Positions 1-64,000 of a DNA stretch of 64,000 nt are shown here, piece after piece. Source of the DNA: an uncultured bacterium. Its GTDB lineage: Bacteria > Bacteroidota > Bacteroidia > Chitinophagales > Chitinophagaceae. Made by a program: the position numbers and the translations under genes. Location of the stretch: positions 1-64,000 of the forward strand of contig CAIKEH010000019.1 in the NCBI GenBank assembly GCA_903826405.1, read 5' to 3'. Positions within the stretch are counted from its first letter, which is position 1, and every line of letters starts with the position of its first letter. The notes beneath the pieces were generated by a model that saw only the letters and a list, made by a program, of their open reading frames with translations, made no database searches and was not told where the DNA came from.

Positions 1-25
1 CTCAATAGATTCAAATCAGCTATAC

Positions 26-2929
26 ATGCGTATCATCAAGCTCATCATCATCCTTTGCCTCCCGGCATTCGCCTGGAGCCAGCCTTTCGACACCAAGCTC
101 TTCAACGCCATGCAGTGGCGCTTCATCGGACCCTATCGCGGCGGCCGCACCGTCGGCGGTTGCGGTATACCGACCCAGCCCAATGTGTTCTACATCTCCA
201 CCAACAACGGCGGCGTGTGGAAGACCACGGACTATGGCCACACCTGGGTGTCCGTGTTCGACGACCAGCCCACGCAGTCCATCGGCGACGTGGCGGTCTC
301 CCCTTCCAACCCCAACGTGGTGTATGTGGCGAGTGGAGAAGGCATCCAGCGCCCCGACCTCTCGGTGGGTGATGGCGTGTATAAAAGCACCGACGCCGGC
401 AAAACCTGGGTCAACACTGGATTGAATGATGGGCAGCAGATCGGTGGCTTGTCCATCGACACCAAGAACCCCGACCGGGTATTCGCTGCAGTATTGGGCC
501 ATCCCTATGGACCCAACAAAGAGCGAGGCGTCTATCGCACGCTGGATGGTGGCAAGACCTGGAAGAACGTCTTATATATAGATGAGAATACCGGTGCCAT
601 TCAGGTGCTCATTGATCCTGTGGATCCGAATATCGTTTATGCGGACCTGTGGGCAGGACGCCAGGGACCTTGGGAGAATGGTCAGTTCGATGGCGCCGAA
701 TCGGGGATCTTCAAGTCTACCGATGGCGGCGAACATTGGACCAAACTGACCAAAGGATTGCCGACACCCACGCAGGGCCTCAGCCGCATCGGCTTCTGCA
801 TCGCCCCCTCCGATCACAACAGGCTGTATGCTACCGTTGACGCTGGAGAATATGGCGGCATCTATCGTTCGGATGATGGCGGACTCTCCTGGGTGAACGC
901 CAATCCGAATCCCCTTTTCTGGGGCCGCGGCGACGACTTCGCTGAAGTGAAGGTCGATCCGAACAACAAGGACATTGTCTATACCGCCAATGTGGTGACC
1001 TGGAAATCAGTTGATGCAGGCAAAACCTGGACGCCTGTGCGCGGCGCACCTGGTGGTGATGACTACCACCGCATCTGGATCAATCCCATCGATCCGAAGA
1101 TCATGCTCATCACCTCTGATCAGGGCGCGATGGTGACCGTGAACGGTGGCGAGACCTTCACCAACTGGGACAACCAACCCACGGCGCAGTTCTATCATGT
1201 GAGCGCGGACAATGACTATCCTTATCATTTGTACAGTGGACAGCAGGAGAACGGGTCCGTGGGCATTTCCACCCGCGGCAACGACGGACAGATCACGCTG
1301 CGTGACTGGCACCCCGTCTCCGCAGATGAATACTCCACGGTGGCGCCCGATCCGCTGGACCCCAACATCATCTATGGAGGCCGCGTGACACGTTATGACA
1401 AACGCACCGCCCAGGTGCAGAACATCTCCCCCGAGGCCGTGAGGTCCGGCAAGTTCAGGACCCTTCGTACCGCCCCATTGATGTTCTCCCCACTCAACCC
1501 CCGCCTGCTGTACTTTGGAGCCAACGTGCTCTTCCGTACGCGTGATGAAGGACGGAGTTGGGAGCAGGTCAGTCCCGACCTCAGCCGTTCCACCTGGACC
1601 ATACCCGCTAACGTAGGCGTGTACACGAAGGAAGAGATGAAGACCATGCCCCGTCGCGGTGTGATCTATTCGCTGGCCCTGTCCCCGCTCGACAGCAACA
1701 CCATCTGGGCCGGCACCGACGATGGATTGATCCACCTCACGAAGGACGGCGGTAAAAATTGGAAAGACGTGACCCCGCCGGCATTGGGCCCATGGAGCAA
1801 GGTCTCCATCATGGATGCCAGCCATTTCGATGTGAACACGGTCTATGCAGCAGTTAATGGCATCCGGCTGGACGACCAGCGTCCGCATATTTTCAAGTCC
1901 ACCGATGGCGGCAAGAGCTGGACGGAGATCGTCAGCGGACTGCCGAACGATCCCGTGAATGCCGTGCGCGAAGACCCCAAGCGCCGCGGTTTGCTTTTCT
2001 GCGCTACGGAACGCGCGGTGCATGTTTCGTTTGACGATGGCGCAAACTGGCAGTCACTCCGACTCAACCTGCCCGCCACTTCGGTGCGCGACATCATCGT
2101 GAAGGACGACGACCTTGCTGTGGGCACACACGGCCGCGGTTTCTGGGTGCTGGACGACATCACCCCGTTGCGCCAACTGAGCTCATCCCTGGCCACATCC
2201 CCTGTCATCCTGTACAAGCCTCAGCAGGCCACGCGCGTGCGCTGGGGCATGTATCCCGACTCTCCCATCCCACCGGATGAACCCGGCGGAACCAATCCTC
2301 CTGATGGCGCCATCATCAACTATACCCTGACGGCACCTGCTACAGGCGAAGTGAAGTTGGAGATCATGGATAAGTCCGGTCGCGTTATCCGCACCTACAG
2401 CAGCAAAGACAAGCCTTATGTAAAGGGTCAGGACAATGTTCCCGACTATTGGCTGCGCCCGCAGCAATCCCTATCGGGCAACACCGGTAGCTATCGCTTT
2501 CTGTGGGACCTGCGTTATGACCCGCTGCCCCTCCCGCCGGCCTTCGGCATGAATGCCGTGTTCAAGAATACGCCGATCATGCCCACCTCACCGTGGGTCC
2601 TGCCCGGCACCTACACCGCCCGGCTTACCATTAACGGCAAAGCCTACACGCAGCCCTTCGATGTCCGCATGGACCCCCGTGTCAAAACCAGCATGGTCGG
2701 GCTGCAGCAGCAACACGACCTCTCGGTCCAGATGTATGAGTTGAGGAAGAACCTGCTCAGCTTCAAACCGGCAAACGAGGAACAAAAGAAAGCCGCGGAG
2801 AAAATCGCCGGCCAAGCCGCTGGTGTGTTCGGCATACTCGACGAGGCCGATGTGGCACCCACGACCCAAGCCAACAGTGCCGCGAAGATGCTAGTGGAGG
2901 AAGGGAAGAAACTATTGGGAAGCAAATAG
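26..2929 (+). CDS. Secreted BNR/Asp-box beta-propeller protein (sortilin/VPS10-like)
   Basis: 967 residues with a Sec signal peptide at residues 1-19 (hydrophobic run ending AWSQ). About eleven Asp-box motifs of the S/T-x-D-x-G-x-x-W type follow, for example KSTDAGKTW, RTLDGGKTW, KSTDGGEHW, RSDDGGLSW, LTKDGGKNW and KSTDGGKSW, which predicts one or two beta-propellers over residues 30-700. The last 250 residues lack Asp boxes and look like beta-sandwich plus a helical tail. Such proteins are common exported Bacteroidota proteins, often annotated glycosyl hydrolase, but I see no catalytic signature, so binding or an unknown enzymatic role is equally possible. It converges on the GH95 gene. Its GC content is clearly higher than that of smc and later genes. 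Confidence 0.85.
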   Translation: MRIIKLIIILCLPAFAWSQPFDTKLFNAMQWRFIGPYRGGRTVGGCGIPTQPNVFYISTNNGGVWKTTDYGHTWVSVFDDQPTQSIGDVAVSPSNPNVVYVASGEGIQRPDLSVGDGVYKSTDAGKTWVNTGLNDGQQIGGLSIDTKNPDRVFAAVLGHPYGPNKERGVYRTLDGGKTWKNVLYIDENTGAIQVLIDPVDPNIVYADLWAGRQGPWENGQFDGAESGIFKSTDGGEHWTKLTKGLPTPTQGLSRIGFCIAPSDHNRLYATVDAGEYGGIYRSDDGGLSWVNANPNPLFWGRGDDFAEVKVDPNNKDIVYTANVVTWKSVDAGKTWTPVRGAPGGDDYHRIWINPIDPKIMLITSDQGAMVTVNGGETFTNWDNQPTAQFYHVSADNDYPYHLYSGQQENGSVGISTRGNDGQITLRDWHPVSADEYSTVAPDPLDPNIIYGGRVTRYDKRTAQVQNISPEAVRSGKFRTLRTAPLMFSPLNPRLLYFGANVLFRTRDEGRSWEQVSPDLSRSTWTIPANVGVYTKEEMKTMPRRGVIYSLALSPLDSNTIWAGTDDGLIHLTKDGGKNWKDVTPPALGPWSKVSIMDASHFDVNTVYAAVNGIRLDDQRPHIFKSTDGGKSWTEIVSGLPNDPVNAVREDPKRRGLLFCATERAVHVSFDDGANWQSLRLNLPATSVRDIIVKDDDLAVGTHGRGFWVLDDITPLRQLSSSLATSPVILYKPQQATRVRWGMYPDSPIPPDEPGGTNPPDGAIINYTLTAPATGEVKLEIMDKSGRVIRTYSSKDKPYVKGQDNVPDYWLRPQQSLSGNTGSYRFLWDLRYDPLPLPPAFGMNAVFKNTPIMPTSPWVLPGTYTARLTINGKAYTQPFDVRMDPRVKTSMVGLQQQHDLSVQMYELRKNLLSFKPANEEQKKAAEKIAGQAAGVFGILDEADVAPTTQANSAAKMLVEEGKKLLGSK

Positions 2930-3018
2930 CTTCGACCCGCTGCATGCTTAAGCCTGCATCGGGAAAGGAATTGCTTGAAAGAAGAAATCACCCGCTGAAG
3001 GGTTAACCCTTTACCGGG

Positions 3019-3063
3019 CCGCGGAGACGCAGAGACTAACTCAGCGCCTCTGCATCTCTGCGG
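3019..3063. repeat. Imperfect inverted repeat between convergent genes, possible bidirectional terminator
   Basis: Arms CCGCGGAGACGCAGAG (3019-3034) and CTCTGCATCTCTGCGG (3048-3063) pair with only two mismatches, both G-U compatible on one strand, around a 13-base loop. The right arm runs into TCATTTTCTT. It lies between the ends of two convergent genes (2929 and 3072). Similar CTCTGCGTCTCTGCGG-type repeats are, from memory, scattered through many bacterial genomes, so this may be a dispersed element that also works as a terminator. Confidence 0.6.
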
Positions 3064-3071
3064 TCATTTTC

Positions 3072-5522
3072 TTATTGCATGCTCACTTCATAACGACCAC
3101 CTTTGCGGGTCGAGAATGTTGCCAAGCCATCTTTGATCACGATAGGGACCTTCATTTTCCCCTCTCTGACGAGCATCTTTGCATCCGCCTTCATCTTGCA
3201 GGTCTCACCGGCCAAAGACCTGACCACACAGGATACCACCTTTCCGTCTCTCCATTCCATATTCAGTTCAAATCCACCGCGCACCCTGATGCCCTGAACC
3301 TTTCCATCCTTCCATGCCTTTGGCAACGCGGGTAGCCATTCAATATACCCTTCGTGCGACTGCACCAGCATCTCCGTGATGGCAGCCGTCATGCCGAGGG
3401 TACCGTCCACCTGCATGGGCGTGAAGCATTTCGCGAAGAACTGAGGATAGGCTTGTTCTTTCACATACAACTTGAAGATCTTCTCTGCACGCTCGCCGTC
3501 ATGCAGACGGGCCCAAAGAGCGGTCTTCCAGGCTCGGGACCAGCCTGCAGCGCCATCGCCACGCTGTTCGAGTACAGCCTTGATGGGGTCGATGAATTGG
3601 GGTGTGCGGCGCAGGGAGAAATTATTGCCAGGATACAGACCGTATAGGTGCGAGAAATGCCGGTGGTTTTTTTCCAACTGACCCCAATCCTCTGCCCACT
3701 CCTGCAGCGCGCCGTCCTTGCCCACCTGCGGCGGCACGAGTTTGGAACGAAGGTCGGCAACACGCTGTCGCAATTGAGGGTCCGCGTTCAGGATGGTGGA
3801 AGCCTGCCCATAGATCCCGAACAAGTCGCGCAGGATCTCCATGTCGATGGACGAGCCCGCGCAGGTGGTCGTGCCCGGGATGAAGCTGCCGGTCGTTTCG
3901 TCGAAGTAGCGGCCGTTCCCGGGAGCGGCGGGGAAATTCTCCGGCGAGGTAGACGGGTTCGTCACCATCCATTTGCCATTGGGGTGCGGTACGAGGAAGT
4001 CGAGGAAGAAATCGACCGAGCCCTGCAGCACGGTGAAGTATTCTTTCAGAAAAGCTGTATCGCGCGTGTATTGCCAATGGTCCCAGCACTCGTTCATCAG
4101 CCAGGCACCACCGACGGTGAACGTGCCCCAAGTGGGACCATCCATTGGCGCGGCCACGCGCCAGATGTCCGTGTTCTGGTGAAGGACCCACCCCCTTGCG
4201 CCATAGTGTTCGCGCGCCACGGCGCCGCCCTGGTCCTGCATCTCCTTCATCATCTTCCAGAGCGGCTCGGAACATTCAGAAAGGTTGGCCGATTCCACGG
4301 CCCAATAATTCATCTGCGTGTTGATATTGGTGGTGTACTTGGAGTCCCAGGAAGGATTGCTTTCCGCATTCCAGATGCCCTGCAGGTTGGCGGGTTGCGT
4401 GCCGGGGCGCGAGGAGCACATCAAGACATATCGCCCGAACTGGTAAGCAAGTGCGGCAAGACTGGGGTCCTCCCCTTTTTCGAGGGCCGACATGCGTTCA
4501 TTCGTCGGCATCCAGGAGGCCTGGGTTACGCCTAGTTTCAGATCCACCCGATCAAACATTGCAGCATGGCCGGTCTGGTGATCCGCTAAGATCCTTTCGA
4601 AGGACCTGCCTTTCAACATCTCCCAGGCGGCTTCGACGCGTGCATGAGCATCGCCGCTGACATCCTTGTAGTTCACAAAATTCGTCGCGGCCATGAGCAC
4701 CATGGTCACCGCATCGGCGCCTTCCACGAACAGTTCATGTCCTTTGACGTACATCTTTCCACCCACGGGCATCACTTTGAGGCGGGCTTCGTACTTCAAA
4801 GCGCCCTTCACACCTAAATAATCGGCCGACTTCCCCGTCAATACCAATCCATCCTGGCCATCGCCATCCATATGGAAATAGTCGGTGGCATAGTTGGAAT
4901 GGGTCTGGTTTCGCACGCCGCGCAGTTCCATATGGAAGCTGATGCTGCCGGCATGGTCGGCCTTCAACCGGATCAGCACACCCGGTTCATCATGCGCCGC
5001 GAACACGGTCTCTTCATATTGAACACCTTTCCTTTTGAACGAAGACCCCGCCACTCCAGTTGAAAGGCTCAGCCAGCGCATCTGATCAGTCGTGCCGGTG
5101 GTGTCTGCGTAGAACAGGTTGATGGTACCCATGGGCTGATATTTCATCTGCTCCACCGGATAACCCATCATATACCTGCCGAACAGGTCGCTGGCCTGTC
5201 GAAGATCCCCCTTGAACACGGCATCCTGCACATCCTTCAAATGAGCCGATGCACCTTTCACCGTGGTTGAATATGGCCCTCCAGACCAATAGGTATCTTC
5301 ATTGAATTGCAGGATCTCTTCATCCGTCCTGCCATAAACCATTGCGCCCAATCTACCATTGCCTACTGGCAAAGCCTCCACCCAGGCCGATGCGGGTTGC
5401 TTGTACCACATGAGGGTGGCAGGATTGAAGTTCTTTTTGGCAATTTGATCCGGAACCAATGACTGCGATTTTGCCGAAGCGATGTACAGCATTCCCGAGA
5501 GGAGGACGAAGAGTAGACGCAT
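3072..5522 (-). CDS. Glycoside hydrolase family 95 (alpha-L-fucosidase-like), secreted
   Basis: 816 residues with a signal peptide (residues 1-20, ending SAKSQ). The N-terminal beta-domain carries the family motif FNEDTYWSGGPY near residue 90. The (alpha/alpha)6 domain follows, with NINTQMNYW near residue 400, NPSTSPENF near 527 and VDGTLGMTAAITEML near 704. These match the Asn pair, Glu and Asp regions of the GH95 active site. GH95 enzymes release alpha-1,2-fucose, and some act on L-galactose, from plant or host glycans by inversion; the exact substrate cannot be read here. A signal peptide without a lipobox suggests a periplasmic location. ATG start. GC-rich like the facing gene. Confidence 0.9.
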   Translation of the reverse strand: MRLLFVLLSGMLYIASAKSQSLVPDQIAKKNFNPATLMWYKQPASAWVEALPVGNGRLGAMVYGRTDEEILQFNEDTYWSGGPYSTTVKGASAHLKDVQDAVFKGDLRQASDLFGRYMMGYPVEQMKYQPMGTINLFYADTTGTTDQMRWLSLSTGVAGSSFKRKGVQYEETVFAAHDEPGVLIRLKADHAGSISFHMELRGVRNQTHSNYATDYFHMDGDGQDGLVLTGKSADYLGVKGALKYEARLKVMPVGGKMYVKGHELFVEGADAVTMVLMAATNFVNYKDVSGDAHARVEAAWEMLKGRSFERILADHQTGHAAMFDRVDLKLGVTQASWMPTNERMSALEKGEDPSLAALAYQFGRYVLMCSSRPGTQPANLQGIWNAESNPSWDSKYTTNINTQMNYWAVESANLSECSEPLWKMMKEMQDQGGAVAREHYGARGWVLHQNTDIWRVAAPMDGPTWGTFTVGGAWLMNECWDHWQYTRDTAFLKEYFTVLQGSVDFFLDFLVPHPNGKWMVTNPSTSPENFPAAPGNGRYFDETTGSFIPGTTTCAGSSIDMEILRDLFGIYGQASTILNADPQLRQRVADLRSKLVPPQVGKDGALQEWAEDWGQLEKNHRHFSHLYGLYPGNNFSLRRTPQFIDPIKAVLEQRGDGAAGWSRAWKTALWARLHDGERAEKIFKLYVKEQAYPQFFAKCFTPMQVDGTLGMTAAITEMLVQSHEGYIEWLPALPKAWKDGKVQGIRVRGGFELNMEWRDGKVVSCVVRSLAGETCKMKADAKMLVREGKMKVPIVIKDGLATFSTRKGGRYEVSMQ

Positions 5523-5577
5523 GGTGGGAAGTTAGGAGAAAAAACACTGTGGTGGCTGCCACTCCATGTTTTCGCGC

Positions 5578-5653
5578 TACCTCACCCCGTCGCCTCGCTA
5601 TCGCTCGGCGCCACCCCTCTCCACTCCGTGGAGAGGGGGTTAGGGGTGAGGTA
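5578..5653. repeat. Nested inverted-repeat element upstream of the GH95 gene
   Basis: Perfect 11-bp outer arms TACCTCACCCC (5578-5588) and GGGGTGAGGTA (5643-5653) enclose a perfect 11-bp hairpin, CCCCTCTCCAC (5614-5624) and GTGGAGAGGGG (5628-5638), with a 3-base loop, plus a weak CGCC/GGCG pair at 5591-5610. The 76-bp unit is a fold-back element of REP or small-MITE style. It lies between the start of the GH95 gene and the smc terminator. Confidence 0.75.
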
Positions 5654-5672
5654 ACTTGTTTGGTGTGGGACC

Positions 5673-5700
5673 AAAAAAAAGCCCGGATCACTCCGGGCTT
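5673..5700 (-). terminator. Intrinsic terminator of smc
   Basis: A perfect 9-bp stem, AAGCCCGGA (5679-5687) and TCCGGGCTT (5692-5700), with loop TCAC. On the minus strand it is followed by eight U residues (A-run at 5673-5680). It sits 22 bases past the smc stop. Confidence 0.9.
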
Positions 5701-5721
5701 CCCTATCGGTTCATTCATGGA

Positions 5722-8700
5722 TCAATTGTTCAACGACCGGAAATCCACCGGGACCAATTTGCTCACACCAGCTTCCTGCATGGTCACACCATAGATGATA
5801 TCCACGGCTGACATAGTCATCTTATTATGTGTGACGATGATGAATTGCGATTCTTTGCTGAACTGACGGATCATATTGGTAAACTTGCCCACATTGGCAT
5901 CATCAAGCGGGGCGTCCACCTCATCCAATATGCAGAAAGGCGCTGGCTTGATCAGGTAAATGGCAAAAAGCAGTGCAGTTGCCGTCAATGTTTTTTCACC
6001 GCCGCTAAGTTGGGTGATCGAAGAAGGTCGCTTGCCTTTGGGCTTGGCAACGATGTCTATACCTGTTTCTGAAAGATTCTCCGGATCCTCCATGATCACA
6101 TCCGCCGTATCCTCTTCAGTGAATAACGCCTTGAACACCTTTTGAAAATTCTCACGAACCCGATTGAAGGTTTCAAGGAATTTCTGATTGGCGGTCGCCT
6201 CCACTTCCTGAATGGTCTGCATCAAGCTATCCTTTGCAGTCACCAGATCGTTTTTCTGTTCCAGAATGAAATCGTAACGCTTTTTCATTTCCGTGAAGGC
6301 CTCTATGGCCGTCGGATTCACCTCCCCCATGTTCTCCAGTCGCTTCTTCATCCGGTCACAGGCGGCTTGCAGATCTTCCTGTGCATCTTCGGTCAACCTG
6401 GGTTGGTCGATGATCTGGTCGATGTCGACGCGGAACTCAACGCTAAGTCGCTCTTTTATTCCGGCCAATTGCAGTCGCAACTCATTCACCTTATCCTTGA
6501 TCGCATTAAGCAATGTATCCACCTGTTCCTTGTCCTTGATCTTGTGCCTGAGTTCGCTTTCCGCTTCGTTAAGGCGGTTTCGCAGGTTATAGTAAGCCTG
6601 ATCGGCTTCATTCAATTTCTTTTCCTCCGTCTCTTTGAATTGTAGCATACCAACTAGCTCCTGTTCAATAGCCTCCAGACCCGATCCGGTTACTTGAATC
6701 TGGGCCGTTGATTCATCCAGCTGGGATCGGCTGCTGGTGATCTGAACCTGCAGGTCGTTCAGTTGATTGGTTTTGAAATCGGCTTCCTGATTGAGTCCGG
6801 CCACTTTACTTTGCTGACGGGTAAGTTGCAAATTGGCTTCATTGAAAGCCGCATTGGCAAAGCCGTATTCCTGTTCTGCGGCATTGTATTCCAGTTCCAC
6901 CGCTTCCAGATGTATGGAAAGTGCTGACAACTGGCTGTTGAATTTTTCCAAGGCTTCCCGAACGACGGAAATGGAATTATGGCTTTCCTGAAGCTGTGAT
7001 TCGAGATTGCCCAGTCTGTGCACTGCGCTGGCTTCAGCCTGCTGAAGACTTTCCTGTTTATTCTTCAGCGCAAAAAGTTGATTGGTCAGGTTGCTGATGA
7101 CCTCACGTGTCTCCCTTATGGCATGCTCCTTCAATTGTTCATTAAAACCGATCACTTCATTGTGGCGGGCCTGTATGGTTGATTTATATTCATTGACCAC
7201 AATTTCCTGCTTGGCAATATCGGCCTGGAGTTTTTCCAGGTTCTTGGCCCTTCCGATCTTCTTGCCTTCAAACAGACCCACGCTCCCTCCGGTCAATGCA
7301 TACTTTCCTTTTACATATTTCCCATGCTTTTCCAGGACCACATGACCATTGGCATGTGCCAATACCGATTCATCCTCGGCAATGAAGACATGACCCAGCA
7401 AATAATTGACCAGACTGGAATATTTGGGATCGAATTCAACAACTTGAAGGGCAGGGAAAGCGCCTTGCAACTCATGAGGTTCGCCTTCCGATCGATTGGC
7501 GTTCAATTTGTCCAGCATGAAGAAATTGGCCTTACCCTTCTGGTTCGCGTCCAGCAGATGTACGGCCTGTAGACCTTCCTGAAGATCGTTTACCACATAA
7601 TAATTGAGGAATGGCTCCAGTACGTTTTCAACTGCGGCCCGGTATTCCTCTTTAACATAGATGATGTCTGAAAGTATGGGAGCGGTATGATTCCAATGCG
7701 GGTTATTATGGAGGAATTTGACACTTTCGGGATAGCCTTCCATGGAATCGATCAGGCTCTTGAGCAGGTCGTGTTCATTACGGCGGGAGTCCAATTTCCG
7801 ATTTTCGTCTGCCAGTTTACTGCGGAGTTCCTCGAGCATGGATTGTGTCTGAAGGATCTGCTCTTTGGTCATGGCATGTTGCTCCTCGAGTTGCCGGAGG
7901 TCAGTTCTCTTCTCTTCCATTTCCAGTTCTTTCCTGCCTTGTTCACTGGAAAGTTGCTCCGTTTGGATGCGGCGCGTCTCCTGTTCGTCTTTCAACTGAC
8001 TGATGGCACGCTGAAGGTTCTGTTGGGTCGTATCACCAATGGCAACTTGTTTTTCGGCCTCGAACTGTTGCCTTTGCAGGGATTGGTTGTCTCGACGGAG
8101 ACCGTCGATCGCGGAACGCTTTTCATCAAAGGTCCTGCGCTTCTCAACCACGGTCGAGTTCAACTCTTGCATCCGGGATTGGAGTTCCTCGAACTTTACC
8201 GTTTCCTCCCCGATCTGTTGACGAGTGAAATTTATGCTATCCTCGATCCCATGCAGTTGACCTTCTGCTTTAATAAGGAAATCACGCAATGCGGTCTCCC
8301 TTTCCTGCAGGTATTGCAGGCGTTGACTGGATAGGTTCTTATCGTTCTCCCTAGAGCGTAGTTTATGCACCAATTCATTGAAGGCGTGTTGCATTTCCTG
8401 CAAGGCCCGCTCCTTTTCGACGAAGCCAAGCTTTTCCTGTTCCAGTTCAGCTTCATCCTGAGCTATCTGGGCTTCCAAGGCAAATTTCCGGTCGATCTCC
8501 GTTTGCTGCTGTTCACTCAGGTCTTTATATGTGATGTTGAAGCCTTCGAGCGCTGCTTTCGCCAGTTCTATGCTGGAGGCCTTGTATTCTTTTTTGATCT
8601 CAAAGAACTTCTCTGCTTTTTTGGCCTGGCTTTCCAACATTTTAAGTTGGTTGTTGATCTCAAAAAGCAGGTCCTCGATCCGGGCCAGGTCCTGTTCGGT

Positions 8701-9249
8701 TGCATCCAGCTTGAGTTTTGCCTCCTTTTTCCGTGTCTTGTATATGGAGATGCCGGCGGCTTGTTCGAGCATCCGTCGCCTGGAATTGTCTTTATCCTTG
8801 ATGATGTCATCCACCATGCCCAGTTCTATGATGGCATAGCTATCGGTGCTGACGCCAGTATCCAAAAAAAGATTGTGGATGTCCTTCAACCGGCATTGTA
8901 CATCATTGAGCCGGTATTCACTTTCACCGCTTTTGTAGAATTTACGAGTTACCGTCACGGTATTGAATTCTGTGGGGAGCAGATTTCGGGTGTTCTCAAA
9001 GGTCAAGCTGACCTCTGCCAGTCCAGACGCACTGCGCGAACGTGAACCGTTGAAAACAAGGCTTTCCAGGTTCTCACTACGCAGGTTGCTGATCTTATGT
9101 TCACCGATGACCCAGCGTATGGAATCAACGATATTGCTCTTTCCGCAACCATTGGGGCCAATGATCCCGGTGATACCTTCATCGAAATTGATCGTAGTCT
9201 TATCCGCAAAACTCTTGAACCCCTTGATTTCTAAGCTCTTTAATCGCAC
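5722..9249 (-). CDS. smc: Chromosome segregation protein SMC
   Basis: 1175 residues, the usual SMC length. The N-terminal ATPase half has the Walker A motif GPNGCGKSN at residues 31-39. Long coiled coils cover about 170-500 and 690-1000, with a hinge domain between (about 510-670). The C-terminal half has the ABC signature LSGGEK and Walker B FCILDEVDAPLDD. SMC dimers with ScpA/ScpB condense and segregate newly replicated chromosomes. The start is a GTG at 9249, chosen because the protein begins MRLKSLEIKGFKSF as in the family. A TATTTTTG box lies 25 bases upstream on the same strand and a strong terminator follows, so the gene is probably monocistronic. Confidence 0.97.
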   Translation of the reverse strand: MRLKSLEIKGFKSFADKTTINFDEGITGIIGPNGCGKSNIVDSIRWVIGEHKISNLRSENLESLVFNGSRSRSASGLAEVSLTFENTRNLLPTEFNTVTVTRKFYKSGESEYRLNDVQCRLKDIHNLFLDTGVSTDSYAIIELGMVDDIIKDKDNSRRRMLEQAAGISIYKTRKKEAKLKLDATEQDLARIEDLLFEINNQLKMLESQAKKAEKFFEIKKEYKASSIELAKAALEGFNITYKDLSEQQQTEIDRKFALEAQIAQDEAELEQEKLGFVEKERALQEMQHAFNELVHKLRSRENDKNLSSQRLQYLQERETALRDFLIKAEGQLHGIEDSINFTRQQIGEETVKFEELQSRMQELNSTVVEKRRTFDEKRSAIDGLRRDNQSLQRQQFEAEKQVAIGDTTQQNLQRAISQLKDEQETRRIQTEQLSSEQGRKELEMEEKRTDLRQLEEQHAMTKEQILQTQSMLEELRSKLADENRKLDSRRNEHDLLKSLIDSMEGYPESVKFLHNNPHWNHTAPILSDIIYVKEEYRAAVENVLEPFLNYYVVNDLQEGLQAVHLLDANQKGKANFFMLDKLNANRSEGEPHELQGAFPALQVVEFDPKYSSLVNYLLGHVFIAEDESVLAHANGHVVLEKHGKYVKGKYALTGGSVGLFEGKKIGRAKNLEKLQADIAKQEIVVNEYKSTIQARHNEVIGFNEQLKEHAIRETREVISNLTNQLFALKNKQESLQQAEASAVHRLGNLESQLQESHNSISVVREALEKFNSQLSALSIHLEAVELEYNAAEQEYGFANAAFNEANLQLTRQQSKVAGLNQEADFKTNQLNDLQVQITSSRSQLDESTAQIQVTGSGLEAIEQELVGMLQFKETEEKKLNEADQAYYNLRNRLNEAESELRHKIKDKEQVDTLLNAIKDKVNELRLQLAGIKERLSVEFRVDIDQIIDQPRLTEDAQEDLQAACDRMKKRLENMGEVNPTAIEAFTEMKKRYDFILEQKNDLVTAKDSLMQTIQEVEATANQKFLETFNRVRENFQKVFKALFTEEDTADVIMEDPENLSETGIDIVAKPKGKRPSSITQLSGGEKTLTATALLFAIYLIKPAPFCILDEVDAPLDDANVGKFTNMIRQFSKESQFIIVTHNKMTMSAVDIIYGVTMQEAGVSKLVPVDFRSLNN

Positions 9250-9273
9250 GTGCTACAGTTTAGGTGAAGAAGG

Positions 9274-9281
9274 CAAAAATA
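9274..9281 (-). promoter_or_regulatory. Candidate -7 box of smc
   Basis: On the minus strand this reads TATTTTTG, a full match to TANNTTTG, 25 bases before the GTG start. No TTG is seen at the expected spacing upstream, so the support is the -7 element and its position only. Confidence 0.45.
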
Positions 9282-9342
9282 GGTTAACGCTCTCTGTAAA
9301 ATAGGGGAACTGTTCAATGACAAGGCCAGAATTATGAAGAAC

Positions 9343-9413
9343 TTATACACAACCGATCGAATAGAATGTAACCCGCATCGGACGTGCATTTCAGACGAAA
9401 CAGTTTATTCACA
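9343..9413 (+). other. Pair of DnaA-box-like 9-mers
   Basis: TTATACACA (9343-9351) and TTATTCACA (9405-9413) both fit the DnaA-box consensus TTATNCACA, in the same orientation and 62 bases apart, in an AT-rich non-coding region beside smc. A 9-mer fitting this degenerate consensus is expected about once per 30 kb over both strands, so a close pair is notable. dnaA itself is not in the window and no GC-skew evidence is available. Confidence 0.35.
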
Positions 9414-10073
9414 TAATGGGGAAAATCAGGAATAAACTTACCTACCCTTTCGGATTGGAATTTTAATTTAAGTCAAGTGAAGAAATTTATTGAAAATAAA
9501 TGAGGACGATATCAAGGGAATTGTCTCCAAAAGTCAAACCATTATAACACAAAAGAGAGCAGTTTGGGAAAAGCAGAAGTAAGATTTCCAGAAATCTTGA
9601 GATCCCAAAAGCAGAACCTATGAATGCCGGGCAAGGATAACTACAAAGGATTAATCAATAAGTCCACCAAGTCAAAGATGAATGTCTTGGGCTTTCAACT
9701 GAATCTGTGGATTCAATTTCTTTAGGAGAGTCCGGGAATGGATTCAGTGGATGGCGAGCATCGCTGGATCTAAAATCCATCAGCATTTGGTCGACCTTTC
9801 CGGTTGCAAGAAAAATAGGAATGTCGGCATCTACCCCATCGGGCAAATCTGAGAAGTGGTACATGATACGTGAATTTGACTTAAGGTACACCTATCAGTA
9901 TGGGAAAACCAAATTTGATAACACTCAAAATATCCACATAATCAATTAATTACGGATTCGTATTTTTAACACTTTGTTTAAAAGGAGAGGAATTGGAATG
10001 CGTTATGAATAAAAAGAGGATAGGAAGTTATATTGGTGCCGGTCTGTGAAACAGCGTAAGGATCCTGGACAAT

Positions 10074-10349
10074 TCACTTAGTCAAAGGAATGCGCTGACC
10101 CTCGGAATCAAGTACAAATTCGAACTCGATCATACAGGAACATCCTTCACTGCAATCACATTGGGTGTAATCGATCGGATGCGACCCATTCCATTGTAAA
10201 AGAAAATATATTCCTTTAATGGAATCAGCATACCTACAATTGCATGGCCCTGGAATGATAAAGCCCAGTGTATAAAACTCCTGACGGGTGAACATATTTT
10301 TGACTTTCAATATGTTCTGAACTTGAGTAAGCTTGGTTTTTTGATTCAT
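10074..10349 (-). CDS. Small Cys-rich hypothetical protein
   Basis: 91 residues, ATG start. I do not recognise the family. The middle and C-terminal parts look like a folded small domain with paired cysteines: PCNCRYADSIKG near residue 35 and QCDCSEGCSC near residue 63, followed by EFEFVLDSEGQRIPL. Seven cysteines in 91 residues suggest metal binding or disulfides. There is no signal peptide or membrane segment. It is isolated in AT-rich DNA. Sensible composition and the clustered Cys pairs argue that it is expressed, but short length keeps confidence moderate. Confidence 0.5.
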   Translation of the reverse strand: MNQKTKLTQVQNILKVKNMFTRQEFYTLGFIIPGPCNCRYADSIKGIYFLLQWNGSHPIDYTQCDCSEGCSCMIEFEFVLDSEGQRIPLTK

Positions 10350-10762
10350 TCACCCTATTACGGAACAAAAATCAGGGTAAATAGCCCTTTGAACTAGTGG
10401 ATTATCACCAAGCAGGTGGGTTAAAAAACACTGAATACGGGTTAAAACACAGGTTTATTGAATAAAAGAGCACTTCTTCTGCCTGCCTGTCCATCTCGGA
10501 AAGATCAAGCAAATCCCAGTCCGGCGATCGATGAACTTGAGCCAAATCCGTATCTTTCTCTCGGAACGGTAATATTTCCAGATCAAATCTTCAAGATCCC
10601 TACACGGTTCCTGATGATTGAAACCTGAAAAATCGCGCTGAAAAACAGACAACCTGAGTGATAAACAACCCCAAAAGCGGATACCCGGGAATGAACTCAT
10701 AATGGTTTTATGTAGCGCCAAACGATACATATTTGCCATATCACCACAATAAATAAGTCAAT
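10350..10762. other. 413-bp spacer before the Gfo/Idh/MocA gene, doubtful ORF inside
   Basis: A 94-codon minus-strand ORF (10455-10739, ATG start) is the only open frame of note. It is rich in Arg, Trp and Phe and matches nothing I know, so I do not call it a gene. The last 40 bases before the dehydrogenase contain CATATTTG, a 7-of-8 match to the TANNTTTG -7 box, and should hold its promoter. Confidence 0.4.
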
Positions 10763-11758
10763 ATGGGAAAGATCCGCTGGGGAATTTTGGGATGCGGCAA
10801 GATCGCAGCTAAATTCGCTGAAGACCTGAAACTTGTAGATGGTGCTGAGTTAAGCGCAGTAGCATCACGCAATGGTGAAAACGCCCGGAAATTTGCAAAA
10901 TCACATGGTGCTGTTCATGCCTTGGACAATTATCTGGATCTGGCCCAACACAGTGATGTGGACGTCATCTACATTGCCTCCCCACATTCACACCACCACG
11001 AACATACCCTGCTTTGTTTGAATCAGGGGAAAGCCGTGCTTTGTGAAAAAGCATTTGCTATCAATGGCCATCAGGCTCGTGAAATGGTGGATACCGCAAT
11101 AGCGAAAAATTGTTTCCTGATGGAAGCCTTCTGGACCAAATTCCTGCCTCATTACCAATTGGTAATGGCCAAGATTCACAAAGGAGAACTGGGCGAAATA
11201 AAGAGTCTGTTTGTGAATTTCGGCTTTCGCCCCACCGAACCTTTGGCAGATAGGATCTTCAACCCTGAATTAGGCGGTGGGTCTATGCTTGATATAGGCA
11301 TTTACAATGTTTTTCTTGCACTTTCAGTATTAGGCAAGCCGGATGGCATTGAAGCCACCATGACACCTGCACACACGGGCATTGATGAACAATGCGCAGT
11401 GACCTTCACTTACCAGAACGGAGCCATAGCGCAACTTTTTTCATCGTTTTCATCTAATCTTTCCACGGAGGCGGACATCAGCGGTACTAGTGGCAGGATC
11501 CGACTGGGGACGCGATTTTATGAACCCGCTACGACTATTGAATTTTATCCCGGTCATATCGGAACCAGGCAGATCATCCCCCACGATCGCGAAGCTGGAT
11601 GGGGTTATCAATACCAGATTAGACATGTACAGGACTGTCTGGAAAAAGGCCTGATCGAGAGTCCGGTAATGTCCCATGCCGATAGCTTGCAATTAATGGA
11701 TACCCTGGATGCGATCCGCAAAAAAGCGGGCATTCATTACCGGGTGGACGATTATTGA
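10763..11758 (+). CDS. Gfo/Idh/MocA family NAD(P)-dependent oxidoreductase
   Basis: 331 residues. The N-terminal Rossmann fold has the dinucleotide-binding loop GILGCGKIA (residues 6-14). The cofactor/substrate motif CEKAF near residue 96 corresponds to the EKP region. The C-terminal sheet domain begins with GGGSMLDIGIYN near residue 171, as in dihydrodiol dehydrogenase-like members. The family oxidises or reduces sugars, inositols and related alcohols; the substrate cannot be assigned. Cytoplasmic. It stands alone and is followed by a strong palindromic repeat. Confidence 0.9.
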   Translation: MGKIRWGILGCGKIAAKFAEDLKLVDGAELSAVASRNGENARKFAKSHGAVHALDNYLDLAQHSDVDVIYIASPHSHHHEHTLLCLNQGKAVLCEKAFAINGHQAREMVDTAIAKNCFLMEAFWTKFLPHYQLVMAKIHKGELGEIKSLFVNFGFRPTEPLADRIFNPELGGGSMLDIGIYNVFLALSVLGKPDGIEATMTPAHTGIDEQCAVTFTYQNGAIAQLFSSFSSNLSTEADISGTSGRIRLGTRFYEPATTIEFYPGHIGTRQIIPHDREAGWGYQYQIRHVQDCLEKGLIESPVMSHADSLQLMDTLDAIRKKAGIHYRVDDY

Positions 11759-12062
11759 ATTTATAATTATTGAGCTTTTTAATATTGGCTGAAAGCAATA
11801 CTTGCTGCCTCCCCCTTCCAACAACGACTAACCCTCCAAGAGTCCACCCTTGGAGGGTCTCTAAAAAAATGTAAAAAATCCTTCGGACCCTTGGAGGGTG
11901 GACTCTTGGAGGGTGTTGGGGAGAATGCATTAAAAATCATCTCTCACAGCCAAAAAATATCGGCTGCCCATTCAGCTTTATCAGGCAGGCTTATTCCTGC
12001 ATCTGAAAACCTGACCGAACAACCGACAAAAAACAAAATCAGATGAACTCTTCCTGCAAGTC
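11759..12062. other. 304-bp gap between convergent genes, dominated by a fold-back repeat
   Basis: The gap between the dehydrogenase and the GH20 gene holds the TTGGAGGGT inverted repeat described separately (11831-11914). The rest has no ORF, RNA motif or further repeat that I can see. Confidence 0.6.
11831..11914. repeat. TTGGAGGGT fold-back repeat, copy 1
   Basis: Outer arms ACCCTCCAAGAGTCCACCCT (11831-11850) and AGGGTGGACTCTTGGAGGGT (11895-11914) are perfect 20-bp inverted repeats. Each arm region contains two copies of the core CTTGGAGGGT or its complement: head-to-head on the left (11831-11840 and 11849-11858), direct on the right (11890-11899 and 11905-11914). Alternative hairpins are therefore possible. 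The same core units recur at 26243-26335, which makes this an interspersed family. Confidence 0.85.
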
Positions 12063-13997
12063 TTAATCTTCCGCGTCCATCTTAAGGATTCCAGCCCTTT
12101 TCTTTAGGTCCACGATCGGGATCGTGATCATCCTTCCCACGGCCTTGCCATTTCGATAGTTAATGACGCGTAAAGCTGCCGCATCCGTAGGAACGGTGAG
12201 GGGACCATTTAATTTCTGATAATATTGATCCGGGAAAGAATTGTCAAAACTATAATAAGTATCCAGCCCCTCCAGTTCATTTTCTGCTTCAACAACGATT
12301 GAACCATTATCTGCTTTCCTGGCCTTGATGATGGGATCGAACATGCTTGGAGCGTACTTCTTGCCCGCGGCATCGAAACGAGTGAAATGATTCTCCACCC
12401 GACGTGTGAAGTCAGTCCAGTTTCGAGTAGTCTTCGGTGACCAGAGGACTTCAGCGGTGGCCATGCCACGTGGCCATACCATGTACTGCAGGTGACGTGT
12501 ATTGTAGATCTGCTCTGTCCATAAATTGGCCTGTCCACCTTTTATAAGCTTGGGATCAACGCCATCCGGTACCGGTTCAAAAGCATAGGATTTGCTGAGT
12601 CTCAATGTCGAGTAAACCGGAGGTTCGATCGCGCGATCCGCCTGCATGAAATCTATATAACAGAAAGTGGTAGGAGTCATCACCACTTCATGTCCCTGCT
12701 TGGCCGCTTCGATTCCACCCTTCATCCCTCTCCAACTCATGACTGCCGCATTAGGTGCAAGGCCTCCTTCCAAAATCTCATCCCAACCGATCAACTTCCT
12801 ACCCTTTGCATTGACAATCTTCTCAACGCGTTTTACGAAATAACTTTGGACTTCGTGAACATCCTTAAGTTTCTCTTTTTTCATGAGCTCGAGGACCTGA
12901 GGATTCTTCTCCCAGAAATTCTTGGCACATTCATCGCCACCCATATGGATGTACGGAAAAGGAAAGATCTGTGCCAGCTCAGTGAAGACTTTGTCAAGAA
13001 AAGTGTAGACCTTCTCATTCGCCGGGCACAACGTATTGTCATAAAGTGCTGAAAAACCTCCAGCGGACCAATTCATGATCTTCTCACCGGAACGTACTTT
13101 GTATTTCTCAGCCCCGGGAGTGCAGGACAATTCAGGGTAGGAAGTGATGGTTGCCAGACTGTGGCCAGGTACATCCACTTCAGGAAGGATGTCCACAAAC
13201 CTGTCTTTCGCATATTGAACAAGTTCCTTGAGGTCTTCCTGAGTATAAAATCCGCCATAATCACGTGGCTCATCCTCTGTGGGCGGAGTGAAATTCCCGA
13301 AGGTTCCCACTTTTTTCACATTCCAGGCACCCACTTTGGTCAAATTCGGATACGATTTGATCTCGATCCTCCATCCTTCGTCATCTGTCAGGTGGAAATG
13401 AAGCAAGTTGTATTTGTATTTAACCATGTCATCGATAAATCGTTTCACTTCCTCTTTCGTGAAGAAATGGCGCGACACATCGAACATCATCCCTCGCCAT
13501 CCGAAACGGGGATAATCCAGGATGTCTAGGACCGGCACCTTCCAACTAACATTTTCAATTTTAGTATTTGACTCGATATCCTTGGGTAACATTTGTAAAA
13601 ATGTCTGAGACCCATAAAAGAGACCTGCCGGCTTGTTCGCAGTGATGATCACCGTCGCATCAGTGACCTTAAGAGTATATCCTTCATTACCTATTGACGC
13701 ATCCGTGGATTTGTTCAGCGACAAGAGAATATTGCCGGTATTTCGGGGCATCATGCCACCCGTCCTTACCGTCAAGCTGTAGCCCGTGGCCCGGCCCAAC
13801 TCTGCGGCCAGCATATCTGCCACTTTTCGCGATTCTGCATCGACCCCTGAAATGGTGATGGAAGCAGCAGGATTAAGCTCAAAGGAACCCTCCCCCATTT
13901 TTACCTGAACGGGCTGAGGAATAATGGACAAATTGCCGGTTTGACACATAACCCAAACCGGAAGCCCAACTAGCAAAAGCAGTATGATTTTTTTCAT
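12063..13997 (-). CDS. Beta-N-acetylhexosaminidase, glycoside hydrolase family 20, secreted
   Basis: 644 residues with a signal peptide (1-18, ending VMCQ). A GH20b-type N-terminal domain (about 25-145) precedes the TIM barrel with HFHLTDDEGWRIEIKSYP near residue 200, PEVDVPGHSLA near 270 and the catalytic Asp-Glu pair in HMGGDECAKNFW near 350. The enzyme removes terminal GlcNAc or GalNAc by substrate-assisted catalysis from chitin fragments, glycoproteins or peptidoglycan pieces. The C-terminal 90 residues resemble the small beta-domain seen in many Bacteroidota homologues. ATG start. Together with the fucosidase and PIG-L gene it points to glycan foraging. Confidence 0.95.
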   Translation of the reverse strand: MKKIILLLLVGLPVWVMCQTGNLSIIPQPVQVKMGEGSFELNPAASITISGVDAESRKVADMLAAELGRATGYSLTVRTGGMMPRNTGNILLSLNKSTDASIGNEGYTLKVTDATVIITANKPAGLFYGSQTFLQMLPKDIESNTKIENVSWKVPVLDILDYPRFGWRGMMFDVSRHFFTKEEVKRFIDDMVKYKYNLLHFHLTDDEGWRIEIKSYPNLTKVGAWNVKKVGTFGNFTPPTEDEPRDYGGFYTQEDLKELVQYAKDRFVDILPEVDVPGHSLATITSYPELSCTPGAEKYKVRSGEKIMNWSAGGFSALYDNTLCPANEKVYTFLDKVFTELAQIFPFPYIHMGGDECAKNFWEKNPQVLELMKKEKLKDVHEVQSYFVKRVEKIVNAKGRKLIGWDEILEGGLAPNAAVMSWRGMKGGIEAAKQGHEVVMTPTTFCYIDFMQADRAIEPPVYSTLRLSKSYAFEPVPDGVDPKLIKGGQANLWTEQIYNTRHLQYMVWPRGMATAEVLWSPKTTRNWTDFTRRVENHFTRFDAAGKKYAPSMFDPIIKARKADNGSIVVEAENELEGLDTYYSFDNSFPDQYYQKLNGPLTVPTDAAALRVINYRNGKAVGRMITIPIVDLKKRAGILKMDAED

Positions 13998-14141
13998 ATG
14001 AATGATTTCTAAGACAAATTAGGGAATGATCAGGAGAACACACTCATGACCGAAAAAAATCACTTAAAAGGGATAGTAATACCTTCCCCGTTTCTGGAGA
14101 GTCGATTTTAACCCTGTTAAAGTAATGAATCACCGCAAGTT

Positions 14142-14149
14142 TACCTTTG
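14142..14149 (+). promoter_or_regulatory. Candidate -7 box of the DUF4412-like gene
   Basis: TACCTTTG matches TANNTTTG. A TTA at 14117-14119, 22 bases upstream, is a poor -33. Transcription would start near 14155. That excludes the longer reading from 14125 and supports the ATG at 14209. Confidence 0.5.
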
Positions 14150-14208
14150 CCCGAGCATCCAATCGTTGGTGTAGTCAAAAGCCTCTACCCATCAACCCAT
14201 TCCCAATC

Positions 14209-15072
14209 ATGAAAAAGAAACTCATACTTCCTCTGATTGCGCTGGCCTCAGCCTCCTTGACCATGAGCCAACCCAGGGTCGTGAAAAGCGCGATCATCAA
14301 AATGCAGACCGAGATAACATTCCCGGATAATCCGGCCGGAGGCCCCGGAGCTGAAGGGGACAGGATCATGATGATGGGCGGACCAGGGGGGATGGAATCC
14401 ACCTCCACCTTATATTATACTGAAGACAGGACGAAATTGGAAAGCACTAGTGATTTCGGCAATAATACCATCATAACCGACCGTAAGGAAAGGAAAACGA
14501 CAACTTTGATAGAAGCCATGGGCAAAAAATCCGGATTCTATTCTACTGAAGAGGACGAAGCAGCAATGAAGGGGAGGATGGATTCCATCCGGAATGCCCG
14601 CAGAGACTCCCTTCAAAAGATGGGGCTTCCGATAGCCCAACCAGCTGCACCGGAGATCGTCTATACGGAAGAGTCCAAAAAAATCGCGGGCTACTCCTGT
14701 AAAAAGGCCATCATCAAAACCAAGGATAGACAAGGGAACACGAACGAATCGACAGTTTGGTATTCTCCTGAATTCAAATTGGTCAATGCCCCCGGTAGTA
14801 GTGGTCCTAGAGGAGGATTCATGGGAGGCCCCATGATGGGAGGAATGAATGGCCTCGACAAGATCGAAGGGCATCCCATGGAATACTCCATGTCCCGAAA
14901 CAATGGCATGAAAATGCACATGGTGGTAACAAAAGTTCAGTTGGACACACCGATTGATGATAAAACTTTCGAAGTCCCCAAAGGATTTGAGCTCAAATCG
15001 ATGAAGGATATGCAGGGCCGGGACGGACGAATGATGATCAGAATAGATGCACCCGGCGGGCCACACAATTAA
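14209..15072 (+). CDS. Secreted GLPGLI/DUF4412-like protein
   Basis: 287 residues from the ATG at 14209, which gives a clean signal peptide (MKKKLILPLIALASASLTMSQ). A longer in-frame start at 14125 would bury the signal and lies upstream of the -7 box. The mature part has beta-rich segments typical of GLPGLI or DUF4412 proteins, including YTEESKKIAGYSCKKAIIK and STVWYSPEF, and ends in PIDDKTFEVPKGFE. Met/Gly-rich stretches near residues 45-65 (MMMGGPGG) and 205-220 (FMGGPMMGGMNG) are unusual and could bind soft metals, but that is a guess. Function unknown, periplasmic by prediction. Confidence 0.75.
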   Translation: MKKKLILPLIALASASLTMSQPRVVKSAIIKMQTEITFPDNPAGGPGAEGDRIMMMGGPGGMESTSTLYYTEDRTKLESTSDFGNNTIITDRKERKTTTLIEAMGKKSGFYSTEEDEAAMKGRMDSIRNARRDSLQKMGLPIAQPAAPEIVYTEESKKIAGYSCKKAIIKTKDRQGNTNESTVWYSPEFKLVNAPGSSGPRGGFMGGPMMGGMNGLDKIEGHPMEYSMSRNNGMKMHMVVTKVQLDTPIDDKTFEVPKGFELKSMKDMQGRDGRMMIRIDAPGGPHN

Positions 15073-15390
15073 CAGTTCACCAATTCATCTCAAACCGGGC
15101 ATATTCCGGTTTTTTTTATTCCATGATCTCGGATCGTGAGGTGTTTTCCGGGATACCCAATCCCATAAATATGCAAAAAGACCTCTTTCTTATTCCATAT
15201 TGAACAAACACCTAACTTTACAGGGAATGCAGATCATGCAAAGGCATCTACATAAAACACGCACCGTTTCTTTCGCCGTACAAATACTGCCGGTGAACTA
15301 TTACATCCCGGAATAAGTTGACCATTCCAAACCAGTCCGGATTCACACTACTTCTGATCCCAGCTTCCATCGCATTCAAGTATATTCCAT
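15073..15390. other. 318-bp spacer before the arginine-deiminase-like gene
   Basis: After the terminator there is no ORF of interest. TAACTTTA at 15213-15220 is a 7-of-8 match to the -7 consensus but lies 170 bases from the next start and lacks a -33 partner. Nothing else was seen. Confidence 0.4.
15092..15117 (+). terminator. Intrinsic terminator after the DUF4412-like gene
   Basis: A 7-bp stem, AAACCGG (15092-15098) and CCGGTTT (15106-15112), with a 7-base loop, is followed by a T-run to 15117. It begins 20 bases after the stop codon. Confidence 0.85.
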
Positions 15391-16839
15391 ATGGCCAATA
15401 CACCATCAGGCAAAATCCAGGTGACATCCGAGATCGGAACCTTACGAAGGTTACTCGTTCATAGCCCGGACAGCGGCCTGGGTAAAGTTGTTCCCTCCAA
15501 AGCGCAGGACTGGCTTTTTGAGGATATTGTTCATTTGGACACCATTCGCAGGGAGGAATATGATTTCTACACTAAAATCCTACTATATTTTCTGGACCCC
15601 GGCAAAATAAAGGGAAGGCTGAAATCGATCGACGATATCAAAAACAAAAGGAATTTCTACAAACCAGGTCATCCGAATTTCTTCCGATCGGACAAGGTCA
15701 TCGAACTTCAATGGTTGCTAGCTGATATCCTTGCCGATGAAAAAATAAAGATCCGTCTTGTTTCATCAGTTTGCGCTATAGAAGCCTGCTCCCACGAAAT
15801 GGAGATGAAGCTTTACAAAGCCGATCCGATCAGGCTGGCCAAGATCTTCATCACAGGAAGCATTGATGACGACAACATGATCTTTCCTCCCCTTCCCAAC
15901 TTCATCTTCACCAGGGACATAGGCATCGTCATCAACGATCATATCCTCCTGAACAAACCGGCGAAGAAAGCACGGACACGTGAGGCTTTACTGATGAAAT
16001 ACATTTTCTTCAATCATCCCTTTTTCAGATCATACAAAAAGAAGATCATCGAGATCCCCGAAGCATTCCAGTATTTCCTCATGCCCAAAGAGGGAGAGGA
16101 TAAAAAAGTGACCCTGGAAGGTGGCGATGTCATGGTCGTAAGCAAGGACCACGTACTCATCGGTGTCAGTGAACGAACAAGCATGGAAGCGGCCCATCAG
16201 GCGATCAACATACTTTTTGACAGGAACATAGTCAGGAAGGTGACCATCGTGAAGATCCCCAAAAAGAGGGACTATATGCACATAGATACCATCTTTACGC
16301 AGATCAAGAGAAATTGTTGGGTGTTGCTCGGCCACTTCTCCAGAAAAGCCATGAAACACGAAGATGCGGATCCCGTCCAACGCATCCTGCTGGAAAAGAA
16401 GAAAGAGGAAAAACTGAAGATCATACAGTTCAATAAAAAAAACATCGAATCACCCATTGAATTTGACAATTTGGAAGACCTGTTGTCAGACATCAGTCGA
16501 AATGACCTGGAATCCAAGGAGAAGGTCCGTTTCATTTATTCTGGCAACAACGAGTTTCCCTTTGATGCCAGAGAGCAATGGACAGACTCCTGCAACTTGC
16601 TTGCATTAAAGGAAGGAGTCGTACTGGGATATGACCGCAACGATAAGACTGTTGAGGCATTCCGACAGAACGGCTTCCATATCATCCGAGCAGAAGACCT
16701 GGTAGAACAATTGGAGTCTGGACAGACAGACCCGGAAAAGATAAGGGACACGCTCATCCTCATGCCTTCAGCGGAACTGTCCCGTGCAAGGGGGGGCTTC
16801 CATTGCATGAGCATGCCGCTGCTCAGGGATGAGATTTAG
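15391..16839 (+). CDS. Arginine deiminase-like amidinotransferase-fold hydrolase
   Basis: 482 residues, somewhat longer than the usual 400-420 of ArcA-type arginine deiminases. The full catalytic set of the guanidine-modifying superfamily is present: Asp176 in FTRD, Glu243 and Asp246 in EGGD, His297 and Asp299 in HIDT, and the nucleophile Cys472 in GGFHCMSMPLLRD, ten residues from the C-terminus. This supports hydrolysis of arginine to citrulline and ammonia. The extra length is an insertion around residues 310-390 rich in Lys/Glu. The next gene is CtlX, a citrulline hydrolase, so the pair could take arginine to ornithine without ornithine carbamoyltransferase or carbamate kinase. Confidence 0.85.
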   Translation: MANTPSGKIQVTSEIGTLRRLLVHSPDSGLGKVVPSKAQDWLFEDIVHLDTIRREEYDFYTKILLYFLDPGKIKGRLKSIDDIKNKRNFYKPGHPNFFRSDKVIELQWLLADILADEKIKIRLVSSVCAIEACSHEMEMKLYKADPIRLAKIFITGSIDDDNMIFPPLPNFIFTRDIGIVINDHILLNKPAKKARTREALLMKYIFFNHPFFRSYKKKIIEIPEAFQYFLMPKEGEDKKVTLEGGDVMVVSKDHVLIGVSERTSMEAAHQAINILFDRNIVRKVTIVKIPKKRDYMHIDTIFTQIKRNCWVLLGHFSRKAMKHEDADPVQRILLEKKKEEKLKIIQFNKKNIESPIEFDNLEDLLSDISRNDLESKEKVRFIYSGNNEFPFDAREQWTDSCNLLALKEGVVLGYDRNDKTVEAFRQNGFHIIRAEDLVEQLESGQTDPEKIRDTLILMPSAELSRARGGFHCMSMPLLRDEI

Positions 16840-16929
16840 ATCGATCCATGAACTTCGAATTCAGCATAGCACGATGATAGCAGCTGATCGGGATTCGGAT
16901 CTCCAGATTTTGAATTCAATTTTTTAGCC

Positions 16930-17871
16930 ATGCAAACAACATCCCATCTGTTAATGATCCGTCCCGTGGGCTTCAGCTTCAACGTAGAGACGGCCGTGAA
17001 CAATGCATTCCAGGTAGATGCCAAGGATCCTGGAACACAGACGAAAGCACTCGGTGAATTCAATGCTTTTGTAAACATGCTCGTGTCAAATGGGATCGAT
17101 GTCACCGTGATCGATGATGTCCTTGACCACCTGACGCCAGATTCAATCTTCCCAAATAATTGGATATCCTTTCATACAGACGGTACAATTTGTCTTTACC
17201 CCATGTATGCTCCCAACAGAAGGAAAGAAAGGAAACCGGAAGTCTTGGAAAAAATAAGAACTCAATTCCAGATAAACAGAACGATCGACCTCAGTCCATA
17301 TGAATCTCAGGATAAGTTCTTGGAGGGTACTGGCAGCATGGTCCTTGACCGGGAGAATCAGATAGCCTATGCCTGCCTCTCACCCAGAACTGATGTGACG
17401 GTTCTCCACGATTTCTGTACAAGCCTGAACTACAGTGCTGTTTGCTTCGATTCAGTTGATGAAAAAGGTCAAGCCATTTATCATACGAACGTGATGATGT
17501 GCGTGGCGGATAGATATGTTGTCGTCTGTCTGGACTCGGTCAGGAATCCTGAACAGCGCAAGGTTTTGGAGAATTCCATAAAAGCCAATGGCAAGAGGAT
17601 CATCACCATAAATCACCAACAGATGAATCACTTTGCAGGCAACATGCTGCAAGTGCAGAATACCAAAGGAGGAAAATACCTGGTCATGTCCACACAGGCT
17701 TACCAATCACTGTACCCTGATCAGATCGACGCATTGACCACTTACCAGCCTATCCTGCATTCCCCATTGGATACGATCGAAACCAATGGAGGGGGCAGTG
17801 CACGATGCATGATGGCAGAGGTCTTTCTGCCCGAGAAAAATGGAGAGTTGGGCAAGAAACGTTTTTCCTAA
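16930..17871 (+). CDS. ctlX: Citrulline utilization hydrolase CtlX
   Basis: 313 residues. The N-terminus MQTTSHLLMIRPVGFSFN and the conserved NNAFQVDAKD segment are characteristic of CtlX. The amidinotransferase fold has ENQIAYACLSPRTD, the motif NHFAGNMLQVQN near residue 235, and the probable nucleophile Cys293 in ARCMMAEVF. CtlX hydrolyses citrulline to ornithine, CO2 and ammonia in organisms where it has been studied. It starts 90 bases after the arginine-deiminase-like gene on the same strand, so the two are probably co-transcribed and form a short arginine catabolic or nitrogen-release route. Confidence 0.9.
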   Translation: MQTTSHLLMIRPVGFSFNVETAVNNAFQVDAKDPGTQTKALGEFNAFVNMLVSNGIDVTVIDDVLDHLTPDSIFPNNWISFHTDGTICLYPMYAPNRRKERKPEVLEKIRTQFQINRTIDLSPYESQDKFLEGTGSMVLDRENQIAYACLSPRTDVTVLHDFCTSLNYSAVCFDSVDEKGQAIYHTNVMMCVADRYVVVCLDSVRNPEQRKVLENSIKANGKRIITINHQQMNHFAGNMLQVQNTKGGKYLVMSTQAYQSLYPDQIDALTTYQPILHSPLDTIETNGGGSARCMMAEVFLPEKNGELGKKRFS

Positions 17872-17875
17872 AGCC

Positions 17876-18715
17876 TCAGTCCAATATTTTACGAACATCC
17901 CGTTTCAGTAAAACCTTTGCCGTATTTGTCAGCAATTTCAACTTGGCCTGGACGAACTCATAGGATTCCACATATTCTTTTTCCAACCGGATAAGTGCGC
18001 CTTCACATTCCTGCTGCAGGGATGCATGCCCCATAGACTTTGTTTTTTGAGCTGAAATCCAAGCGATCGTTTCCCCTATGTCGTGCCAGTATCCAACATG
18101 AGATTGAAATTCATCTAACTGATTGACCAATCGATCGTGAACTTGGCCTCTGGCCTGAAACGCAAGCGGCCATCCACCAATATGCTGAATCGATTTAATG
18201 TTCTTGCGCGCGGCATGCCATCTGCCGGGAAGAATTCCGGCATCCAGACTGATCAAAAGATCTCGCATTATAGCTTCCTGATAAGCCCTTACATCCTTTG
18301 TTGGAAATGCGGATAATTTATCACTTTGTTTTTTCCCGGTCCGATCAATGCTTTTTTTCAGTTCGGGGATCTCTTTTATTATTTTACGGGTAAGCTTTCC
18401 CGTGATATTCTCCAGCCGACTATGTTTGATGACTCCTGGTTTACGATGCCTGTGCAACCATTTCAAGTGCAACTGGGCTTCACGGAGTTCGCCAGCTTTT
18501 TTGAAGAATCTTTTCAAATCCCGTTCAAAATCCCTCAACCCTTTTGACCGCTTATTCTCGCGAAGGAATCGAAGCAGAGTCAGGGTCTCTTTGCCCGAAA
18601 CCCGGAAATGATGTAAGGAACCACGACCCTTTTTCTTCTCAAAGGCAGAAATATGTTTGTCCAGGTCCTTCAACAGTGACCTCAATAAGGAAGATATATC
18701 GATGGTTTTGTTCAA
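17876..18715 (-). CDS. CHAD domain protein (putative polyphosphate-binding)
   Basis: 279 residues, mostly helical and basic, with the CHAD signature near the N-terminus (HHFRVSGKETLTLLRFL, residues 36-52) and a second repeat half around RWHAARKNIKSIQHIG near 180. CHAD domains are conserved histidine alpha-helical domains, and several bind inorganic polyphosphate. The start reads TTG at 18715, overlapping the stop of the upstream reductase gene (TTGA), so its translation is likely coupled to that gene. There is no CYTH partner in the window. The end converges on ctlX with 4 bases between stops. Confidence 0.85.
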   Translation of the reverse strand: MNKTIDISSLLRSLLKDLDKHISAFEKKKGRGSLHHFRVSGKETLTLLRFLRENKRSKGLRDFERDLKRFFKKAGELREAQLHLKWLHRHRKPGVIKHSRLENITGKLTRKIIKEIPELKKSIDRTGKKQSDKLSAFPTKDVRAYQEAIMRDLLISLDAGILPGRWHAARKNIKSIQHIGGWPLAFQARGQVHDRLVNQLDEFQSHVGYWHDIGETIAWISAQKTKSMGHASLQQECEGALIRLEKEYVESYEFVQAKLKLLTNTAKVLLKRDVRKILD

Positions 18716-19620
18716 AGGTCTTTGCCGGCCAGCATTCTGGCCAATCCCTCCCTGAAGGACACAGGTGAAAAGCCCAATTCTTTCTCAGCCTTTTCAATCA
18801 AGAATCCGGTTCTCGATGGACGCAGAGCCGGTTGTGTAAAGGATGATGCGTCCACCTTTTCCATTAGGGTATGGTCGAGCTTCAATATTTCACAAGTTGC
18901 CAATGCCATATCGTACGGGGTCATCTGCTCCCTCCCGGAGATATGAAAAATACCTTTCGCTTTTTTGTCCGCCACAAGAAGAATTCCCATCGCTAGATCC
19001 GCGGCATAGGTTGGTGTTCTTAACTGATCGTTCACGACCTTTATATTTTCTCCCTTTCCTAATTTTTCAATAACCCAACTGATCAGGTGATTCCGTGTTC
19101 CTCCGAAGGTATTCCCGTAAACAAGTACTGTTCTGACTATGGCCCAATCCAGACTTGAACCAATGACTGCACGCTCAGCAGCCCATTTGCTGGAGCCATA
19201 ATAGTTCACAGGTCCAGGGAGATCCTCCTCCTGGTATGGTCCATTTTGACCATCGAAGATGAAATCGGTAGAAACATGAATGAAGAATGCACCGCACTTT
19301 TCCGCTGCACTGATCAGAAATCTCGTTGCATTGACATTGATGTCCCAGCAACGAACCTTATCCAATTCGCATTGATCGGGTGCGGTCAGGGCTGCCCCGT
19401 GGATGATGATATCCGGATGGAAAGAACTGACCAAATTATCTACTTCTACGCCATGCGTGATATCCAGGGTTGCATAAGTGAACCCATGCCTAACAGGCAT
19501 GCGGAAACGCTTTTCTCCCTTTCCCGTAGCCAGAACCACAGAATCCGTGTCCGCCAATTCGGCGGCCAGATACTGCCCGAGAAGGCCATTGACGCCAGTG
19601 ATGAGGATCCGTGAGTTCAT
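18712..19620 (-). CDS. SDR family reductase, dTDP-4-dehydrorhamnose reductase-like
   Basis: 302 residues. The extended-SDR Rossmann motif is ITGVNGLLGQYLA (residues 6-18), the catalytic YGSSKWAAERAV (Tyr-x3-Lys) lies near residue 140, and STDFIFDG near 115 is typical of the RmlD/RfbD branch. The C-terminal part matches the family end (FTQPALRPSRTGFL). RmlD reduces dTDP-6-deoxy-L-lyxo-4-hexulose to dTDP-L-rhamnose with NAD(P)H, but no other rml genes are nearby, so a related sugar-nucleotide or other substrate is possible. ATG start. First gene of a two-gene unit with the CHAD protein. Confidence 0.85.
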   Translation of the reverse strand: MNSRILITGVNGLLGQYLAAELADTDSVVLATGKGEKRFRMPVRHGFTYATLDITHGVEVDNLVSSFHPDIIIHGAALTAPDQCELDKVRCWDINVNATRFLISAAEKCGAFFIHVSTDFIFDGQNGPYQEEDLPGPVNYYGSSKWAAERAVIGSSLDWAIVRTVLVYGNTFGGTRNHLISWVIEKLGKGENIKVVNDQLRTPTYAADLAMGILLVADKKAKGIFHISGREQMTPYDMALATCEILKLDHTLMEKVDASSFTQPALRPSRTGFLIEKAEKELGFSPVSFREGLARMLAGKDL

Positions 19621-19730
19621 AAAAAAATATCTATCTGCTAAATTAAAGACAAGTAGCCCAAATCGGTCTTTAGAGGACGCATATATCTGAAATCCATCTT
19701 ATCTTCACCTGCAGTATGGGGAGAATTGCG

Positions 19731-19738
19731 TAAATTTG
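19731..19738 (+). promoter_or_regulatory. Candidate -7 box of pfkA
   Basis: TAAATTTG is a full TANNTTTG match 80 bases before the pfkA start. No clear TTG sits at -33 (TTC at about the right distance). It would drive the glycolytic pair pfkA-pyk. Confidence 0.45.
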
Positions 19739-19817
19739 ACACTTCTTAATAAAAAACCCTATTTATTGACAATGTGCCCTCTTGACCGGGCAATTATTGT
19801 CGGACCAATAGCCAACA

Positions 19818-20807
19818 ATGGAAAAAGTCAAGAAAGTCACCAAGATTGGCGTACTGACATCGGGGGGAGATGCCCCCGGAATGAACGCCGCAATCAGGGC
19901 TGTGGTGCGTACCGGCCTTTATCATGGTCTGGAAGTTTACGGGATCATGAGAGGATATGCGGGCACCATAGACGATGACATACATAAAATGGATTCCCGT
20001 AGCGTCGCGAATATCATTCAACGTGGCGGGACCATCCTCAAGACGGCACGCTGCAAGGAATTCTACGAACCGGAAGGCAGGAAGAAAGCATATGACAACC
20101 TGCGCAAAAAAGGCATCAATGGCCTGGTCGTGATCGGAGGTGATGGTTCTTTCCGGGGCGCACAGATTTTCTCAAATGAATTCGACATTCCCTGCATCGG
20201 GATACCCGGTACCATAGATAAGGATATCGCCGGGACAGATTTCACGATAGGCTTCGATACCGCCGCTAATACGGCAGTAAATGCGATCGACAAGATCAGG
20301 GACACGGCTGATGCGCACGACAGACTTTTCATCATCGAAGTGATGGGCCGCGACGCGGGTTTCATTGCACTCCATAGTGGAATAGCCACCGGAGCGGAGA
20401 ATATCCTGATCCCCGAACGCAAGACGGACATGGAGGAACTCGTTCACGGACTGGAAGAGAAGGAAAAAAGAAAGAAACTGGTCAACCTCGTCGTCGTTGC
20501 CGAGGGTGACGATTTCGGTGGAGCCGACGAAGTGGCCAAATTGATGAGGAGCCGACTCCCAACAGCTGATATCCGGGTGGCCATATTGGGGCATATACAG
20601 CGAGGCGGTGCACCCAGTTGTCTGGACAGGCTCATCGCCAGCCGCATGGGATACTCCTCCGTAGAATGCCTGATCGAAGGCCGTCACAATGTGATGGTGG
20701 GCATCATGAACAATCGCATGCATTTCACGCCTCTCGATAAAGCCGTCAAAGCCAAACAGAAGATCAGCGACGAATGGATGAAGATCGTCAAGATCCTCGC
20801 CAGTTGA
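19818..20807 (+). CDS. pfkA: ATP-dependent 6-phosphofructokinase
   Basis: 329 residues. Motifs in order: GVLTSGGDAPGMNAAIRAV (residues 11-29), RGGTILKTARC near 70, VVIGGDGSFRGA near 105 (GGDGS points to ATP rather than pyrophosphate), GIPGTIDKDIAGTD near 128 with the catalytic TID-x-D, and MGRDAGFIA near 175. It phosphorylates fructose 6-phosphate to the 1,6-bisphosphate, the committed step of glycolysis. The position that is Asn in E. coli TIDND is Lys here, a variant I believe occurs in related phyla. pyk follows 68 bases later on the same strand. Confidence 0.97.
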   Translation: MEKVKKVTKIGVLTSGGDAPGMNAAIRAVVRTGLYHGLEVYGIMRGYAGTIDDDIHKMDSRSVANIIQRGGTILKTARCKEFYEPEGRKKAYDNLRKKGINGLVVIGGDGSFRGAQIFSNEFDIPCIGIPGTIDKDIAGTDFTIGFDTAANTAVNAIDKIRDTADAHDRLFIIEVMGRDAGFIALHSGIATGAENILIPERKTDMEELVHGLEEKEKRKKLVNLVVVAEGDDFGGADEVAKLMRSRLPTADIRVAILGHIQRGGAPSCLDRLIASRMGYSSVECLIEGRHNVMVGIMNNRMHFTPLDKAVKAKQKISDEWMKIVKILAS

Positions 20808-20875
20808 TGCAGGACTGCATAGAACCAGAAAACACCTTGACCGAAAACATTCACTCGTAAAAAAGCAGCTGCCAG

Positions 20876-22366
20876 ATGAGCAAGAACATCACCAAGTACT
20901 TCCATACGGAAATGGACAACCAGGCCGGCCATGCACACAACGACCATCGAACCAAGATTGTCGCTACCGTGGGCCCAGCCTGCGATACTTATGATAAATT
21001 ATTGGCATTGGTAAAAGCAGGCGTGAATGTCTTTAGACTCAATTTCTCACACGGCTCCCACGAGGACAAAACGAAGATCATACAACATATAAGAGATATC
21101 AACCAAAACGAACCTTACACCATTGCCATACTCGGCGACTTGCAGGGCCCTAAACTGCGTGTTGGCGAGATCGAAAACAATTCACTACCCGTCAAAGAAG
21201 GCGACATCCTCACTTTCACGAATGAGAAATGTGTAGGCACATTGGAAAAAATATATGTGTCTTACCCCGACCTTGCAGGAGACGTAAAGGTCGGCAACAT
21301 CATCATGATCGATGACGGCAAGATCGAGGTCAAAGTGGTGGATATCCTGAAGAATGGGGACGTCAAGGTACAGGTGACGCTCGGCGGCATTCTGTCATCG
21401 AAAAAAGGCATCAATCTTCCCGATACCAAGATCTCCCTCCCCTGCCTGACCGAAAAAGACCTGATCGACCTGGAATTCATCATAGAACATAAACTGGAGT
21501 GGGTTGCACTTTCTTTTGTTCGCAGTGTGAAGGACATCGTGGTCATCAAAGGCAAACTCGAGGAGAAGAACAGCAAGACCAAGGTGATCGCCAAGATCGA
21601 GAAACCCGAGGCGGTGACCAATATCCGGGAGATCATCCTGGAATCCGATGGCATCATGATCGCCAGAGGTGATCTCGGCGTGGAGATGCCCGTGGAGAAA
21701 GTCCCCCTCATTCAAAAACAGATCATACGCAAGTGCCTTCATCGGGCAAAACCGGTCATCGTGGCGACTCAGATGATGGAATCCATGATCGACAGGGTCA
21801 AACCGAATAGAAGTGAGAGCACGGACGTTGCGAATGCCGTTCTTGAAGGTGCGGATGCGGTGATGCTCAGCGGTGAAACCGCCACGGGCATGCACCCGGC
21901 ACTGGTCGTCGCAACCATGAAAAAGATCATCCTCGAAGTGGAGCACAACCACTACAACTACGATCGTGAAGAAGATCTTAAACCCCAACCACACTCACCA
22001 ACATTCCTCAGTGATGCGGTTTGCTATAATGCATGCAAACTGGCAGAAGCCACGAATGCGGATGCCCTCATAGGAATGACTCAAAGCGGATACACGGCTT
22101 TCATGTTGAGCAGCTATCGTCCAAAATCCCCTTTGTACATCTTCACCAAGGAAAAATCCCTGGTGGCACAACTCAGCCTCAGTTGGGGAGTGCGCGCCTT
22201 TTATTATGACGAAGAAGAAAGCATCGACGATATCGTCGGCGACCAGATCAGGATCCTCAAGGAAAGGGAATACCTTCAGGTGGGCAGCGTGGTAGTCAAT
22301 ACCGGTAGCATCCCCGTACAGCAACACCTTCCGACGAATATGCTCAAGATCTCGAAAGTGGAATGA
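20876..22366 (+). CDS. pyk: Pyruvate kinase
   Basis: 496 residues, slightly longer than the usual 470-480 because of an N-terminal extension of about 20 residues (MSKNITKYFHTEMDNQAGHA). Recognised from KIVATVGPACDTYDKL, FRLNFSHGSHEDK, GDLQGPKLRVGEI, the active-site signature VIAKIEKPEAV and IARGDLGVEMPVEKVP near residue 260. It transfers phosphate from phosphoenolpyruvate to ADP. Downstream of pfkA, it forms a glycolytic pair that controls both irreversible lower steps. Confidence 0.97.
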   Translation: MSKNITKYFHTEMDNQAGHAHNDHRTKIVATVGPACDTYDKLLALVKAGVNVFRLNFSHGSHEDKTKIIQHIRDINQNEPYTIAILGDLQGPKLRVGEIENNSLPVKEGDILTFTNEKCVGTLEKIYVSYPDLAGDVKVGNIIMIDDGKIEVKVVDILKNGDVKVQVTLGGILSSKKGINLPDTKISLPCLTEKDLIDLEFIIEHKLEWVALSFVRSVKDIVVIKGKLEEKNSKTKVIAKIEKPEAVTNIREIILESDGIMIARGDLGVEMPVEKVPLIQKQIIRKCLHRAKPVIVATQMMESMIDRVKPNRSESTDVANAVLEGADAVMLSGETATGMHPALVVATMKKIILEVEHNHYNYDREEDLKPQPHSPTFLSDAVCYNACKLAEATNADALIGMTQSGYTAFMLSSYRPKSPLYIFTKEKSLVAQLSLSWGVRAFYYDEEESIDDIVGDQIRILKEREYLQVGSVVVNTGSIPVQQHLPTNMLKISKVE

Positions 22367-22477
22367 CGGAAAACCACGCCCACAATCAGGGACACGGTAC
22401 CCATATCCCGGCATCCTGAGAGACTCCCTCTTCCTATCTCAAGGAAAATCATACTTTTAGCACCCTAAAACTGCTGC

Positions 22478-24349
22478 ATGAAAAAGTATGTCATCCTGAT
22501 TTGCTCCTTGCTTTATACTTCAGCCCTCTCCGCACAGAACTCCCTCGACTCCGCATGGTTCCGCGATAATTACATCAAGATAGAACGAATGATCCCGATG
22601 CGGGATGGCATTAAGCTATTCACGGCCATCTATGTGCCGAAGGATACTACAGAAAAACATCCATTCCTGATGACCAGAACTACTTATTCCTGCTCTCCTT
22701 ATGGCATGGATAAATACAGGAATTACTGGGATAGCTACCAACGCAATTACCTCCGGGAGCAATATATCATGGTTTATCAGGATGTCAGAGGACGCTACAT
22801 GAGCGAAGGAGATTTCATGGACGTCAGACCCTTCATCCCGGACAAAAAAAACAACAAAGACATCGATGAATCGAGTGACACCTATGACACGATAGATTGG
22901 TTGTTGAAGAACATCTCCGGCAACAACGGCAGGGTCGGCATTACCGGCATCTCCTATCCAGGATTTTATGCTAGCATGGCCGCTCTTTGTGGGCATCCTT
23001 CTTTGAAAGCCGTCAGCCCCCAAGCTCCAGTAACGGATTGGTTCCATGGGGATGACTTTCATCATAACGGCGCATTCATGATGTTGGATGCATTTTCTTT
23101 CTATACTAAATTCGGCATACCCAGGCCACTCCCAATCGTAGAATATAAAGGAGGCTACGATGTGAACGGGGTCGACAACTACCAGTACTTCCTCAATAGA
23201 CCCTCCCTGAAAAAACTGGCAGAACTGGCAGGTGATTCCATCGCATTTTGGAAAGACCTTTATGCACATCCTGATTATGATGAATGGTGGAGAGTACGAA
23301 ATGTGAGAGAATGGGTGAGTGGCATCAAGCCTGCCATCATGGTAGTGGGCGGTCTATTTGATGCAGAGGATTGTTTCGGTGCCTGGCGATTATATGGAGC
23401 GATGGAAAAAAAGAATCCATCGAACCAGTACATCCACTTGGTCATGGGGCCATGGTCACACGGCCAATGGGGCGGTCGCGACCCAGGCTCTTCCATGGGC
23501 AATGTCAAATTTGGCTCTAAAACATCGGAATGGTATCAAAATAATCTGGAGGTGCCTTTCTTTAATTACTACCTGAAAGATAAAGGCCAGGCTCCATCGG
23601 CAGAAGCAACTATATTCCTGTCCGGTCAGAATGAATGGAGAACATATGATCAATGGCCTCCAAAATCCATGAAAGAACAGGCGATCTATCTGAAACCAGA
23701 CGGTTCTCTTAGTTGGATCAAACCATCCGCAACCACATCCTTGAGCAGCTATGTCAGTGATCCGGCTCATCCCGTACCATATACACAGGATGTTCATATG
23801 AACCGCACTCGTACCTATATGACGGACGATCAGAGATTCGCTTCACGTCGCCCGGACGTACTTACCTTCCGTGGTGAGCCATTAGAGAAAGATATGATCC
23901 TCGCCGGAACAGTAGTGGCCGACCTGCTCGTCAGCATTTCGACCACTGATGCCGATTTCGTGGTAAAAGTCATCGACGAATTTCCTGAAGACTTCAAAAA
24001 TCCAGGGTCTGAATCAAGCCAATATCCCATGGGAGGCTATCAAATGCTGGTTAGAGGCGAGGTAATGCGCGGCAGATACCGTAACAGCTTCTCAAAACCA
24101 CAGGCATTCACACCCGGAAAAACGGAACGCGTACGTTTTGAACTACCCGATATTTCCCATGCCTTCAAAGCAGGCCATCGACTCGTGATCCAGATACAAA
24201 GCACATGGTTTCCTTTAGTTGATCGTAATCCACAGCAATTCGTCAACATCTATCAATGTCAGGAAACCGATTTCAGATCTTCTATTATTAATATAATACA
24301 TGACACCAAGAATCCTTCATCCATCATTCTCCCTGTACTGGAAAAATAA
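22478..24349 (+). CDS. CocE/NonD family hydrolase (X-Pro dipeptidyl-peptidase-like), secreted, copy 1
   Basis: 623 residues with a signal peptide (1-19, ending ALSAQ). The alpha/beta-hydrolase domain has the nucleophile elbow GISYPGFYAS near residue 165, the acid in GGLFDAEDCFGAW near 290 and the catalytic His in GPWSHGQWGG near 328. The C-terminal 200 residues form the jelly-roll seen in cocaine esterase and PepX. Secreted Bacteroidota members are usually annotated as acyl or peptide hydrolases such as glutaryl-7-ACA acylase; the natural substrate is not known. A paralogue follows immediately. Confidence 0.92.
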   Translation: MKKYVILICSLLYTSALSAQNSLDSAWFRDNYIKIERMIPMRDGIKLFTAIYVPKDTTEKHPFLMTRTTYSCSPYGMDKYRNYWDSYQRNYLREQYIMVYQDVRGRYMSEGDFMDVRPFIPDKKNNKDIDESSDTYDTIDWLLKNISGNNGRVGITGISYPGFYASMAALCGHPSLKAVSPQAPVTDWFHGDDFHHNGAFMMLDAFSFYTKFGIPRPLPIVEYKGGYDVNGVDNYQYFLNRPSLKKLAELAGDSIAFWKDLYAHPDYDEWWRVRNVREWVSGIKPAIMVVGGLFDAEDCFGAWRLYGAMEKKNPSNQYIHLVMGPWSHGQWGGRDPGSSMGNVKFGSKTSEWYQNNLEVPFFNYYLKDKGQAPSAEATIFLSGQNEWRTYDQWPPKSMKEQAIYLKPDGSLSWIKPSATTSLSSYVSDPAHPVPYTQDVHMNRTRTYMTDDQRFASRRPDVLTFRGEPLEKDMILAGTVVADLLVSISTTDADFVVKVIDEFPEDFKNPGSESSQYPMGGYQMLVRGEVMRGRYRNSFSKPQAFTPGKTERVRFELPDISHAFKAGHRLVIQIQSTWFPLVDRNPQQFVNIYQCQETDFRSSIINIIHDTKNPSSIILPVLEK

Positions 24350-24353
24350 CAAG

Positions 24354-26222
24354 GTGAAATTAAGGGCCGCTATTCTGAACATCGGTTGCATTTTTATTCT
24401 GATGAGCGTTCATGCACAGGATAACCAGTCATATATTCGATCGAATTTCATAAAGCAGGAAGTTTATATCCCCATGCGGGATGGCATCAAACTCTTCACC
24501 TCCGTTTATATTCCGATGGATACCGGCATTGCCCATCCTATTCTGATGGATCGTACTCCATATTCCTGTGCGCCATATGGGAAAGACATCTACCCGGGTA
24601 GACTGGGACCCAACCCCTCTCTGATGCGTTCAGGATATATCTTCGTCTACCAGGATGTAAGAGGTAGATTTAAAAGTGAAGGCGTATTCACGGAAATGAC
24701 ACCTTACAAACCGGAAAAAAAGAATAAAGAAACCGATGAAAGTAGTGATGCCTGGGACACCATCGATTGGCTTCTGACTAATATAAGGCCTAATAATGGA
24801 AGGGTGGGAATTTATGGCATCTCTTATCCTGGATTCTATGCGACCGCTTCACTCCCTGGTGCACATCCTGCCATCAAGGCTGTCAGCCCGCAAGCTCCGG
24901 TCACGGACGAGTTCATCGGTGATGACGCCAATCACAAGGGAGCATTCTTCCTGATGGACAATTTCAGTTTCCTCAATTACTTCGATGCTCATCGGGATGG
25001 ACCCATTGAAAAATATGAGAGGTCCGTATTCAATGCGGACATCAAAGACGTTTATGATTTCTTCCTAAAACTCGGTCCAGTATCTAACAGCAATAGCAAG
25101 AAATACTTCAACAACCAGGGTCAGGTTTGGTCGGAATATATAGCCCATGACACTTATGATGAATATTGGAAATCAAGGAATATCCGCACTCACTTGAAGA
25201 ACATCCTGCCAGCAACACTGTTGGTTGGAGGTTGGTTCGATGCGGAAGATCTGTTCGGCGCCCTAGAAACATACAGAACAATCGAGCAGAACAATCCAGG
25301 ATCAAAAAACCAACTGGTCATGGGACCATGGACTCATGGAGCTTGGGCAAATGATCAATGGACGGGATTCGCCTCTCATGAATTCGGCATGAATGTGAAT
25401 CAACACTACAGGGACTCTCTGGAGACGCCATTCTTTGAATTTTTTCTGAAAGACAAAGGAGTGTTCAACATTCCAGAAGCCACGGTATACGAGACGGGAT
25501 CCAATACATGGAGATCCTTTGATCATTGGCCTCCCGCTAAAACCAAAATGGTGGCGCACTACCTTGACCCCAAAGGAAAATTGATCGTATCAAAACCAAA
25601 TCAACCTTCATCGTACATTTCATTTACAAGTGACCCTTCCGATCCTGTGCCTTATACCGGTGTCAAAAAAGCAGAACGCAACAACGAATACATGACGGAG
25701 GATCAGCGATTCCTGTCGAACAGAAAAGATGTAGTCTCATTTTTATCGGATACACTGAATGATGAACTTCACCTGGCCGGTCCCATCACGGCGGACATTT
25801 TCATAAGCACATCAGGAACGGATGTTGATATGATCGTTAAGATCATTGATGTTCTGCCGGAGAGGATTCCCATTCATTCTGGTCAGAAGTCTGATAATCA
25901 GAATGGCGGAATGCAGCGTTTGGTACGAGCAGATGTATTCAGGGGTAAGTTCAGGAAGAGTTTCGAAAAGCCCGAACCTTTTGTACCTGGCAAAGTTGAG
26001 GAAATAAAGTACGAACTGCCCGATGTATCTCATGTTTTCGGAAAAGGACATCGCATCATGGTGCAGATACAAGCATCCTGGTTCCCCCTCGTGGACCGCA
26101 ATCCCCAGAAATTCATGCGCATCCCGGATGCGAAAGAATCTGATTTCCGTAAGGCAGAGATCAGGATACAAACGAACAGCAGTTACCCTTCTTCAATTGC
26201 GCTACCCGTCTTAGGCCACTGA
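24354..26222 (+). CDS. CocE/NonD family hydrolase, secreted, copy 2
   Basis: 622 residues if it starts at the GTG at 24354, four bases after the previous stop. That start gives a proper signal peptide (VKLRAAILNIGCIFILMSVHAQ). An ATG at 24300 would overlap the previous gene by 50 bases and add 18 unlikely residues. The nucleophile elbow GISYPGFYAT, acid GGWFDAEDLFGAL and His motif GPWTHGAWAN are all kept, and the C-terminal jelly-roll is complete. Long shared stretches with copy 1 (MRDGIKLFT, AVSPQAPVTD, WFPLVDRNPQ) indicate a tandem duplication that has diverged, perhaps in specificity. Confidence 0.92.
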   Translation: MKLRAAILNIGCIFILMSVHAQDNQSYIRSNFIKQEVYIPMRDGIKLFTSVYIPMDTGIAHPILMDRTPYSCAPYGKDIYPGRLGPNPSLMRSGYIFVYQDVRGRFKSEGVFTEMTPYKPEKKNKETDESSDAWDTIDWLLTNIRPNNGRVGIYGISYPGFYATASLPGAHPAIKAVSPQAPVTDEFIGDDANHKGAFFLMDNFSFLNYFDAHRDGPIEKYERSVFNADIKDVYDFFLKLGPVSNSNSKKYFNNQGQVWSEYIAHDTYDEYWKSRNIRTHLKNILPATLLVGGWFDAEDLFGALETYRTIEQNNPGSKNQLVMGPWTHGAWANDQWTGFASHEFGMNVNQHYRDSLETPFFEFFLKDKGVFNIPEATVYETGSNTWRSFDHWPPAKTKMVAHYLDPKGKLIVSKPNQPSSYISFTSDPSDPVPYTGVKKAERNNEYMTEDQRFLSNRKDVVSFLSDTLNDELHLAGPITADIFISTSGTDVDMIVKIIDVLPERIPIHSGQKSDNQNGGMQRLVRADVFRGKFRKSFEKPEPFVPGKVEEIKYELPDVSHVFGKGHRIMVQIQASWFPLVDRNPQKFMRIPDAKESDFRKAEIRIQTNSSYPSSIALPVLGH

Positions 26223-26242
26223 TCATTGAATTTTGCCATTCA

Positions 26243-26335
26243 TACTTCCAGACCCTCCAAGGGTGCACCCTTGGAGGGTCTGGAAGTAATTTCAGTAATG
26301 TGGAAATACTCTTGGAGGGTGGACTCTTGGAGGGT
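26243..26335. repeat. TTGGAGGGT fold-back repeat, copy 2, with a 46-bp perfect palindrome
   Basis: Positions 26243-26288 are a perfect 46-bp palindrome centred on GTGCAC, built from the core ACCCTCCAAG and CTTGGAGGGT. At 26308-26335 the 13-mer ACTCTTGGAGGGT occurs twice in direct repeat, 15 bases apart, exactly as at 11902-11914 in copy 1. It lies between a plus-strand hydrolase gene and a plus-strand histidine kinase gene and could terminate the former. Confidence 0.88.
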
Positions 26336-26445
26336 CCTCGTAAAATTTTCCCAACCGATCACTCAATTTTGTATTTTCATTCTCTATTTAACATTCATCT
26401 AGCCGGCTCAGTTTCCAAAAATTCCATATTCACAATCCTCTTTGA

Positions 26446-27744
26446 ATGTCAACCCATGTTCCGGAAACCAAAATTGATCTGCTTACCAGAAAAGCAAATC
26501 AATTACACAGGATAATCCTGATACTCGTAGCCATAGTCGCCTCTATCTACTGCATTGCCAATATCCTAATGGACCACTTCCTGGATTCGATTATCACCCT
26601 TATCATGATCCCGGTGACCGGCATTTGCATGGCACTTTACCTGAATGGCAAAATACTTGCTTCTAAAATCATCAATGCATTACAGATCAATTTGGCATTG
26701 GCATTCCTGTGTCTGGTTGGCGGACCCGAAACCTTCATCACCATGTTTTCCATCCCAAGCATATTGGGGACACTTATCGTTATGCAAGGCAAGGACAGAA
26801 AAATGGGCCTCGCCATTTCTTCCCTGTCCATCATCCTCATGATCTTCCTGATCACCACGAATATCACCATTGGTCACAAGCCAATTTACACACAGACCAC
26901 ACTACGGATTGAGAGGCTGTTGAACATGATAGGAAGTTCGATAGTTACCATCATCATGGTTAATTACATCCTTAAAGTCAATAATCTCATACAAGATCAA
27001 CTCATTGAAAGATCTTCCCAGTTAAATGAATCCAACGAACTTTTGAAAAGCTCATTATTCACCAAGGATAAAATGATCTCCGTGATCTCCCACGACCTGA
27101 AGTCGCCACTGATCCTGATCAAGATGTGGCTTGAGCAGATATTACCCTCCCATTCTGATGAAGAGACAAAAAACAGGATAGTGAAGCAATTGACATCAAA
27201 AACAGCGAGCACACTACAAATGCTGGACGAAATGCTGGAATGGGCTAACGAACAAACCGCTTCTATAAAATATAAGCCAGAAGACATCAAAATGATGGAA
27301 ATCGCGGATTTCATAAGAAGCAACAACACTTTATTCCACCATACAAAGGGCATACATTTTGAATTGGACATTCCGGAAACGGATCAGACATTAAATGCGG
27401 ATCGACAGATGCTTCACAGCATTCTCCGGAATCTGATCGCCAATGCCTACAAGTTCACCCCAAACCAGGGGAAGATCTCCATAGTCGCAAAAAATACAGG
27501 GGCGGCCTGGAAATTCAGCATATCAGACTCGGGGCTGGGCTTGGATCAACCTCAGATCGAAGCCCTGAGGAAAGGAATGAATTTCACCAAGCTGGGCACT
27601 AATCAGGAAAAAGGACACGGACTTGGACTCCAAATTGTACGTGATTTCCTGACCTTTCACCGATCGAGGCTCGAAATTGATTCCCAACCCGGGCAAGGTT
27701 CTGTTTTTTCTTTCGAACTCACTAATAACGGAGACCGTTTGTGA
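26446..27744 (+). CDS. Membrane-bound sensor histidine kinase
   Basis: 432 residues. Residues 20-185 contain about six hydrophobic segments, so this is a membrane-embedded sensor without a large periplasmic domain. A short linker leads to the H-box KMISVISHDLKSPL with phospho-acceptor His216, then the HATPase: N-box LRNLIANAYKFTP near 330, G1 SDSGLGLD near 358 and G2 GHGLGLQIV near 388. It should autophosphorylate and pass phosphate to a response regulator, but none is encoded nearby, so it is an orphan kinase. ATG start chosen because the hydrophobic part begins soon after. Confidence 0.9.
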   Translation: MSTHVPETKIDLLTRKANQLHRIILILVAIVASIYCIANILMDHFLDSIITLIMIPVTGICMALYLNGKILASKIINALQINLALAFLCLVGGPETFITMFSIPSILGTLIVMQGKDRKMGLAISSLSIILMIFLITTNITIGHKPIYTQTTLRIERLLNMIGSSIVTIIMVNYILKVNNLIQDQLIERSSQLNESNELLKSSLFTKDKMISVISHDLKSPLILIKMWLEQILPSHSDEETKNRIVKQLTSKTASTLQMLDEMLEWANEQTASIKYKPEDIKMMEIADFIRSNNTLFHHTKGIHFELDIPETDQTLNADRQMLHSILRNLIANAYKFTPNQGKISIVAKNTGAAWKFSISDSGLGLDQPQIEALRKGMNFTKLGTNQEKGHGLGLQIVRDFLTFHRSRLEIDSQPGQGSVFSFELTNNGDRL

Positions 27745-27827
27745 TTTTCCAGACTCCTTTTCCCATTAATCTTTCTGCACATTAGATAGAGAATGGAAGC
27801 CTAATACTTATCCCTTAATTTTACGGG

Positions 27828-28622
27828 ATGCATATTCTTCCCATATTCCAAGTAGATGCATTCACCAGAGAAACTTTCCGGGGGAATCCTGCAGCGATCT
27901 GCCCACTCAGCGAATGGCTTCCTGATGCCACCATGCAGAAGATCGCCATGGAGAATAATATCGCAGAAACAGCCTTCATGGTACCCATTGGAGATGATTT
28001 CCATATTAGATGGTTCACACCCACAGTCGAAGTGGATCTTTGTGGTCACGCCACTCTGGCGGCAGCGTTCATCCTTTTCTCCCAGTTAAATGTTCAAGGA
28101 GAAAAAATTCGCTTCCAATCCAAAAGCGGTTGGCTAACTGTCGGCAGAGAGCCGGATGGAGCATTGACATTGAACTTCCCCGCAGATCCACCAGAACCCT
28201 GTCTTATGATCCCGAAAGAGATCGAGGAAGGATTACATGCTCAACCCTTATCCGTCTGGAAAGGCAAATTCGATTACCTCGTGGAATTTGAAGATGAAGA
28301 GACTATTCTCGGACTGGCACCAGATTTCCGGAAGTTGGCGAATATCAGATCGAGGGGCATAGTGGTGACTGCCCCGGGCAAATCATCGGACTTCGTTTCC
28401 AGATGTTTTTTTCCACAGTCAGGCGTGGATGAAGACCCCGTTACCGGTTCCGCACATTGCATGCTCACCTCGTACTGGAGCAGAAAGACCGGGAAAGATA
28501 ACCTGACCGCAATCCAGCTATCCTCACGCGGAGGCTGGATCGAATGCAGGTTAACCGGCGACCGAGTGCTGATGACCGGCCATGCGACACTTTATCTGAA
28601 AGGAGAAATCCACTTCGTATGA
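27828..28622 (+). CDS. PhzF family isomerase
   Basis: 264 residues with the two-fold diaminopimelate-epimerase-like architecture. The N-terminus QVDAFTRETFRGNPAAICPL, Glu in NNIAETAFM (the position of the PhzF catalytic Glu), DLCGHATLAAAFIL near 73 and DEDPVTGSAHCML near 205 are all family hallmarks. PhzF isomerises dihydro-3-hydroxyanthranilate in phenazine producers, but most homologues outside those clusters have unknown isomerase activity, and no phenazine genes are present. The end overlaps the start of rnhA (ATGA). Confidence 0.92.
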   Translation: MHILPIFQVDAFTRETFRGNPAAICPLSEWLPDATMQKIAMENNIAETAFMVPIGDDFHIRWFTPTVEVDLCGHATLAAAFILFSQLNVQGEKIRFQSKSGWLTVGREPDGALTLNFPADPPEPCLMIPKEIEEGLHAQPLSVWKGKFDYLVEFEDEETILGLAPDFRKLANIRSRGIVVTAPGKSSDFVSRCFFPQSGVDEDPVTGSAHCMLTSYWSRKTGKDNLTAIQLSSRGGWIECRLTGDRVLMTGHATLYLKGEIHFV

Positions 28623-29083
28623 TAAACCACGATGGCCTAACGATCTATACTGACGGGTCCTCAAGGGGCAACCCCGGACCCGGTGGGTATGGAACCATAC
28701 TGATCTGGAAAGGCATCCGAAAGGAATTATCAAAGGGATTCCGGCGAACGACCAACAACCGAATGGAACTTCTCTCGGTGATTGCCGCATTGGAAACATT
28801 GAATCGGAAAGGCATTCATATCGTCATCTACTCAGATAGTCAATATGTGGTCAAAGCCGTACAGGAAGGCTGGCTGAAGAATTGGATCCGTACCGATTTC
28901 AAAGGCGGCAAGAAGAACAGCGACCTCTGGAAGCGATATCATACACTTGCGGCATCGCATGACATTTCATTCGTCTGGGTAAAAGGGCATGCGAGCAATC
29001 CCTATAACAATCGATGTGACGAACTGGCCACCGCTGCCGCCGACGGTTTTGATCTGGAGGAAGATGAAGGATTTGAAGGTTGA
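28619..29083 (+). CDS. rnhA: Ribonuclease HI
   Basis: 154 residues from the ATG at 28619, which overlaps the phzF stop in an ATGA junction; a longer frame from 28544 adds residues foreign to the family. Catalytic carboxylates are in place: Asp12 (YTDGSSRGNPG), Glu50 (NNRMELL), Asp73 (YSDSQYV) and Asp134 (NNRCDELA), with the loop His124 in VKGHASNPYNN. It removes RNA from RNA-DNA hybrids during replication and R-loop repair. Cytoplasmic. Translation is probably coupled to phzF. Confidence 0.96.
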   Translation: MINHDGLTIYTDGSSRGNPGPGGYGTILIWKGIRKELSKGFRRTTNNRMELLSVIAALETLNRKGIHIVIYSDSQYVVKAVQEGWLKNWIRTDFKGGKKNSDLWKRYHTLAASHDISFVWVKGHASNPYNNRCDELATAAADGFDLEEDEGFEG

Positions 29084-29128
29084 ACAAAAGGTAAACTCCT
29101 GCTGATCATTACGTTCAATCAGACTCTG

Positions 29129-29176
29129 CTTGAGTTTTGTCCTATGAGAACGATTTGAAATTCTCAAAAACTCAAG
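29129..29176. terminator. Putative bidirectional terminator between convergent genes
   Basis: Perfect 10-bp arms CTTGAGTTTT (29129-29138) and AAAACTCAAG (29167-29176) with a nested 5-bp stem GAGAA/TTCTC (29146-29150, 29161-29165). It lies between the stops of rnhA (29083) and the DUF6580 gene (29183). T-runs fall inside the stem rather than after it, so termination is likely but not certain. Confidence 0.55.
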
Positions 29177-29182
29177 GAACAC

Positions 29183-29752
29183 TCAGGCAGAAATCGCCTG
29201 ATCAGATCCAAATATGAATCTCCTTACTAATTGATACCCCCCGAACAGGATCGCGCAGAAAAAAACCGTTCCAATTAGACTATTGGAGTAAAAAGGAAGA
29301 CCATCGGTATAACACATGAAGAGGCCTGAACTCGTCCTGGGTCTTGCATAACCACCACCTTCCATCCAAACCAGAAAATTTGAAATCAGAAAATAGATCG
29401 TTGGTGCTGCGACCGCACCAGCAAGAATACTCACTACCTTCCTTTCCCTGACAAAAAATCCCACCACCGTTAGGGAAGCGAACAAGACATAATTCATCAA
29501 CTGGCCTTCATAAAAGCCAGGTATGCTTCCGAGGCCATTGATGTAAAAAACCTGGTAGATCAGATCTGAAATAAATAGGGATAATAGAGGTAGAGCAAAC
29601 GATAATTTCCGATCCTTGATCACGGATCCACCAAAAACCGCCATGGCGATCTGAGGAGTGAATCCCCAAAAATGTCCGGGCACTGCCCTGTACAGCGCGG
29701 ATATCAATATCAGCAATACGAATGCGGCGATGGTGGTCCTGTTGAATTTCAT
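29183..29752 (-). CDS. DUF6580 family integral membrane protein (putative transporter)
   Basis: 189 residues from the ATG at 29752; an upstream in-frame start at 29878 adds a non-conserved stretch that lies above the -7 box. There are about five hydrophobic segments, with conserved polar motifs between them: FTPQIAMAVFGGSVIKDRKL (residues 31-50), LFISDLIYQVFYI and NFLVWMEGGGY. This pattern fits DUF6580, which resembles the S-components of ECF vitamin transporters. The substrate is unknown and no ECF partner is adjacent. Inner membrane. Confidence 0.8.
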   Translation of the reverse strand: MKFNRTTIAAFVLLILISALYRAVPGHFWGFTPQIAMAVFGGSVIKDRKLSFALPLLSLFISDLIYQVFYINGLGSIPGFYEGQLMNYVLFASLTVVGFFVRERKVVSILAGAVAAPTIYFLISNFLVWMEGGGYARPRTSSGLFMCYTDGLPFYSNSLIGTVFFCAILFGGYQLVRRFIFGSDQAISA

Positions 29753-30060
29753 GGTCTTTGCGCTTGAGCAGCAAAAATAGAGAAATTCCCTCTCCCCCCT
29801 GCTTTTTGAATCAGAGATTATCCCCTTAATGTGGATTGTGACTGCTCGGCGGGGAAGAAAATTCTGTTTACTGTGCAACCGATCGGCACAAATTCACATC
29901 AAAGGGAGTAACGCAGAACAAATCGGGTTTTGGAATGATCGAAAGGTCAAGTCCATAATCGGAAAGTCCGGGATCAAACTATAAACCCTGGCCCAGATAT
30001 TTTTGCATCCCATCTGTTACCCACCCTTGATTTCATTCATCAAAATTCATTTTTCCAACC
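29753..30060. other. 308-bp divergent spacer
   Basis: It separates the DUF6580 gene (minus) from the zinc-ribbon gene (plus). Apart from the DUF6580 -7 box I see no promoter match, hairpin, RNA gene or ORF with protein-like features. Confidence 0.5.
29772..29779 (-). promoter_or_regulatory. Candidate -7 box of the DUF6580 gene
   Basis: The minus strand reads TATTTTTG, a full TANNTTTG match, 19 bases before the ATG at 29752. No -33 TTG was found at the right spacing. It uses the same CTATTTTTGC context as the smc box. Confidence 0.45.
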
Positions 30061-30423
30061 ATGCTTAGCTTGAGGATCTCCGAATACATTGTCCGCCATT
30101 ACCCTCAATTTCTGATGCCAGTGGAGGCTGAAGCCCTCAGGCACCACCACATGAGCAAAATGCTGGAGAAGAGCGAGGATACATTGGCCTTCAGGATCAG
30201 GAATAATCATCGGGAAACGGGACATTTGGCCAAAAATATTAAGGCCCTGGAACTGATCGACCAGGGCATCGAAAACCTCTATCGGAATGCAGCAATGCGT
30301 ATCCTACAACTATATCCGAATGCGATCGACTTCCATTATTGTCCGTCTTGTGGTGAGATCATCGAAAACAGTGAATGCGGGAATTGCTCACAGAGCAGAT
30401 CCGACCACCGGGATAGAAACTGA
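30061..30423 (+). CDS. Small helical protein with C-terminal zinc ribbon, unknown function
   Basis: 120 residues, ATG start. I do not recognise the family. Residues 1-95 are predicted helical and rich in His, Glu and Leu (VEAEALRHHHMSKMLEK). Residues 94-109 carry a CxxC pair and a second one, CPSCGEIIENSECGNC, a compact zinc-ribbon. There is no signal peptide or membrane segment. Such zinc-ribbon tails often mediate protein or nucleic-acid contacts. The stop lies 9 bases from the end of the convergent manA gene. Confidence 0.65.
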   Translation: MLSLRISEYIVRHYPQFLMPVEAEALRHHHMSKMLEKSEDTLAFRIRNNHRETGHLAKNIKALELIDQGIENLYRNAAMRILQLYPNAIDFHYCPSCGEIIENSECGNCSQSRSDHRDRN

Positions 30424-30431
30424 GATCCGGA

Positions 30432-31619
30432 TCAAGGAACAGAAGCCAAAAACAGGATGGAATCCTCCAAAGCTTTGATAACACATTTCTCATTTGGATT
30501 CACCCATACCGAACTCCCCTTTAAACATTTCATCTCATCGTTCCAGGTTAAGTCTCCAGATACTTGAATCGAAATCTGAGGCCCCGGATCCGACCAACTA
30601 TACTCCTCACCCTTTCGAAGTGAAACCCGCCGGATGGTGAAATCCGGTATAGGGCAAATATACTTCAATGCTGCACCCTCTTGGATGCCATCAAGGACCT
30701 TGGGATGAGTAGCCTCAAAACGAATATGCTTCATTAATTCCGGAACATCGATGTGTTTTGGGGTCAATCCTCCCCTGAGCACATTATCAGAATTGGACAT
30801 GAGCTCTATATTCTGCCCCTCCAGATATGCATGCGGCAATCCCGGGCCCTGGAAGATGGCCTGTCCTTCTTTCAAGGAGACGATATTGAAAAAATAAATG
30901 GAGAATATACCTCTGTCCATCCCCCTAAAAACAGGCGCGGTTACCTCTAGGATCCTACCAACCCAGAATTCAGGTTGGGACTTTGACCAGTTCCCTGCCT
31001 GATATCCCGGATATACACGCCTGGCCAATGGAGCAATGATCTTATCCACCTCTTCCTCCGACAATTCCATCACCTGGCGATAAAGCCCATGATACCCCCC
31101 TGACTTAAAAATCGGGATCAGGAATTCCAGTTCAGGCGTTGACTCCAGCCTGTTGAGTAGTTCGTCTTCAGGAAGAAACCCATGAAGCAACCAAAAGTCG
31201 CCCAGTGCGACCATGATCTCCGGCTTGTGGTTGGCATCCTTGAAATTGCGATGTAGTGAATCCAGAGGAACACCTGCAGTGTTTTCCGCATCGAATCCTA
31301 ACTTGGCGGCTTCCTTGGTGGGGTGCACCTGGATGGACAGCATGCTTTTCACATCCAAAACCTTAAGGAGGAATGGGAGATCACCGAATTTTTGAAGGAC
31401 CTCACTACCGAGATATCTCCTGGGTTCAGAACGAATCAGATCGGGGAGACCGGTATGCGCATGATCATTCAACCAAACACGGGTGTGCCCCCCGGAATGA
31501 ACACCCATCCAATATTCTGCGTACGGCTGGTGATGGGCATTCCCCTTCCCTAAAAGCCAAGGTAGATAATCCCTTCCGCCCCAAACATAATGTTGAACCT
31601 TACCTGTTAGTCTGTACAT
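30432..31619 (-). CDS. manA: Mannose-6-phosphate isomerase, class I
   Basis: 395 residues of the type I cupin-fold isomerase. The N-terminus runs GKVQHYVWGGRDYLPWLLG. The zinc-binding motif IQVHPTKEAAKLGF lies near residue 97 (Gln-x-His), the Glu region in NHKPEIMVAL near 130, and the signature GLPHAYLEGQNIELMSNSDN near 260 supplies the other His. It interconverts mannose 6-phosphate and fructose 6-phosphate, linking glycolysis to GDP-sugar synthesis. ATG start at 31619. Divergent from yraN. Confidence 0.96.
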   Translation of the reverse strand: MYRLTGKVQHYVWGGRDYLPWLLGKGNAHHQPYAEYWMGVHSGGHTRVWLNDHAHTGLPDLIRSEPRRYLGSEVLQKFGDLPFLLKVLDVKSMLSIQVHPTKEAAKLGFDAENTAGVPLDSLHRNFKDANHKPEIMVALGDFWLLHGFLPEDELLNRLESTPELEFLIPIFKSGGYHGLYRQVMELSEEEVDKIIAPLARRVYPGYQAGNWSKSQPEFWVGRILEVTAPVFRGMDRGIFSIYFFNIVSLKEGQAIFQGPGLPHAYLEGQNIELMSNSDNVLRGGLTPKHIDVPELMKHIRFEATHPKVLDGIQEGAALKYICPIPDFTIRRVSLRKGEEYSWSDPGPQISIQVSGDLTWNDEMKCLKGSSVWVNPNEKCVIKALEDSILFLASVP

Positions 31620-31706
31620 GCATTCTTCGTATTTACCATCCAGATTCTTAGTGAAATACTAGCTCAGATCAGGTTTGATGCCCTTTCAATCAACTGAACG
31701 GGAAGA

Positions 31707-31714
31707 TAACTTTG
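31707..31714 (+). promoter_or_regulatory. Candidate -7 box of yraN
   Basis: TAACTTTG matches TANNTTTG. Transcription from it would start near 31720, after the ORF's first ATG (31675) and before the ATG at 31747. No -33 match. Confidence 0.4.
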
Positions 31715-31746
31715 ATCCGGATTCGAATATAATCCATAAATCCTGC

Positions 31747-32103
31747 ATGCGGTCACATTTGGAAACAGGCAGAGAAGGCGAATTGTTGGCAGCCAACTGG
31801 ATCCTGCAAAGAGGATTTCAGATATTGGAGCGGAATTGGCGACACAGGAGATACGAAGTGGACATCATCGCATTAAAAAATGATACCCTGCACATCATTG
31901 AGGTAAAGACGAAGCGGACTGGAAAATTCGGACATCCGGAAGCCATGGCATTCCCTAAAAAATTAGGACACCTGATCGAGGCCGTTGGCGTATACATGGA
32001 GATCCATCAGGAATGGACCAAAATATGCTTTGATATTCTTGCGATCAAGATAGAAAGGGACAATGTCGTGGAGGTCTTCTGGATCGAGGATGTATACCCT
32101 TGA
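31747..32103 (+). CDS. YraN family (UPF0102) nuclease-fold protein
   Basis: 118 residues from the ATG at 31747, matching the family N-terminus (LETGREGELLAANWILQRGFQILERNWR). A further upstream ATG at 31675 adds 24 residues without family support and lies before the -7 box. The restriction-endonuclease-like core has Glu in GREGE, Asp in RYEVDIIAL and Glu-x-Lys in IIEVKTKR, the PD-(D/E)xK pattern. YraN is widely conserved, but its role, thought to concern DNA processing or recombination, is unsettled. Confidence 0.92.
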   Translation: MRSHLETGREGELLAANWILQRGFQILERNWRHRRYEVDIIALKNDTLHIIEVKTKRTGKFGHPEAMAFPKKLGHLIEAVGVYMEIHQEWTKICFDILAIKIERDNVVEVFWIEDVYP

Positions 32104-32110
32104 CATGAAA

Positions 32111-32617
32111 TCAGCCAGCATCACTTAATCGATCCATCATTTTCTCCACCAACTTAAAAGTGGCCGGACAATATTCCAGGTTCTGCTTGTGCGTATCCAC
32201 ATATTCTACGAACTTTTTCTTGCTCAAATGTGGAAATTCGGCACAATCCGTCGGACGGATCTCGTAGATGGAACACATATTCGTCTTCAAGTCAAGGAAC
32301 TGGCATGGATTGGATGTATTAAGCCAATCACCATCCCCGTCCTTGAACAACCATTTCTCTTTGAAAGCCTTCGGGGTCATATCGAAGTGTGGAGCAATCC
32401 TCCGGATGTCTTTCTCCTTGAAAGTAGGCGTCATCTTTCTGCAACAGTTCGCACAGGTGGTGCAATCGGTCTCCGTCCATACTTCTTTTTCGGAAACTGA
32501 TGCCAGTTTGTCAAGACCCTGTGGCGGCTTTTTCTCCCACCTGGACAGCGCAAGTTTCATCTTTCTCTTCCGGGCAAAGACCTTTTTCTTGAATGATCTC
32601 AGATTGACGGAGCTCAT
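32111..32617 (-). CDS. YkgJ-type CxxCxxCC cluster protein
   Basis: 168 residues from the ATG at 32617; an alternative start at 32671 adds 18 residues. The N-terminal 45 residues are strongly basic (FKKKVFARKRKMKLALSRW). The domain follows with DCTTCANCCRKM near residue 72, NPCQFLDLKTNMCSIYEIRP near 115 and TDCAEFPHL near 138, the full set of cysteines of the YkgJ/UPF0153 family, presumed to bind zinc or an iron-sulfur cluster. Function unknown. It shares its upstream region with the divergent xerD promoter. Confidence 0.88.
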   Translation of the reverse strand: MSSVNLRSFKKKVFARKRKMKLALSRWEKKPPQGLDKLASVSEKEVWTETDCTTCANCCRKMTPTFKEKDIRRIAPHFDMTPKAFKEKWLFKDGDGDWLNTSNPCQFLDLKTNMCSIYEIRPTDCAEFPHLSKKKFVEYVDTHKQNLEYCPATFKLVEKMMDRLSDAG

Positions 32618-32629
32618 GGATGTGTTCTG

Positions 32630-32657
32630 TTGATGACGAATCAATTTGATAGATTTG
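32630..32657 (+). promoter_or_regulatory. xerD promoter (Bacteroidota -33/-7 type)
   Basis: TTG at 32630-32632, a 17-base spacer, then TAGATTTG at 32650-32657. Both elements match the Bacteroidota consensus. Transcription would start near 32662, about 50 bases before the xerD ATG. Confidence 0.7.
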
Positions 32658-32710
32658 CTAAAATAGAGCATTTGACCTTAGAAATGCCACCTCGTAAGAA
32701 ATAGCACCGC

Positions 32711-33619
32711 ATGTGGGATTCGTACAAAAAAGGGTTCAGGGCGCATCTGCAGTTGGAAAAGGCATTGTCCATGAACTCAGTGGATGCTTATCAGCGCGAC
32801 CTCGATAAACTCATCCAATTTCTGGAAGGGAATGGCTTTCGATCAGGCCCTGAAGAAGTGGGACTCAAAGACCTCCAGCGCTTCGTGAAATTCATCGGCG
32901 AACTTGGCATGAGCGCATCCTCGCAATCCCGGATCATCTCCGGCATTCGGGCGTTTTTCCTTTATACCCAGCAGGAACAGATCACCCGCAGCAATCCCTC
33001 CGAACTGCTCGAAGCACCCAAGTTGAAAAGGTCGCTTCCCGAAGTGTTAAGCACGGACGAGATCGATCATATCCTTGCAGCCATCGACCTCAGCAAGCCG
33101 GAAGGGACCAGGAACAAGGCCATAATAGAAACCCTATACAGTTGTGGGCTTCGCGTTACCGAAGCCGTGAATCTTCGACTCTCTCATCTTTATCCGGACG
33201 TGGGATTTGTCCGCATCATCGGCAAAGGCAATAAAGAGCGATTGGTCCCCATCGGTAATGAAGCGCTCAAATTCATCAGGATATATTTGGAAACGGTTAG
33301 GAACAAGATCGAAATCAAACCCGGTCAGGAAGATATCCTTTTTCTGAATCGTCGCGGCCAAAAAATGACCCGGGTAATGATCTTCCTGATCATCAAGGAA
33401 CTGACCATGAAAGCGCAGATCACCAAACACATCTCCCCACACAGTTTCCGCCATTCCTTTGCCACGCATTTGGTAGAAGGCGGTGCCGACCTGAGGGCAG
33501 TACAGGAAATGCTGGGGCATGAAAGCATCACCACGACGGAGATCTATACACACCTGGACCGCGATTACCTCCGGGAAACCCTACGTAAATTCCATCCCGG
33601 ATTTGGAGACAGATCCTGA
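32711..33619 (+). CDS. xerD: Site-specific tyrosine recombinase XerD-like
   Basis: 302 residues, the normal Xer length. The N-terminal core-binding SAM-like domain covers residues 1-95. The catalytic domain contains Arg148 in SCGLRVTEAVNL, Lys in GKGNKERLVPIG near 173, HSFRHSFATHLVEGGADL near 245 (His-x-x-Arg), LGHESITTTEIYTH with the second His and the nucleophile Tyr near 280. XerC/XerD resolve chromosome dimers at dif. The gene carries no phage or integron context, so a housekeeping Xer role is most likely. Confidence 0.95.
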   Translation: MWDSYKKGFRAHLQLEKALSMNSVDAYQRDLDKLIQFLEGNGFRSGPEEVGLKDLQRFVKFIGELGMSASSQSRIISGIRAFFLYTQQEQITRSNPSELLEAPKLKRSLPEVLSTDEIDHILAAIDLSKPEGTRNKAIIETLYSCGLRVTEAVNLRLSHLYPDVGFVRIIGKGNKERLVPIGNEALKFIRIYLETVRNKIEIKPGQEDILFLNRRGQKMTRVMIFLIIKELTMKAQITKHISPHSFRHSFATHLVEGGADLRAVQEMLGHESITTTEIYTHLDRDYLRETLRKFHPGFGDRS

Positions 33620-33698
33620 TCACATTGACCTGAACTCTCCAGGACAGGCTGAACGATAGATCGTGTGCAGAGATCTCGAGAATTCAATATTCTTCGCT

Positions 33699-33706
33699 TA
33701 ATTTTG
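33699..33706 (+). promoter_or_regulatory. Candidate -7 box of the DUF2911 gene
   Basis: TAATTTTG, a full TANNTTTG match, lies 15 bases before the ATG at 33722, giving a very short leader. No clear -33 TTG. It rules out the longer frame from 33665. Confidence 0.5.
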
Positions 33707-33721
33707 CACCAAATCACATTT

Positions 33722-34555
33722 ATGAAAAGTATCCTGGTCATCATTTCCGTATTGTCTTTAGCCATGCCTTCCATGGCCCAGAACATAAAAACCCCGAGAC
33801 CTTCCAGCACACAGAACGTCATTCAGGATTTCGGACTCTCCACGGTAGAACTATCATATTCACGCCCAGATGTGAAAGGTCGCAAGATCTTCGGCGATCT
33901 GGTGCCTTTTGGCAATGTATGGCGCACGGGTGCCAACAGCGCAACCACACTCACTTTCGGTGACGATGTGACCATCGGAGGGAAAAAAATCCCTGCAGGC
34001 AAATATGGTCTGCTGACCATCCCCGGCGCGAGTGAATGGACCGTCATCATAACCAAACAGTTGGATGTGACCAGCCCCTCTGCATACAAAGCCGATCAGG
34101 ATGTCGTCCGAGTGACCGCATCCGTTCAGCAAATACCCCTCCCGGAAGAGACCTTCCTCATCACCTTCAAAAATGTCACATCTTCTACCATGGATCTGGT
34201 CATCATCTGGGAGCGCACCTCCGTTTCCATTCCCATCAGCACGGATGTGGATAGCAAGGTGATGGCACAGATCAATGAGGCTATGAACATGGACAACAAG
34301 CCTTACGGTCAGGCCGCGCAATACTACATGGAGAATGGTAAAGACCTCAACCAGGCTCTCGTTTGGTACAACAAGGCTACGGTTCAGGAGCCCGATGCTT
34401 ATTGGATCTGGTATCAAAAAGCAAATTGCGAAGCAAAATTAGGGAAGAAGTCCGACGCCATGGCTTCGGCTAACAAATCCATTGAATTGGCCAAGGTGGC
34501 GAAGAACCCGGATTATGTTACACTCAACCAGAAATTTTTGGCAGGCCTGAAATAA
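33722..34555 (+). CDS. Secreted DUF2911 protein with C-terminal TPR-like region
   Basis: 277 residues from the ATG at 33722, which starts a clean signal peptide (MKSILVIISVLSLAMPSMAQ). DUF2911 spans about residues 25-165 with its conserved core SYSRPDVKGRKIFGDLVPFG and WRTGANSATTLTFGDDVTI. The last 90 residues hold two TPR-like helix pairs (QALVWYNKATVQEPDAYWIW, EAKLGKKSDAMASANKSIEL). The domain is common in Bacteroidota secreted proteins and has no known activity. A strong terminator follows. Confidence 0.9.
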   Translation: MKSILVIISVLSLAMPSMAQNIKTPRPSSTQNVIQDFGLSTVELSYSRPDVKGRKIFGDLVPFGNVWRTGANSATTLTFGDDVTIGGKKIPAGKYGLLTIPGASEWTVIITKQLDVTSPSAYKADQDVVRVTASVQQIPLPEETFLITFKNVTSSTMDLVIIWERTSVSIPISTDVDSKVMAQINEAMNMDNKPYGQAAQYYMENGKDLNQALVWYNKATVQEPDAYWIWYQKANCEAKLGKKSDAMASANKSIELAKVAKNPDYVTLNQKFLAGLK

Positions 34556-34576
34556 TTCCTTTAAATACTGCATACT

Positions 34577-34601
34577 AAACCCGCCCCTCGGCGGGTTTTT
34601 T
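34577..34601 (+). terminator. Intrinsic terminator of the DUF2911 gene
   Basis: A perfect 9-bp stem, AAACCCGCC (34577-34585) and GGCGGGTTT (34590-34598), with loop CCTC and a T-run to 34601. It begins 22 bases after the stop codon and abuts the end of the convergent symporter gene. Confidence 0.92.
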
Positions 34602-36310
34602 CATGCCCTAACTTTTTCACGAAAAATGAAATACTGGAAGATAGCGGCCAAAATAACCACGGCGATTGTCCCAATGGCATTCAACCAAAGCCAACCTACA
34701 CGATCCATCGAATAAAAGGTCAGTACGATCACCTCTCCTCCGACGGCAGCCCAGAACACGGCTTGCCCCCCTATTTTCTTCATATAGAATGCCACCAGAA
34801 AAACTCCAAGGATAACACCATAGAACCAGGAGCCCAACACATTCACAACCTCAATGAGACTGCCCATACCCGTGACGAACTGTGCTACCACTATGGTGAA
34901 TATCCCCCAGGCGAAAGTGTACCATCGGGAAAGCCTGAATTCATCATTTTCAGTACGCTCTTTCTTGACAAAGGGAAGATGCAGATCCACAACAGATGTT
35001 GAAGCCAAAGAATTCAAAGCTGCGGCAACACTTCCCCAGGATGCCAGGAAAATGATCGCAATGAGCAGTCCTACGAGTCCAACTGGCAAGTGATCCACCA
35101 CGAAATGCAGGAATATATAATTGGTATCATTCGCTTCAGAGGCAGAGACATGTTCCGTCACCAGTTTTTTGACACCAGCACGGATGGATTCGTCCTGACG
35201 CTGAAAATCCTGCATCCGCAACACTTCCCTTTGTTCAGCATCTTTATCCCCTTTCCTCCGCGCCTCCACGAAACCAGCCACCGATTCATGCTTTCGAATG
35301 GCCAGATCTTCATGCGCACGTTGAAAGATCGCCATGCTGTCTCCTCGCAAACTCTGAACCCGGGCCAAAGGGATCTCGTTGAAGAAAATCGGTGACGCAT
35401 TGAACTGATAAAAGGTGAAGACAAGTGATCCCAACAACAGGATCAGGAACTGCATGGGCACTTTCACGATACCATTCAGGAGCAATCCGATCCGACTCTC
35501 CCTGAGTGAACGTCCCGTGAGGTAACGACCAACCTGACTCTGATCGGTCCCGAAATAGGACAATGCCAGAAAAAATCCACCGATCAGGCCACTGAAGATG
35601 TTATACCTGTCCTTCCAGTCAAAACCTTTTTCAGTTATTCCCGTGGTGATCACATTCAGCTTGCCCAGCCGCCCGGTGATGTGAAGTGCATCCCCGAATC
35701 CTACGCCTTTGGGCAATAGATGAACGATCATGTACCCTGCCATGAACAACCCGGCGGTCATGATGACCATCTGCAGTTTGATGGTATGCGCCACGGCTTT
35801 GGCTCCGCCAGAAACGGTGTAGATGATCAGCAACCCTCCCATGATGATATTCGTCCAATAAATGTTCCAACCCATCAAAGATGAAAGTATGATCGCTGGT
35901 GCATAAACACTGATACCTGTCGCCAGACCTCGGGACAGCAGGAAGAGTAAAGAGATGAAAGTGCGCGTCCTCCTATCGAAACGTTTCTCCAGGAACTCAT
36001 AGGCCGTGAAAACCTTCAGCCTGTGGAAAATGGGAACAAAAGTGATGCTGAGTACGATCATGGCCAATGGCAATCCGAAATAATATTGCACAAATCGCAT
36101 CCCGTCCGTATATGCTTGTCCCGGAGCAGACAGGAACGTGATCGCACTGGCCTGCGTTCCCACTATGCTCAGCAACACCAGGAACCAAGGCAGTTGTCGT
36201 TCACTAAGGAAGTAGCCTTCCAAATTTCTTGAAGTACGACCTTTGTAAAGACCATAAAGTATGGTCGTCACCAGCGTGAGAATGAGTACGACCCAGTCAA
36301 GCGGTTTCAT
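34601..36310 (-). CDS. Sodium:solute symporter family protein
   Basis: 569 residues with about 13 hydrophobic segments. The start MKPLDWVVLILTLVTTILYG and the segment LSIVGTQASAITFLSAPGQA are typical of SSS (PF00474) carriers close to the sialic-acid, glucose or solute:Na+ subgroup. A hydrophilic loop of about 70 residues (320-395) is an insertion. The start codon overlaps the stop of a 41-residue membrane ORF (ATGA), so translation is coupled. It is the last gene of an operon with an M14 peptidase and a PIG-L deacetylase, which suggests import of an amino-sugar or peptide breakdown product; the substrate cannot be read. Confidence 0.93.
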   Translation of the reverse strand: MKPLDWVVLILTLVTTILYGLYKGRTSRNLEGYFLSERQLPWFLVLLSIVGTQASAITFLSAPGQAYTDGMRFVQYYFGLPLAMIVLSITFVPIFHRLKVFTAYEFLEKRFDRRTRTFISLLFLLSRGLATGISVYAPAIILSSLMGWNIYWTNIIMGGLLIIYTVSGGAKAVAHTIKLQMVIMTAGLFMAGYMIVHLLPKGVGFGDALHITGRLGKLNVITTGITEKGFDWKDRYNIFSGLIGGFFLALSYFGTDQSQVGRYLTGRSLRESRIGLLLNGIVKVPMQFLILLLGSLVFTFYQFNASPIFFNEIPLARVQSLRGDSMAIFQRAHEDLAIRKHESVAGFVEARRKGDKDAEQREVLRMQDFQRQDESIRAGVKKLVTEHVSASEANDTNYIFLHFVVDHLPVGLVGLLIAIIFLASWGSVAAALNSLASTSVVDLHLPFVKKERTENDEFRLSRWYTFAWGIFTIVVAQFVTGMGSLIEVVNVLGSWFYGVILGVFLVAFYMKKIGGQAVFWAAVGGEVIVLTFYSMDRVGWLWLNAIGTIAVVILAAIFQYFIFREKVRA

Positions 36311-36432
36311 GAGAAATAGCGGGTGAAGATGGTGAAGAAGACGATCTCCAGAACCAAAAGCATTCCTACCCAGATGTACCAGGTCACCCAGTGGCTCCTT
36401 TCATTTCCAGATTCAGGCTGATGTTCTTCCAT
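36307..36432 (-). CDS. 41-residue single-pass membrane protein coupled to the symporter
   Basis: A small gene from ATG 36432 to TGA 36307, found by reading the gap. It has a polar, acidic N-terminus (MEEHQPESGNERSHW) and one long hydrophobic helix rich in Trp, Phe and Val (VTWYIWVGMLLVLEIVFF), ending TRYFS. It begins one base after the stop of the preceding 50-residue ORF, and its TGA overlaps the symporter ATG. Such packing argues strongly that it is translated. By analogy with other carriers that have small membrane partners it may stabilise or regulate the symporter; this is inference. Confidence 0.72.
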   Translation of the reverse strand: MEEHQPESGNERSHWVTWYIWVGMLLVLEIVFFTIFTRYFS

Positions 36433-36433
36433 G

Positions 36434-36586
36434 TTATTTCGTCACACGGTACAGTAATAGTGAGATCACCAGCCCGGTAAGAAGCCCTACCGCCAGTCTT
36501 TTGAACACAAGTGCCATGGCCAATCCGATAACCAGGCCCATGATGAGTCCGAACTGCGGACTACGCTTACTGTCATTTGTTGCCAT
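36434..36586 (-). CDS. 50-residue Gly-rich membrane protein
   Basis: ATG at 36586 gives MATNDSKRSPQFG, then two short hydrophobic stretches with small-residue spacing (LIMGLVIGLAMALVF and LAVGLLTGLVISLLLY) separated by KR, ending RVTK. It looks like a helical hairpin or glycine-zipper type peptide. The start overlaps the end of the PIG-L gene by 14 bases, and the stop is one base before the next small ORF. A longer frame from 36637 reads into the PIG-L gene and is not needed. I do not recognise the family. Confidence 0.65.
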   Translation of the reverse strand: MATNDSKRSPQFGLIMGLVIGLAMALVFKRLAVGLLTGLVISLLLYRVTK

Positions 36587-39083
36587 TGATCTTTGAATTA
36601 GGGTTGGAGACCAGATTTGCAAATAACCTGTAGGCACCCCCTACCGCTGCAGGGAGTTCCCGGAAAAAGACAAGCCCGGTATAAATGAATCTTCCTTTTC
36701 CGAAATCGCATGATATGAGGCTACCCAACTGTTCCTTTTCACCAGGGTCTTTAAGGGATAATGGCCTCTTGTATGGAGAAGCCTGTTGATCTGAAAAATA
36801 GATACCTCGTTCCTGAATCCATCCATTAAAATCCTGAGCCGTTATCAAATTAGGCCAGTTCAGAAGTCGGTCTTTACTATCCAGCATGGTCACTTCGGCC
36901 TTTTCATCGGTAACCCGGTTACGGGAAATGGTGAAATCATATGGCCCGATATGGGCATTGCCACTGGATGTCGGCGTATTATATTGCACCACATAATTAC
37001 CGCCTTTACTGATATAGTCCATCAGCACATCATATGCTGCATCCAGCCAAGGCTGCACATTGTAAGCCCGGACACCGGTTACGATCGCGTCGAATTCCTT
37101 TAATGCAGCAGCATTCATGTCTTTCTCCCCAAGTTGTGTCACTTGGAAGCCCATAAGTTCTAATGCCTCAGGGACTTTATCCCCAGCTCCTTTAATATAA
37201 CCTACTTTCTTTCCGGAAACCTTGAGATCGAGGTTCAGGAGTTTGACCTCATCCTCATAAAAATACCGGATGGAAGGTATATGGTCGTAATTGATCTGGG
37301 AAAGATCGAACATAGATGCTCTATCCTCAAATCCACTTCGGTACTGAAAGGAGGTCTTCAACTCATCCCTGTCAGCATTGCCGAGATCCTTTCCGCTGAC
37401 AGGTAAAACCCATGTACGCGAAACTCCCTTAGACAATTGAAAAACAGTATCCTCGACTATCGATCGGTTATACTTGGATGTACGGTAACTGACCAGGGCG
37501 CTTGAAGCAGGGATGGACCTGAACGCTTTTACTTTGAACTTCACCTCGTTGGTCACCTGCTGATCTTTTCGGAACAATAACACTCCGGGAGAAGTCTTGA
37601 TACTTACAGGAGGAACAACACAAATCGGTTGATAAAGCTCCCCTTTGACGGGATCCGTATGTTTATACATCAAGGGTTTGTCGAAGCGGAAAGGAACCCC
37701 TTCTATCGCTGTGAAAAATGAAACTTGATAAGATGGCGGATTACCGGGCAGACCGATCAGTTGTTGATCCTTGACCGTGTATGAAGCATCCACCATTTTG
37801 TCTACTAACCAATAAGGCTGTCCAATGGGTTTTGACTGGGAAACCGGTATCATACGAGGGAATGCCAAATTTCGGTTCAGCGCCAGTGTTTGCTTCAGAA
37901 TAGAATCATAACTCTCCATGGAAATGCGTTCCAGAACAGCATTCATGCCAGAACGGTTATTGATGAACAAATTAACCTGAATGGAATCGCCCTGCACTGC
38001 ATATTCCTGAGGTGTCCATGCCTCCATGAAAAGTGCACCACATTGTTCGATCAATTGTTGTACTTCCCCTAGTTTCTGTTTCTTCCAATAGCCATCCTTC
38101 AACCCGGCAATACCCTGGTATAGGTGAACCAGTGCCTTGACAGATCTTCCGGGTTGTGCATAATCATATTCACGGATGATCTGCTGGACCTCCGCTCCTA
38201 ATTCGGGGCCACCTTCCAACCTGTTCCAGTTGGTGACCACGCCATCCATCAGGTCTTGGCTTGGCTCCGGGCCGGCAACCGGTTGAAAATATTCAAGTGC
38301 AGACCCGCGCTGCGCCGGCACACCGAAACCCTGACTCTTATGTTGGCTCCGACTTTCAGCGGCGATCTCCCCGAAACTTTTCCCCAGCAAAGGTTCAAAA
38401 CCTCCAACTTCGAATTTGAGCTGGTTTTCAGCCGTGGTATTCGTAGTCCCGAAATTGAACGTATTCCAAAGCAATCGCTTGGCTTGCCACACTTCTACCC
38501 CATTGTTCAATTGCTCCGGAAAGCGTGAAGGATCTGCAGCGGCGACGTAAGCTTCGTTTGCGATTACCGCCGAAGCGGAATGTTGTCCATGACCGGCACG
38601 ACTGTCCGGTGGAAAACGAGCAATGATGACATCTGGCTTGAACTTCCGGATCACCCATACTGCATCAGAAAGTACTTTCTCCCGATCCCAAAGTCGTAGC
38701 GCCTCATCAGTACTCTTCGAGAAGCCAAAATCGTATGCACGGGAGAAGAATTGTTCTGCGCCATCGACCCGTCTTGCGGCGAGCAGTTCCTGAGTCCGGA
38801 TCAAGCCGAGTTCGATACCTTGTTCATCACCGATGAGATTTTGGCCGCCATCCCCGCGGGTCAGGGAGAGATATCCCGTTCGATATAATTTACCTTTTGC
38901 CAGAAAACCCAGAAGTCGGGTATTCTCATCATCCGGATGTGCTGCAATGTACAGCACAGATCCCAGCACGTCGAGTTTCTTCAATCGCAGACCTATCTCC
39001 GCACTATTCCAGGCAGGCGGAGCCTGCGCCTGTGATAGTATAGGGAAAAACAGCAAGTAAAGCCAGAGTGGAAGTAACTTCAT
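36573..39083 (-). CDS. Large secreted PIG-L (LmbE-like) deacetylase
   Basis: 836 residues with a signal peptide (1-20, ending LSQAQ). The PIG-L domain (about 38-290) has the zinc motif AAHPDDE (47-53, Asp general base and His/Asp ligands) and the third His in HGQH (165-168). The remaining 500 residues are beta-rich and end in a domain with FDAIVTGVRAYN and GNYVVQYNTP resembling a class I glutamine-amidotransferase-like fold, as in other long Bacteroidota PIG-L proteins. The family removes N-acetyl groups from GlcNAc-type sugars. Between the M14 and symporter genes, it may act on amino-sugar substrates in the periplasm. Confidence 0.9.
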   Translation of the reverse strand: MKLLPLWLYLLFFPILSQAQAPPAWNSAEIGLRLKKLDVLGSVLYIAAHPDDENTRLLGFLAKGKLYRTGYLSLTRGDGGQNLIGDEQGIELGLIRTQELLAARRVDGAEQFFSRAYDFGFSKSTDEALRLWDREKVLSDAVWVIRKFKPDVIIARFPPDSRAGHGQHSASAVIANEAYVAAADPSRFPEQLNNGVEVWQAKRLLWNTFNFGTTNTTAENQLKFEVGGFEPLLGKSFGEIAAESRSQHKSQGFGVPAQRGSALEYFQPVAGPEPSQDLMDGVVTNWNRLEGGPELGAEVQQIIREYDYAQPGRSVKALVHLYQGIAGLKDGYWKKQKLGEVQQLIEQCGALFMEAWTPQEYAVQGDSIQVNLFINNRSGMNAVLERISMESYDSILKQTLALNRNLAFPRMIPVSQSKPIGQPYWLVDKMVDASYTVKDQQLIGLPGNPPSYQVSFFTAIEGVPFRFDKPLMYKHTDPVKGELYQPICVVPPVSIKTSPGVLLFRKDQQVTNEVKFKVKAFRSIPASSALVSYRTSKYNRSIVEDTVFQLSKGVSRTWVLPVSGKDLGNADRDELKTSFQYRSGFEDRASMFDLSQINYDHIPSIRYFYEDEVKLLNLDLKVSGKKVGYIKGAGDKVPEALELMGFQVTQLGEKDMNAAALKEFDAIVTGVRAYNVQPWLDAAYDVLMDYISKGGNYVVQYNTPTSSGNAHIGPYDFTISRNRVTDEKAEVTMLDSKDRLLNWPNLITAQDFNGWIQERGIYFSDQQASPYKRPLSLKDPGEKEQLGSLISCDFGKGRFIYTGLVFFRELPAAVGGAYRLFANLVSNPNSKINGNK

Positions 39084-39126
39084 TTTTTGATCCTCACTTC
39101 AAATGTACATCATAGTGGACTCCTCA

Positions 39127-41685
39127 TCAATGCCCTAATTGGAATACTGCGTTACAAAGCATCAACTTGCCTTTCTCCCAAAAATTCCGGAAAGTCACAT
39201 CATCGGCCAAGTAGACGACATGCCCCGCTCCCAAGTCCTGAACCCCGAATAGAAGGCCGTCAACGATCTTCTGTTTGGATCGGTTTCCGATGAAACCGTA
39301 GGATGGATCATCTTTTTTCAAGTATCCCACATTCCACCCATCATCTTTGAAAAAGGAATAGATCCCCTCATCCAGTTTCAATGTGTAGTACCAGGACGGG
39401 AAGCCATATGCCAATGGGTGGGAATTGTCGATGCCCAACTGGTATACCGCACCGGGAATGGATCCAGAAACCTCCTCCCGCTCTCTGTCCTCATAACGCC
39501 GGAGTTCGTTATAACCCTTATCGCCTAATTCGACATCATTTTTCTTTTCCGCATCCTTTTTACGCTTGATCGCCCAGTCGATATTGGACAATTGGGCCAC
39601 TGCATTCTCAATCGCAATGATCCTTCCTCCATCCTGCACCCAACCTTTCAGACCATCCGTGATCACCTTGTCTGTGAATAACCTGTAGTTTCCATTGGGA
39701 ATGATGAGTACATCGAAACCTTTGAGCGCCTTGACATTCAGTTCGACGGCAGGGATCAGGGTGATCGGATATTTGATCTCCTGTTCGAAGAGTTGCCAGA
39801 TCTCACCCATGGAACCAGGTCTTACCCCATCGCCGGACAATAGAGCGATACGTGGTGGATTCAAGACGGGATAATGATTACTGCCCAGATCCGACCCCTT
39901 GTCCATGAAACCGGAATATATGGGTGTTATGTTGCCGGGAAGTCCTCCACAATCCCGCGCGGCCTCCATGATCGAGGGCAAAAGGGAAGCTTTCCCACCT
40001 CCATTTGAAGTTTTGGCCACCAACAATGTTCCAGCCGGAAAATCTTTCCCTTGAGAACTGAAAGCTTTGTCCGCCGCACGTACTTTCACGCCCCGGCGCA
40101 TCAAGGCAACGAGCAGACCAGCACTTTCCTTGCCGTTCCAGGGTATGGCATAGGCAAGAGCATTCAATGCAGAGTCCGGAATGGTTTGCACATCCAATTT
40201 GGATAGCGGATTCCCCTTTACGGCAGGAAGGATCTTCTCCTTCATCGCAAAAGCATCAAGCCCCATGGCATAGGGTATCGCCCATGCCGTAATGTCGTAA
40301 GTGACCGAATCGGTTAGACGGCTCCTGGGTTCAAACAGCACACGGAGCATGTTCGAACGAGGCTGATAGGCCGAAAGGATCAGGTCACCAGGCTCGATCT
40401 GGAAAGCCTCTTCCTTTCCAGAAAGATATCGGTAACCTTTGGCCGGACTTCTTGATGAAGCATATCCGAAATCGATGCCGTTATTCTCCAGCAATCGTTT
40501 GACCGAGGGCGTTACCGATCCACTCGCATCTGCCTTGATGATGTATGTTTTGTGGACACCACTTCCCCCATTGGCTGCATCCACGAAAAATTTTCTGTAC
40601 TCTTTCATCAGGCGCTCCCGCTGCTGTACCACGACATCGATCGTGGATAGACCAGTGGTGAAATGATGTTCCAGCCTGTCTGCAAGTGTAAGAGTGTCAC
40701 CGCTGGACATGATCACGGCAAGTCCACCTCTTGGCCCGCCACCTTGTTCGAAAGTCATGCCAATGGCGCCATTATATGTTGGATAAGTATCCCCATAACT
40801 CGGATAAAAGAGATCAAAGCGCTCTTTGGTGAAATAAAGCCAGCCTTGCGCGTCGAAGAGTCGGGCATTGTTCCTTCCTACAAGAACCTGGAATTCTCTT
40901 TGCCAGGGGGTGACCACTTCATGATAGGGCTCTGCGGCAGGTGCAAAATAATAGGGTGAATTGAAGCCCTGCTCATGAAAATCCACCACCACTTGTGGCA
41001 TCCATTGGTTATAGATTTGCACCCGTTGGCGCGACTCTCTTTGTGTCTGCCAGGCCCAGTCCCGGTTCAGATCGAACCCATAATGGTTGACGCGCCCGCC
41101 AGGCCACGGCTCACGATGTTCTCGGGAAGCAGGGTCTGCATCCGGACGAATACCGGCGACTCCATTGTACCAGTTCACATAACGATCCCGGCCATCCGGA
41201 TTCACACAAGGATCTATGATCACCATCACGTGTTTCAACCATGCACTGCTGGCATGGGAAGGATCGGCCAAGGCATGCAGCGTCTTCATTGCAGCCTCTG
41301 ACGAAGAAGGTTCATTGCCGTGAACGTTGTAACTCAGCCATACAACGACTGGTCCATTGGTGACTGGCGGTTTATCATCACCCGACAATCCTGCCAGTCG
41401 AAGGTTGTTGGTCCGGATCTCTTCAAGCCTAGCCAGGTTCTCGGGTGAAGACACGAAAGCCAACATCAATGGTCTACCCTCTTGAGTCTCCCCATAAGAC
41501 ATGAGTTTGACGTTCGAAGGATTTGCTGAAGCGACATGTCGGAAATAGGAGGCGATCCGGTGGTGGGGAGTGAATCGTGCTCCCAGGGGATAACCGAGGA
41601 AATCGTCGGGGCTCAGGAGTTTTTCCTGAGCATATGTACTGGTTGCAAAGGCGATGAACAGGGATAAGATGACCCAGGGCTTCAT
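39127..41685 (-). CDS. Secreted M14 family zinc carboxypeptidase
   Basis: 852 residues from the ATG at 41685, the start of the signal peptide (MKPWVILSLFIAFATSTYAQ). The carboxypeptidase domain has the zinc motif His122-x-x-Glu125 in NVHGNEPSSSE, the substrate-binding RDWAWQTQRESRQRV region, the second zinc His in VVVDFHEQGFN near 215 and the likely catalytic Glu in MTFEQGGGPRGG near 315. The C-terminal 450 residues include a glutamine-amidotransferase-like module near FDVLIIPNGNYRL, a frequent fusion in Bacteroidota. It should trim peptides in the periplasm. 43 bases separate it from the PIG-L gene, so it probably heads that operon. Confidence 0.92.
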   Translation of the reverse strand: MKPWVILSLFIAFATSTYAQEKLLSPDDFLGYPLGARFTPHHRIASYFRHVASANPSNVKLMSYGETQEGRPLMLAFVSSPENLARLEEIRTNNLRLAGLSGDDKPPVTNGPVVVWLSYNVHGNEPSSSEAAMKTLHALADPSHASSAWLKHVMVIIDPCVNPDGRDRYVNWYNGVAGIRPDADPASREHREPWPGGRVNHYGFDLNRDWAWQTQRESRQRVQIYNQWMPQVVVDFHEQGFNSPYYFAPAAEPYHEVVTPWQREFQVLVGRNNARLFDAQGWLYFTKERFDLFYPSYGDTYPTYNGAIGMTFEQGGGPRGGLAVIMSSGDTLTLADRLEHHFTTGLSTIDVVVQQRERLMKEYRKFFVDAANGGSGVHKTYIIKADASGSVTPSVKRLLENNGIDFGYASSRSPAKGYRYLSGKEEAFQIEPGDLILSAYQPRSNMLRVLFEPRSRLTDSVTYDITAWAIPYAMGLDAFAMKEKILPAVKGNPLSKLDVQTIPDSALNALAYAIPWNGKESAGLLVALMRRGVKVRAADKAFSSQGKDFPAGTLLVAKTSNGGGKASLLPSIMEAARDCGGLPGNITPIYSGFMDKGSDLGSNHYPVLNPPRIALLSGDGVRPGSMGEIWQLFEQEIKYPITLIPAVELNVKALKGFDVLIIPNGNYRLFTDKVITDGLKGWVQDGGRIIAIENAVAQLSNIDWAIKRKKDAEKKNDVELGDKGYNELRRYEDREREEVSGSIPGAVYQLGIDNSHPLAYGFPSWYYTLKLDEGIYSFFKDDGWNVGYLKKDDPSYGFIGNRSKQKIVDGLLFGVQDLGAGHVVYLADDVTFRNFWEKGKLMLCNAVFQLGH

Positions 41686-41773
41686 ATGACATGATTGATT
41701 CACGTAAAATAATCAAAGAAGATGACTTCCTTACAAGTTCAACCGTTTAAGGTCTTTATCCTATTTTTAATCC

Positions 41774-43495
41774 ATGAAACAACTACAATGCAACACCATT
41801 CTGGTGATCGTTTCAGCCATTTTGCTGGGGACACCTGTTACTGCACAGGTAAAGAACGCATTTCAGTATGAGATACAGAAATCCGTTCAGGCGACCAAAG
41901 GCGCCGTGGTTTCAGCACATCCATTGGCCAGCCACGCCGGCATCAGTGTACTGAAAAAAGGAGGAAATGCCATGGATGCCGCTATTGCCACACAATTGGC
42001 ACTGGCGGTAGTATATCCCGGAGCCGGGAATATAGGAGGTGGAGGTTTCCTCGTTGCACAGATGAATGGGGGTAAAAGGATCGCTCTGGATTATCGGGAG
42101 AAAGCTCCATCGAAAGCCAGCCGGGACATGTATCTGGACAGTACAGGGAAGCCTCGATTCGAACTCAGCCAAAGCGGACATCTCGCTTCCGGCGTTCCGG
42201 GTACCGTGGCCGGACTATTCGCAGCTCATGCCTATGCCAAACTTCCGTTCAAAGACCTCATACAACCGGCGATCGAACTCGCAGAAAAAGGATTCGTCAT
42301 CACACAACATGAGGCGGACGGATTGAACAGCACGAAGACCGCTTTCCTGAAGAACAACACACGCCCCACTGCTTTCGTCAAGGAAAAACCCTGGAAAGCC
42401 GGAGACACCCTGGTGCAATCTGAATTAGCTGGCACACTAAAACGCATACGCGACAACGGAGTGAGGGGATTTTATGAAGGAGAAACGGCCAAGCTCATCG
42501 TAGAAGAGATGCAGCGTGGAGGCGGGCTCATCACCCGGGAAGACCTCCGTCAATACAAGGCCGTTGCACGTGAACCCATGGCTTTCCCATATAAGGACTT
42601 CACCATCATCAGCATGCCGCTGCCAAGCAGTGGAGGCATCATCATTCAGCAAATGCTGAAGATGGTACAAAAACGCGATCTCTCGTCACTGGGATTCCAG
42701 ACTCCCGCTTCAGTTCAATTGATCGTTGAAGCGGAGCGAAGGGCTTATGCCGACCGCGCTGAATTCATGGGCGATCCCGACTTCGTCAAAGTACCCGTCA
42801 AAACCATCGTAAGTGACTCCTACATTCAACAACGTATGGCGGATTATCGTCAGGATACTGCTGGAAGTAGTGCCGTCACCAAGGCAGGCGTGGTGCCTCA
42901 TGAGAGCGAACAGACCACTCACCTCTCCGTGGCCGACAGATGGGGAAATGTGGTTTCCGTCACCACCACACTGAATGGGGGTTATGGCTCCAGAACAGTC
43001 GTGGGCGGAGCTGGCTTCCTGATGAACAACGAGATGGATGACTTCAGCGTCAAACCGGGTGTACCCAACATGTATGGAGCCATCGGGAACGAAGCGAATG
43101 CCATCGCACCCGGCAAACGCATGCTCAGTTCCATGACCCCGACGATCGTACTGAAAGAAGGGAAACCATTCTTCGTGGTCGGAACTCCGGGCGGGACCAC
43201 TATACCCACATCGGTCTTCCAGGCATTGGTCAATGTCATCGATTTCAACATGGGTACGGAAAAAGCCATCAACTCCGCAAAATTCCATCATCAATGGTTA
43301 CCGGATGAAATCATGGTCGAACCTGACTTTCCCGAAACCGTTCGGGAAGCCCTTCGAAAAATGGGATACAAGATCACCGTACGTGGCTTTATCGGACGAA
43401 CCGAAGCCATCCTGTTGAAACCGGACAGAAAAGGTGGATTCACCTTGGATGCAGTGGGCGATAAACGGGGGGACGACCACGCAGAAGGATATTGA
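41774..43495 (+). CDS. ggt: Gamma-glutamyltransferase
   Basis: 573 residues with a signal peptide (1-25, ending TPVTAQ). The N-terminal subunit carries AVVSAHPLASHAGISVLKKGGNAMDAAIATQLAL. Autoprocessing should occur before Thr381 in EQTTHLSVADRWGNVVS, the nucleophile of the small subunit. Later motifs are GSRTVVGGAGFLMNNEMDDFS and LSSMTPTIVLKEGKP, the family oxyanion/lid regions. The enzyme cleaves or transfers gamma-glutamyl groups from glutathione-like peptides in the periplasm. It may be relevant that a GCS2/ATP-grasp cluster lies 7 kb downstream. ATG start. Confidence 0.95.
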   Translation: MKQLQCNTILVIVSAILLGTPVTAQVKNAFQYEIQKSVQATKGAVVSAHPLASHAGISVLKKGGNAMDAAIATQLALAVVYPGAGNIGGGGFLVAQMNGGKRIALDYREKAPSKASRDMYLDSTGKPRFELSQSGHLASGVPGTVAGLFAAHAYAKLPFKDLIQPAIELAEKGFVITQHEADGLNSTKTAFLKNNTRPTAFVKEKPWKAGDTLVQSELAGTLKRIRDNGVRGFYEGETAKLIVEEMQRGGGLITREDLRQYKAVAREPMAFPYKDFTIISMPLPSSGGIIIQQMLKMVQKRDLSSLGFQTPASVQLIVEAERRAYADRAEFMGDPDFVKVPVKTIVSDSYIQQRMADYRQDTAGSSAVTKAGVVPHESEQTTHLSVADRWGNVVSVTTTLNGGYGSRTVVGGAGFLMNNEMDDFSVKPGVPNMYGAIGNEANAIAPGKRMLSSMTPTIVLKEGKPFFVVGTPGGTTIPTSVFQALVNVIDFNMGTEKAINSAKFHHQWLPDEIMVEPDFPETVREALRKMGYKITVRGFIGRTEAILLKPDRKGGFTLDAVGDKRGDDHAEGY

Positions 43496-43582
43496 TCGCC
43501 GATCATACTCCATGCCATGTTCAGTCACCTGTAACCACACCAGGAACAGGCCATGAACCGGGAGATGGAAAATGGTATTGAA

Positions 43583-43613
43583 TTTGCTCTAAGTAGGTGA
43601 ATGACTACCTTTG
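43583..43613 (+). promoter_or_regulatory. Strong Bacteroidota promoter at the start of the TamB-like gene
   Basis: TTTG at 43583-43586, a 19-base spacer, then TACCTTTG at 43606-43613. Transcription would start near 43620, downstream of the only in-frame ATG (43597), which puts the annotated start in doubt. Confidence 0.72.
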
Positions 43614-46600
43614 CACCAAACCATTCCTCCCACTGAAAAAAGCGCTGAAAATATCCGGATTTATACTCGCCGGCTTACTCCTGCTGATCTTTTTATCAGG
43701 ACTGCTCTTACAAACAGATTGGTGCCAGAAATTACTGGTCGATAAAGCTACCCAAACCTTAACCAGACAATTGGGTTCAGAGGTCGCTGTCAAAAAAGTG
43801 AGTTTCTCTTTGTTCAACAGAGCATATCTGGAAGGTACACTCATCCGAGACCGGAAAAAAGATACCCTCCTCTACGCAGGTTCACTGACCATTTCGATCA
43901 CAGACTGGTTCTTCCTGAAAAAAGAAAAAGAACTGCATTACCTTGGATTGAAGGATGCCAAGATAAATCTAAGACGCACAGATTCCATTTGGAACTACCA
44001 GTTCATCGCCGATTTCCTAACCACAACCCCTAAAAAGCAGGGCACTGATCGACAGCCCATACAATTCTCCCTCAAGAAAATCGAGTTGGGCAATCTCGTT
44101 TTGAATTATCTCGATGGCTGGAAAGGTCAGGATATGGTGGCCAGGATTGGACATCTCGTTCTGATCGCCGACAGTTTCGATCTGGCTAAGAAGAAGATAC
44201 ACGCATCCTCAGTCGACCTTGAACAGCCCTACTTCTCACTTTATGATTATACGGGAAACCGTCCAGATAGCCTGAATGTATTGAAACCGGACATCATCAC
44301 CCCGGGTGTATTGAGGTGGAATCCGGATGAATGGGAACTGACAGCCGCCAGATTGAACCTGAAGAACGGCGAGGTCAGATTCCTCCGTGAAACCCAGGAC
44401 AAATTGCTCGATTGGTTCGATCCAGACCACATCGTCTTCGACTCCATCAATTCATCGATGCAAAACGTGGCCTTCAAAAAAGACACACTTTCTGCTTTCC
44501 TGAACCTGTCTACACATGAAAGGTCAGGATTCCAAGTGGATAGACTTGAAGCGCAATTCACCATGCATCCTGAGGCCATGATTTTTGAACGGCTGGATAT
44601 CAAGACGCCTTACAGCCACTTGAAGAACTATTACTCCATGCGGTACAAGAGTTTCAACAGTGACATGGCCGATTTCATACACCAGGTCAAACTCGAAGGA
44701 AGATTCACCGGGAGTACGATCGGCGCCCGGGACATCGCCTATTTTGCTCCAGAATTATCTCGATGGAACGATCAGAAAGCCCACTTGGATGGCAGAGTGA
44801 CCGGCACGGTCGATGACCTCAATTCCAAGAATTTCACTATTCTTTACGGTCAACATACATCCATCAATGGGGACATGCGCATAACTGACTTGCCGGATCT
44901 GGACAAAACTGTATTCGATCTTCATGCGGAAAGGTTTCAAACAGACCATGGGGACATGACTTCTCTCGCGCCTGAATTGGCTCAGGTTAAAGGTCTCGAC
45001 CTAAGATCGATCGGCATAATCCGTACGCGTGGCAATTTCAAAGGCACCTTGCGTGACTTCCATACCGATGCAGAACTGGAAACCGCATTGGGCAATGCAC
45101 AGGCCAATGTGCATATGTCCATTCCACACGGGAAAGCACCCACCTACTCCGGAACGCTGTATACCTCAGGATTTGAACTGGGAAGATTGATCAAGGATAG
45201 CTCAATGGGCAGAATAGCCTTCAATGGATCTGTCAAGGGAACTGGCTTCGATCTTAAAAATGCGAGTGTTGATGTCAACGGGAAGGTCAATTCCATCACT
45301 TGGAACGACTACACATACACGAATGTCGACCTCCATGGCATCTTACATGACCAAAGATTCAATGGACAAGCTAACATCGACGATCCCAATTTCAAAGCCC
45401 GTCTGGACGGCAAATTCGATCTCGATCCATCCATGTCCCAGTTCGACATGACGGCCGATGTGCAAAGAGCCAACCTGAAACCTCTGAATTTCACTGGAGC
45501 CGACATGCGTATTCTGGGAAAATTCAAACTCAATTTTCGAGGAGCAAAGATCGATGACATGATCGGGGAAGCATCCTTATATGACGTGGCGCTGACGAAG
45601 AATGAGGAAACCTTTGTGTTTGACACCCTATACCTGAATGCAGCGAATGCTGAAGGTTCCAAAAAGGTTGAAATCAAAAGCAGCGATGTCGACATCACCT
45701 TGACCGGAAAATACAATATCAGCGAGATCCCTGCAACGGTCAGGAATTATCTGAATAAATATTACCCGCTCTATTTCAGTGCTAGTTCCAGACCACTTCC
45801 AGACCAGGACCTCACCTTGAATGCAACCCTGCATAACATCAGTCAATACCTGCCCCTTTTCGATCGGAAACTGAACGGGTTGGACAATAGTATCATCCAA
45901 GCCCATATCAACACCAATACCAGGACGCTCAACGTGGACGCACAGATCCCTTTTCTGTCCTACAACAAAACCAAGATCAGTGACATTTCGATCCTGGCAA
46001 AAGGTGATCTGGACAGTTTGCGAACACAGGCCAAAGCCGGTCTCATGACGGTGAATGACAGCCTGCAATTTCCTTTCACCACATTCACCATACTTTCTGC
46101 CGGGGATGTATCAGATATCCATTTTTCCACAGCTGCCAACCAGACCATAAATGCTGCTGACCTTTCCGCACGGATCACGAATCTGAAGGATGGACTGCGT
46201 TTCCATTTCAATCCATCCAGCGTCGTATTAAATGAAAAAACCTGGCGGATCGTGAAGGATGGTGAACTGACCATAAGTCGTTCGCTGGTTGAAGCAAGCG
46301 AAGTCAGGATCGTGAATGGCGAACAAGAGATCAGAATATCCTCCATACCTTCCAGTACAGGCTACACAAATGACCTCATCCTCAATATCAGGAAAGTCAA
46401 TCTGGGAGATTTCATCCCCATCCTGTTCAAGGATCCGAAGATAGAAGGAATAACCAGCGGCGACATAACCGTTGAAGATCCTTTGAACAAACTCAGAGTA
46501 TATGTGAATGCACAAACGGAACAGACCAGATTCGAAAATGATTCCATCGGGACTACATCTTTCAATGGCTATTGGGATAATGCAAGAAAATATGCATCTT

Positions 46601-48423
46601 ACCACCTCATCTCAGATAACCCAGGTTATGTTTTCAAGGCTGATGGCTATGCTGACATCCTCGATTCTTCCGACCGAAAAATGGATGTGCTGATCGACAT
46701 CCAGGAAACCAGAATCAAATTCCTGGAAACTTACCTGAAGGATATTTTTACAGATATCCGAGGTACAGCTGTAGGTCAATTGCGCATCAACGGTAACCTC
46801 CGCGAACCCGACCTGACGGGCAGTATCCAGATTCATAATGGATCCATGACGGTAGATTTCACCAAATGTCGTTACACCCTTCAGGATCCCATCATCAATT
46901 TCAAACCCGATGAGATCGACTTTGGGGAGATCACCGTACGCGACACCTACGGCAACACAGGTCTGGTGAATGGACGCCTGACGCATCATTTTTTCCGTAA
47001 TATGGGATTTGATTTCAAAGCCAGCTCGGATAAAATGCTCCTGCTGAATACCACCAAAACCGACAACAGCAGCTTTTATGGCAAAGCTATCGGCAAAACC
47101 CTCTTCCAATTCACGGGCCCCGAAGACGATATGCGCATGTTCATTAAAGGCGAACCTGTGGACAGCTCTTTCATCGACATTGTAACTTACGGAAGTTCGA
47201 AACAGAAAAGCGACGTTGACTACATAGTCTGGAAACAGTACGGCAGAGAAATGAATGTAGATTCCTTGAAACGGGCCGGCAGTAACCTGACCATTGACCT
47301 GGACCTGACCGCGAACCCGCTAGCTAAACTTCGTGTAGTACTCGATGAACAAACAGGGGATGTCATTTCTGCAACGGGAAAAGGCAACATGAAGATTCAT
47401 ACTGCGTCGAATCAGCCCATTACCATGACTGGTCGATATAACATCGATAACGGATTCTACAATTTCAACTTTCAGGATATATTCCAGAAACCTTTCAAAT
47501 TGGAACAAGGATCTGGAAGTTATCTGAGTTGGAATGGTGATCCGTATAACGCGGAGATCAATGTCAATGCGACTTATCTGGCTGAGAAAGTGAGGATGAG
47601 TACTCTTTTCGACGACCCCGCTTCGAGCACGATCTCGGGTGTTAATTCCGACGTGCTCAAGGAACTCAGTGACGTCAGTGTCATCTGCACCATAACGGGG
47701 TCGCTCAACCAACCCCAGACGGCATTCCAAATTGCCATGCCCGTAACCAGTTCGATCAGGAACAACCCCACCGTGGATGCCCGTATCAAGAACATCAACC
47801 GTGACCAGAACGAAGCGAGCAAGCAGTCCACATACCTCATTGTTTTCAAGAGTTTTGCCCCGCAGGCCGCCATCGTAACGAGCGACCTGAACACCACACT
47901 CATCAACAACACGATCAGCGGGGTGATCAATGCGATCTTGGCGAACAGCCTGCAAAACTTTTTCTACAAAGTATTCGGCTCATCCATGAATGTGAACTTG
48001 AATTACTCACGGATGATCACCAATGCAACGGGCACGGCTTCCGATCAGGGGCAGGGCGGACAGAATGTAAGGGAGAATGTGAGTCTTGAATTCATAAAAT
48101 CACTGATGGACAATAAACTTGTCATCACCCTCGGTAGCGACTTCAACTTTTCCGCCACGGGGAACAACACCATAACCAGTGCACAATCCTTTTTGTTCCT
48201 GCCGGATGTCAATGTGGAGTACAAGATCACGCCGGATGGCAAACTGAGAACCTCCTTTTTCTATCGAAGTAGCTTCGACGCCCTTTCCACTTCGGGAAGG
48301 CGCGACAGGACAGGAGGAAACATATCCTACAGAACTGAATTCAATACGCTATTCGGGAAGCCCGGGAAAAGAGAAGAATTGCCGATCACCAAGGATTCCA
48401 TGATCGAAAAGTTGATGCAGTGA
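43597..48423 (+). CDS. TamB-like translocation and assembly module protein
   Basis: 1608 residues as read from the ATG at 43597. One membrane anchor near the N-terminus (ISGFILAGLLLLIFLSGLLL, residues 19-38) is followed by a very long beta-helical, AsmA/TamB-type periplasmic part. The C-terminal domain (DUF490/TamB, about 1130-1590) includes GSLNQPQTAFQIAMP and ends near the outer membrane. Such proteins bridge the two membranes and are linked to lipid transport or outer-membrane protein assembly. A strong promoter ends 20 codons into nothing but this frame, so the real start may be a CTG at 43633 (LKKALKISG), just before the anchor. Bacteroidota TamB proteins are typically this long. Confidence 0.88.
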   Translation: MNDYLCTKPFLPLKKALKISGFILAGLLLLIFLSGLLLQTDWCQKLLVDKATQTLTRQLGSEVAVKKVSFSLFNRAYLEGTLIRDRKKDTLLYAGSLTISITDWFFLKKEKELHYLGLKDAKINLRRTDSIWNYQFIADFLTTTPKKQGTDRQPIQFSLKKIELGNLVLNYLDGWKGQDMVARIGHLVLIADSFDLAKKKIHASSVDLEQPYFSLYDYTGNRPDSLNVLKPDIITPGVLRWNPDEWELTAARLNLKNGEVRFLRETQDKLLDWFDPDHIVFDSINSSMQNVAFKKDTLSAFLNLSTHERSGFQVDRLEAQFTMHPEAMIFERLDIKTPYSHLKNYYSMRYKSFNSDMADFIHQVKLEGRFTGSTIGARDIAYFAPELSRWNDQKAHLDGRVTGTVDDLNSKNFTILYGQHTSINGDMRITDLPDLDKTVFDLHAERFQTDHGDMTSLAPELAQVKGLDLRSIGIIRTRGNFKGTLRDFHTDAELETALGNAQANVHMSIPHGKAPTYSGTLYTSGFELGRLIKDSSMGRIAFNGSVKGTGFDLKNASVDVNGKVNSITWNDYTYTNVDLHGILHDQRFNGQANIDDPNFKARLDGKFDLDPSMSQFDMTADVQRANLKPLNFTGADMRILGKFKLNFRGAKIDDMIGEASLYDVALTKNEETFVFDTLYLNAANAEGSKKVEIKSSDVDITLTGKYNISEIPATVRNYLNKYYPLYFSASSRPLPDQDLTLNATLHNISQYLPLFDRKLNGLDNSIIQAHINTNTRTLNVDAQIPFLSYNKTKISDISILAKGDLDSLRTQAKAGLMTVNDSLQFPFTTFTILSAGDVSDIHFSTAANQTINAADLSARITNLKDGLRFHFNPSSVVLNEKTWRIVKDGELTISRSLVEASEVRIVNGEQEIRISSIPSSTGYTNDLILNIRKVNLGDFIPILFKDPKIEGITSGDITVEDPLNKLRVYVNAQTEQTRFENDSIGTTSFNGYWDNARKYASYHLISDNPGYVFKADGYADILDSSDRKMDVLIDIQETRIKFLETYLKDIFTDIRGTAVGQLRINGNLREPDLTGSIQIHNGSMTVDFTKCRYTLQDPIINFKPDEIDFGEITVRDTYGNTGLVNGRLTHHFFRNMGFDFKASSDKMLLLNTTKTDNSSFYGKAIGKTLFQFTGPEDDMRMFIKGEPVDSSFIDIVTYGSSKQKSDVDYIVWKQYGREMNVDSLKRAGSNLTIDLDLTANPLAKLRVVLDEQTGDVISATGKGNMKIHTASNQPITMTGRYNIDNGFYNFNFQDIFQKPFKLEQGSGSYLSWNGDPYNAEINVNATYLAEKVRMSTLFDDPASSTISGVNSDVLKELSDVSVICTITGSLNQPQTAFQIAMPVTSSIRNNPTVDARIKNINRDQNEASKQSTYLIVFKSFAPQAAIVTSDLNTTLINNTISGVINAILANSLQNFFYKVFGSSMNVNLNYSRMITNATGTASDQGQGGQNVRENVSLEFIKSLMDNKLVITLGSDFNFSATGNNTITSAQSFLFLPDVNVEYKITPDGKLRTSFFYRSSFDALSTSGRRDRTGGNISYRTEFNTLFGKPGKREELPITKDSMIEKLMQ

Positions 48424-48430
48424 ATGAGGA

Positions 48431-49630
48431 TCAGGGTATCTCATGCCCCATCTTATCCCTTTTGGTACGCAGGTAGTTTTCGTTATGTGCGTTCGGCGCG
48501 ATACTGAGTGGAACCTTTTCCACGACTTCAAGACCATAGCCACTGAGCCCAGCTCTTTTGCGTGGATTATTACTGATCAGTCTGAGTTTGGTGGCACCCA
48601 GTGTCCGAAGGATCTGCGCCCCCACACCATAATCCCGCTCATCCATACCGAAACCGAGATGCAAGTTGGCTTCCACAGTATCCATTCCTTGCTCCTGTAA
48701 ACGATATGCTTTCAGTTTGTTCAGCAATCCGATCCCGCGTCCTTCCTGGTTCATATAAAGCACCACACCCTTGCCTTCAGCTTCCACCATCGCCATGGCC
48801 TGGTGCAATTGCTCTCCACAATCGCAGCGAAGGGAACCCAGGATGTCGCCCGTGAAACAGGAGGAATGAACTCTCGCCAGTACTGGCTCATCCAATTCCC
48901 ACTTCCCCTTCACTAAGGCAAGATGATCCCCACTCTCTGGATTATTCCTTTCCCGAAAAACGTGCAGGTTGAAATGTCCATATTTGGTAGGCATGTCCAC
49001 AACAACTACCTGTTCGATCAGTGAATCCGTCTTCAGGCGATATTCGATCAGATCTTTGATTGAAATGATCTTCATGTCGTATTGACTTGCGATTTCTTTC
49101 AATTCAGGGAGCCTCGCCATGCTTCCATCCTCATTCATGATCTCCACTAATACACCTGCAGGCTCAAAACCAGCGAGTCTGGAAAGATCGATCGTGGCTT
49201 CGGTATGACCGGAGCGGCGAAGCACCCCTCCCCTTTTGGCACGCAGAGGGAATATGTGTCCTGGACGACCCAGATCTTCCTTACGGGTAGCGGGATCAAT
49301 CAAAGCAAGAACGGTTTTCGACCTGTCGGAAGCGGAGATCCCTGTGGTGCACCCATGCCCGAGCAGGTCCACTGAAACCGTGAAGGCGGTTTCGTGCAAA
49401 GCCGTATTATCGTTGACCATGAGGTTGAGACCAAGTTCTTCACAACGGTCTTCTAATAAGGGAACGCAAATTAGACCTCGCCCGTATTTGCTCATGAAAT
49501 TGATCACTTCGGGTGTCGCATTGCGGGCTGCAGTGATGAAATCACCCTCGTTCTCACGATCCTCATCATCAACAACGATGACCATTTTCCCATTTCTGAT
49601 ATCTTCTATCGCACGCTCGATTGAATCCAT
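48431..49630 (-). CDS. ribBA: Bifunctional 3,4-dihydroxy-2-butanone-4-phosphate synthase / GTP cyclohydrolase II
   Basis: 399 residues from the ATG at 49630; the longer frame to 49681 lies above the promoter. RibB half: [11 protein letters not shown] near residue 23, [16 protein letters not shown] near 93 and [12 protein letters not shown] near 138. RibA half: the zinc site [19 protein letters not shown] near 262 (three Cys), [18 protein letters not shown] near 300 and [17 protein letters not shown] near 358. It makes both precursors of riboflavin, from ribulose 5-phosphate and GTP. No FMN riboswitch is visible upstream. Only 7 bases separate its stop from that of the TamB-like gene. Confidence 0.97.
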
Positions 49631-49647
49631 GTACCTGTTTGTGGCTG

Positions 49648-49681
49648 CAAAATTAACACAATTCCGCCACGTAAGGATCAA
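49648..49681 (-). promoter_or_regulatory. ribBA promoter
   Basis: On the minus strand, TTG (49681-49679), a 23-base spacer, then TAATTTTG (49655-49648), 17 bases before the ATG. The spacing is at the long end of the Bacteroidota range. It excludes the longer start at 49681. Confidence 0.55.
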
Positions 49682-49815
49682 TGTAATCCGTTGTGCATTC
49701 CCAGGCGGAGCTGCAGCAGGGATCAGTATCCTGCATGCCCGAACAAAACTGGCTGAAACCCAATAAAGCAGTAAGATGGTTCAAAAAAAGGCCTATACTC
49801 TTTGCCACCAACAGA

Positions 49816-50628
49816 TCAATCAACCTTACCAAAGGCCCAAGTTAGAAATTCCGGAATTGCCCGACCCCAAGTCTCTACATCATGCCTGCCATCCGGAAAT
49901 TCGAGATACCGAATGTCCTTGAAACGATCATACCCCTTACTGGACAATTCATCGATGAGGCCCATCGTGTCGTCTATGGAATCAATGATTCCATTGCCAT
50001 TTCGATCCATGGTCTCATCCAGCATGCCGGCCTGAAAGAAGAATCTCAACCCAGGTGAATATGGGCCGTTCCTGACCCGTTTATGCATGATCCGGTCCAT
50101 TTGCTCATTGTACCCATCGTCCAGCGCTTTAGATCTCCACCAGAGTGATCCACTGAAAACAGCCGCATGAACGAACTCACTTGGATGTGACCAGGCAATG
50201 TCCAATGCACTGAGGCCGCCGAGGGAAAAACCGGCAAAAGATTTATCGGAAAAATCAGGTTGACCGTACCGCTCTCTGAGGAAAGGGATCAACTCCCGAA
50301 AAACGAAGTGTACGTATGCATCCGCTTTGGCCCCTCTTCCCATATGATCAGGTTCCCCGGCAGTGCCATATTCCATTCTTCTATCGGGTCCACAATGTAT
50401 GCCTACGCAAATCAATGGCCGAATGAGCTCTTTGACATACAACCTGTCCAGTATCCTCTTGAAATTCATGACAGCAAGGTCCTGCCCATCATTGATGAGC
50501 AAAAGTCCGATGGGTCTTTGCGGCAAGGAGGACGGAAGATAAAGGTCCACAGGCACATCCCTGCTTAATTTCAAGGAAGGGATGACCTGTCGTTCGATCC
50601 GCACCCTGGATTCATCATTGGCTCCCAT
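49816..50628 (-). CDS. Esterase D/enterochelin-esterase-like alpha/beta hydrolase
   Basis: 270 residues from the ATG at 50628 (a TTG three codons upstream is less likely). No signal peptide. The putative-esterase fold (PF00756) shows LLINDGQDL near residue 48, the nucleophile elbow FAGFSLGGLSALDIAW near 135 (Ser in G-x-S-x-G), an acid near residue 210 and the catalytic His in PDGRHDVETWG near 253. Relatives hydrolyse siderophore esters, S-formylglutathione or sugar esters; the substrate is not clear. It is divergent from the ATP-grasp/GCS2 cluster, which suggests but does not prove a link. Confidence 0.85.
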   Translation of the reverse strand: MGANDESRVRIERQVIPSLKLSRDVPVDLYLPSSLPQRPIGLLLINDGQDLAVMNFKRILDRLYVKELIRPLICVGIHCGPDRRMEYGTAGEPDHMGRGAKADAYVHFVFRELIPFLRERYGQPDFSDKSFAGFSLGGLSALDIAWSHPSEFVHAAVFSGSLWWRSKALDDGYNEQMDRIMHKRVRNGPYSPGLRFFFQAGMLDETMDRNGNGIIDSIDDTMGLIDELSSKGYDRFKDIRYLEFPDGRHDVETWGRAIPEFLTWAFGKVD

Positions 50629-50688
50629 AAGGAGCAAAGATACTCAGAAAGGAATGCAGAAGAATAGCGATACGGAACAGTTCATTTA

Positions 50689-50720
50689 TTTGGTTTATTG
50701 ACCCTTAAAAAATACATTTG
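50689..50720 (+). promoter_or_regulatory. Promoter of the ATP-grasp/GCS2 operon
   Basis: TTTG at 50689-50692, a 20-base spacer, then TACATTTG at 50713-50720. Both elements match the consensus. It predicts a leader of about 80 bases before the ATG at 50807. Confidence 0.68.
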
Positions 50721-50736
50721 ACTGAGGCGCTGTGCA

Positions 50737-50788
50737 CATGTCACACCGGGATGAATGCCCACCATTCCTTCCCCGCATGTCACCCCGG
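50737..50788 (+). repeat. Direct repeat in the leader of the ATP-grasp/GCS2 operon
   Basis: CATGTCACACCGG (50737-50749) and CATGTCACCCCGG (50776-50788) are 13-mers with one mismatch, starting 39 bases apart, between the promoter and the first gene. They could be protein or RNA regulatory sites; no known motif is recognised. Confidence 0.45.
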
Positions 50789-50806
50789 AACTTCAAACTA
50801 CTTCAC

Positions 50807-51757
50807 ATGAAAAAGATCGGCATTTTATTCGGCAAAGAGAGGTCTTTCCCTTCGGCTTTCGTGGAAAGGGTGAATAGCAAGAACATTCAAGGAATCGTGG
50901 CCGAACCGGTGTCCATAGACAAGGTCATGCAAGGCGAGGATTCCGGATACGCGGTCATCATAGACAGGATCTCCCAGGATGTTCCATTCTACCGCGCTTT
51001 CCTGAAAAATGCTGCGATCAGTGGGACCGCAGTGATCAACAACCCCTTCTGGTGGAGTGCTGATGAGAAGTTCTTCAACAATGCCTTGGCCACCAAGATC
51101 GGCGTTCCTGTGCCCAAAACCGTCATACTCCCTTCCCGGGAATTACCGGACGATACTTCCGAGGAATCTTTCAGCAATCTGACCTATCCTCTCGACTGGA
51201 AGGGGATCTTCGACTATGTTGGCTTTCCCGCATACATGAAACCTTTCGCCGGAGGTGGCTGGAAGAGTGTTTACCGTCTGGAAAGCAGGGATGAATTTTT
51301 CTCCAAACATTCCGAAACCGGTCAATTGGTCATGCTGCTTCAGGAGGAGATCGTTTTCCAGGAGTATTATCGATGCTATTGCATTGGAAGGAAACATGTC
51401 AGGATCATGCCCTACGAACCGCGGAACCCCCACCACCTTCGCTATGTCGCGCCTTTCTCCCCTTCAGATGAAATGCAGGGCAAGATGAAGGACATTGTCC
51501 TGCGTATCAACAACTACTTGGGATATGACTTCAACACGGTGGAACTGGCCGTCAGGGATGGCATCCCCTATGCCATAGATTTCTGCAATCCCGCACCGGA
51601 TGCCGACCTGAAAAGCGTTGGAGAGGAAAATTTCGAATGGGTCGTGGAAAACGCCGCCAATTATGCGATCGAAAGGGCAACTGCACACCAAACGGGCATG
51701 GACAATCTGAGCTGGGGCGAATACCTGAAAAAAAGTATCCGACAAGAACAACTGTGA
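50807..51757 (+). CDS. ATP-grasp domain ligase (RimK/glutathione-synthetase-like)
   Basis: 316 residues from the ATG at 50807, where a natural N-terminus (MKKIGILFGKERSFP) begins; upstream in-frame ATGs lie in the leader. ATP-grasp features: Lys145 in AYMKPFAGGGWKSV, VMLLQEEIVFQEYYRCY near 180, VELAVRDGIPYAIDFCNPAPDAD (245-267) with acidic and Asn metal-binding positions. ATP-grasp ligases join a carboxylate and an amine through an acyl phosphate. It is followed 21 bases later by a GCS2-type ligase, a pairing expected for stepwise peptide-like synthesis. The product is unknown. Confidence 0.82.
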   Translation: MKKIGILFGKERSFPSAFVERVNSKNIQGIVAEPVSIDKVMQGEDSGYAVIIDRISQDVPFYRAFLKNAAISGTAVINNPFWWSADEKFFNNALATKIGVPVPKTVILPSRELPDDTSEESFSNLTYPLDWKGIFDYVGFPAYMKPFAGGGWKSVYRLESRDEFFSKHSETGQLVMLLQEEIVFQEYYRCYCIGRKHVRIMPYEPRNPHHLRYVAPFSPSDEMQGKMKDIVLRINNYLGYDFNTVELAVRDGIPYAIDFCNPAPDADLKSVGEENFEWVVENAANYAIERATAHQTGMDNLSWGEYLKKSIRQEQL

Positions 51758-51778
51758 ACCATCGAAAGAAGATCATCT

Positions 51779-52891
51779 ATGCCAAATTTCAACTATAAAC
51801 ATTTCACTCTTGGGGTCGAAGAGGAATACATGGTCATGGACCCGAACACCCGTGAACTGAGAAGCCACGAACAGAAGATCGTCTCGGAAGGACAGAAGAT
51901 CATCCGCGATAAGGTGAAAGCGGAGATGCACCAAGCTGTAGTGGAAGTGGGTACCGATATCTGTCAGAATATCGATGAAGCCTATAAGGATGTTATGACG
52001 CTCAGGCATACCATCAGCAGCGTGGCCGGGGATCTGGGCTTTTGGATGGGCGCCTCCGGCACCCACCCCTTCAGCCATTGGGAGAGCCAACTCATCACAG
52101 ATCATGTCCGGTACCGTGAGATCGTCGACGAGATGCAGGAAGCGGCAAGAAGCAATCTGATATTCGGCCTGCATGTCCACGTAGGAATGCCAGATCGGGA
52201 AATGGCCATTCATATCGCCAATTCAGCAAGGTATTTCCTGCCCCATGTTTTCGCCCTGAGCACCAACTCCCCTTTCTGGGAGGGCCGTTTGACCGGTTTC
52301 AGATCGTTCCGGACCAAGGTTTTTGACAAGTTCCCCCGAACGGGAATACCAGACTACTTTGACAGCTATAGTGCCTATGAGAATTATGTCAACCTGCTCA
52401 TCAAGACCAACTGCATAGACAATGCAAAGAAGATCTGGTGGGATCTTCGAGTACACCCCTTCTTTGGCACCGTGGAATTCCGCATCTGCGATGTCCCCCT
52501 TACTGCGGAAGAGACCATCGCCATAGCCGCATTATTCCAATGCATCTGCGCCAAACTGTACAAATTGCGTTCCCGTAACCTGAATTTCATCATCTACCCG
52601 CGTGCATTGGTGAATGAGAATAAATGGAGGGCCTCCCGCTACGGGATCGATGGAAGGCTGATCGATTTCGGGAAGGAGGAAGAGGTCAACACCAGGGTCT
52701 TGATCCACGAACTGCTGGATTTCGTGGATGATGTGGCCGATGACCTAGGCTGTCGACATGCCCTTGGACTGGTGCTGAAGATTCTGGAGAAAGGAACAGG
52801 TGCAGACCGCCAACTTAAAGTCTTCGAACAGACAAGAAACCTCGTCAGCGTTGCAGACTACATCCATACACAATTTCTGGCGCCTTTATGA
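51779..52891 (+). CDS. GCS2/YbdK-type carboxylate-amine ligase
   Basis: 370 residues, close to E. coli YbdK (372). Family marks are TLGVEEEYMVMDPNTREL (residues 10-27, Glu-rich metal site), GTHPFSHWESQLIT near 97, HVHVGMPDREMAIH near 133 and FGTVEFRICDVPLTAEETIAI near 228. The fold is that of glutamine-synthetase-like glutamate-cysteine ligases, which form gamma-glutamyl amides with ATP. YbdK has only weak glutamate-cysteine ligase activity, so members of this family probably use other substrates. It sits 21 bases after the ATP-grasp gene, so the two enzymes likely act in one pathway. Confidence 0.92.
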   Translation: MPNFNYKHFTLGVEEEYMVMDPNTRELRSHEQKIVSEGQKIIRDKVKAEMHQAVVEVGTDICQNIDEAYKDVMTLRHTISSVAGDLGFWMGASGTHPFSHWESQLITDHVRYREIVDEMQEAARSNLIFGLHVHVGMPDREMAIHIANSARYFLPHVFALSTNSPFWEGRLTGFRSFRTKVFDKFPRTGIPDYFDSYSAYENYVNLLIKTNCIDNAKKIWWDLRVHPFFGTVEFRICDVPLTAEETIAIAALFQCICAKLYKLRSRNLNFIIYPRALVNENKWRASRYGIDGRLIDFGKEEEVNTRVLIHELLDFVDDVADDLGCRHALGLVLKILEKGTGADRQLKVFEQTRNLVSVADYIHTQFLAPL

Positions 52892-52956
52892 CTAACGCAT
52901 GAACTGCTCATGACAAAACCCATTTATGCGCTTTCAGACGAGCAGATTACGACAGT

Positions 52957-54015
52957 TCAGTTCTTCACCATATTCCTATCTACGGCATGGATGAAATCAA
53001 TGACCCCACTCATGAAGATCTGTTGGTCGTCATACATGGCGAGATGACTGCCATTAGGGCAATATAGAAAACTTCCTTGTTTTACCTGAGTACTCATCCA
53101 TTTCATATGTTCGGGATCCATCGTATCATGTTCAGCCCCTACAGTGAGGGTAGGTACGACGATCTCCTTCAACCGATCACGGATGTCCCATTTCGCCAGC
53201 CTGCCAGATATGCCGAACTCACTGGGCCCCTGCATCATGGTATAGACCACATTGTTCGCATGCTTGAGCGACCGATTGAACCCATCAGGCCAATCCTCCA
53301 GGCGACAGATATGCTTCTTGTAGAAGTTCGGTATGAGCAATTCCATGTAACGCGGATTGGCAAAATCTCCTTTGCTCTCAAGAGCCTTGACTTCCTTCAA
53401 AACCGCAGGGTCCATTTCTTTCGATAATACTTGCTCCGCATATTTCCCGTATTCCGGACAGCTGGACATCATGTTGCATATGATCATGCCCTTCATGTTA
53501 CTCTGGTACTTCAAGGCATATTCCATGGCCAGGATTCCACCCCAGGAATTTCCCAGGAGATAGAAATTGTCTTTGCCCATGCCCAATGCCTTTCTGACCT
53601 GTTCCACTTCCTCCACGAAACGACCGGTCGTCCACAGGCTGCTATCTGCAGGCTGGTCAGAGTAATAAGATCCCAACTGATCATATTCATAAAACTCGAA
53701 TCCTTGCTGTGGGAAGAAGCTTTCGAAACATTCCATATACTCATGTGTCATCGCCGGGCCACCATGAAGTAGAAGGACCTTGATCCGGGGATTATTCCCG
53801 AAACGTTTAGTCCAAACTTTGAATTTTCCAACCGGGGTTTCGACAGGTATCATGCGCACTCCGGCGGTTTGAACTCCGCTATCCTGTGGAGCGAAATAAG
53901 CTGCAAGGGAAGGCAACGAAGATCCTGAACCAGAATGGGTGTCCTGCTGGCGGCAGGAATAGAAAATGGTGCAGAAGAAGAAAACTATGAATAAGGTAAT
54001 TTTAAAGTAAGTCAT
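52957..54015 (-). CDS. Lipoprotein proline-iminopeptidase-like alpha/beta hydrolase
   Basis: 352 residues. The N-terminus is a lipoprotein signal with a lipobox (IFYSC, Cys21), so the enzyme should be membrane-anchored in the periplasm. The hydrolase core has VLLLHGGPAMTHEYM near residue 90, the nucleophile LLGNSWGGILAMEYAL near 165, an Asp in GAEHDTMDP near 300 and the His in NGSHLAMYD near 328. It belongs to the proline iminopeptidase branch (HGGPG-like oxyanion loop), which removes N-terminal residues from small peptides. It lies on the opposite strand inside the ATP-grasp/GCS2/GATase cluster and may process the same small peptide. Confidence 0.85.
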   Translation of the reverse strand: MTYFKITLFIVFFFCTIFYSCRQQDTHSGSGSSLPSLAAYFAPQDSGVQTAGVRMIPVETPVGKFKVWTKRFGNNPRIKVLLLHGGPAMTHEYMECFESFFPQQGFEFYEYDQLGSYYSDQPADSSLWTTGRFVEEVEQVRKALGMGKDNFYLLGNSWGGILAMEYALKYQSNMKGMIICNMMSSCPEYGKYAEQVLSKEMDPAVLKEVKALESKGDFANPRYMELLIPNFYKKHICRLEDWPDGFNRSLKHANNVVYTMMQGPSEFGISGRLAKWDIRDRLKEIVVPTLTVGAEHDTMDPEHMKWMSTQVKQGSFLYCPNGSHLAMYDDQQIFMSGVIDFIHAVDRNMVKN

Positions 54016-54136
54016 AATTGACGGGTTATACTATAAAGATATGAATGCGATTACAATTTAAGGAATGAAGGTAATGACCCCAAAAGATGACATTAGCCAT
54101 ATTCCTGATTCAGCTGCGGGCTTGTAAAAAAACGAT

Positions 54137-54144
54137 TAGTTTTG
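54137..54144 (+). promoter_or_regulatory. Candidate -7 box directly before the GATase start
   Basis: TAGTTTTG matches TANNTTTG and ends 5 bases before a GTG at 54150. No clear -33 TTG was found. If used, the transcript would be leaderless or nearly so. Confidence 0.45.
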
Positions 54145-54149
54145 CTTCC

Positions 54150-55004
54150 GTGAAAAAATCAGATCGACCCTTCAGGATAGCCATACTTGACCTGTATGAT
54201 GGGGTCGCCAATCAGGGTATGCGATGCATACGTGACATCCTGAAGCAATTCGCTCAAGAACAACAGATCAACCTGATCACTGAAGAATTTGAGGTTCGAA
54301 AAAGAATGGAATTCCCTGGCCTGGATCATGATGCATACATTTCCAGCGGCGGGCCCGGAAGTCCCTTGGATTCTGAAGGCAGTGATTGGGACAATGCCTA
54401 TTTTCTCTGGTTGAAACTCGTGGAGGACTGGAATGCGGAGAGTCCGGTCGAGGCCAAAAAACATGTCTTTTTCATCTGCCATTCCTTTCAACTCGCCTGC
54501 CGCCATTACAGAATAGGGCATGTCACCAAAAGAAGATCAACATCCTTCGGTGTCTTTCCCATGCACATGCTGGAAGATTGCAGGGATGAGCAGATCTTTG
54601 ATGGCCTCCAGGACCCTTTCTATGCAGTTGACAGTCGGGATTATCAGGTCGTCCAACCCCACCACCACAGGATACTAGAGATGGGAGCCAAGATACTCTG
54701 CATTGAGAAGGAAAGACCACATATCCCATTGGAAAGGGCACTCATGGCCATGCGTTTCAATTCGCATATGGTCGGCACTCAATTCCATCCCGAGGCAGAC
54801 GCGATCGGCATGAGCATGTATCTGCAAACAGAGGAGAAAAAAGATAGCGTGATCGAAAGCCATGGCTATGAAAAATGGGAATCCATGATCAGCCAGTTGA
54901 ATGACCCGGACAAGATCCTGTTCACTTATTCCCGCATCCTTCCAAATTTCCTTCTTCAGGCGTGGAATAACAGGGATCAAAATGATCCGATCTCAGGATC
55001 TTAG
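54150..55004 (+). CDS. Class I glutamine amidotransferase-like protein
   Basis: 285 residues if it starts at the GTG at 54150 (VKKSDRPFRIAILDLYDG); the frame is open from an ATG at 54087, but that part lies above the -7 box and lacks domain features. The triad is complete: Cys110 in FFICHSFQLAC, His213 and Glu215 in VGTQFHPEADAIG, with SSGGPGSPL forming the oxyanion-side loop. The domain releases ammonia from glutamine, or works as a gamma-glutamyl hydrolase in PuuD-like members. No synthetase domain is fused, so the partner is probably one of the ligases in the cluster. Confidence 0.85.
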   Translation: MKKSDRPFRIAILDLYDGVANQGMRCIRDILKQFAQEQQINLITEEFEVRKRMEFPGLDHDAYISSGGPGSPLDSEGSDWDNAYFLWLKLVEDWNAESPVEAKKHVFFICHSFQLACRHYRIGHVTKRRSTSFGVFPMHMLEDCRDEQIFDGLQDPFYAVDSRDYQVVQPHHHRILEMGAKILCIEKERPHIPLERALMAMRFNSHMVGTQFHPEADAIGMSMYLQTEEKKDSVIESHGYEKWESMISQLNDPDKILFTYSRILPNFLLQAWNNRDQNDPISGS

Positions 55005-55065
55005 TGGTTGTATTGACACAAGCATTTGAATATATTTTCACTAAATTCCTGTTTAAAGCAATGTC

Positions 55066-56259
55066 ATGGTCCCGTTCATAAGAAAAGCATTCAATGACCG
55101 TTTTACAGAGAGCCGTTACAGCAACTTTCTGGAAGACCTGAACAGCAAGTACCCCGGGGCCATTGAATTCCGCATTGCCGAAACCCCCATATTCGTCGAC
55201 ACGGGTTTTCGGGACAAGATGATCGAATGCAGTGAAGGGATCATCGACCTGATCATTTCTCCGGAATACAGGCAAATCACCGAACGATCGATACCCAAAA
55301 GGGATTATGTTCCCCATGAGAACGGACATTGCCATATGATCGCTCTCGACTTCGGAGTTTGTGAAAATGAAGCAGGGGAGCTCGAACCACAACTCATCGA
55401 ATTGCAAGGCTTCCCCACTCTCTTTGCCTTCCAAGCCTATTACCCTGATGTAGTGGAAAAACATTTCGACATTCCAGAGGAATATTCACATTATTTTGGA
55501 GGGCATGACATCACAAGCTATCTGGAGGAAATGCGCAAACTGATTTTAGGTGAACATGCACCTGAAAATGTCATCCTATTGGAGATCAAGCCCCACCTGC
55601 AAAAGACAAGAGTGGATTTTTATTGTACTCAGGATTATTGGGGGATCAGACCCGTCTGCCTGACTGAATTGATACTGGAAGGCAAAGACCTCTTTTACCA
55701 ACGCGATGGAATAAAAACGAAGATCAATAGGATATATAACAGGGTCATATTCGACGATTTGCATGCACAGCAAAATGAACTGGGAGCAGTCCCTGACATC
55801 AGGCAGGTACTTGACGTGGAGTGGATCCCCCATCCGAACTGGTTCTACAGGATCAGCAAATTCACCCTTCCTTACATTATAAGTCCTTATGTACCTCAAA
55901 CATTCTTCCTGGACAAATTAAAGGATTTACCCGCCGATCTGGAAAACTATGTACTCAAGCCGCTTTATTCCTTCGCAGGGAAAGGGGTGGTAATAGACAT
56001 CCGTCCGGAAGACATCAAGGAATTAAAAGATCCCGAAAACTGGATCCTTCAAAGAAAAGTAAAGTATGCCAACGCCATCGAAACGCCGGACGGACCTGCA
56101 AAAGCGGAAATCAGACTGATGTACATATGGAAGGATGGCGATAGCCGTCCTGTTCTGATGACGAATCTCGCCCGATTGAGCAAGGGCAAAATGATCGGAG
56201 TACGATATAATATGGACAAGAAATGGGTGGGCGGAAGCGTGGCCTATTTTGAAAAATGA
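55066..56259 (+). CDS. Divergent ATP-grasp-like protein
   Basis: 397 residues, ATG start, no signal peptide. I recognise only an ATP-grasp-like C-terminal half: ENYVLKPLYSFAGKGVVIDI near residue 295 (nucleotide-binding Lys and Gly-rich loop), WILQRKVKYANAI near 325, AEIRLMYIWKDG near 348 and TNLARLSKGKMIGVRYN near 368. The N-terminal half has a conserved-looking LIELQGFPTLFAFQAYYP near residue 110, reminiscent of the glutathionylspermidine-synthetase-like branch. It follows the GATase by 61 bases and precedes the cupin by 17. In context it is a second amide-bond-forming enzyme for the same product. Confidence 0.65.
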   Translation: MVPFIRKAFNDRFTESRYSNFLEDLNSKYPGAIEFRIAETPIFVDTGFRDKMIECSEGIIDLIISPEYRQITERSIPKRDYVPHENGHCHMIALDFGVCENEAGELEPQLIELQGFPTLFAFQAYYPDVVEKHFDIPEEYSHYFGGHDITSYLEEMRKLILGEHAPENVILLEIKPHLQKTRVDFYCTQDYWGIRPVCLTELILEGKDLFYQRDGIKTKINRIYNRVIFDDLHAQQNELGAVPDIRQVLDVEWIPHPNWFYRISKFTLPYIISPYVPQTFFLDKLKDLPADLENYVLKPLYSFAGKGVVIDIRPEDIKELKDPENWILQRKVKYANAIETPDGPAKAEIRLMYIWKDGDSRPVLMTNLARLSKGKMIGVRYNMDKKWVGGSVAYFEK

Positions 56260-56276
56260 AACTTTAAAACAGCAAT

Positions 56277-56597
56277 ATGCAAAACATTTTGAACATTCCC
56301 GTTAAATGGCTCACTGAAGGTGTGACAGGACATTATGTACATGGGGAGAGGATGACACTGGGTTTGGTAGAGCTGAAGCAAGGCAGCATTGTTCCGCTAC
56401 ATAGCCATCCACATGAGCAGATCACCTTCATCCTTTCCGGAAAATTGCAGATGGAGATCGGAGGCAAAACCCTTGTACTGGAGCCCAACATGTACCACCT
56501 GATCCCAGGCGATGTGATCCATAGCGCACTGGCATTGACCGATTGTTCGTTGATTGATGCCTTTCAACCCGTTCGGGAAGACTACAGGACTCAATGA
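56277..56597 (+). CDS. Cupin domain protein
   Basis: 106 residues forming a single cupin barrel. Metal ligands are visible in VPLHSHPHEQITFILSGKLQ (two His and Glu/Gln, residues 41-60) and the second motif PGDVIHSALAL near 78 with the last His. Small cupins act as metal-dependent dioxygenases, isomerases or sensors; no subfamily can be assigned. It begins 17 bases after the ATP-grasp-like gene and is probably its operon partner. It converges with the MFS gene. Confidence 0.85.
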   Translation: MQNILNIPVKWLTEGVTGHYVHGERMTLGLVELKQGSIVPLHSHPHEQITFILSGKLQMEIGGKTLVLEPNMYHLIPGDVIHSALALTDCSLIDAFQPVREDYRTQ

Positions 56598-56643
56598 TGA
56601 ATTTTTTTCAGTGCTGAATCCTGAGTCCTTTCGCTGGAACTGT

Positions 56644-57846
56644 TCATCCACGCTCCGTTCCCACCCGGGCCAGAAAGAAGACCACCAACATACATACTGT
56701 TGCTGAAATGCCGAATGCCCATGCCGGCCCAAGTACCATCCAGGCTGCTCCAGCCCACGAACTCGCCAACAAAGCTGCAATGCTCTGGAAACCGGTATAG
56801 GTCCCAATGGCAGAACCTGTCTCATCCTTAGGAACAACATTGGATATCCATGCCTTTGCCACCCCTTCGGTGGCAGCAGCATAAAGTGCATATATCCCGA
56901 AAAGCAATAGAAAATACCAGAAGCCACCTTCAAAGGCAAAACCAGCATAGGTCATGCAGAAAAATAGCAAGCCGGCGAGCATCACTTTTTTCATCCCGAT
57001 CCTGTCCGCCAACTTACCCAAGGGGTAAGCCAATAATGCATAGGCGAGATTATAGAATATATATATGCCAATGACGACCGTGTCGCTATGGCCCGCCTCC
57101 CGAATCCGCAAAAGAAGTAAGAGGTCTGAACTATTGACCAATGCGAACACCAATAAACCCGCAACCAATTTTCGATAACTGCTGGTGGACGTCGACCAGT
57201 ATCTGAATCCTTGCAAAAATCCGAAAGCCTTTTTCCCGGTCTGCGGTGAGGATGGCTTTTCTTTAAGTAGCAGCGTAAGCAGAATCGCCGCTGCTCCGGG
57301 AATGAAGGCTATCAGGAAAAGCGGCCTGTAGTTGGCAGGAGCGAAATAGAGGTATATCAATGCCAGGCCAGGGCCAATGACGGCACCCAATGTATCCAAA
57401 CTGCGATGAAAACCGAAGACAGTCGCCTTATGCGCGGCATCAGTTTCCGCACTCAGCATGGCGTCGCGGGCTCCTGTACGCAACCCCTTTCCTACCCTAT
57501 CTGTGGTTCTGGCTGCGAACACCCATCCAACGACCGATGAAAAGGCAAGCATCGGTTTGGACAAAGCACTCAACCCGTATCCATATCTCACGAATGGCAA
57601 TCGCTTACCGATATGATCCGACCACGCACCGAACCAAGCTTTACCCAAACCGGCAACTGCTTCTGCGATACCTTCCAGCATGCCAATGGCCAACACGGTG
57701 AATCCCACTGAACGCAGGTAAACAGGCATCATGGGATATAACATCTCACTGGCCATGTCCGTGAACAGGCTGACCAGAGACAGTATCCAAATATTGCGCG
57801 TGAGTATGCGCTGCGGGCCATTGAACTCTTTGACAACAGATGACAT
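56644..57846 (-). CDS. Major facilitator superfamily transporter
   Basis: 400 residues from the ATG at 57846 (the frame opens four codons earlier with TTG). Twelve hydrophobic segments are apparent, with the MFS signature loops GAWSDHIGKRLPFVRYGYG (between helices 2 and 3) and GKLADRIGMKKVMLAG (between 8 and 9). RTTDRVGKGLRTGARDAM is typical of a widespread group annotated as unknown-specificity efflux or permease proteins. Convergent with the amidoligase cluster, so it could export the product, but its own promoter and strand differ. Confidence 0.88.
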   Translation of the reverse strand: MSSVVKEFNGPQRILTRNIWILSLVSLFTDMASEMLYPMMPVYLRSVGFTVLAIGMLEGIAEAVAGLGKAWFGAWSDHIGKRLPFVRYGYGLSALSKPMLAFSSVVGWVFAARTTDRVGKGLRTGARDAMLSAETDAAHKATVFGFHRSLDTLGAVIGPGLALIYLYFAPANYRPLFLIAFIPGAAAILLTLLLKEKPSSPQTGKKAFGFLQGFRYWSTSTSSYRKLVAGLLVFALVNSSDLLLLLRIREAGHSDTVVIGIYIFYNLAYALLAYPLGKLADRIGMKKVMLAGLLFFCMTYAGFAFEGGFWYFLLLFGIYALYAAATEGVAKAWISNVVPKDETGSAIGTYTGFQSIAALLASSWAGAAWMVLGPAWAFGISATVCMLVVFFLARVGTERG

Positions 57847-57954
57847 AAGGGTCACCAATATAGTGAATACAGCAGGATGAAGGAACTGAATATCAATTTA
57901 GGAACAAGAATCTCTTGACAGATCACGAAAGATCCGTAGACGCCAACCACGACC

Positions 57955-60522
57955 TCATTTGATCCGGAACCTGAATCCGGTGTATAGCATCCGACCATTG
58001 ATAGGACCCCAAACCATGGATGCATCGAACCAAGGTCCGAAAGGATCGTCCCCTGCAATGATGGGATCTTTCTGTTTGAAACCAGTCAGGTTCTCTCCGC
58101 CAACATACCATTCAAATGCTCCTGCCTTACCGAATTTCTTGCTGGCCTGGGCATTCATCAAGAAGTAAGAAGGCGATATACCTTCCCGCCGGTATGGAAG
58201 CGGATTCGACGAGGTAACAGGGATCCGTTTGGAACCATTCCAATTGAGGGTGTAATCAAATGTCCATCCACCCTTCGCATAAGCCAGATTCAGGAAACCA
58301 CGGTTCTTTGATGTATACGGTCGATCCAAAAGCACTCCCCCGTAGGTAGACTTGACATCATAAAAACGATAGGCCATACGTACATCGAAATGGGGAAGAA
58401 TGGTCGACGAGAGCTCAACCTGGAAACTATTGGAAAAGGACTTCCCGGAAAGGTCATAGAAATCGACCTTCCTTGCATCCTCCATATCCACCACCACCTG
58501 ACTGACGAAATCGTTCCGGAAAAAATCCAGACCCAGGGTGAAGTTCCTGTTGCCTAATTTGAATTTCTGATCAAAGCTGATGCCTTTGTTCCAGGCCACC
58601 TCTGGTTTTAAACCATATGCCCCGGTGAACCCTTTCCCTAAAACGTTCCACACCCTGGAGCTGGCCATGATCCCCATGTTCTCCGCAAAAATGTTTGCCG
58701 TGCGCTGTCCCCTACCAGCACTGATCCGAAATGTCCCATCTTTCCAAGGCTCGTAGCGTAAATGTATACGGGGTGTCAGGAAAGCTCCGAATAAATTGTG
58801 CCAATCTCCACGCAAGCCTGCCACCATGCTGAAGGTTTTGGATGGCGTCCAAGTATACTCGCCAAATACACCAGGTACCGTTTCCGTCCGTTGCCATATA
58901 CGGCCGATGAACCTTTCATCATATCGGTCACTGACCATACTGAGGCCGACCCTGTATTTATGATTGGTGGATCCGATGATGGATTGATAGATCAGGTTGG
59001 CATAAACATTATCCTGCTTAGCAGAATATGGATTCTGCCCGAAATAAGCATCCTGATCATGGTGGAATGAAGACAACTGAAGACCGATACTCTGGTACTG
59101 CTTGCCCGGAAATACATAACCCAGTTTGCTGAACCCTTCATAACGGCGGGTTCGGATACCGATACCATAACGATCCGTCCCGAACTTATCCCGGGATGGT
59201 TCAAAGTTGTTCTCTCCACCTGTTTTATCGTCCATCAGCACCTTTCCACCAACCTGGAACATCCATCCTTTCGCATCAGCATATGTCCATCGATTGATGG
59301 CACTGAACAAGTTTCCCGTCGGCTGGTCCAGAAAACCATCCCCATTCTCATCCACTTTTCGGGAAAGCATATCGTCATGCAACATCAAGAGTGTCGACCA
59401 ATGCTTGGCCACCTTTTGACTGAAATTGAGATTAACATCCGCCTTCCCGAATTCGTTGATATAGCCGTTCACGAATAATTTATCCGTCTTTTCTGGCTTC
59501 TTCAATTCTACATTGATCTGACCCGCGATGCTTTCAAATCCATTCGCAACCGAACCTATGCCTTTGGTCAGTTGTATGGACTCTATCCATGGACCAGCGA
59601 TGCTGTTCAACCCCATGGCAGTAGCCAGACCTCTTGGGCCGGGCAGATTCTCCACTGTGAGTTGAGTGTAACTGCCACTCAACCCAAGAAGCTGAATCTG
59701 CTTACTTCCCGTCAAGGCATCATTGAAGGATACGTCGACCGAAGGATTCGTCTCAAAACTCTCACTGAGATTGCAACAGGCCGCTTTGAACAATTCACGC
59801 TCTGTCATGACCTGGGTTCTTACCGGCTCCAGTGTAGCAATATAATTAGACCGCATCCTTCCGTTTATCTTCACCTCCTTCAACTGGTGGCCTGAAGCCA
59901 GAACTATACGCATCTCCTCACCTGTTCTTGCTGTGATCGTGTCTGGTTGATATCCAGTATAACTGATCACTAGGCGTTGGGTCGAAGGCTCAGATGCTAT
60001 CAGGAACACCCCATTGCTGTCGGAGAGAACTCCTTTGGGCGTACCCAGCCAGTTCACACTTGCACCATATAAGGGATGGAATCTTCCCTTGTCGTCGGAC
60101 TCCATCACCACTCCTTTGATCAGACCACTATTGATGCTCATGGGCGGGATCGACGAACTCACATCCTTGGCATGTACATTTCCTTTCCTGTACAAGCAGC
60201 ACTCCGGGAGCGCCGCGTAGACCCCATCGTCGGCTTTAAAGAGTTGGGTGTCATGGCCAACGCCTGCGATCAGCTTCTGAATTTTTTCTGGATTCGTCCT
60301 GGAAGGAAGGTAACGGAGTGTCAATTCCTGAGTATTGGCATCCCAGAAAGCCTCGACCACGCCACGCACCTTTGCAGCTGTCTCAATACGGTCCTGGCAT
60401 TGACCGCAATTGCCATGGACCATGAATTTGACCAAACTATCTCTTTCCGATGTCGTTTGACCAAATGCATGACCCATCGCCTGCATAAGCAGACATATGT
60501 ACACTAAGCATGTTTTCGACAT
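57955..60522 (-). CDS. TonB-dependent receptor with N-terminal HMA-like metal-binding module
   Basis: 855 residues with a signal peptide (1-21, ending HAFGQ). Residues 31-112 form a heavy-metal-associated-like module: VHGNCGQCQDRIE (Cys39, Cys42) and LPECCLYRK (Cys108-109), closely matching the secreted HMA protein encoded upstream. A carboxypeptidase-like regulatory domain follows (about 135-210), then the plug, with KAACCNLSESFETNPSVDV near 250, and a 22-strand-type barrel to the C-terminus. It should import a metal or metal chelate across the outer membrane using TonB energy. The Cys-rich parts and neighbours suggest copper or a similar thiophilic ion. ATG start. Confidence 0.9.
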   Translation of the reverse strand: MSKTCLVYICLLMQAMGHAFGQTTSERDSLVKFMVHGNCGQCQDRIETAAKVRGVVEAFWDANTQELTLRYLPSRTNPEKIQKLIAGVGHDTQLFKADDGVYAALPECCLYRKGNVHAKDVSSSIPPMSINSGLIKGVVMESDDKGRFHPLYGASVNWLGTPKGVLSDSNGVFLIASEPSTQRLVISYTGYQPDTITARTGEEMRIVLASGHQLKEVKINGRMRSNYIATLEPVRTQVMTERELFKAACCNLSESFETNPSVDVSFNDALTGSKQIQLLGLSGSYTQLTVENLPGPRGLATAMGLNSIAGPWIESIQLTKGIGSVANGFESIAGQINVELKKPEKTDKLFVNGYINEFGKADVNLNFSQKVAKHWSTLLMLHDDMLSRKVDENGDGFLDQPTGNLFSAINRWTYADAKGWMFQVGGKVLMDDKTGGENNFEPSRDKFGTDRYGIGIRTRRYEGFSKLGYVFPGKQYQSIGLQLSSFHHDQDAYFGQNPYSAKQDNVYANLIYQSIIGSTNHKYRVGLSMVSDRYDERFIGRIWQRTETVPGVFGEYTWTPSKTFSMVAGLRGDWHNLFGAFLTPRIHLRYEPWKDGTFRISAGRGQRTANIFAENMGIMASSRVWNVLGKGFTGAYGLKPEVAWNKGISFDQKFKLGNRNFTLGLDFFRNDFVSQVVVDMEDARKVDFYDLSGKSFSNSFQVELSSTILPHFDVRMAYRFYDVKSTYGGVLLDRPYTSKNRGFLNLAYAKGGWTFDYTLNWNGSKRIPVTSSNPLPYRREGISPSYFLMNAQASKKFGKAGAFEWYVGGENLTGFKQKDPIIAGDDPFGPWFDASMVWGPINGRMLYTGFRFRIK

Positions 60523-60592
60523 GATCTTTTGTTGAAGGATGATAAATGGACGAATCGCCCTTTCAACCTGTATTTGTAGGAATGACGGATGA

Positions 60593-61072
60593 TTATTTCA
60601 ACAGACGGCCAACCTCGTGATCGAGTTCACGGCCTTCTTTATTCACTGCCCTGACAACCCCATCCTTATCCAGCAGGAAAGATGCCGGTATGGCGTCCAC
60701 CCCGTAGGTGATCGTGGAAGGTGCATACCAGCCTAGCTGGTCCACTACATGCACCCAAGTGAGGTTGTCGTTACGGATGGCTTTTTTCCAATCATCCTTG
60801 TTCTTATCGATGGACACACTGAAGATCTCCAATCCTTGCTCGTGATACTTCTCATACAACTTGACCAGTGTCGGGTTATTGTGCCTACAGGGTCCGCACC
60901 AGCTGGCCCAGAAATCAAGCAGCACAACCTTTCCCTTGAATGAAGTCAATGAGATGGTCGAGTCCGAAAGTCCGGGCAAACTGATCTCCGGGGCGGACTG
61001 GCCCTTGCGTATCTGAGCCCTGCCACCATAGTTTGCAGCAAGGCACAGCGTTATTATGAGAAGGTATTTCAT
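60593..61072 (-). CDS. Secreted thioredoxin-like (ResA/TlpA-type) protein
   Basis: 159 residues from the ATG at 61072, which starts a signal peptide (MKYLLIITLCLAANYGGRAQ); the frame extends to 61111 without a better start. The TlpA/ResA-like fold has FWASWCGPCRHN (Cys59, Cys62) and the cis-Pro region DAIPASFLLDKDG near 128. These proteins keep periplasmic cysteines reduced, for example in cytochrome or copper-centre maturation. Placed between an HMA-like protein and the HMA-TonB receptor, a job in keeping their CxxC and CC motifs reduced is a reasonable inference. Confidence 0.9.
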   Translation of the reverse strand: MKYLLIITLCLAANYGGRAQIRKGQSAPEISLPGLSDSTISLTSFKGKVVLLDFWASWCGPCRHNNPTLVKLYEKYHEQGLEIFSVSIDKNKDDWKKAIRNDNLTWVHVVDQLGWYAPSTITYGVDAIPASFLLDKDGVVRAVNKEGRELDHEVGRLLK

Positions 61073-61227
61073 TTGCAACATTCCTTTTTCACAAAAAGGC
61101 TCCCGAACCACTTGAGAAAAACGCTTATAGATCTCTTCAGTGTCATGATATTCCTATTCCATTCAGGTTAAATGGGGCCGGGACAAATAGACAAGCCATC
61201 TACCCCGACTCCTTTTGATGTTCATAT

Positions 61228-61779
61228 TCAGGATTTCTTGCAGCAACCCATTGCATCAGCCTTGGCGGTATGATTACCGGAGGAAGCAGCCTTGTCACAG
61301 GACTTTCCTGCACAGCAATCAACTTTGGCCGTGCTTTTACAGGAACCGCCGCAGCAACCGGTGTCCTTACAGGCTTTATCATCTTTCCCACAACCCTCCT
61401 TGTCACAACACATGGCTACTTTTTCTTGAACTGATGCCTGCTTCCGGTCATATTGGCAACAAGAAGGAAGACTCTTATACGCATCATCGGTTGACTTCAC
61501 ATCTCTTGTATCGTAACCTGAACCAGCGACTGCCTGCTGTATGAGCAGGGCCGTTGTTTTGGATCCATCGTAGGAAATGCTGAGCATTTTAGATTTTTCG
61601 TCCCAGGTGGCAGAACTAGCACCTGCACCTTTCGCAGCACCTTCTATGGCCTTCTTGCACATGCCGCAATTGCCATGAACAGGAATAGACTCGCTGCTCG
61701 TTGCAGGCTGCTGAGCAAATGCATTGGCTGAAATGAAAATAATGGCAAAAAGGGAAATGATATGATTTATCGTTTTCAT
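61228..61779 (-). CDS. Secreted HMA-like protein with Cys-rich tail
   Basis: 183 residues with a signal peptide (1-22, ending NAFAQ). The HMA-like module (30-112) has VHGNCGMCKKAIEG (Cys38, Cys41) and LPSCCQYDRK (Cys107-108). The 70-residue tail adds twelve more cysteines in CC, CxxxC and CCGGSC patterns (MCCDKEGCGK, GCCGGSCKS, DCCAGKSCDK, GCCKKS), like a small metallothionein. Sixteen cysteines in the mature protein imply a periplasmic metal binder or buffer. The module aligns along its length with the N-terminus of the TonB receptor two genes downstream. ATG start. Confidence 0.88.
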   Translation of the reverse strand: MKTINHIISLFAIIFISANAFAQQPATSSESIPVHGNCGMCKKAIEGAAKGAGASSATWDEKSKMLSISYDGSKTTALLIQQAVAGSGYDTRDVKSTDDAYKSLPSCCQYDRKQASVQEKVAMCCDKEGCGKDDKACKDTGCCGGSCKSTAKVDCCAGKSCDKAASSGNHTAKADAMGCCKKS

Positions 61780-61856
61780 GATTATGTTTTTGAAAATAAA
61801 TTAATTGGATCTTACCTCAAAAAAGGAAAGTTCGATAACTGAAAAACCAGTGAAAA

Positions 61857-62234
61857 TCAAACCCTGTATATGCAGAATAAAGACTGGAAGGAATGTCCAG
61901 ATAAAGGTGGTGAGTGGTCGGCTGAGGAATGGATAGATCTCGAAAGCGCCAAAGTCTGAGGGACATCGGCCGTATAGCTCGGTATGGACACTGCTACTTT
62001 GGGAATAGCCACAAAAGAAGATGTGGTGTTCTGGTTGTCCTGGATCTTCAGGATTTTCACCTCATCCTTGCAACAACCGCTGTTATCCATACCGCAGTTG
62101 CTGCACTTCTTGCTGTCATGGGTCAGCAGACCGAGAGAAGCCAGTTTACCCATGCAATAATGGACGTTCACCGTCACCCCGCTGGAGATCAGCAGGTAAA
62201 AGGTGGCCAATATGAGCAATGCATATCTTTTCAT
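61857..62234 (-). CDS. HYC_CC_PP family protein
   Basis: 125 residues from the ATG at 62234, which begins a signal/anchor helix (MKRYALLILATFYLLISSG). The name-giving motifs are all present: HYC in VNVHYCMGKL (residues 24-33), KKCSNCGMDNSGCCKDE (43-59), and PP in DHSPPLSG near residue 108. The family is typical of Bacteroidota and often lies beside HMA proteins and TonB receptors; its activity is unknown, but the Cys/His content fits metal binding. An earlier start at 62270 is excluded by the promoter overlapping that position. Confidence 0.85.
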   Translation of the reverse strand: MKRYALLILATFYLLISSGVTVNVHYCMGKLASLGLLTHDSKKCSNCGMDNSGCCKDEVKILKIQDNQNTTSSFVAIPKVAVSIPSYTADVPQTLALSRSIHSSADHSPPLSGHSFQSLFCIYRV

Positions 62235-62242
62235 GGATTGTA

Positions 62243-62272
62243 CAAAGGTATAACGAGATGGGCTTTCCACAA
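62243..62272 (-). promoter_or_regulatory. Promoter of the HYC_CC_PP / HMA / TonB gene cluster
   Basis: On the minus strand, TTG (62272-62270), a 19-base spacer, then TACCTTTG (62250-62243), only 8 bases before the ATG at 62234. Both elements match the Bacteroidota consensus, so the message would have almost no leader. Confidence 0.7.
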
Positions 62273-62441
62273 GTATGGAAATGTTAAATCATCTGACGAA
62301 AAGGTTCCACCTCCACAATGGGCCTTAACACCAAAAACGATGAAACAAGCTGATTAAAAAGGGATTACATCAAACTGCCTCGAACTCCCGGAGAAAAAAC
62401 TTCGTTTTCTGCTCATTGATCAGGCTGCAGACCGAACGTGA

Positions 62442-64000
62442 TCAGTTCACGAAACCCCAGAAAACCCCCAGGCGGAATACCATGCCCGGATATGGATAAA
62501 GTGGCGCTCCATGGTTGACATCCTTGAACCCAAAACCATATTTGAAGGTCAGGGAATTGAGGTTCTCCAAACGAACATAGGACGTGAAGCTTCTGATCCT
62601 GAAATTCACATAGGCCGCGATATCCGGACGAATGATCAAAGTTTCGTTGTTCTGGTAGAAGAATTGTCCGGTCACCGGTGAATAATCATCCCCTTTGTAC
62701 GGGGTATAATATCGAGTGTCAACTCCTGTGGACAGCACCAGATTGGTGAAGAGTTTCCCTTCAAAAGCGAAGCGGTTTCGCGTATACATCAAAGGCAGGT
62801 GTATCGGAGCATTTCCCGCAGTGAGTTGTAAATACAGATCCGAATACCATCTCCAGTTTCTGGCCACCCGAAAAGTCTTGTTCACTCCGAGCCTCAACAG
62901 GTTGAACAAGCCCGTTTCCTGATACACTTTATTGAAATCCCTGAAGTAAGTGTAATTAGCCGTGAGATAATAATGACCACTCAATTTCAGTTGGAGAGCC
63001 GGGATGTCTAGTAATCCGGAGAGGTGTGTGACATTCTCCTTTTTGAGATCCGCAACTCCGATTACCGGGAAACTGGAAGCTCCGCTGTATATATAGGAAG
63101 GCGTTCGGTTGACATTCTCGAAACCCAATTCCAGATATCCCAGTTTTTTACTGAGAAGGGTCCTCAAGGTGGCCAGAGCACGGTAGTTCCCGGCGTAATT
63201 TCCCAAAGTCCAGAATTCACCATAGAGTTCCATATCCCATCTCTTGTCTCGCGTCCGGTTTCGATATTCACCATGAAGGAACAGATTGCTTGAACGGGAT
63301 TTAATTGTCTGTGCGGGACCGGAAAAATCATTTGCCAGGTTCCTTACTTGTAGCATTTGAAGACTTGCCCCAACCTTGATGAACTGTAGCGGATTCCGTG
63401 CGAAGGGGAATTGGATAATGGAAAAATCATTGGTCAATTCCCTCCAACTATCATGCACATCCACTGTATCGGAAGAACCGGAAATGCCGTAATGCTCGAG
63501 ATAGTATGCCCTGTCCCTTTTCCCCTGTATGTCGAGATAGAGGAAATCGTTCGATCCATAACGAATGGTATGCTCTAGACGCAGTCGGGGGATGAAGTAG
63601 CGATGAACGGACGAATCGGTCACTACGGAATCTTTTTGTCCGAAATCATATTGTTGCCGAAGCAGGAATTGGGATTCCTGATAGCTACTCCCCGTATACA
63701 ATTTCACATTGAAAAAATTCCGGGTACTGAATACGCTGTCCGAAAGTTTTGTGGGGATGTTGAACCGGTCATTGAATGCCGTGTTGGGATTCACCAGGAA
63801 AGAATCGTTCCGTATACCTCCATTTTCGGAGGACTGGAGCGAATTGCTCATGGCTACAAAGAAGAGATTGTATCTCTCGTCCTTCGAAGTATACTGCGTC
63901 GAAAATCGTAGATTCTTGTGGTTGGCATTCTGCGAATTGAAATAACCGGGGGAGTTCACCAGCCTGTATTCGAAAACAAAGTTCCAGTTGGGTCTGATAT
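62442..64000 (-). CDS. Putative outer-membrane porin (Porin_10-like), 5' end outside the window
   Basis: The frame is open to the window edge (at least 519 residues), so the N-terminus is missing. An internal GTG at 63959 is not the start, because the upstream codons read PNWNFVFEYRLVNSPGYF, conserved in this family. The visible part is an array of amphipathic beta strands with aromatic girdles (RFSTQYTSKDERYNLFFVAM, YRALATLRTLLSKKLGYLEL), ending in FRLGVFWGFVN, with aromatic residues near the C-terminus as expected for barrel insertion. It precedes the metal-handling genes on the same strand, separated by 207 bases. Confidence 0.85.
   Translation of the reverse strand, partial: IRPNWNFVFEYRLVNSPGYFNSQNANHKNLRFSTQYTSKDERYNLFFVAMSNSLQSSENGGIRNDSFLVNPNTAFNDRFNIPTKLSDSVFSTRNFFNVKLYTGSSYQESQFLLRQQYDFGQKDSVVTDSSVHRYFIPRLRLEHTIRYGSNDFLYLDIQGKRDRAYYLEHYGISGSSDTVDVHDSWRELTNDFSIIQFPFARNPLQFIKVGASLQMLQVRNLANDFSGPAQTIKSRSSNLFLHGEYRNRTRDKRWDMELYGEFWTLGNYAGNYRALATLRTLLSKKLGYLELGFENVNRTPSYIYSGASSFPVIGVADLKKENVTHLSGLLDIPALQLKLSGHYYLTANYTYFRDFNKVYQETGLFNLLRLGVNKTFRVARNWRWYSDLYLQLTAGNAPIHLPLMYTRNRFAFEGKLFTNLVLSTGVDTRYYTPYKGDDYSPVTGQFFYQNNETLIIRPDIAAYVNFRIRSFTSYVRLENLNSLTFKYGFGFKDVNHGAPLYPYPGMVFRLGVFWGFVN

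Follow-up and report, generated by a model that had tools for sequence, protein, structure and literature searches.

Four genes, encoding two ATP-grasp ligases (ATPg1 and ATPg2), a YbdK-type carboxylate-amine ligase (GCS2) and a class I glutamine amidotransferase (GATase)-fold enzyme, are a conserved and previously uncharacterised set in many Bacteroidota. We lean towards the view that they act in one pathway for the synthesis and turnover of a small peptide or peptide-amide resembling glutathione. The reading starts from the genes, their families and predicted folds, their conserved order, their joint presence and the substitution of a different GspS-like ATP-grasp protein for ATPg2 in some genomes.

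Organisation of the locus

The window is the whole 64,000-nucleotide stretch that was analysed. All six genes named by the original prediction, spanning 50689-56597, lie where it placed them. ATPg1 (50807..51757, plus strand), a RimK/Ddl-type ATP-grasp ligase, is followed after 21 bases, as predicted, by GCS2 (51779..52891, plus strand). Then come a proline-iminopeptidase-family hydrolase (52957..54015, minus strand; TIGR01250, 2e-106) whose N terminus looks lipoprotein-like by eye, the GATase-fold gene (54087..55004, plus strand), ATPg2 (55066..56259, plus strand; 397 residues) and a small accessory cupin (56277..56597, plus strand; PF07883, 1.1e-11). The longest open reading frame for ATPg1 covers 50732-51757; homologues, most of which begin MKKIGILFG, favour the ATG at 50807.

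Base 50689, where the prediction began, is the first base of a match (50689..50720, plus strand) to the Bacteroidetes-type promoter consensus, TTTG-N20-TACATTTG. A pattern scan of the window finds two such matches in 64 kb, with 0.45 expected. Generic sigma-70 and terminator scans did no better than shuffles, no tRNA gene was found in the window and no RNA element reached its gathering score within 48000-60600.

The core genes recur together

Neighbourhoods were taken from 40 of the 44 other ATPg2-holding genomes of the window's own family (window-family loci) and from 50 of 82 Bacteroidota genomes outside it (phylum loci), hand-picked for spread. Each stretch stops at its contig ends, and genes were called simply as the longest non-overlapping open reading frames. 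The original prediction staked itself on homologues occurring together in related genomes, and they do. In 26 of the 50 phylum loci ATPg2 shares one strand with two or more further core genes next to it; 23 have ATPg2 with no other core gene in the stretch, some of these stretches being short. Among the named-genome loci, which stand for the best 80 of 584 confirmed relatives and include some from Chitinophaga, Niastella and Sediminibacterium, 68 of the 80 have a GATase close to ATPg2. Of 41 adjacent GATase-ATPg2 pairs 7 overlap, 5 of them by 4 bases. Within the window family the two halves of the set mostly stand apart, and just 9 of 40 loci have ATPg1 close to ATPg2. The association exceeds chance, as 20 regions elsewhere in these genomes held no core gene; the comparison tests background only, since the reference families were drawn from ATPg2 loci.

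The same association appears in gene content. Across 296 genomes, 91 hold ATPg2, of which 88 also have ATPg1 and 86 have GCS2, while a GATase homologue is absent from 36; ATPg1 is present in 69 of the 70 genomes with GATase. The family presence counts include G014 (33% for ATPg1) and G043 (an ATPg2 fragment, 1.5e-9). Shared ancestry was judged on a tree of one protein, BshC, made by a quick method for 54 of 60 family genomes; 8 of its 51 inner branches are starred. GATase needs only 2 changes on this tree (ATPg2 needs 3, ATPg1 5 and GCS2 4), and 11 of the 12 GATase absences fall in one starred clade. Among the six pair tests, none of five could reach significance. The within-family co-occurrence P values are therefore not independent evidence, and we dropped them as strong support. 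At phylum level, joint presence or absence varies inside five families among the rows listed.

Plasmids and viruses were considered as carriers and rejected: neither ATPg2 nor ATPg1 has a tblastn match in 72,556 plasmid records, and the 7 IMG/VR stretches that fit a pattern encode no relative.

ATPg2 and its replacement

The 397-residue protein has no family match in a Pfam/NCBIfam-type profile search, and against PF03738 and PF14403 it gives no match at E 0.5, falling short of the curated families' gathering cut-off. Its structure model, however, is an ATP-grasp, the fold on which the original prediction depended, with full-length matches to YgiC, YjfC, glutathione synthetase and GspS. The closest solved relatives are gamma-glutamyl-peptide and peptide-polyamine ligases, and the nearest structures are, we take it, mostly ligases of small peptides. 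A protein that lacked family annotation is thereby placed, by modelling, in the glutathione-synthetase/GspS/YgiC fold. In profile comparison the alignment of ATPg2 with nine YgiC-family proteins is collinear and spans 231 columns (E 0.0005, with an hhalign probability of only 31%), while three control profiles give E 0.51, 0.0084 and 0.067 over 27-51 columns. GSP_synth (PF03738) is matched in 17 of 39 ATPg2 relatives, the best at 5.2e-5, probably below the cut-off. ATPg2 differs from the known enzymes in sharing 14-15% identity with the E. coli peptide-spermidine ligases YgiC and YjfC and 10-12% with E. coli glutathionylspermidine synthetase (GspS), in having neither an amidase domain nor a PF03738 match, and in sitting among GCS2, ATPg1 and GATase-fold genes.

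All 15 genomes with GATase but without ATPg2 carry a PF14403-type (CP_ATPgrasp_2) protein, which occurs in just 1 other of the 296 genomes; 11 of the 15 are independent of the set that built its profile. In 14 genomes this protein occupies ATPg2's place between ATPg1 and GATase. The two are separate sequence families (hhalign E 0.001, probability 21.5%, 257 columns), yet 3n6x, the best Foldseek match of ATPg2, is also the top solved structure for the PF14403-type protein (3e-8). One GspS-like ATP-grasp has thus been exchanged for another at the same pathway position, although the 15 genomes may share a single origin.

The partner enzymes

GCS2 is a clear member of its family, matching PF04107 (1.2e-60), NF010039 (519 bits, cut-off 371) and TIGR02050 (296 bits, cut-off 176), and its family profile matches the YbdK structure 1r8g (4.8e-66). 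To our knowledge, what YbdK-type ligases act on in the cell is unsettled. In this system one such enzyme has three partner genes, and the phylum includes cultured, non-pathogenic species, which brings the substrate question within reach of a few gene deletions and a comparison of metabolomes. Residues G12, E14 and E16 are invariant in 21 of 21 aligned proteins and conform to the GhExE motif as given in PMC2588565. By PF04107 search the window's whole genome holds a single GCS2. Among the 296 genomes, 4 hold ATPg1, GATase and ATPg2 but lack GCS2, which means that the system does not strictly depend on GCS2 for gamma-glutamylation. PF04107 matches occur in 7 of 16 genomes without GCS2, and G087, one such genome, has a fuller match (2.9e-25). 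The GCS2-like proteins of L250, L252 and L253 (~640-655 residues, with a C-terminal part that resembles CBS domains by eye) were rejected as substitutes, being probably another family.

ATPg1 has weak similarity to the rimK family (TIGR00768, 2.9e-6) and at 26.8 bits falls below the 143.4-bit cut-off for RimK-type membership; its profile also matches the D-Ala-D-Ala ligase 3r23 (0.0014). K170, R214, E271, D283 and N286 (numbered from 50732) are invariant in 26 of 26 members.

The GATase-fold enzyme scores 31.8 bits against PF00117 (1.5e-7; cut-off 22.8), a family matched in all 28 members, and the intact triad noted by the original prediction (Cys131, His234, Glu236) is invariant in 28 of 28, which places it among class I glutamine amidotransferases. 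The usual nucleophile elbow of that class is C-x-G; here it is C-[HY]-S in all 28 rows, which also sets the enzyme apart from gamma-glutamyl peptidase 1 (GGP1) and gamma-glutamyl hydrolase. Its model ties equally with homoserine O-succinyltransferase (HTS), GGP1 and the GMP-synthase subunit, so by fold it could be a hydrolase, an acyltransferase or an ammonia donor. Most likely it would be a gamma-glutamyl hydrolase or transferase acting on the cluster's metabolite; alternatively, it may supply ammonia to ATPg2.

A proposed pathway and its rivals

We infer substrates, reaction order, product and the activity of each enzyme as follows. GCS2 would link an amine to glutamate, probably at the gamma-carboxylate, and ATPg1 would append an amino acid. 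ATPg2 would then use ATP to activate a peptide carboxylate, to which it would add an amino acid or amine as a cap. The GATase-fold enzyme would hydrolyse or transfer the gamma-glutamyl group of this metabolite, unless it delivers ammonia to ATPg2, and esterase-type hydrolases may trim the product. The gamma-glutamyl metabolite of the original prediction gains from the fold relatives of ATPg2 and from the tie of the GATase with GGP1 (plus two other kinds), and loses from the 4 genomes that dispense with GCS2. A bolder reading, less likely than not, is that Bacteroidota make, beside bacillithiol, a gamma-glutamyl peptide that has yet to be described, capped with an amine or amino acid and of the glutathione/glutathionylspermidine type. 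Making it would be the physiological role of their YbdK-type GCS2, with the GATase as the dedicated gamma-glutamyl peptidase of its cycle.

The genes might instead serve catabolism, with amines or peptides gamma-glutamylated, processed by hydrolases and freed of glutamyl, as in the gamma-glutamylputrescine (Puu) route. This is unlikely: three ATP-consuming ligases are many for salvage, no oxidase or dehydrogenase was recognised as recurring in the core across phylum neighbourhoods, where a family that looks SDR-like (c7) is present in 14 loci but in no fixed position, and the ligases are constant while the hydrolases differ by lineage. Tagging of proteins with peptides by linked ligases is quite unlikely. 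In its favour, 15 of 26 ATPg1 members show weak similarity to R2K_2 (best 0.0059), and R2K-clade and GCS2-fold (PafA) ligases have been proposed to tag proteins (PMC4431377, PMC2588565). Against it, no small tag or target gene of at least 60 residues recurs in the neighbourhoods, and the folds nearest ATPg2 mostly belong to ligases of small peptides.

A GCS2 beside a glutathione-synthetase fold follows the logic of glutathione, so the product could be a low-molecular-weight thiol replacing glutathione or bacillithiol. We consider this improbable: of 60 family genomes, 57 have a match to bacillithiol synthase (BshC), 55 of them above cut-off, with or without the system and including the window's, which suggests that another thiol already serves. 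The cluster also differs from glutathione or homoglutathione synthesis by a eukaryotic-type glutathione synthetase in adding ATPg1 and the GATase-fold enzyme and in sharing its genomes with bacillithiol synthase. That unrelated genes lie side by side through chance or common descent would fit the separation of ATPg1-GCS2 from GATase-ATPg2 in most family genomes and a profile inflated by shared ancestry. It is nonetheless highly improbable, given the same order in distant families, the joint variation inside five of them and the swap of ATPg2 for another ATP-grasp in the same position. ATP-grasp ligases are also a feature of graspetide (ribosomal peptide) clusters, a reading that is barely credible here, as no short open reading frame of at least 60 residues recurs and the compact operons, in which neighbouring core genes frequently touch or overlap, have little space for a precursor gene.

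The preferred small-peptide pathway shares a general theme with linked peptide-ligase operons, of which Iyer and colleagues reportedly published a survey in 2009, covering ATP-grasp and COOH-NH2 ligases. Linkage of these two ligase types is likewise a theme of PMC4431377. The gene set itself is unnamed in the titles or abstract openings returned by our literature search, and a closed-access survey could contain it.

Hydrolases and other neighbours

The original prediction treated all six genes as one cluster. The two ATP-grasps, GCS2 and GATase are conserved, while the iminopeptidase (5 of 40 window-family loci) and the cupin (11 of 40) are both absent from the 50 phylum loci. At these low counts neither is core, and the iminopeptidase is a lineage-specific insertion.

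Divergent from the ligases lies an esterase/alpha-beta hydrolase (49816..50637, minus strand; PF00756, 1.9e-24), which the original prediction did not mention. Among solved structures it comes closest to fungal EstB (3.1e-6) and to siderophore esterases. It is a recurrent neighbour, with tblastn matches in 8 of 40 window-family and 12 of 50 phylum loci, 4 of the latter weak (23-31% identity).

Of nine further neighbour families, several have a link to metals or the envelope; 18 of 41 window-family loci carry at least two of the nine, while most of the nine are absent from 20 randomly chosen regions of those genomes (redoxin 3, RND 2, MFP 1). Few loci outside the window family carry them (L133 has three). 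Given this rarity we take them as a local synteny block and reject a link to metal resistance.

Genomic layout of the cluster

The original prediction proposed a six-gene cluster, and ATPg1 (a RimK/Ddl-type ATP-grasp; 50807-51757, + strand), GCS2 (a YbdK-type ligase; 51779-52891, +), an iminopeptidase-type hydrolase, GATase (54087-55004, +), ATPg2 (55066-56259, +) and a cupin were each confirmed gene by gene in this 3.6 Mb genome. GCS2 begins 21 bases past ATPg1. The hydrolase, on the - strand, separates GCS2 from GATase, which is followed by ATPg2 (397 aa, with a predicted glutathione-synthetase/GspS/YgiC fold) and the cupin. An esterase on the - strand lies at the upstream end. A Bacteroidetes-type promoter match (50689-50720) precedes ATPg1, whose start is likely 50807. 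Among the best 80 of 584 confirmed relatives, the nearest ATPg2 proteins from named genomes belong to Chitinophagaceae and other Bacteroidota records.

Order and co-occurrence of the core genes

We compared neighbourhoods of ATPg2 at 40 loci from the family, Chitinophagaceae, and 50 from elsewhere in the phylum, Bacteroidota. GATase is near ATPg2 at 26 of the 40 family loci, and all four core genes (ATPg1, GCS2, GATase and ATPg2) are together at 9. Outside the family, the four genes run consecutively as ATPg1-GCS2-GATase-ATPg2 at 13/50 loci, although at one of these a small ORF intervenes between GATase and ATPg2. Five have ATPg1-GCS2-ATPg2, and four more have this order with an inserted M29-type peptidase (in one, also a further small ORF). 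Three-gene variants account for four loci and GATase with ATPg2 alone for one; at the remaining 23, ATPg2 has no other core gene in the stretch. At 80 named-genome loci (the best 80 of 584 confirmed relatives), some clipped by contig ends, GATase (68/80), GCS2 (17/80) and ATPg1 (16/80) lie near ATPg2. Operon genes are tightly spaced, with 4-base overlaps in several. Sampling 20 regions elsewhere in these genomes turned up no core gene.

All four core genes occur in 40 of 60 family genomes, none in 13 and a mixture in seven. Two of the seven lack only GCS2 (completeness 72% and 95%), three only ATPg1 and one only ATPg2; in the seventh, the sole core gene is a distant ATPg1. On a tree of the bacillithiol synthase BshC (54/60 family genomes), GATase presence needs two changes, with 11 of 12 absences inside one starred clade, while ATPg2, ATPg1 and GCS2 need three, five and four. 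Of the six gene-pair tests on this tree, none of the five whose verdicts were considered could attain significance. Because changes are few and the tests lack power, co-occurrence within the family should not be over-read. In the phylum sample (296 genomes), 50 have all four genes and 176 have none. ATPg1 accompanies ATPg2 in 88 of 91 genomes, GCS2 in 86 and GATase in 55, and ATPg1 is present in 69 of 70 GATase genomes. Among the genomes listed, five families are mixed for presence and absence, comprising 26 genomes with three or four core genes and 18 with none, except for a single distant core gene in one of them.

A second ATP-grasp family replaces ATPg2

ATPg2 is missing from 15 of the 70 GATase genomes. 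In six of eleven such loci opened, an ORF caller placed a gene of 451-483 aa between ATPg1 and GATase. All three copies tested match CP_ATPgrasp_2 (PF14403), one at 37.3 bits over a cut-off of 32, the others at 28.8 and 23.7. A profile built from four copies and run against all 296 genomes matched exactly the 15 ATPg2-less GATase genomes (11 of them not seeds), plus one weaker hit in an ATPg2-bearing genome. In 14/15 genomes the replacement sits between ATPg1 and GATase, separated from its neighbours by 3-357 bases; in the remaining genome it adjoins ATPg1, and GATase is on a separate contig. Its best solved relative, 3n6x, is also the top Foldseek match of ATPg2. Two families fill one position, which therefore seems to need a GspS-like ATP-grasp. 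The 15 genomes span nine family codes and may share one origin. At one of these operons (L229), a third ATP-grasp (PF13535; 11136-12314) lies downstream.

ATPg1 occurs without ATPg2 or its replacement in 5/108 genomes, all with distant homologues (27-42% identity); for GCS2 the count is 9/102, with homologues of 36-41% identity only. In three genomes (L246, L247, L248), distant ATPg1 homologues 32-39% identical to the window protein probably form a separate ATP-grasp subfamily; the remaining core genes were not found in these genomes. Genomes lacking a YbdK-type GCS2 include three (L250, L252, L253) with GCS2-like proteins of ~640-655 aa that have a probable CBS-domain tail.

Proposed pathway

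The core set matches the logic of glutathione and glutathionylspermidine synthesis, which pairs a GCS2-type ligase with a glutathione-synthetase/GspS-fold ligase. By this analogy, ATPg1 would add a further residue, and ATPg2 would attach an amino acid or amine as a cap to a peptide carboxylate. For the GATase-fold enzyme, the proposed role is either to hydrolyse off or pass on the gamma-glutamyl group, or to supply ATPg2 with ammonia. A passage of PMC2588565 describes a proteobacterial link between a GCS2-size carboxylate-amine ligase and a GATase-like thiol peptidase of another family, interpreted there as peptide-metabolite synthesis. The product is probably not the main thiol, since BshC is matched in 57/60 family genomes.

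Each component protein comes from a known family, and operons of linked peptide ligases are already an established theme (PMC4431377). Among the papers listed by our literature search, whose reach did not extend to the most relevant survey, we found no description of the four-gene combination, the ATPg2 fold or the ATP-grasp swap.

Accessory neighbours

The esterase recurs at 8/40 family and 12/50 non-family loci (four of the 12 weak), and a second putative alpha/beta hydrolase, with weak Pfam similarity, precedes ATPg1 in 18 loci. The iminopeptidase and cupin are confined to part of the family. An Amidohydro_3-type (YtcJ-like) gene, grouped by similarity to one tested copy, lies immediately 5' of ATPg2 at eight loci from distant relatives without other core genes (L130, L137, L139, L140, L142, L143, L144, L147), overlapping it in six. 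As it adjoins or overlaps ATPg2 there and is present within the stretch at 9/40 family loci, certain lineages may use it as a genuine partner of the system. In the L240 genome, the gene adjoining ATPg1 (L240:12542-14119) matches PF00221 at 634 bits and so encodes an aromatic amino acid lyase, an S10 carboxypeptidase adjoins GCS2, and ATPg2 is elsewhere.

Upstream of the cluster, the riboflavin-synthesis gene ribBA (48431-49681) falls within the fetched stretch at 2/40 family loci and 1/80 named loci (best 80 of 584). Genes downstream (57955-63959) encode a TonB receptor, a redoxin and a Porin_10 protein, together with a small protein that looks secreted, carries a metal-binding-like motif by eye and matches nothing in Pfam. 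At least two of nine such neighbour families are present at 18 of 41 family loci.
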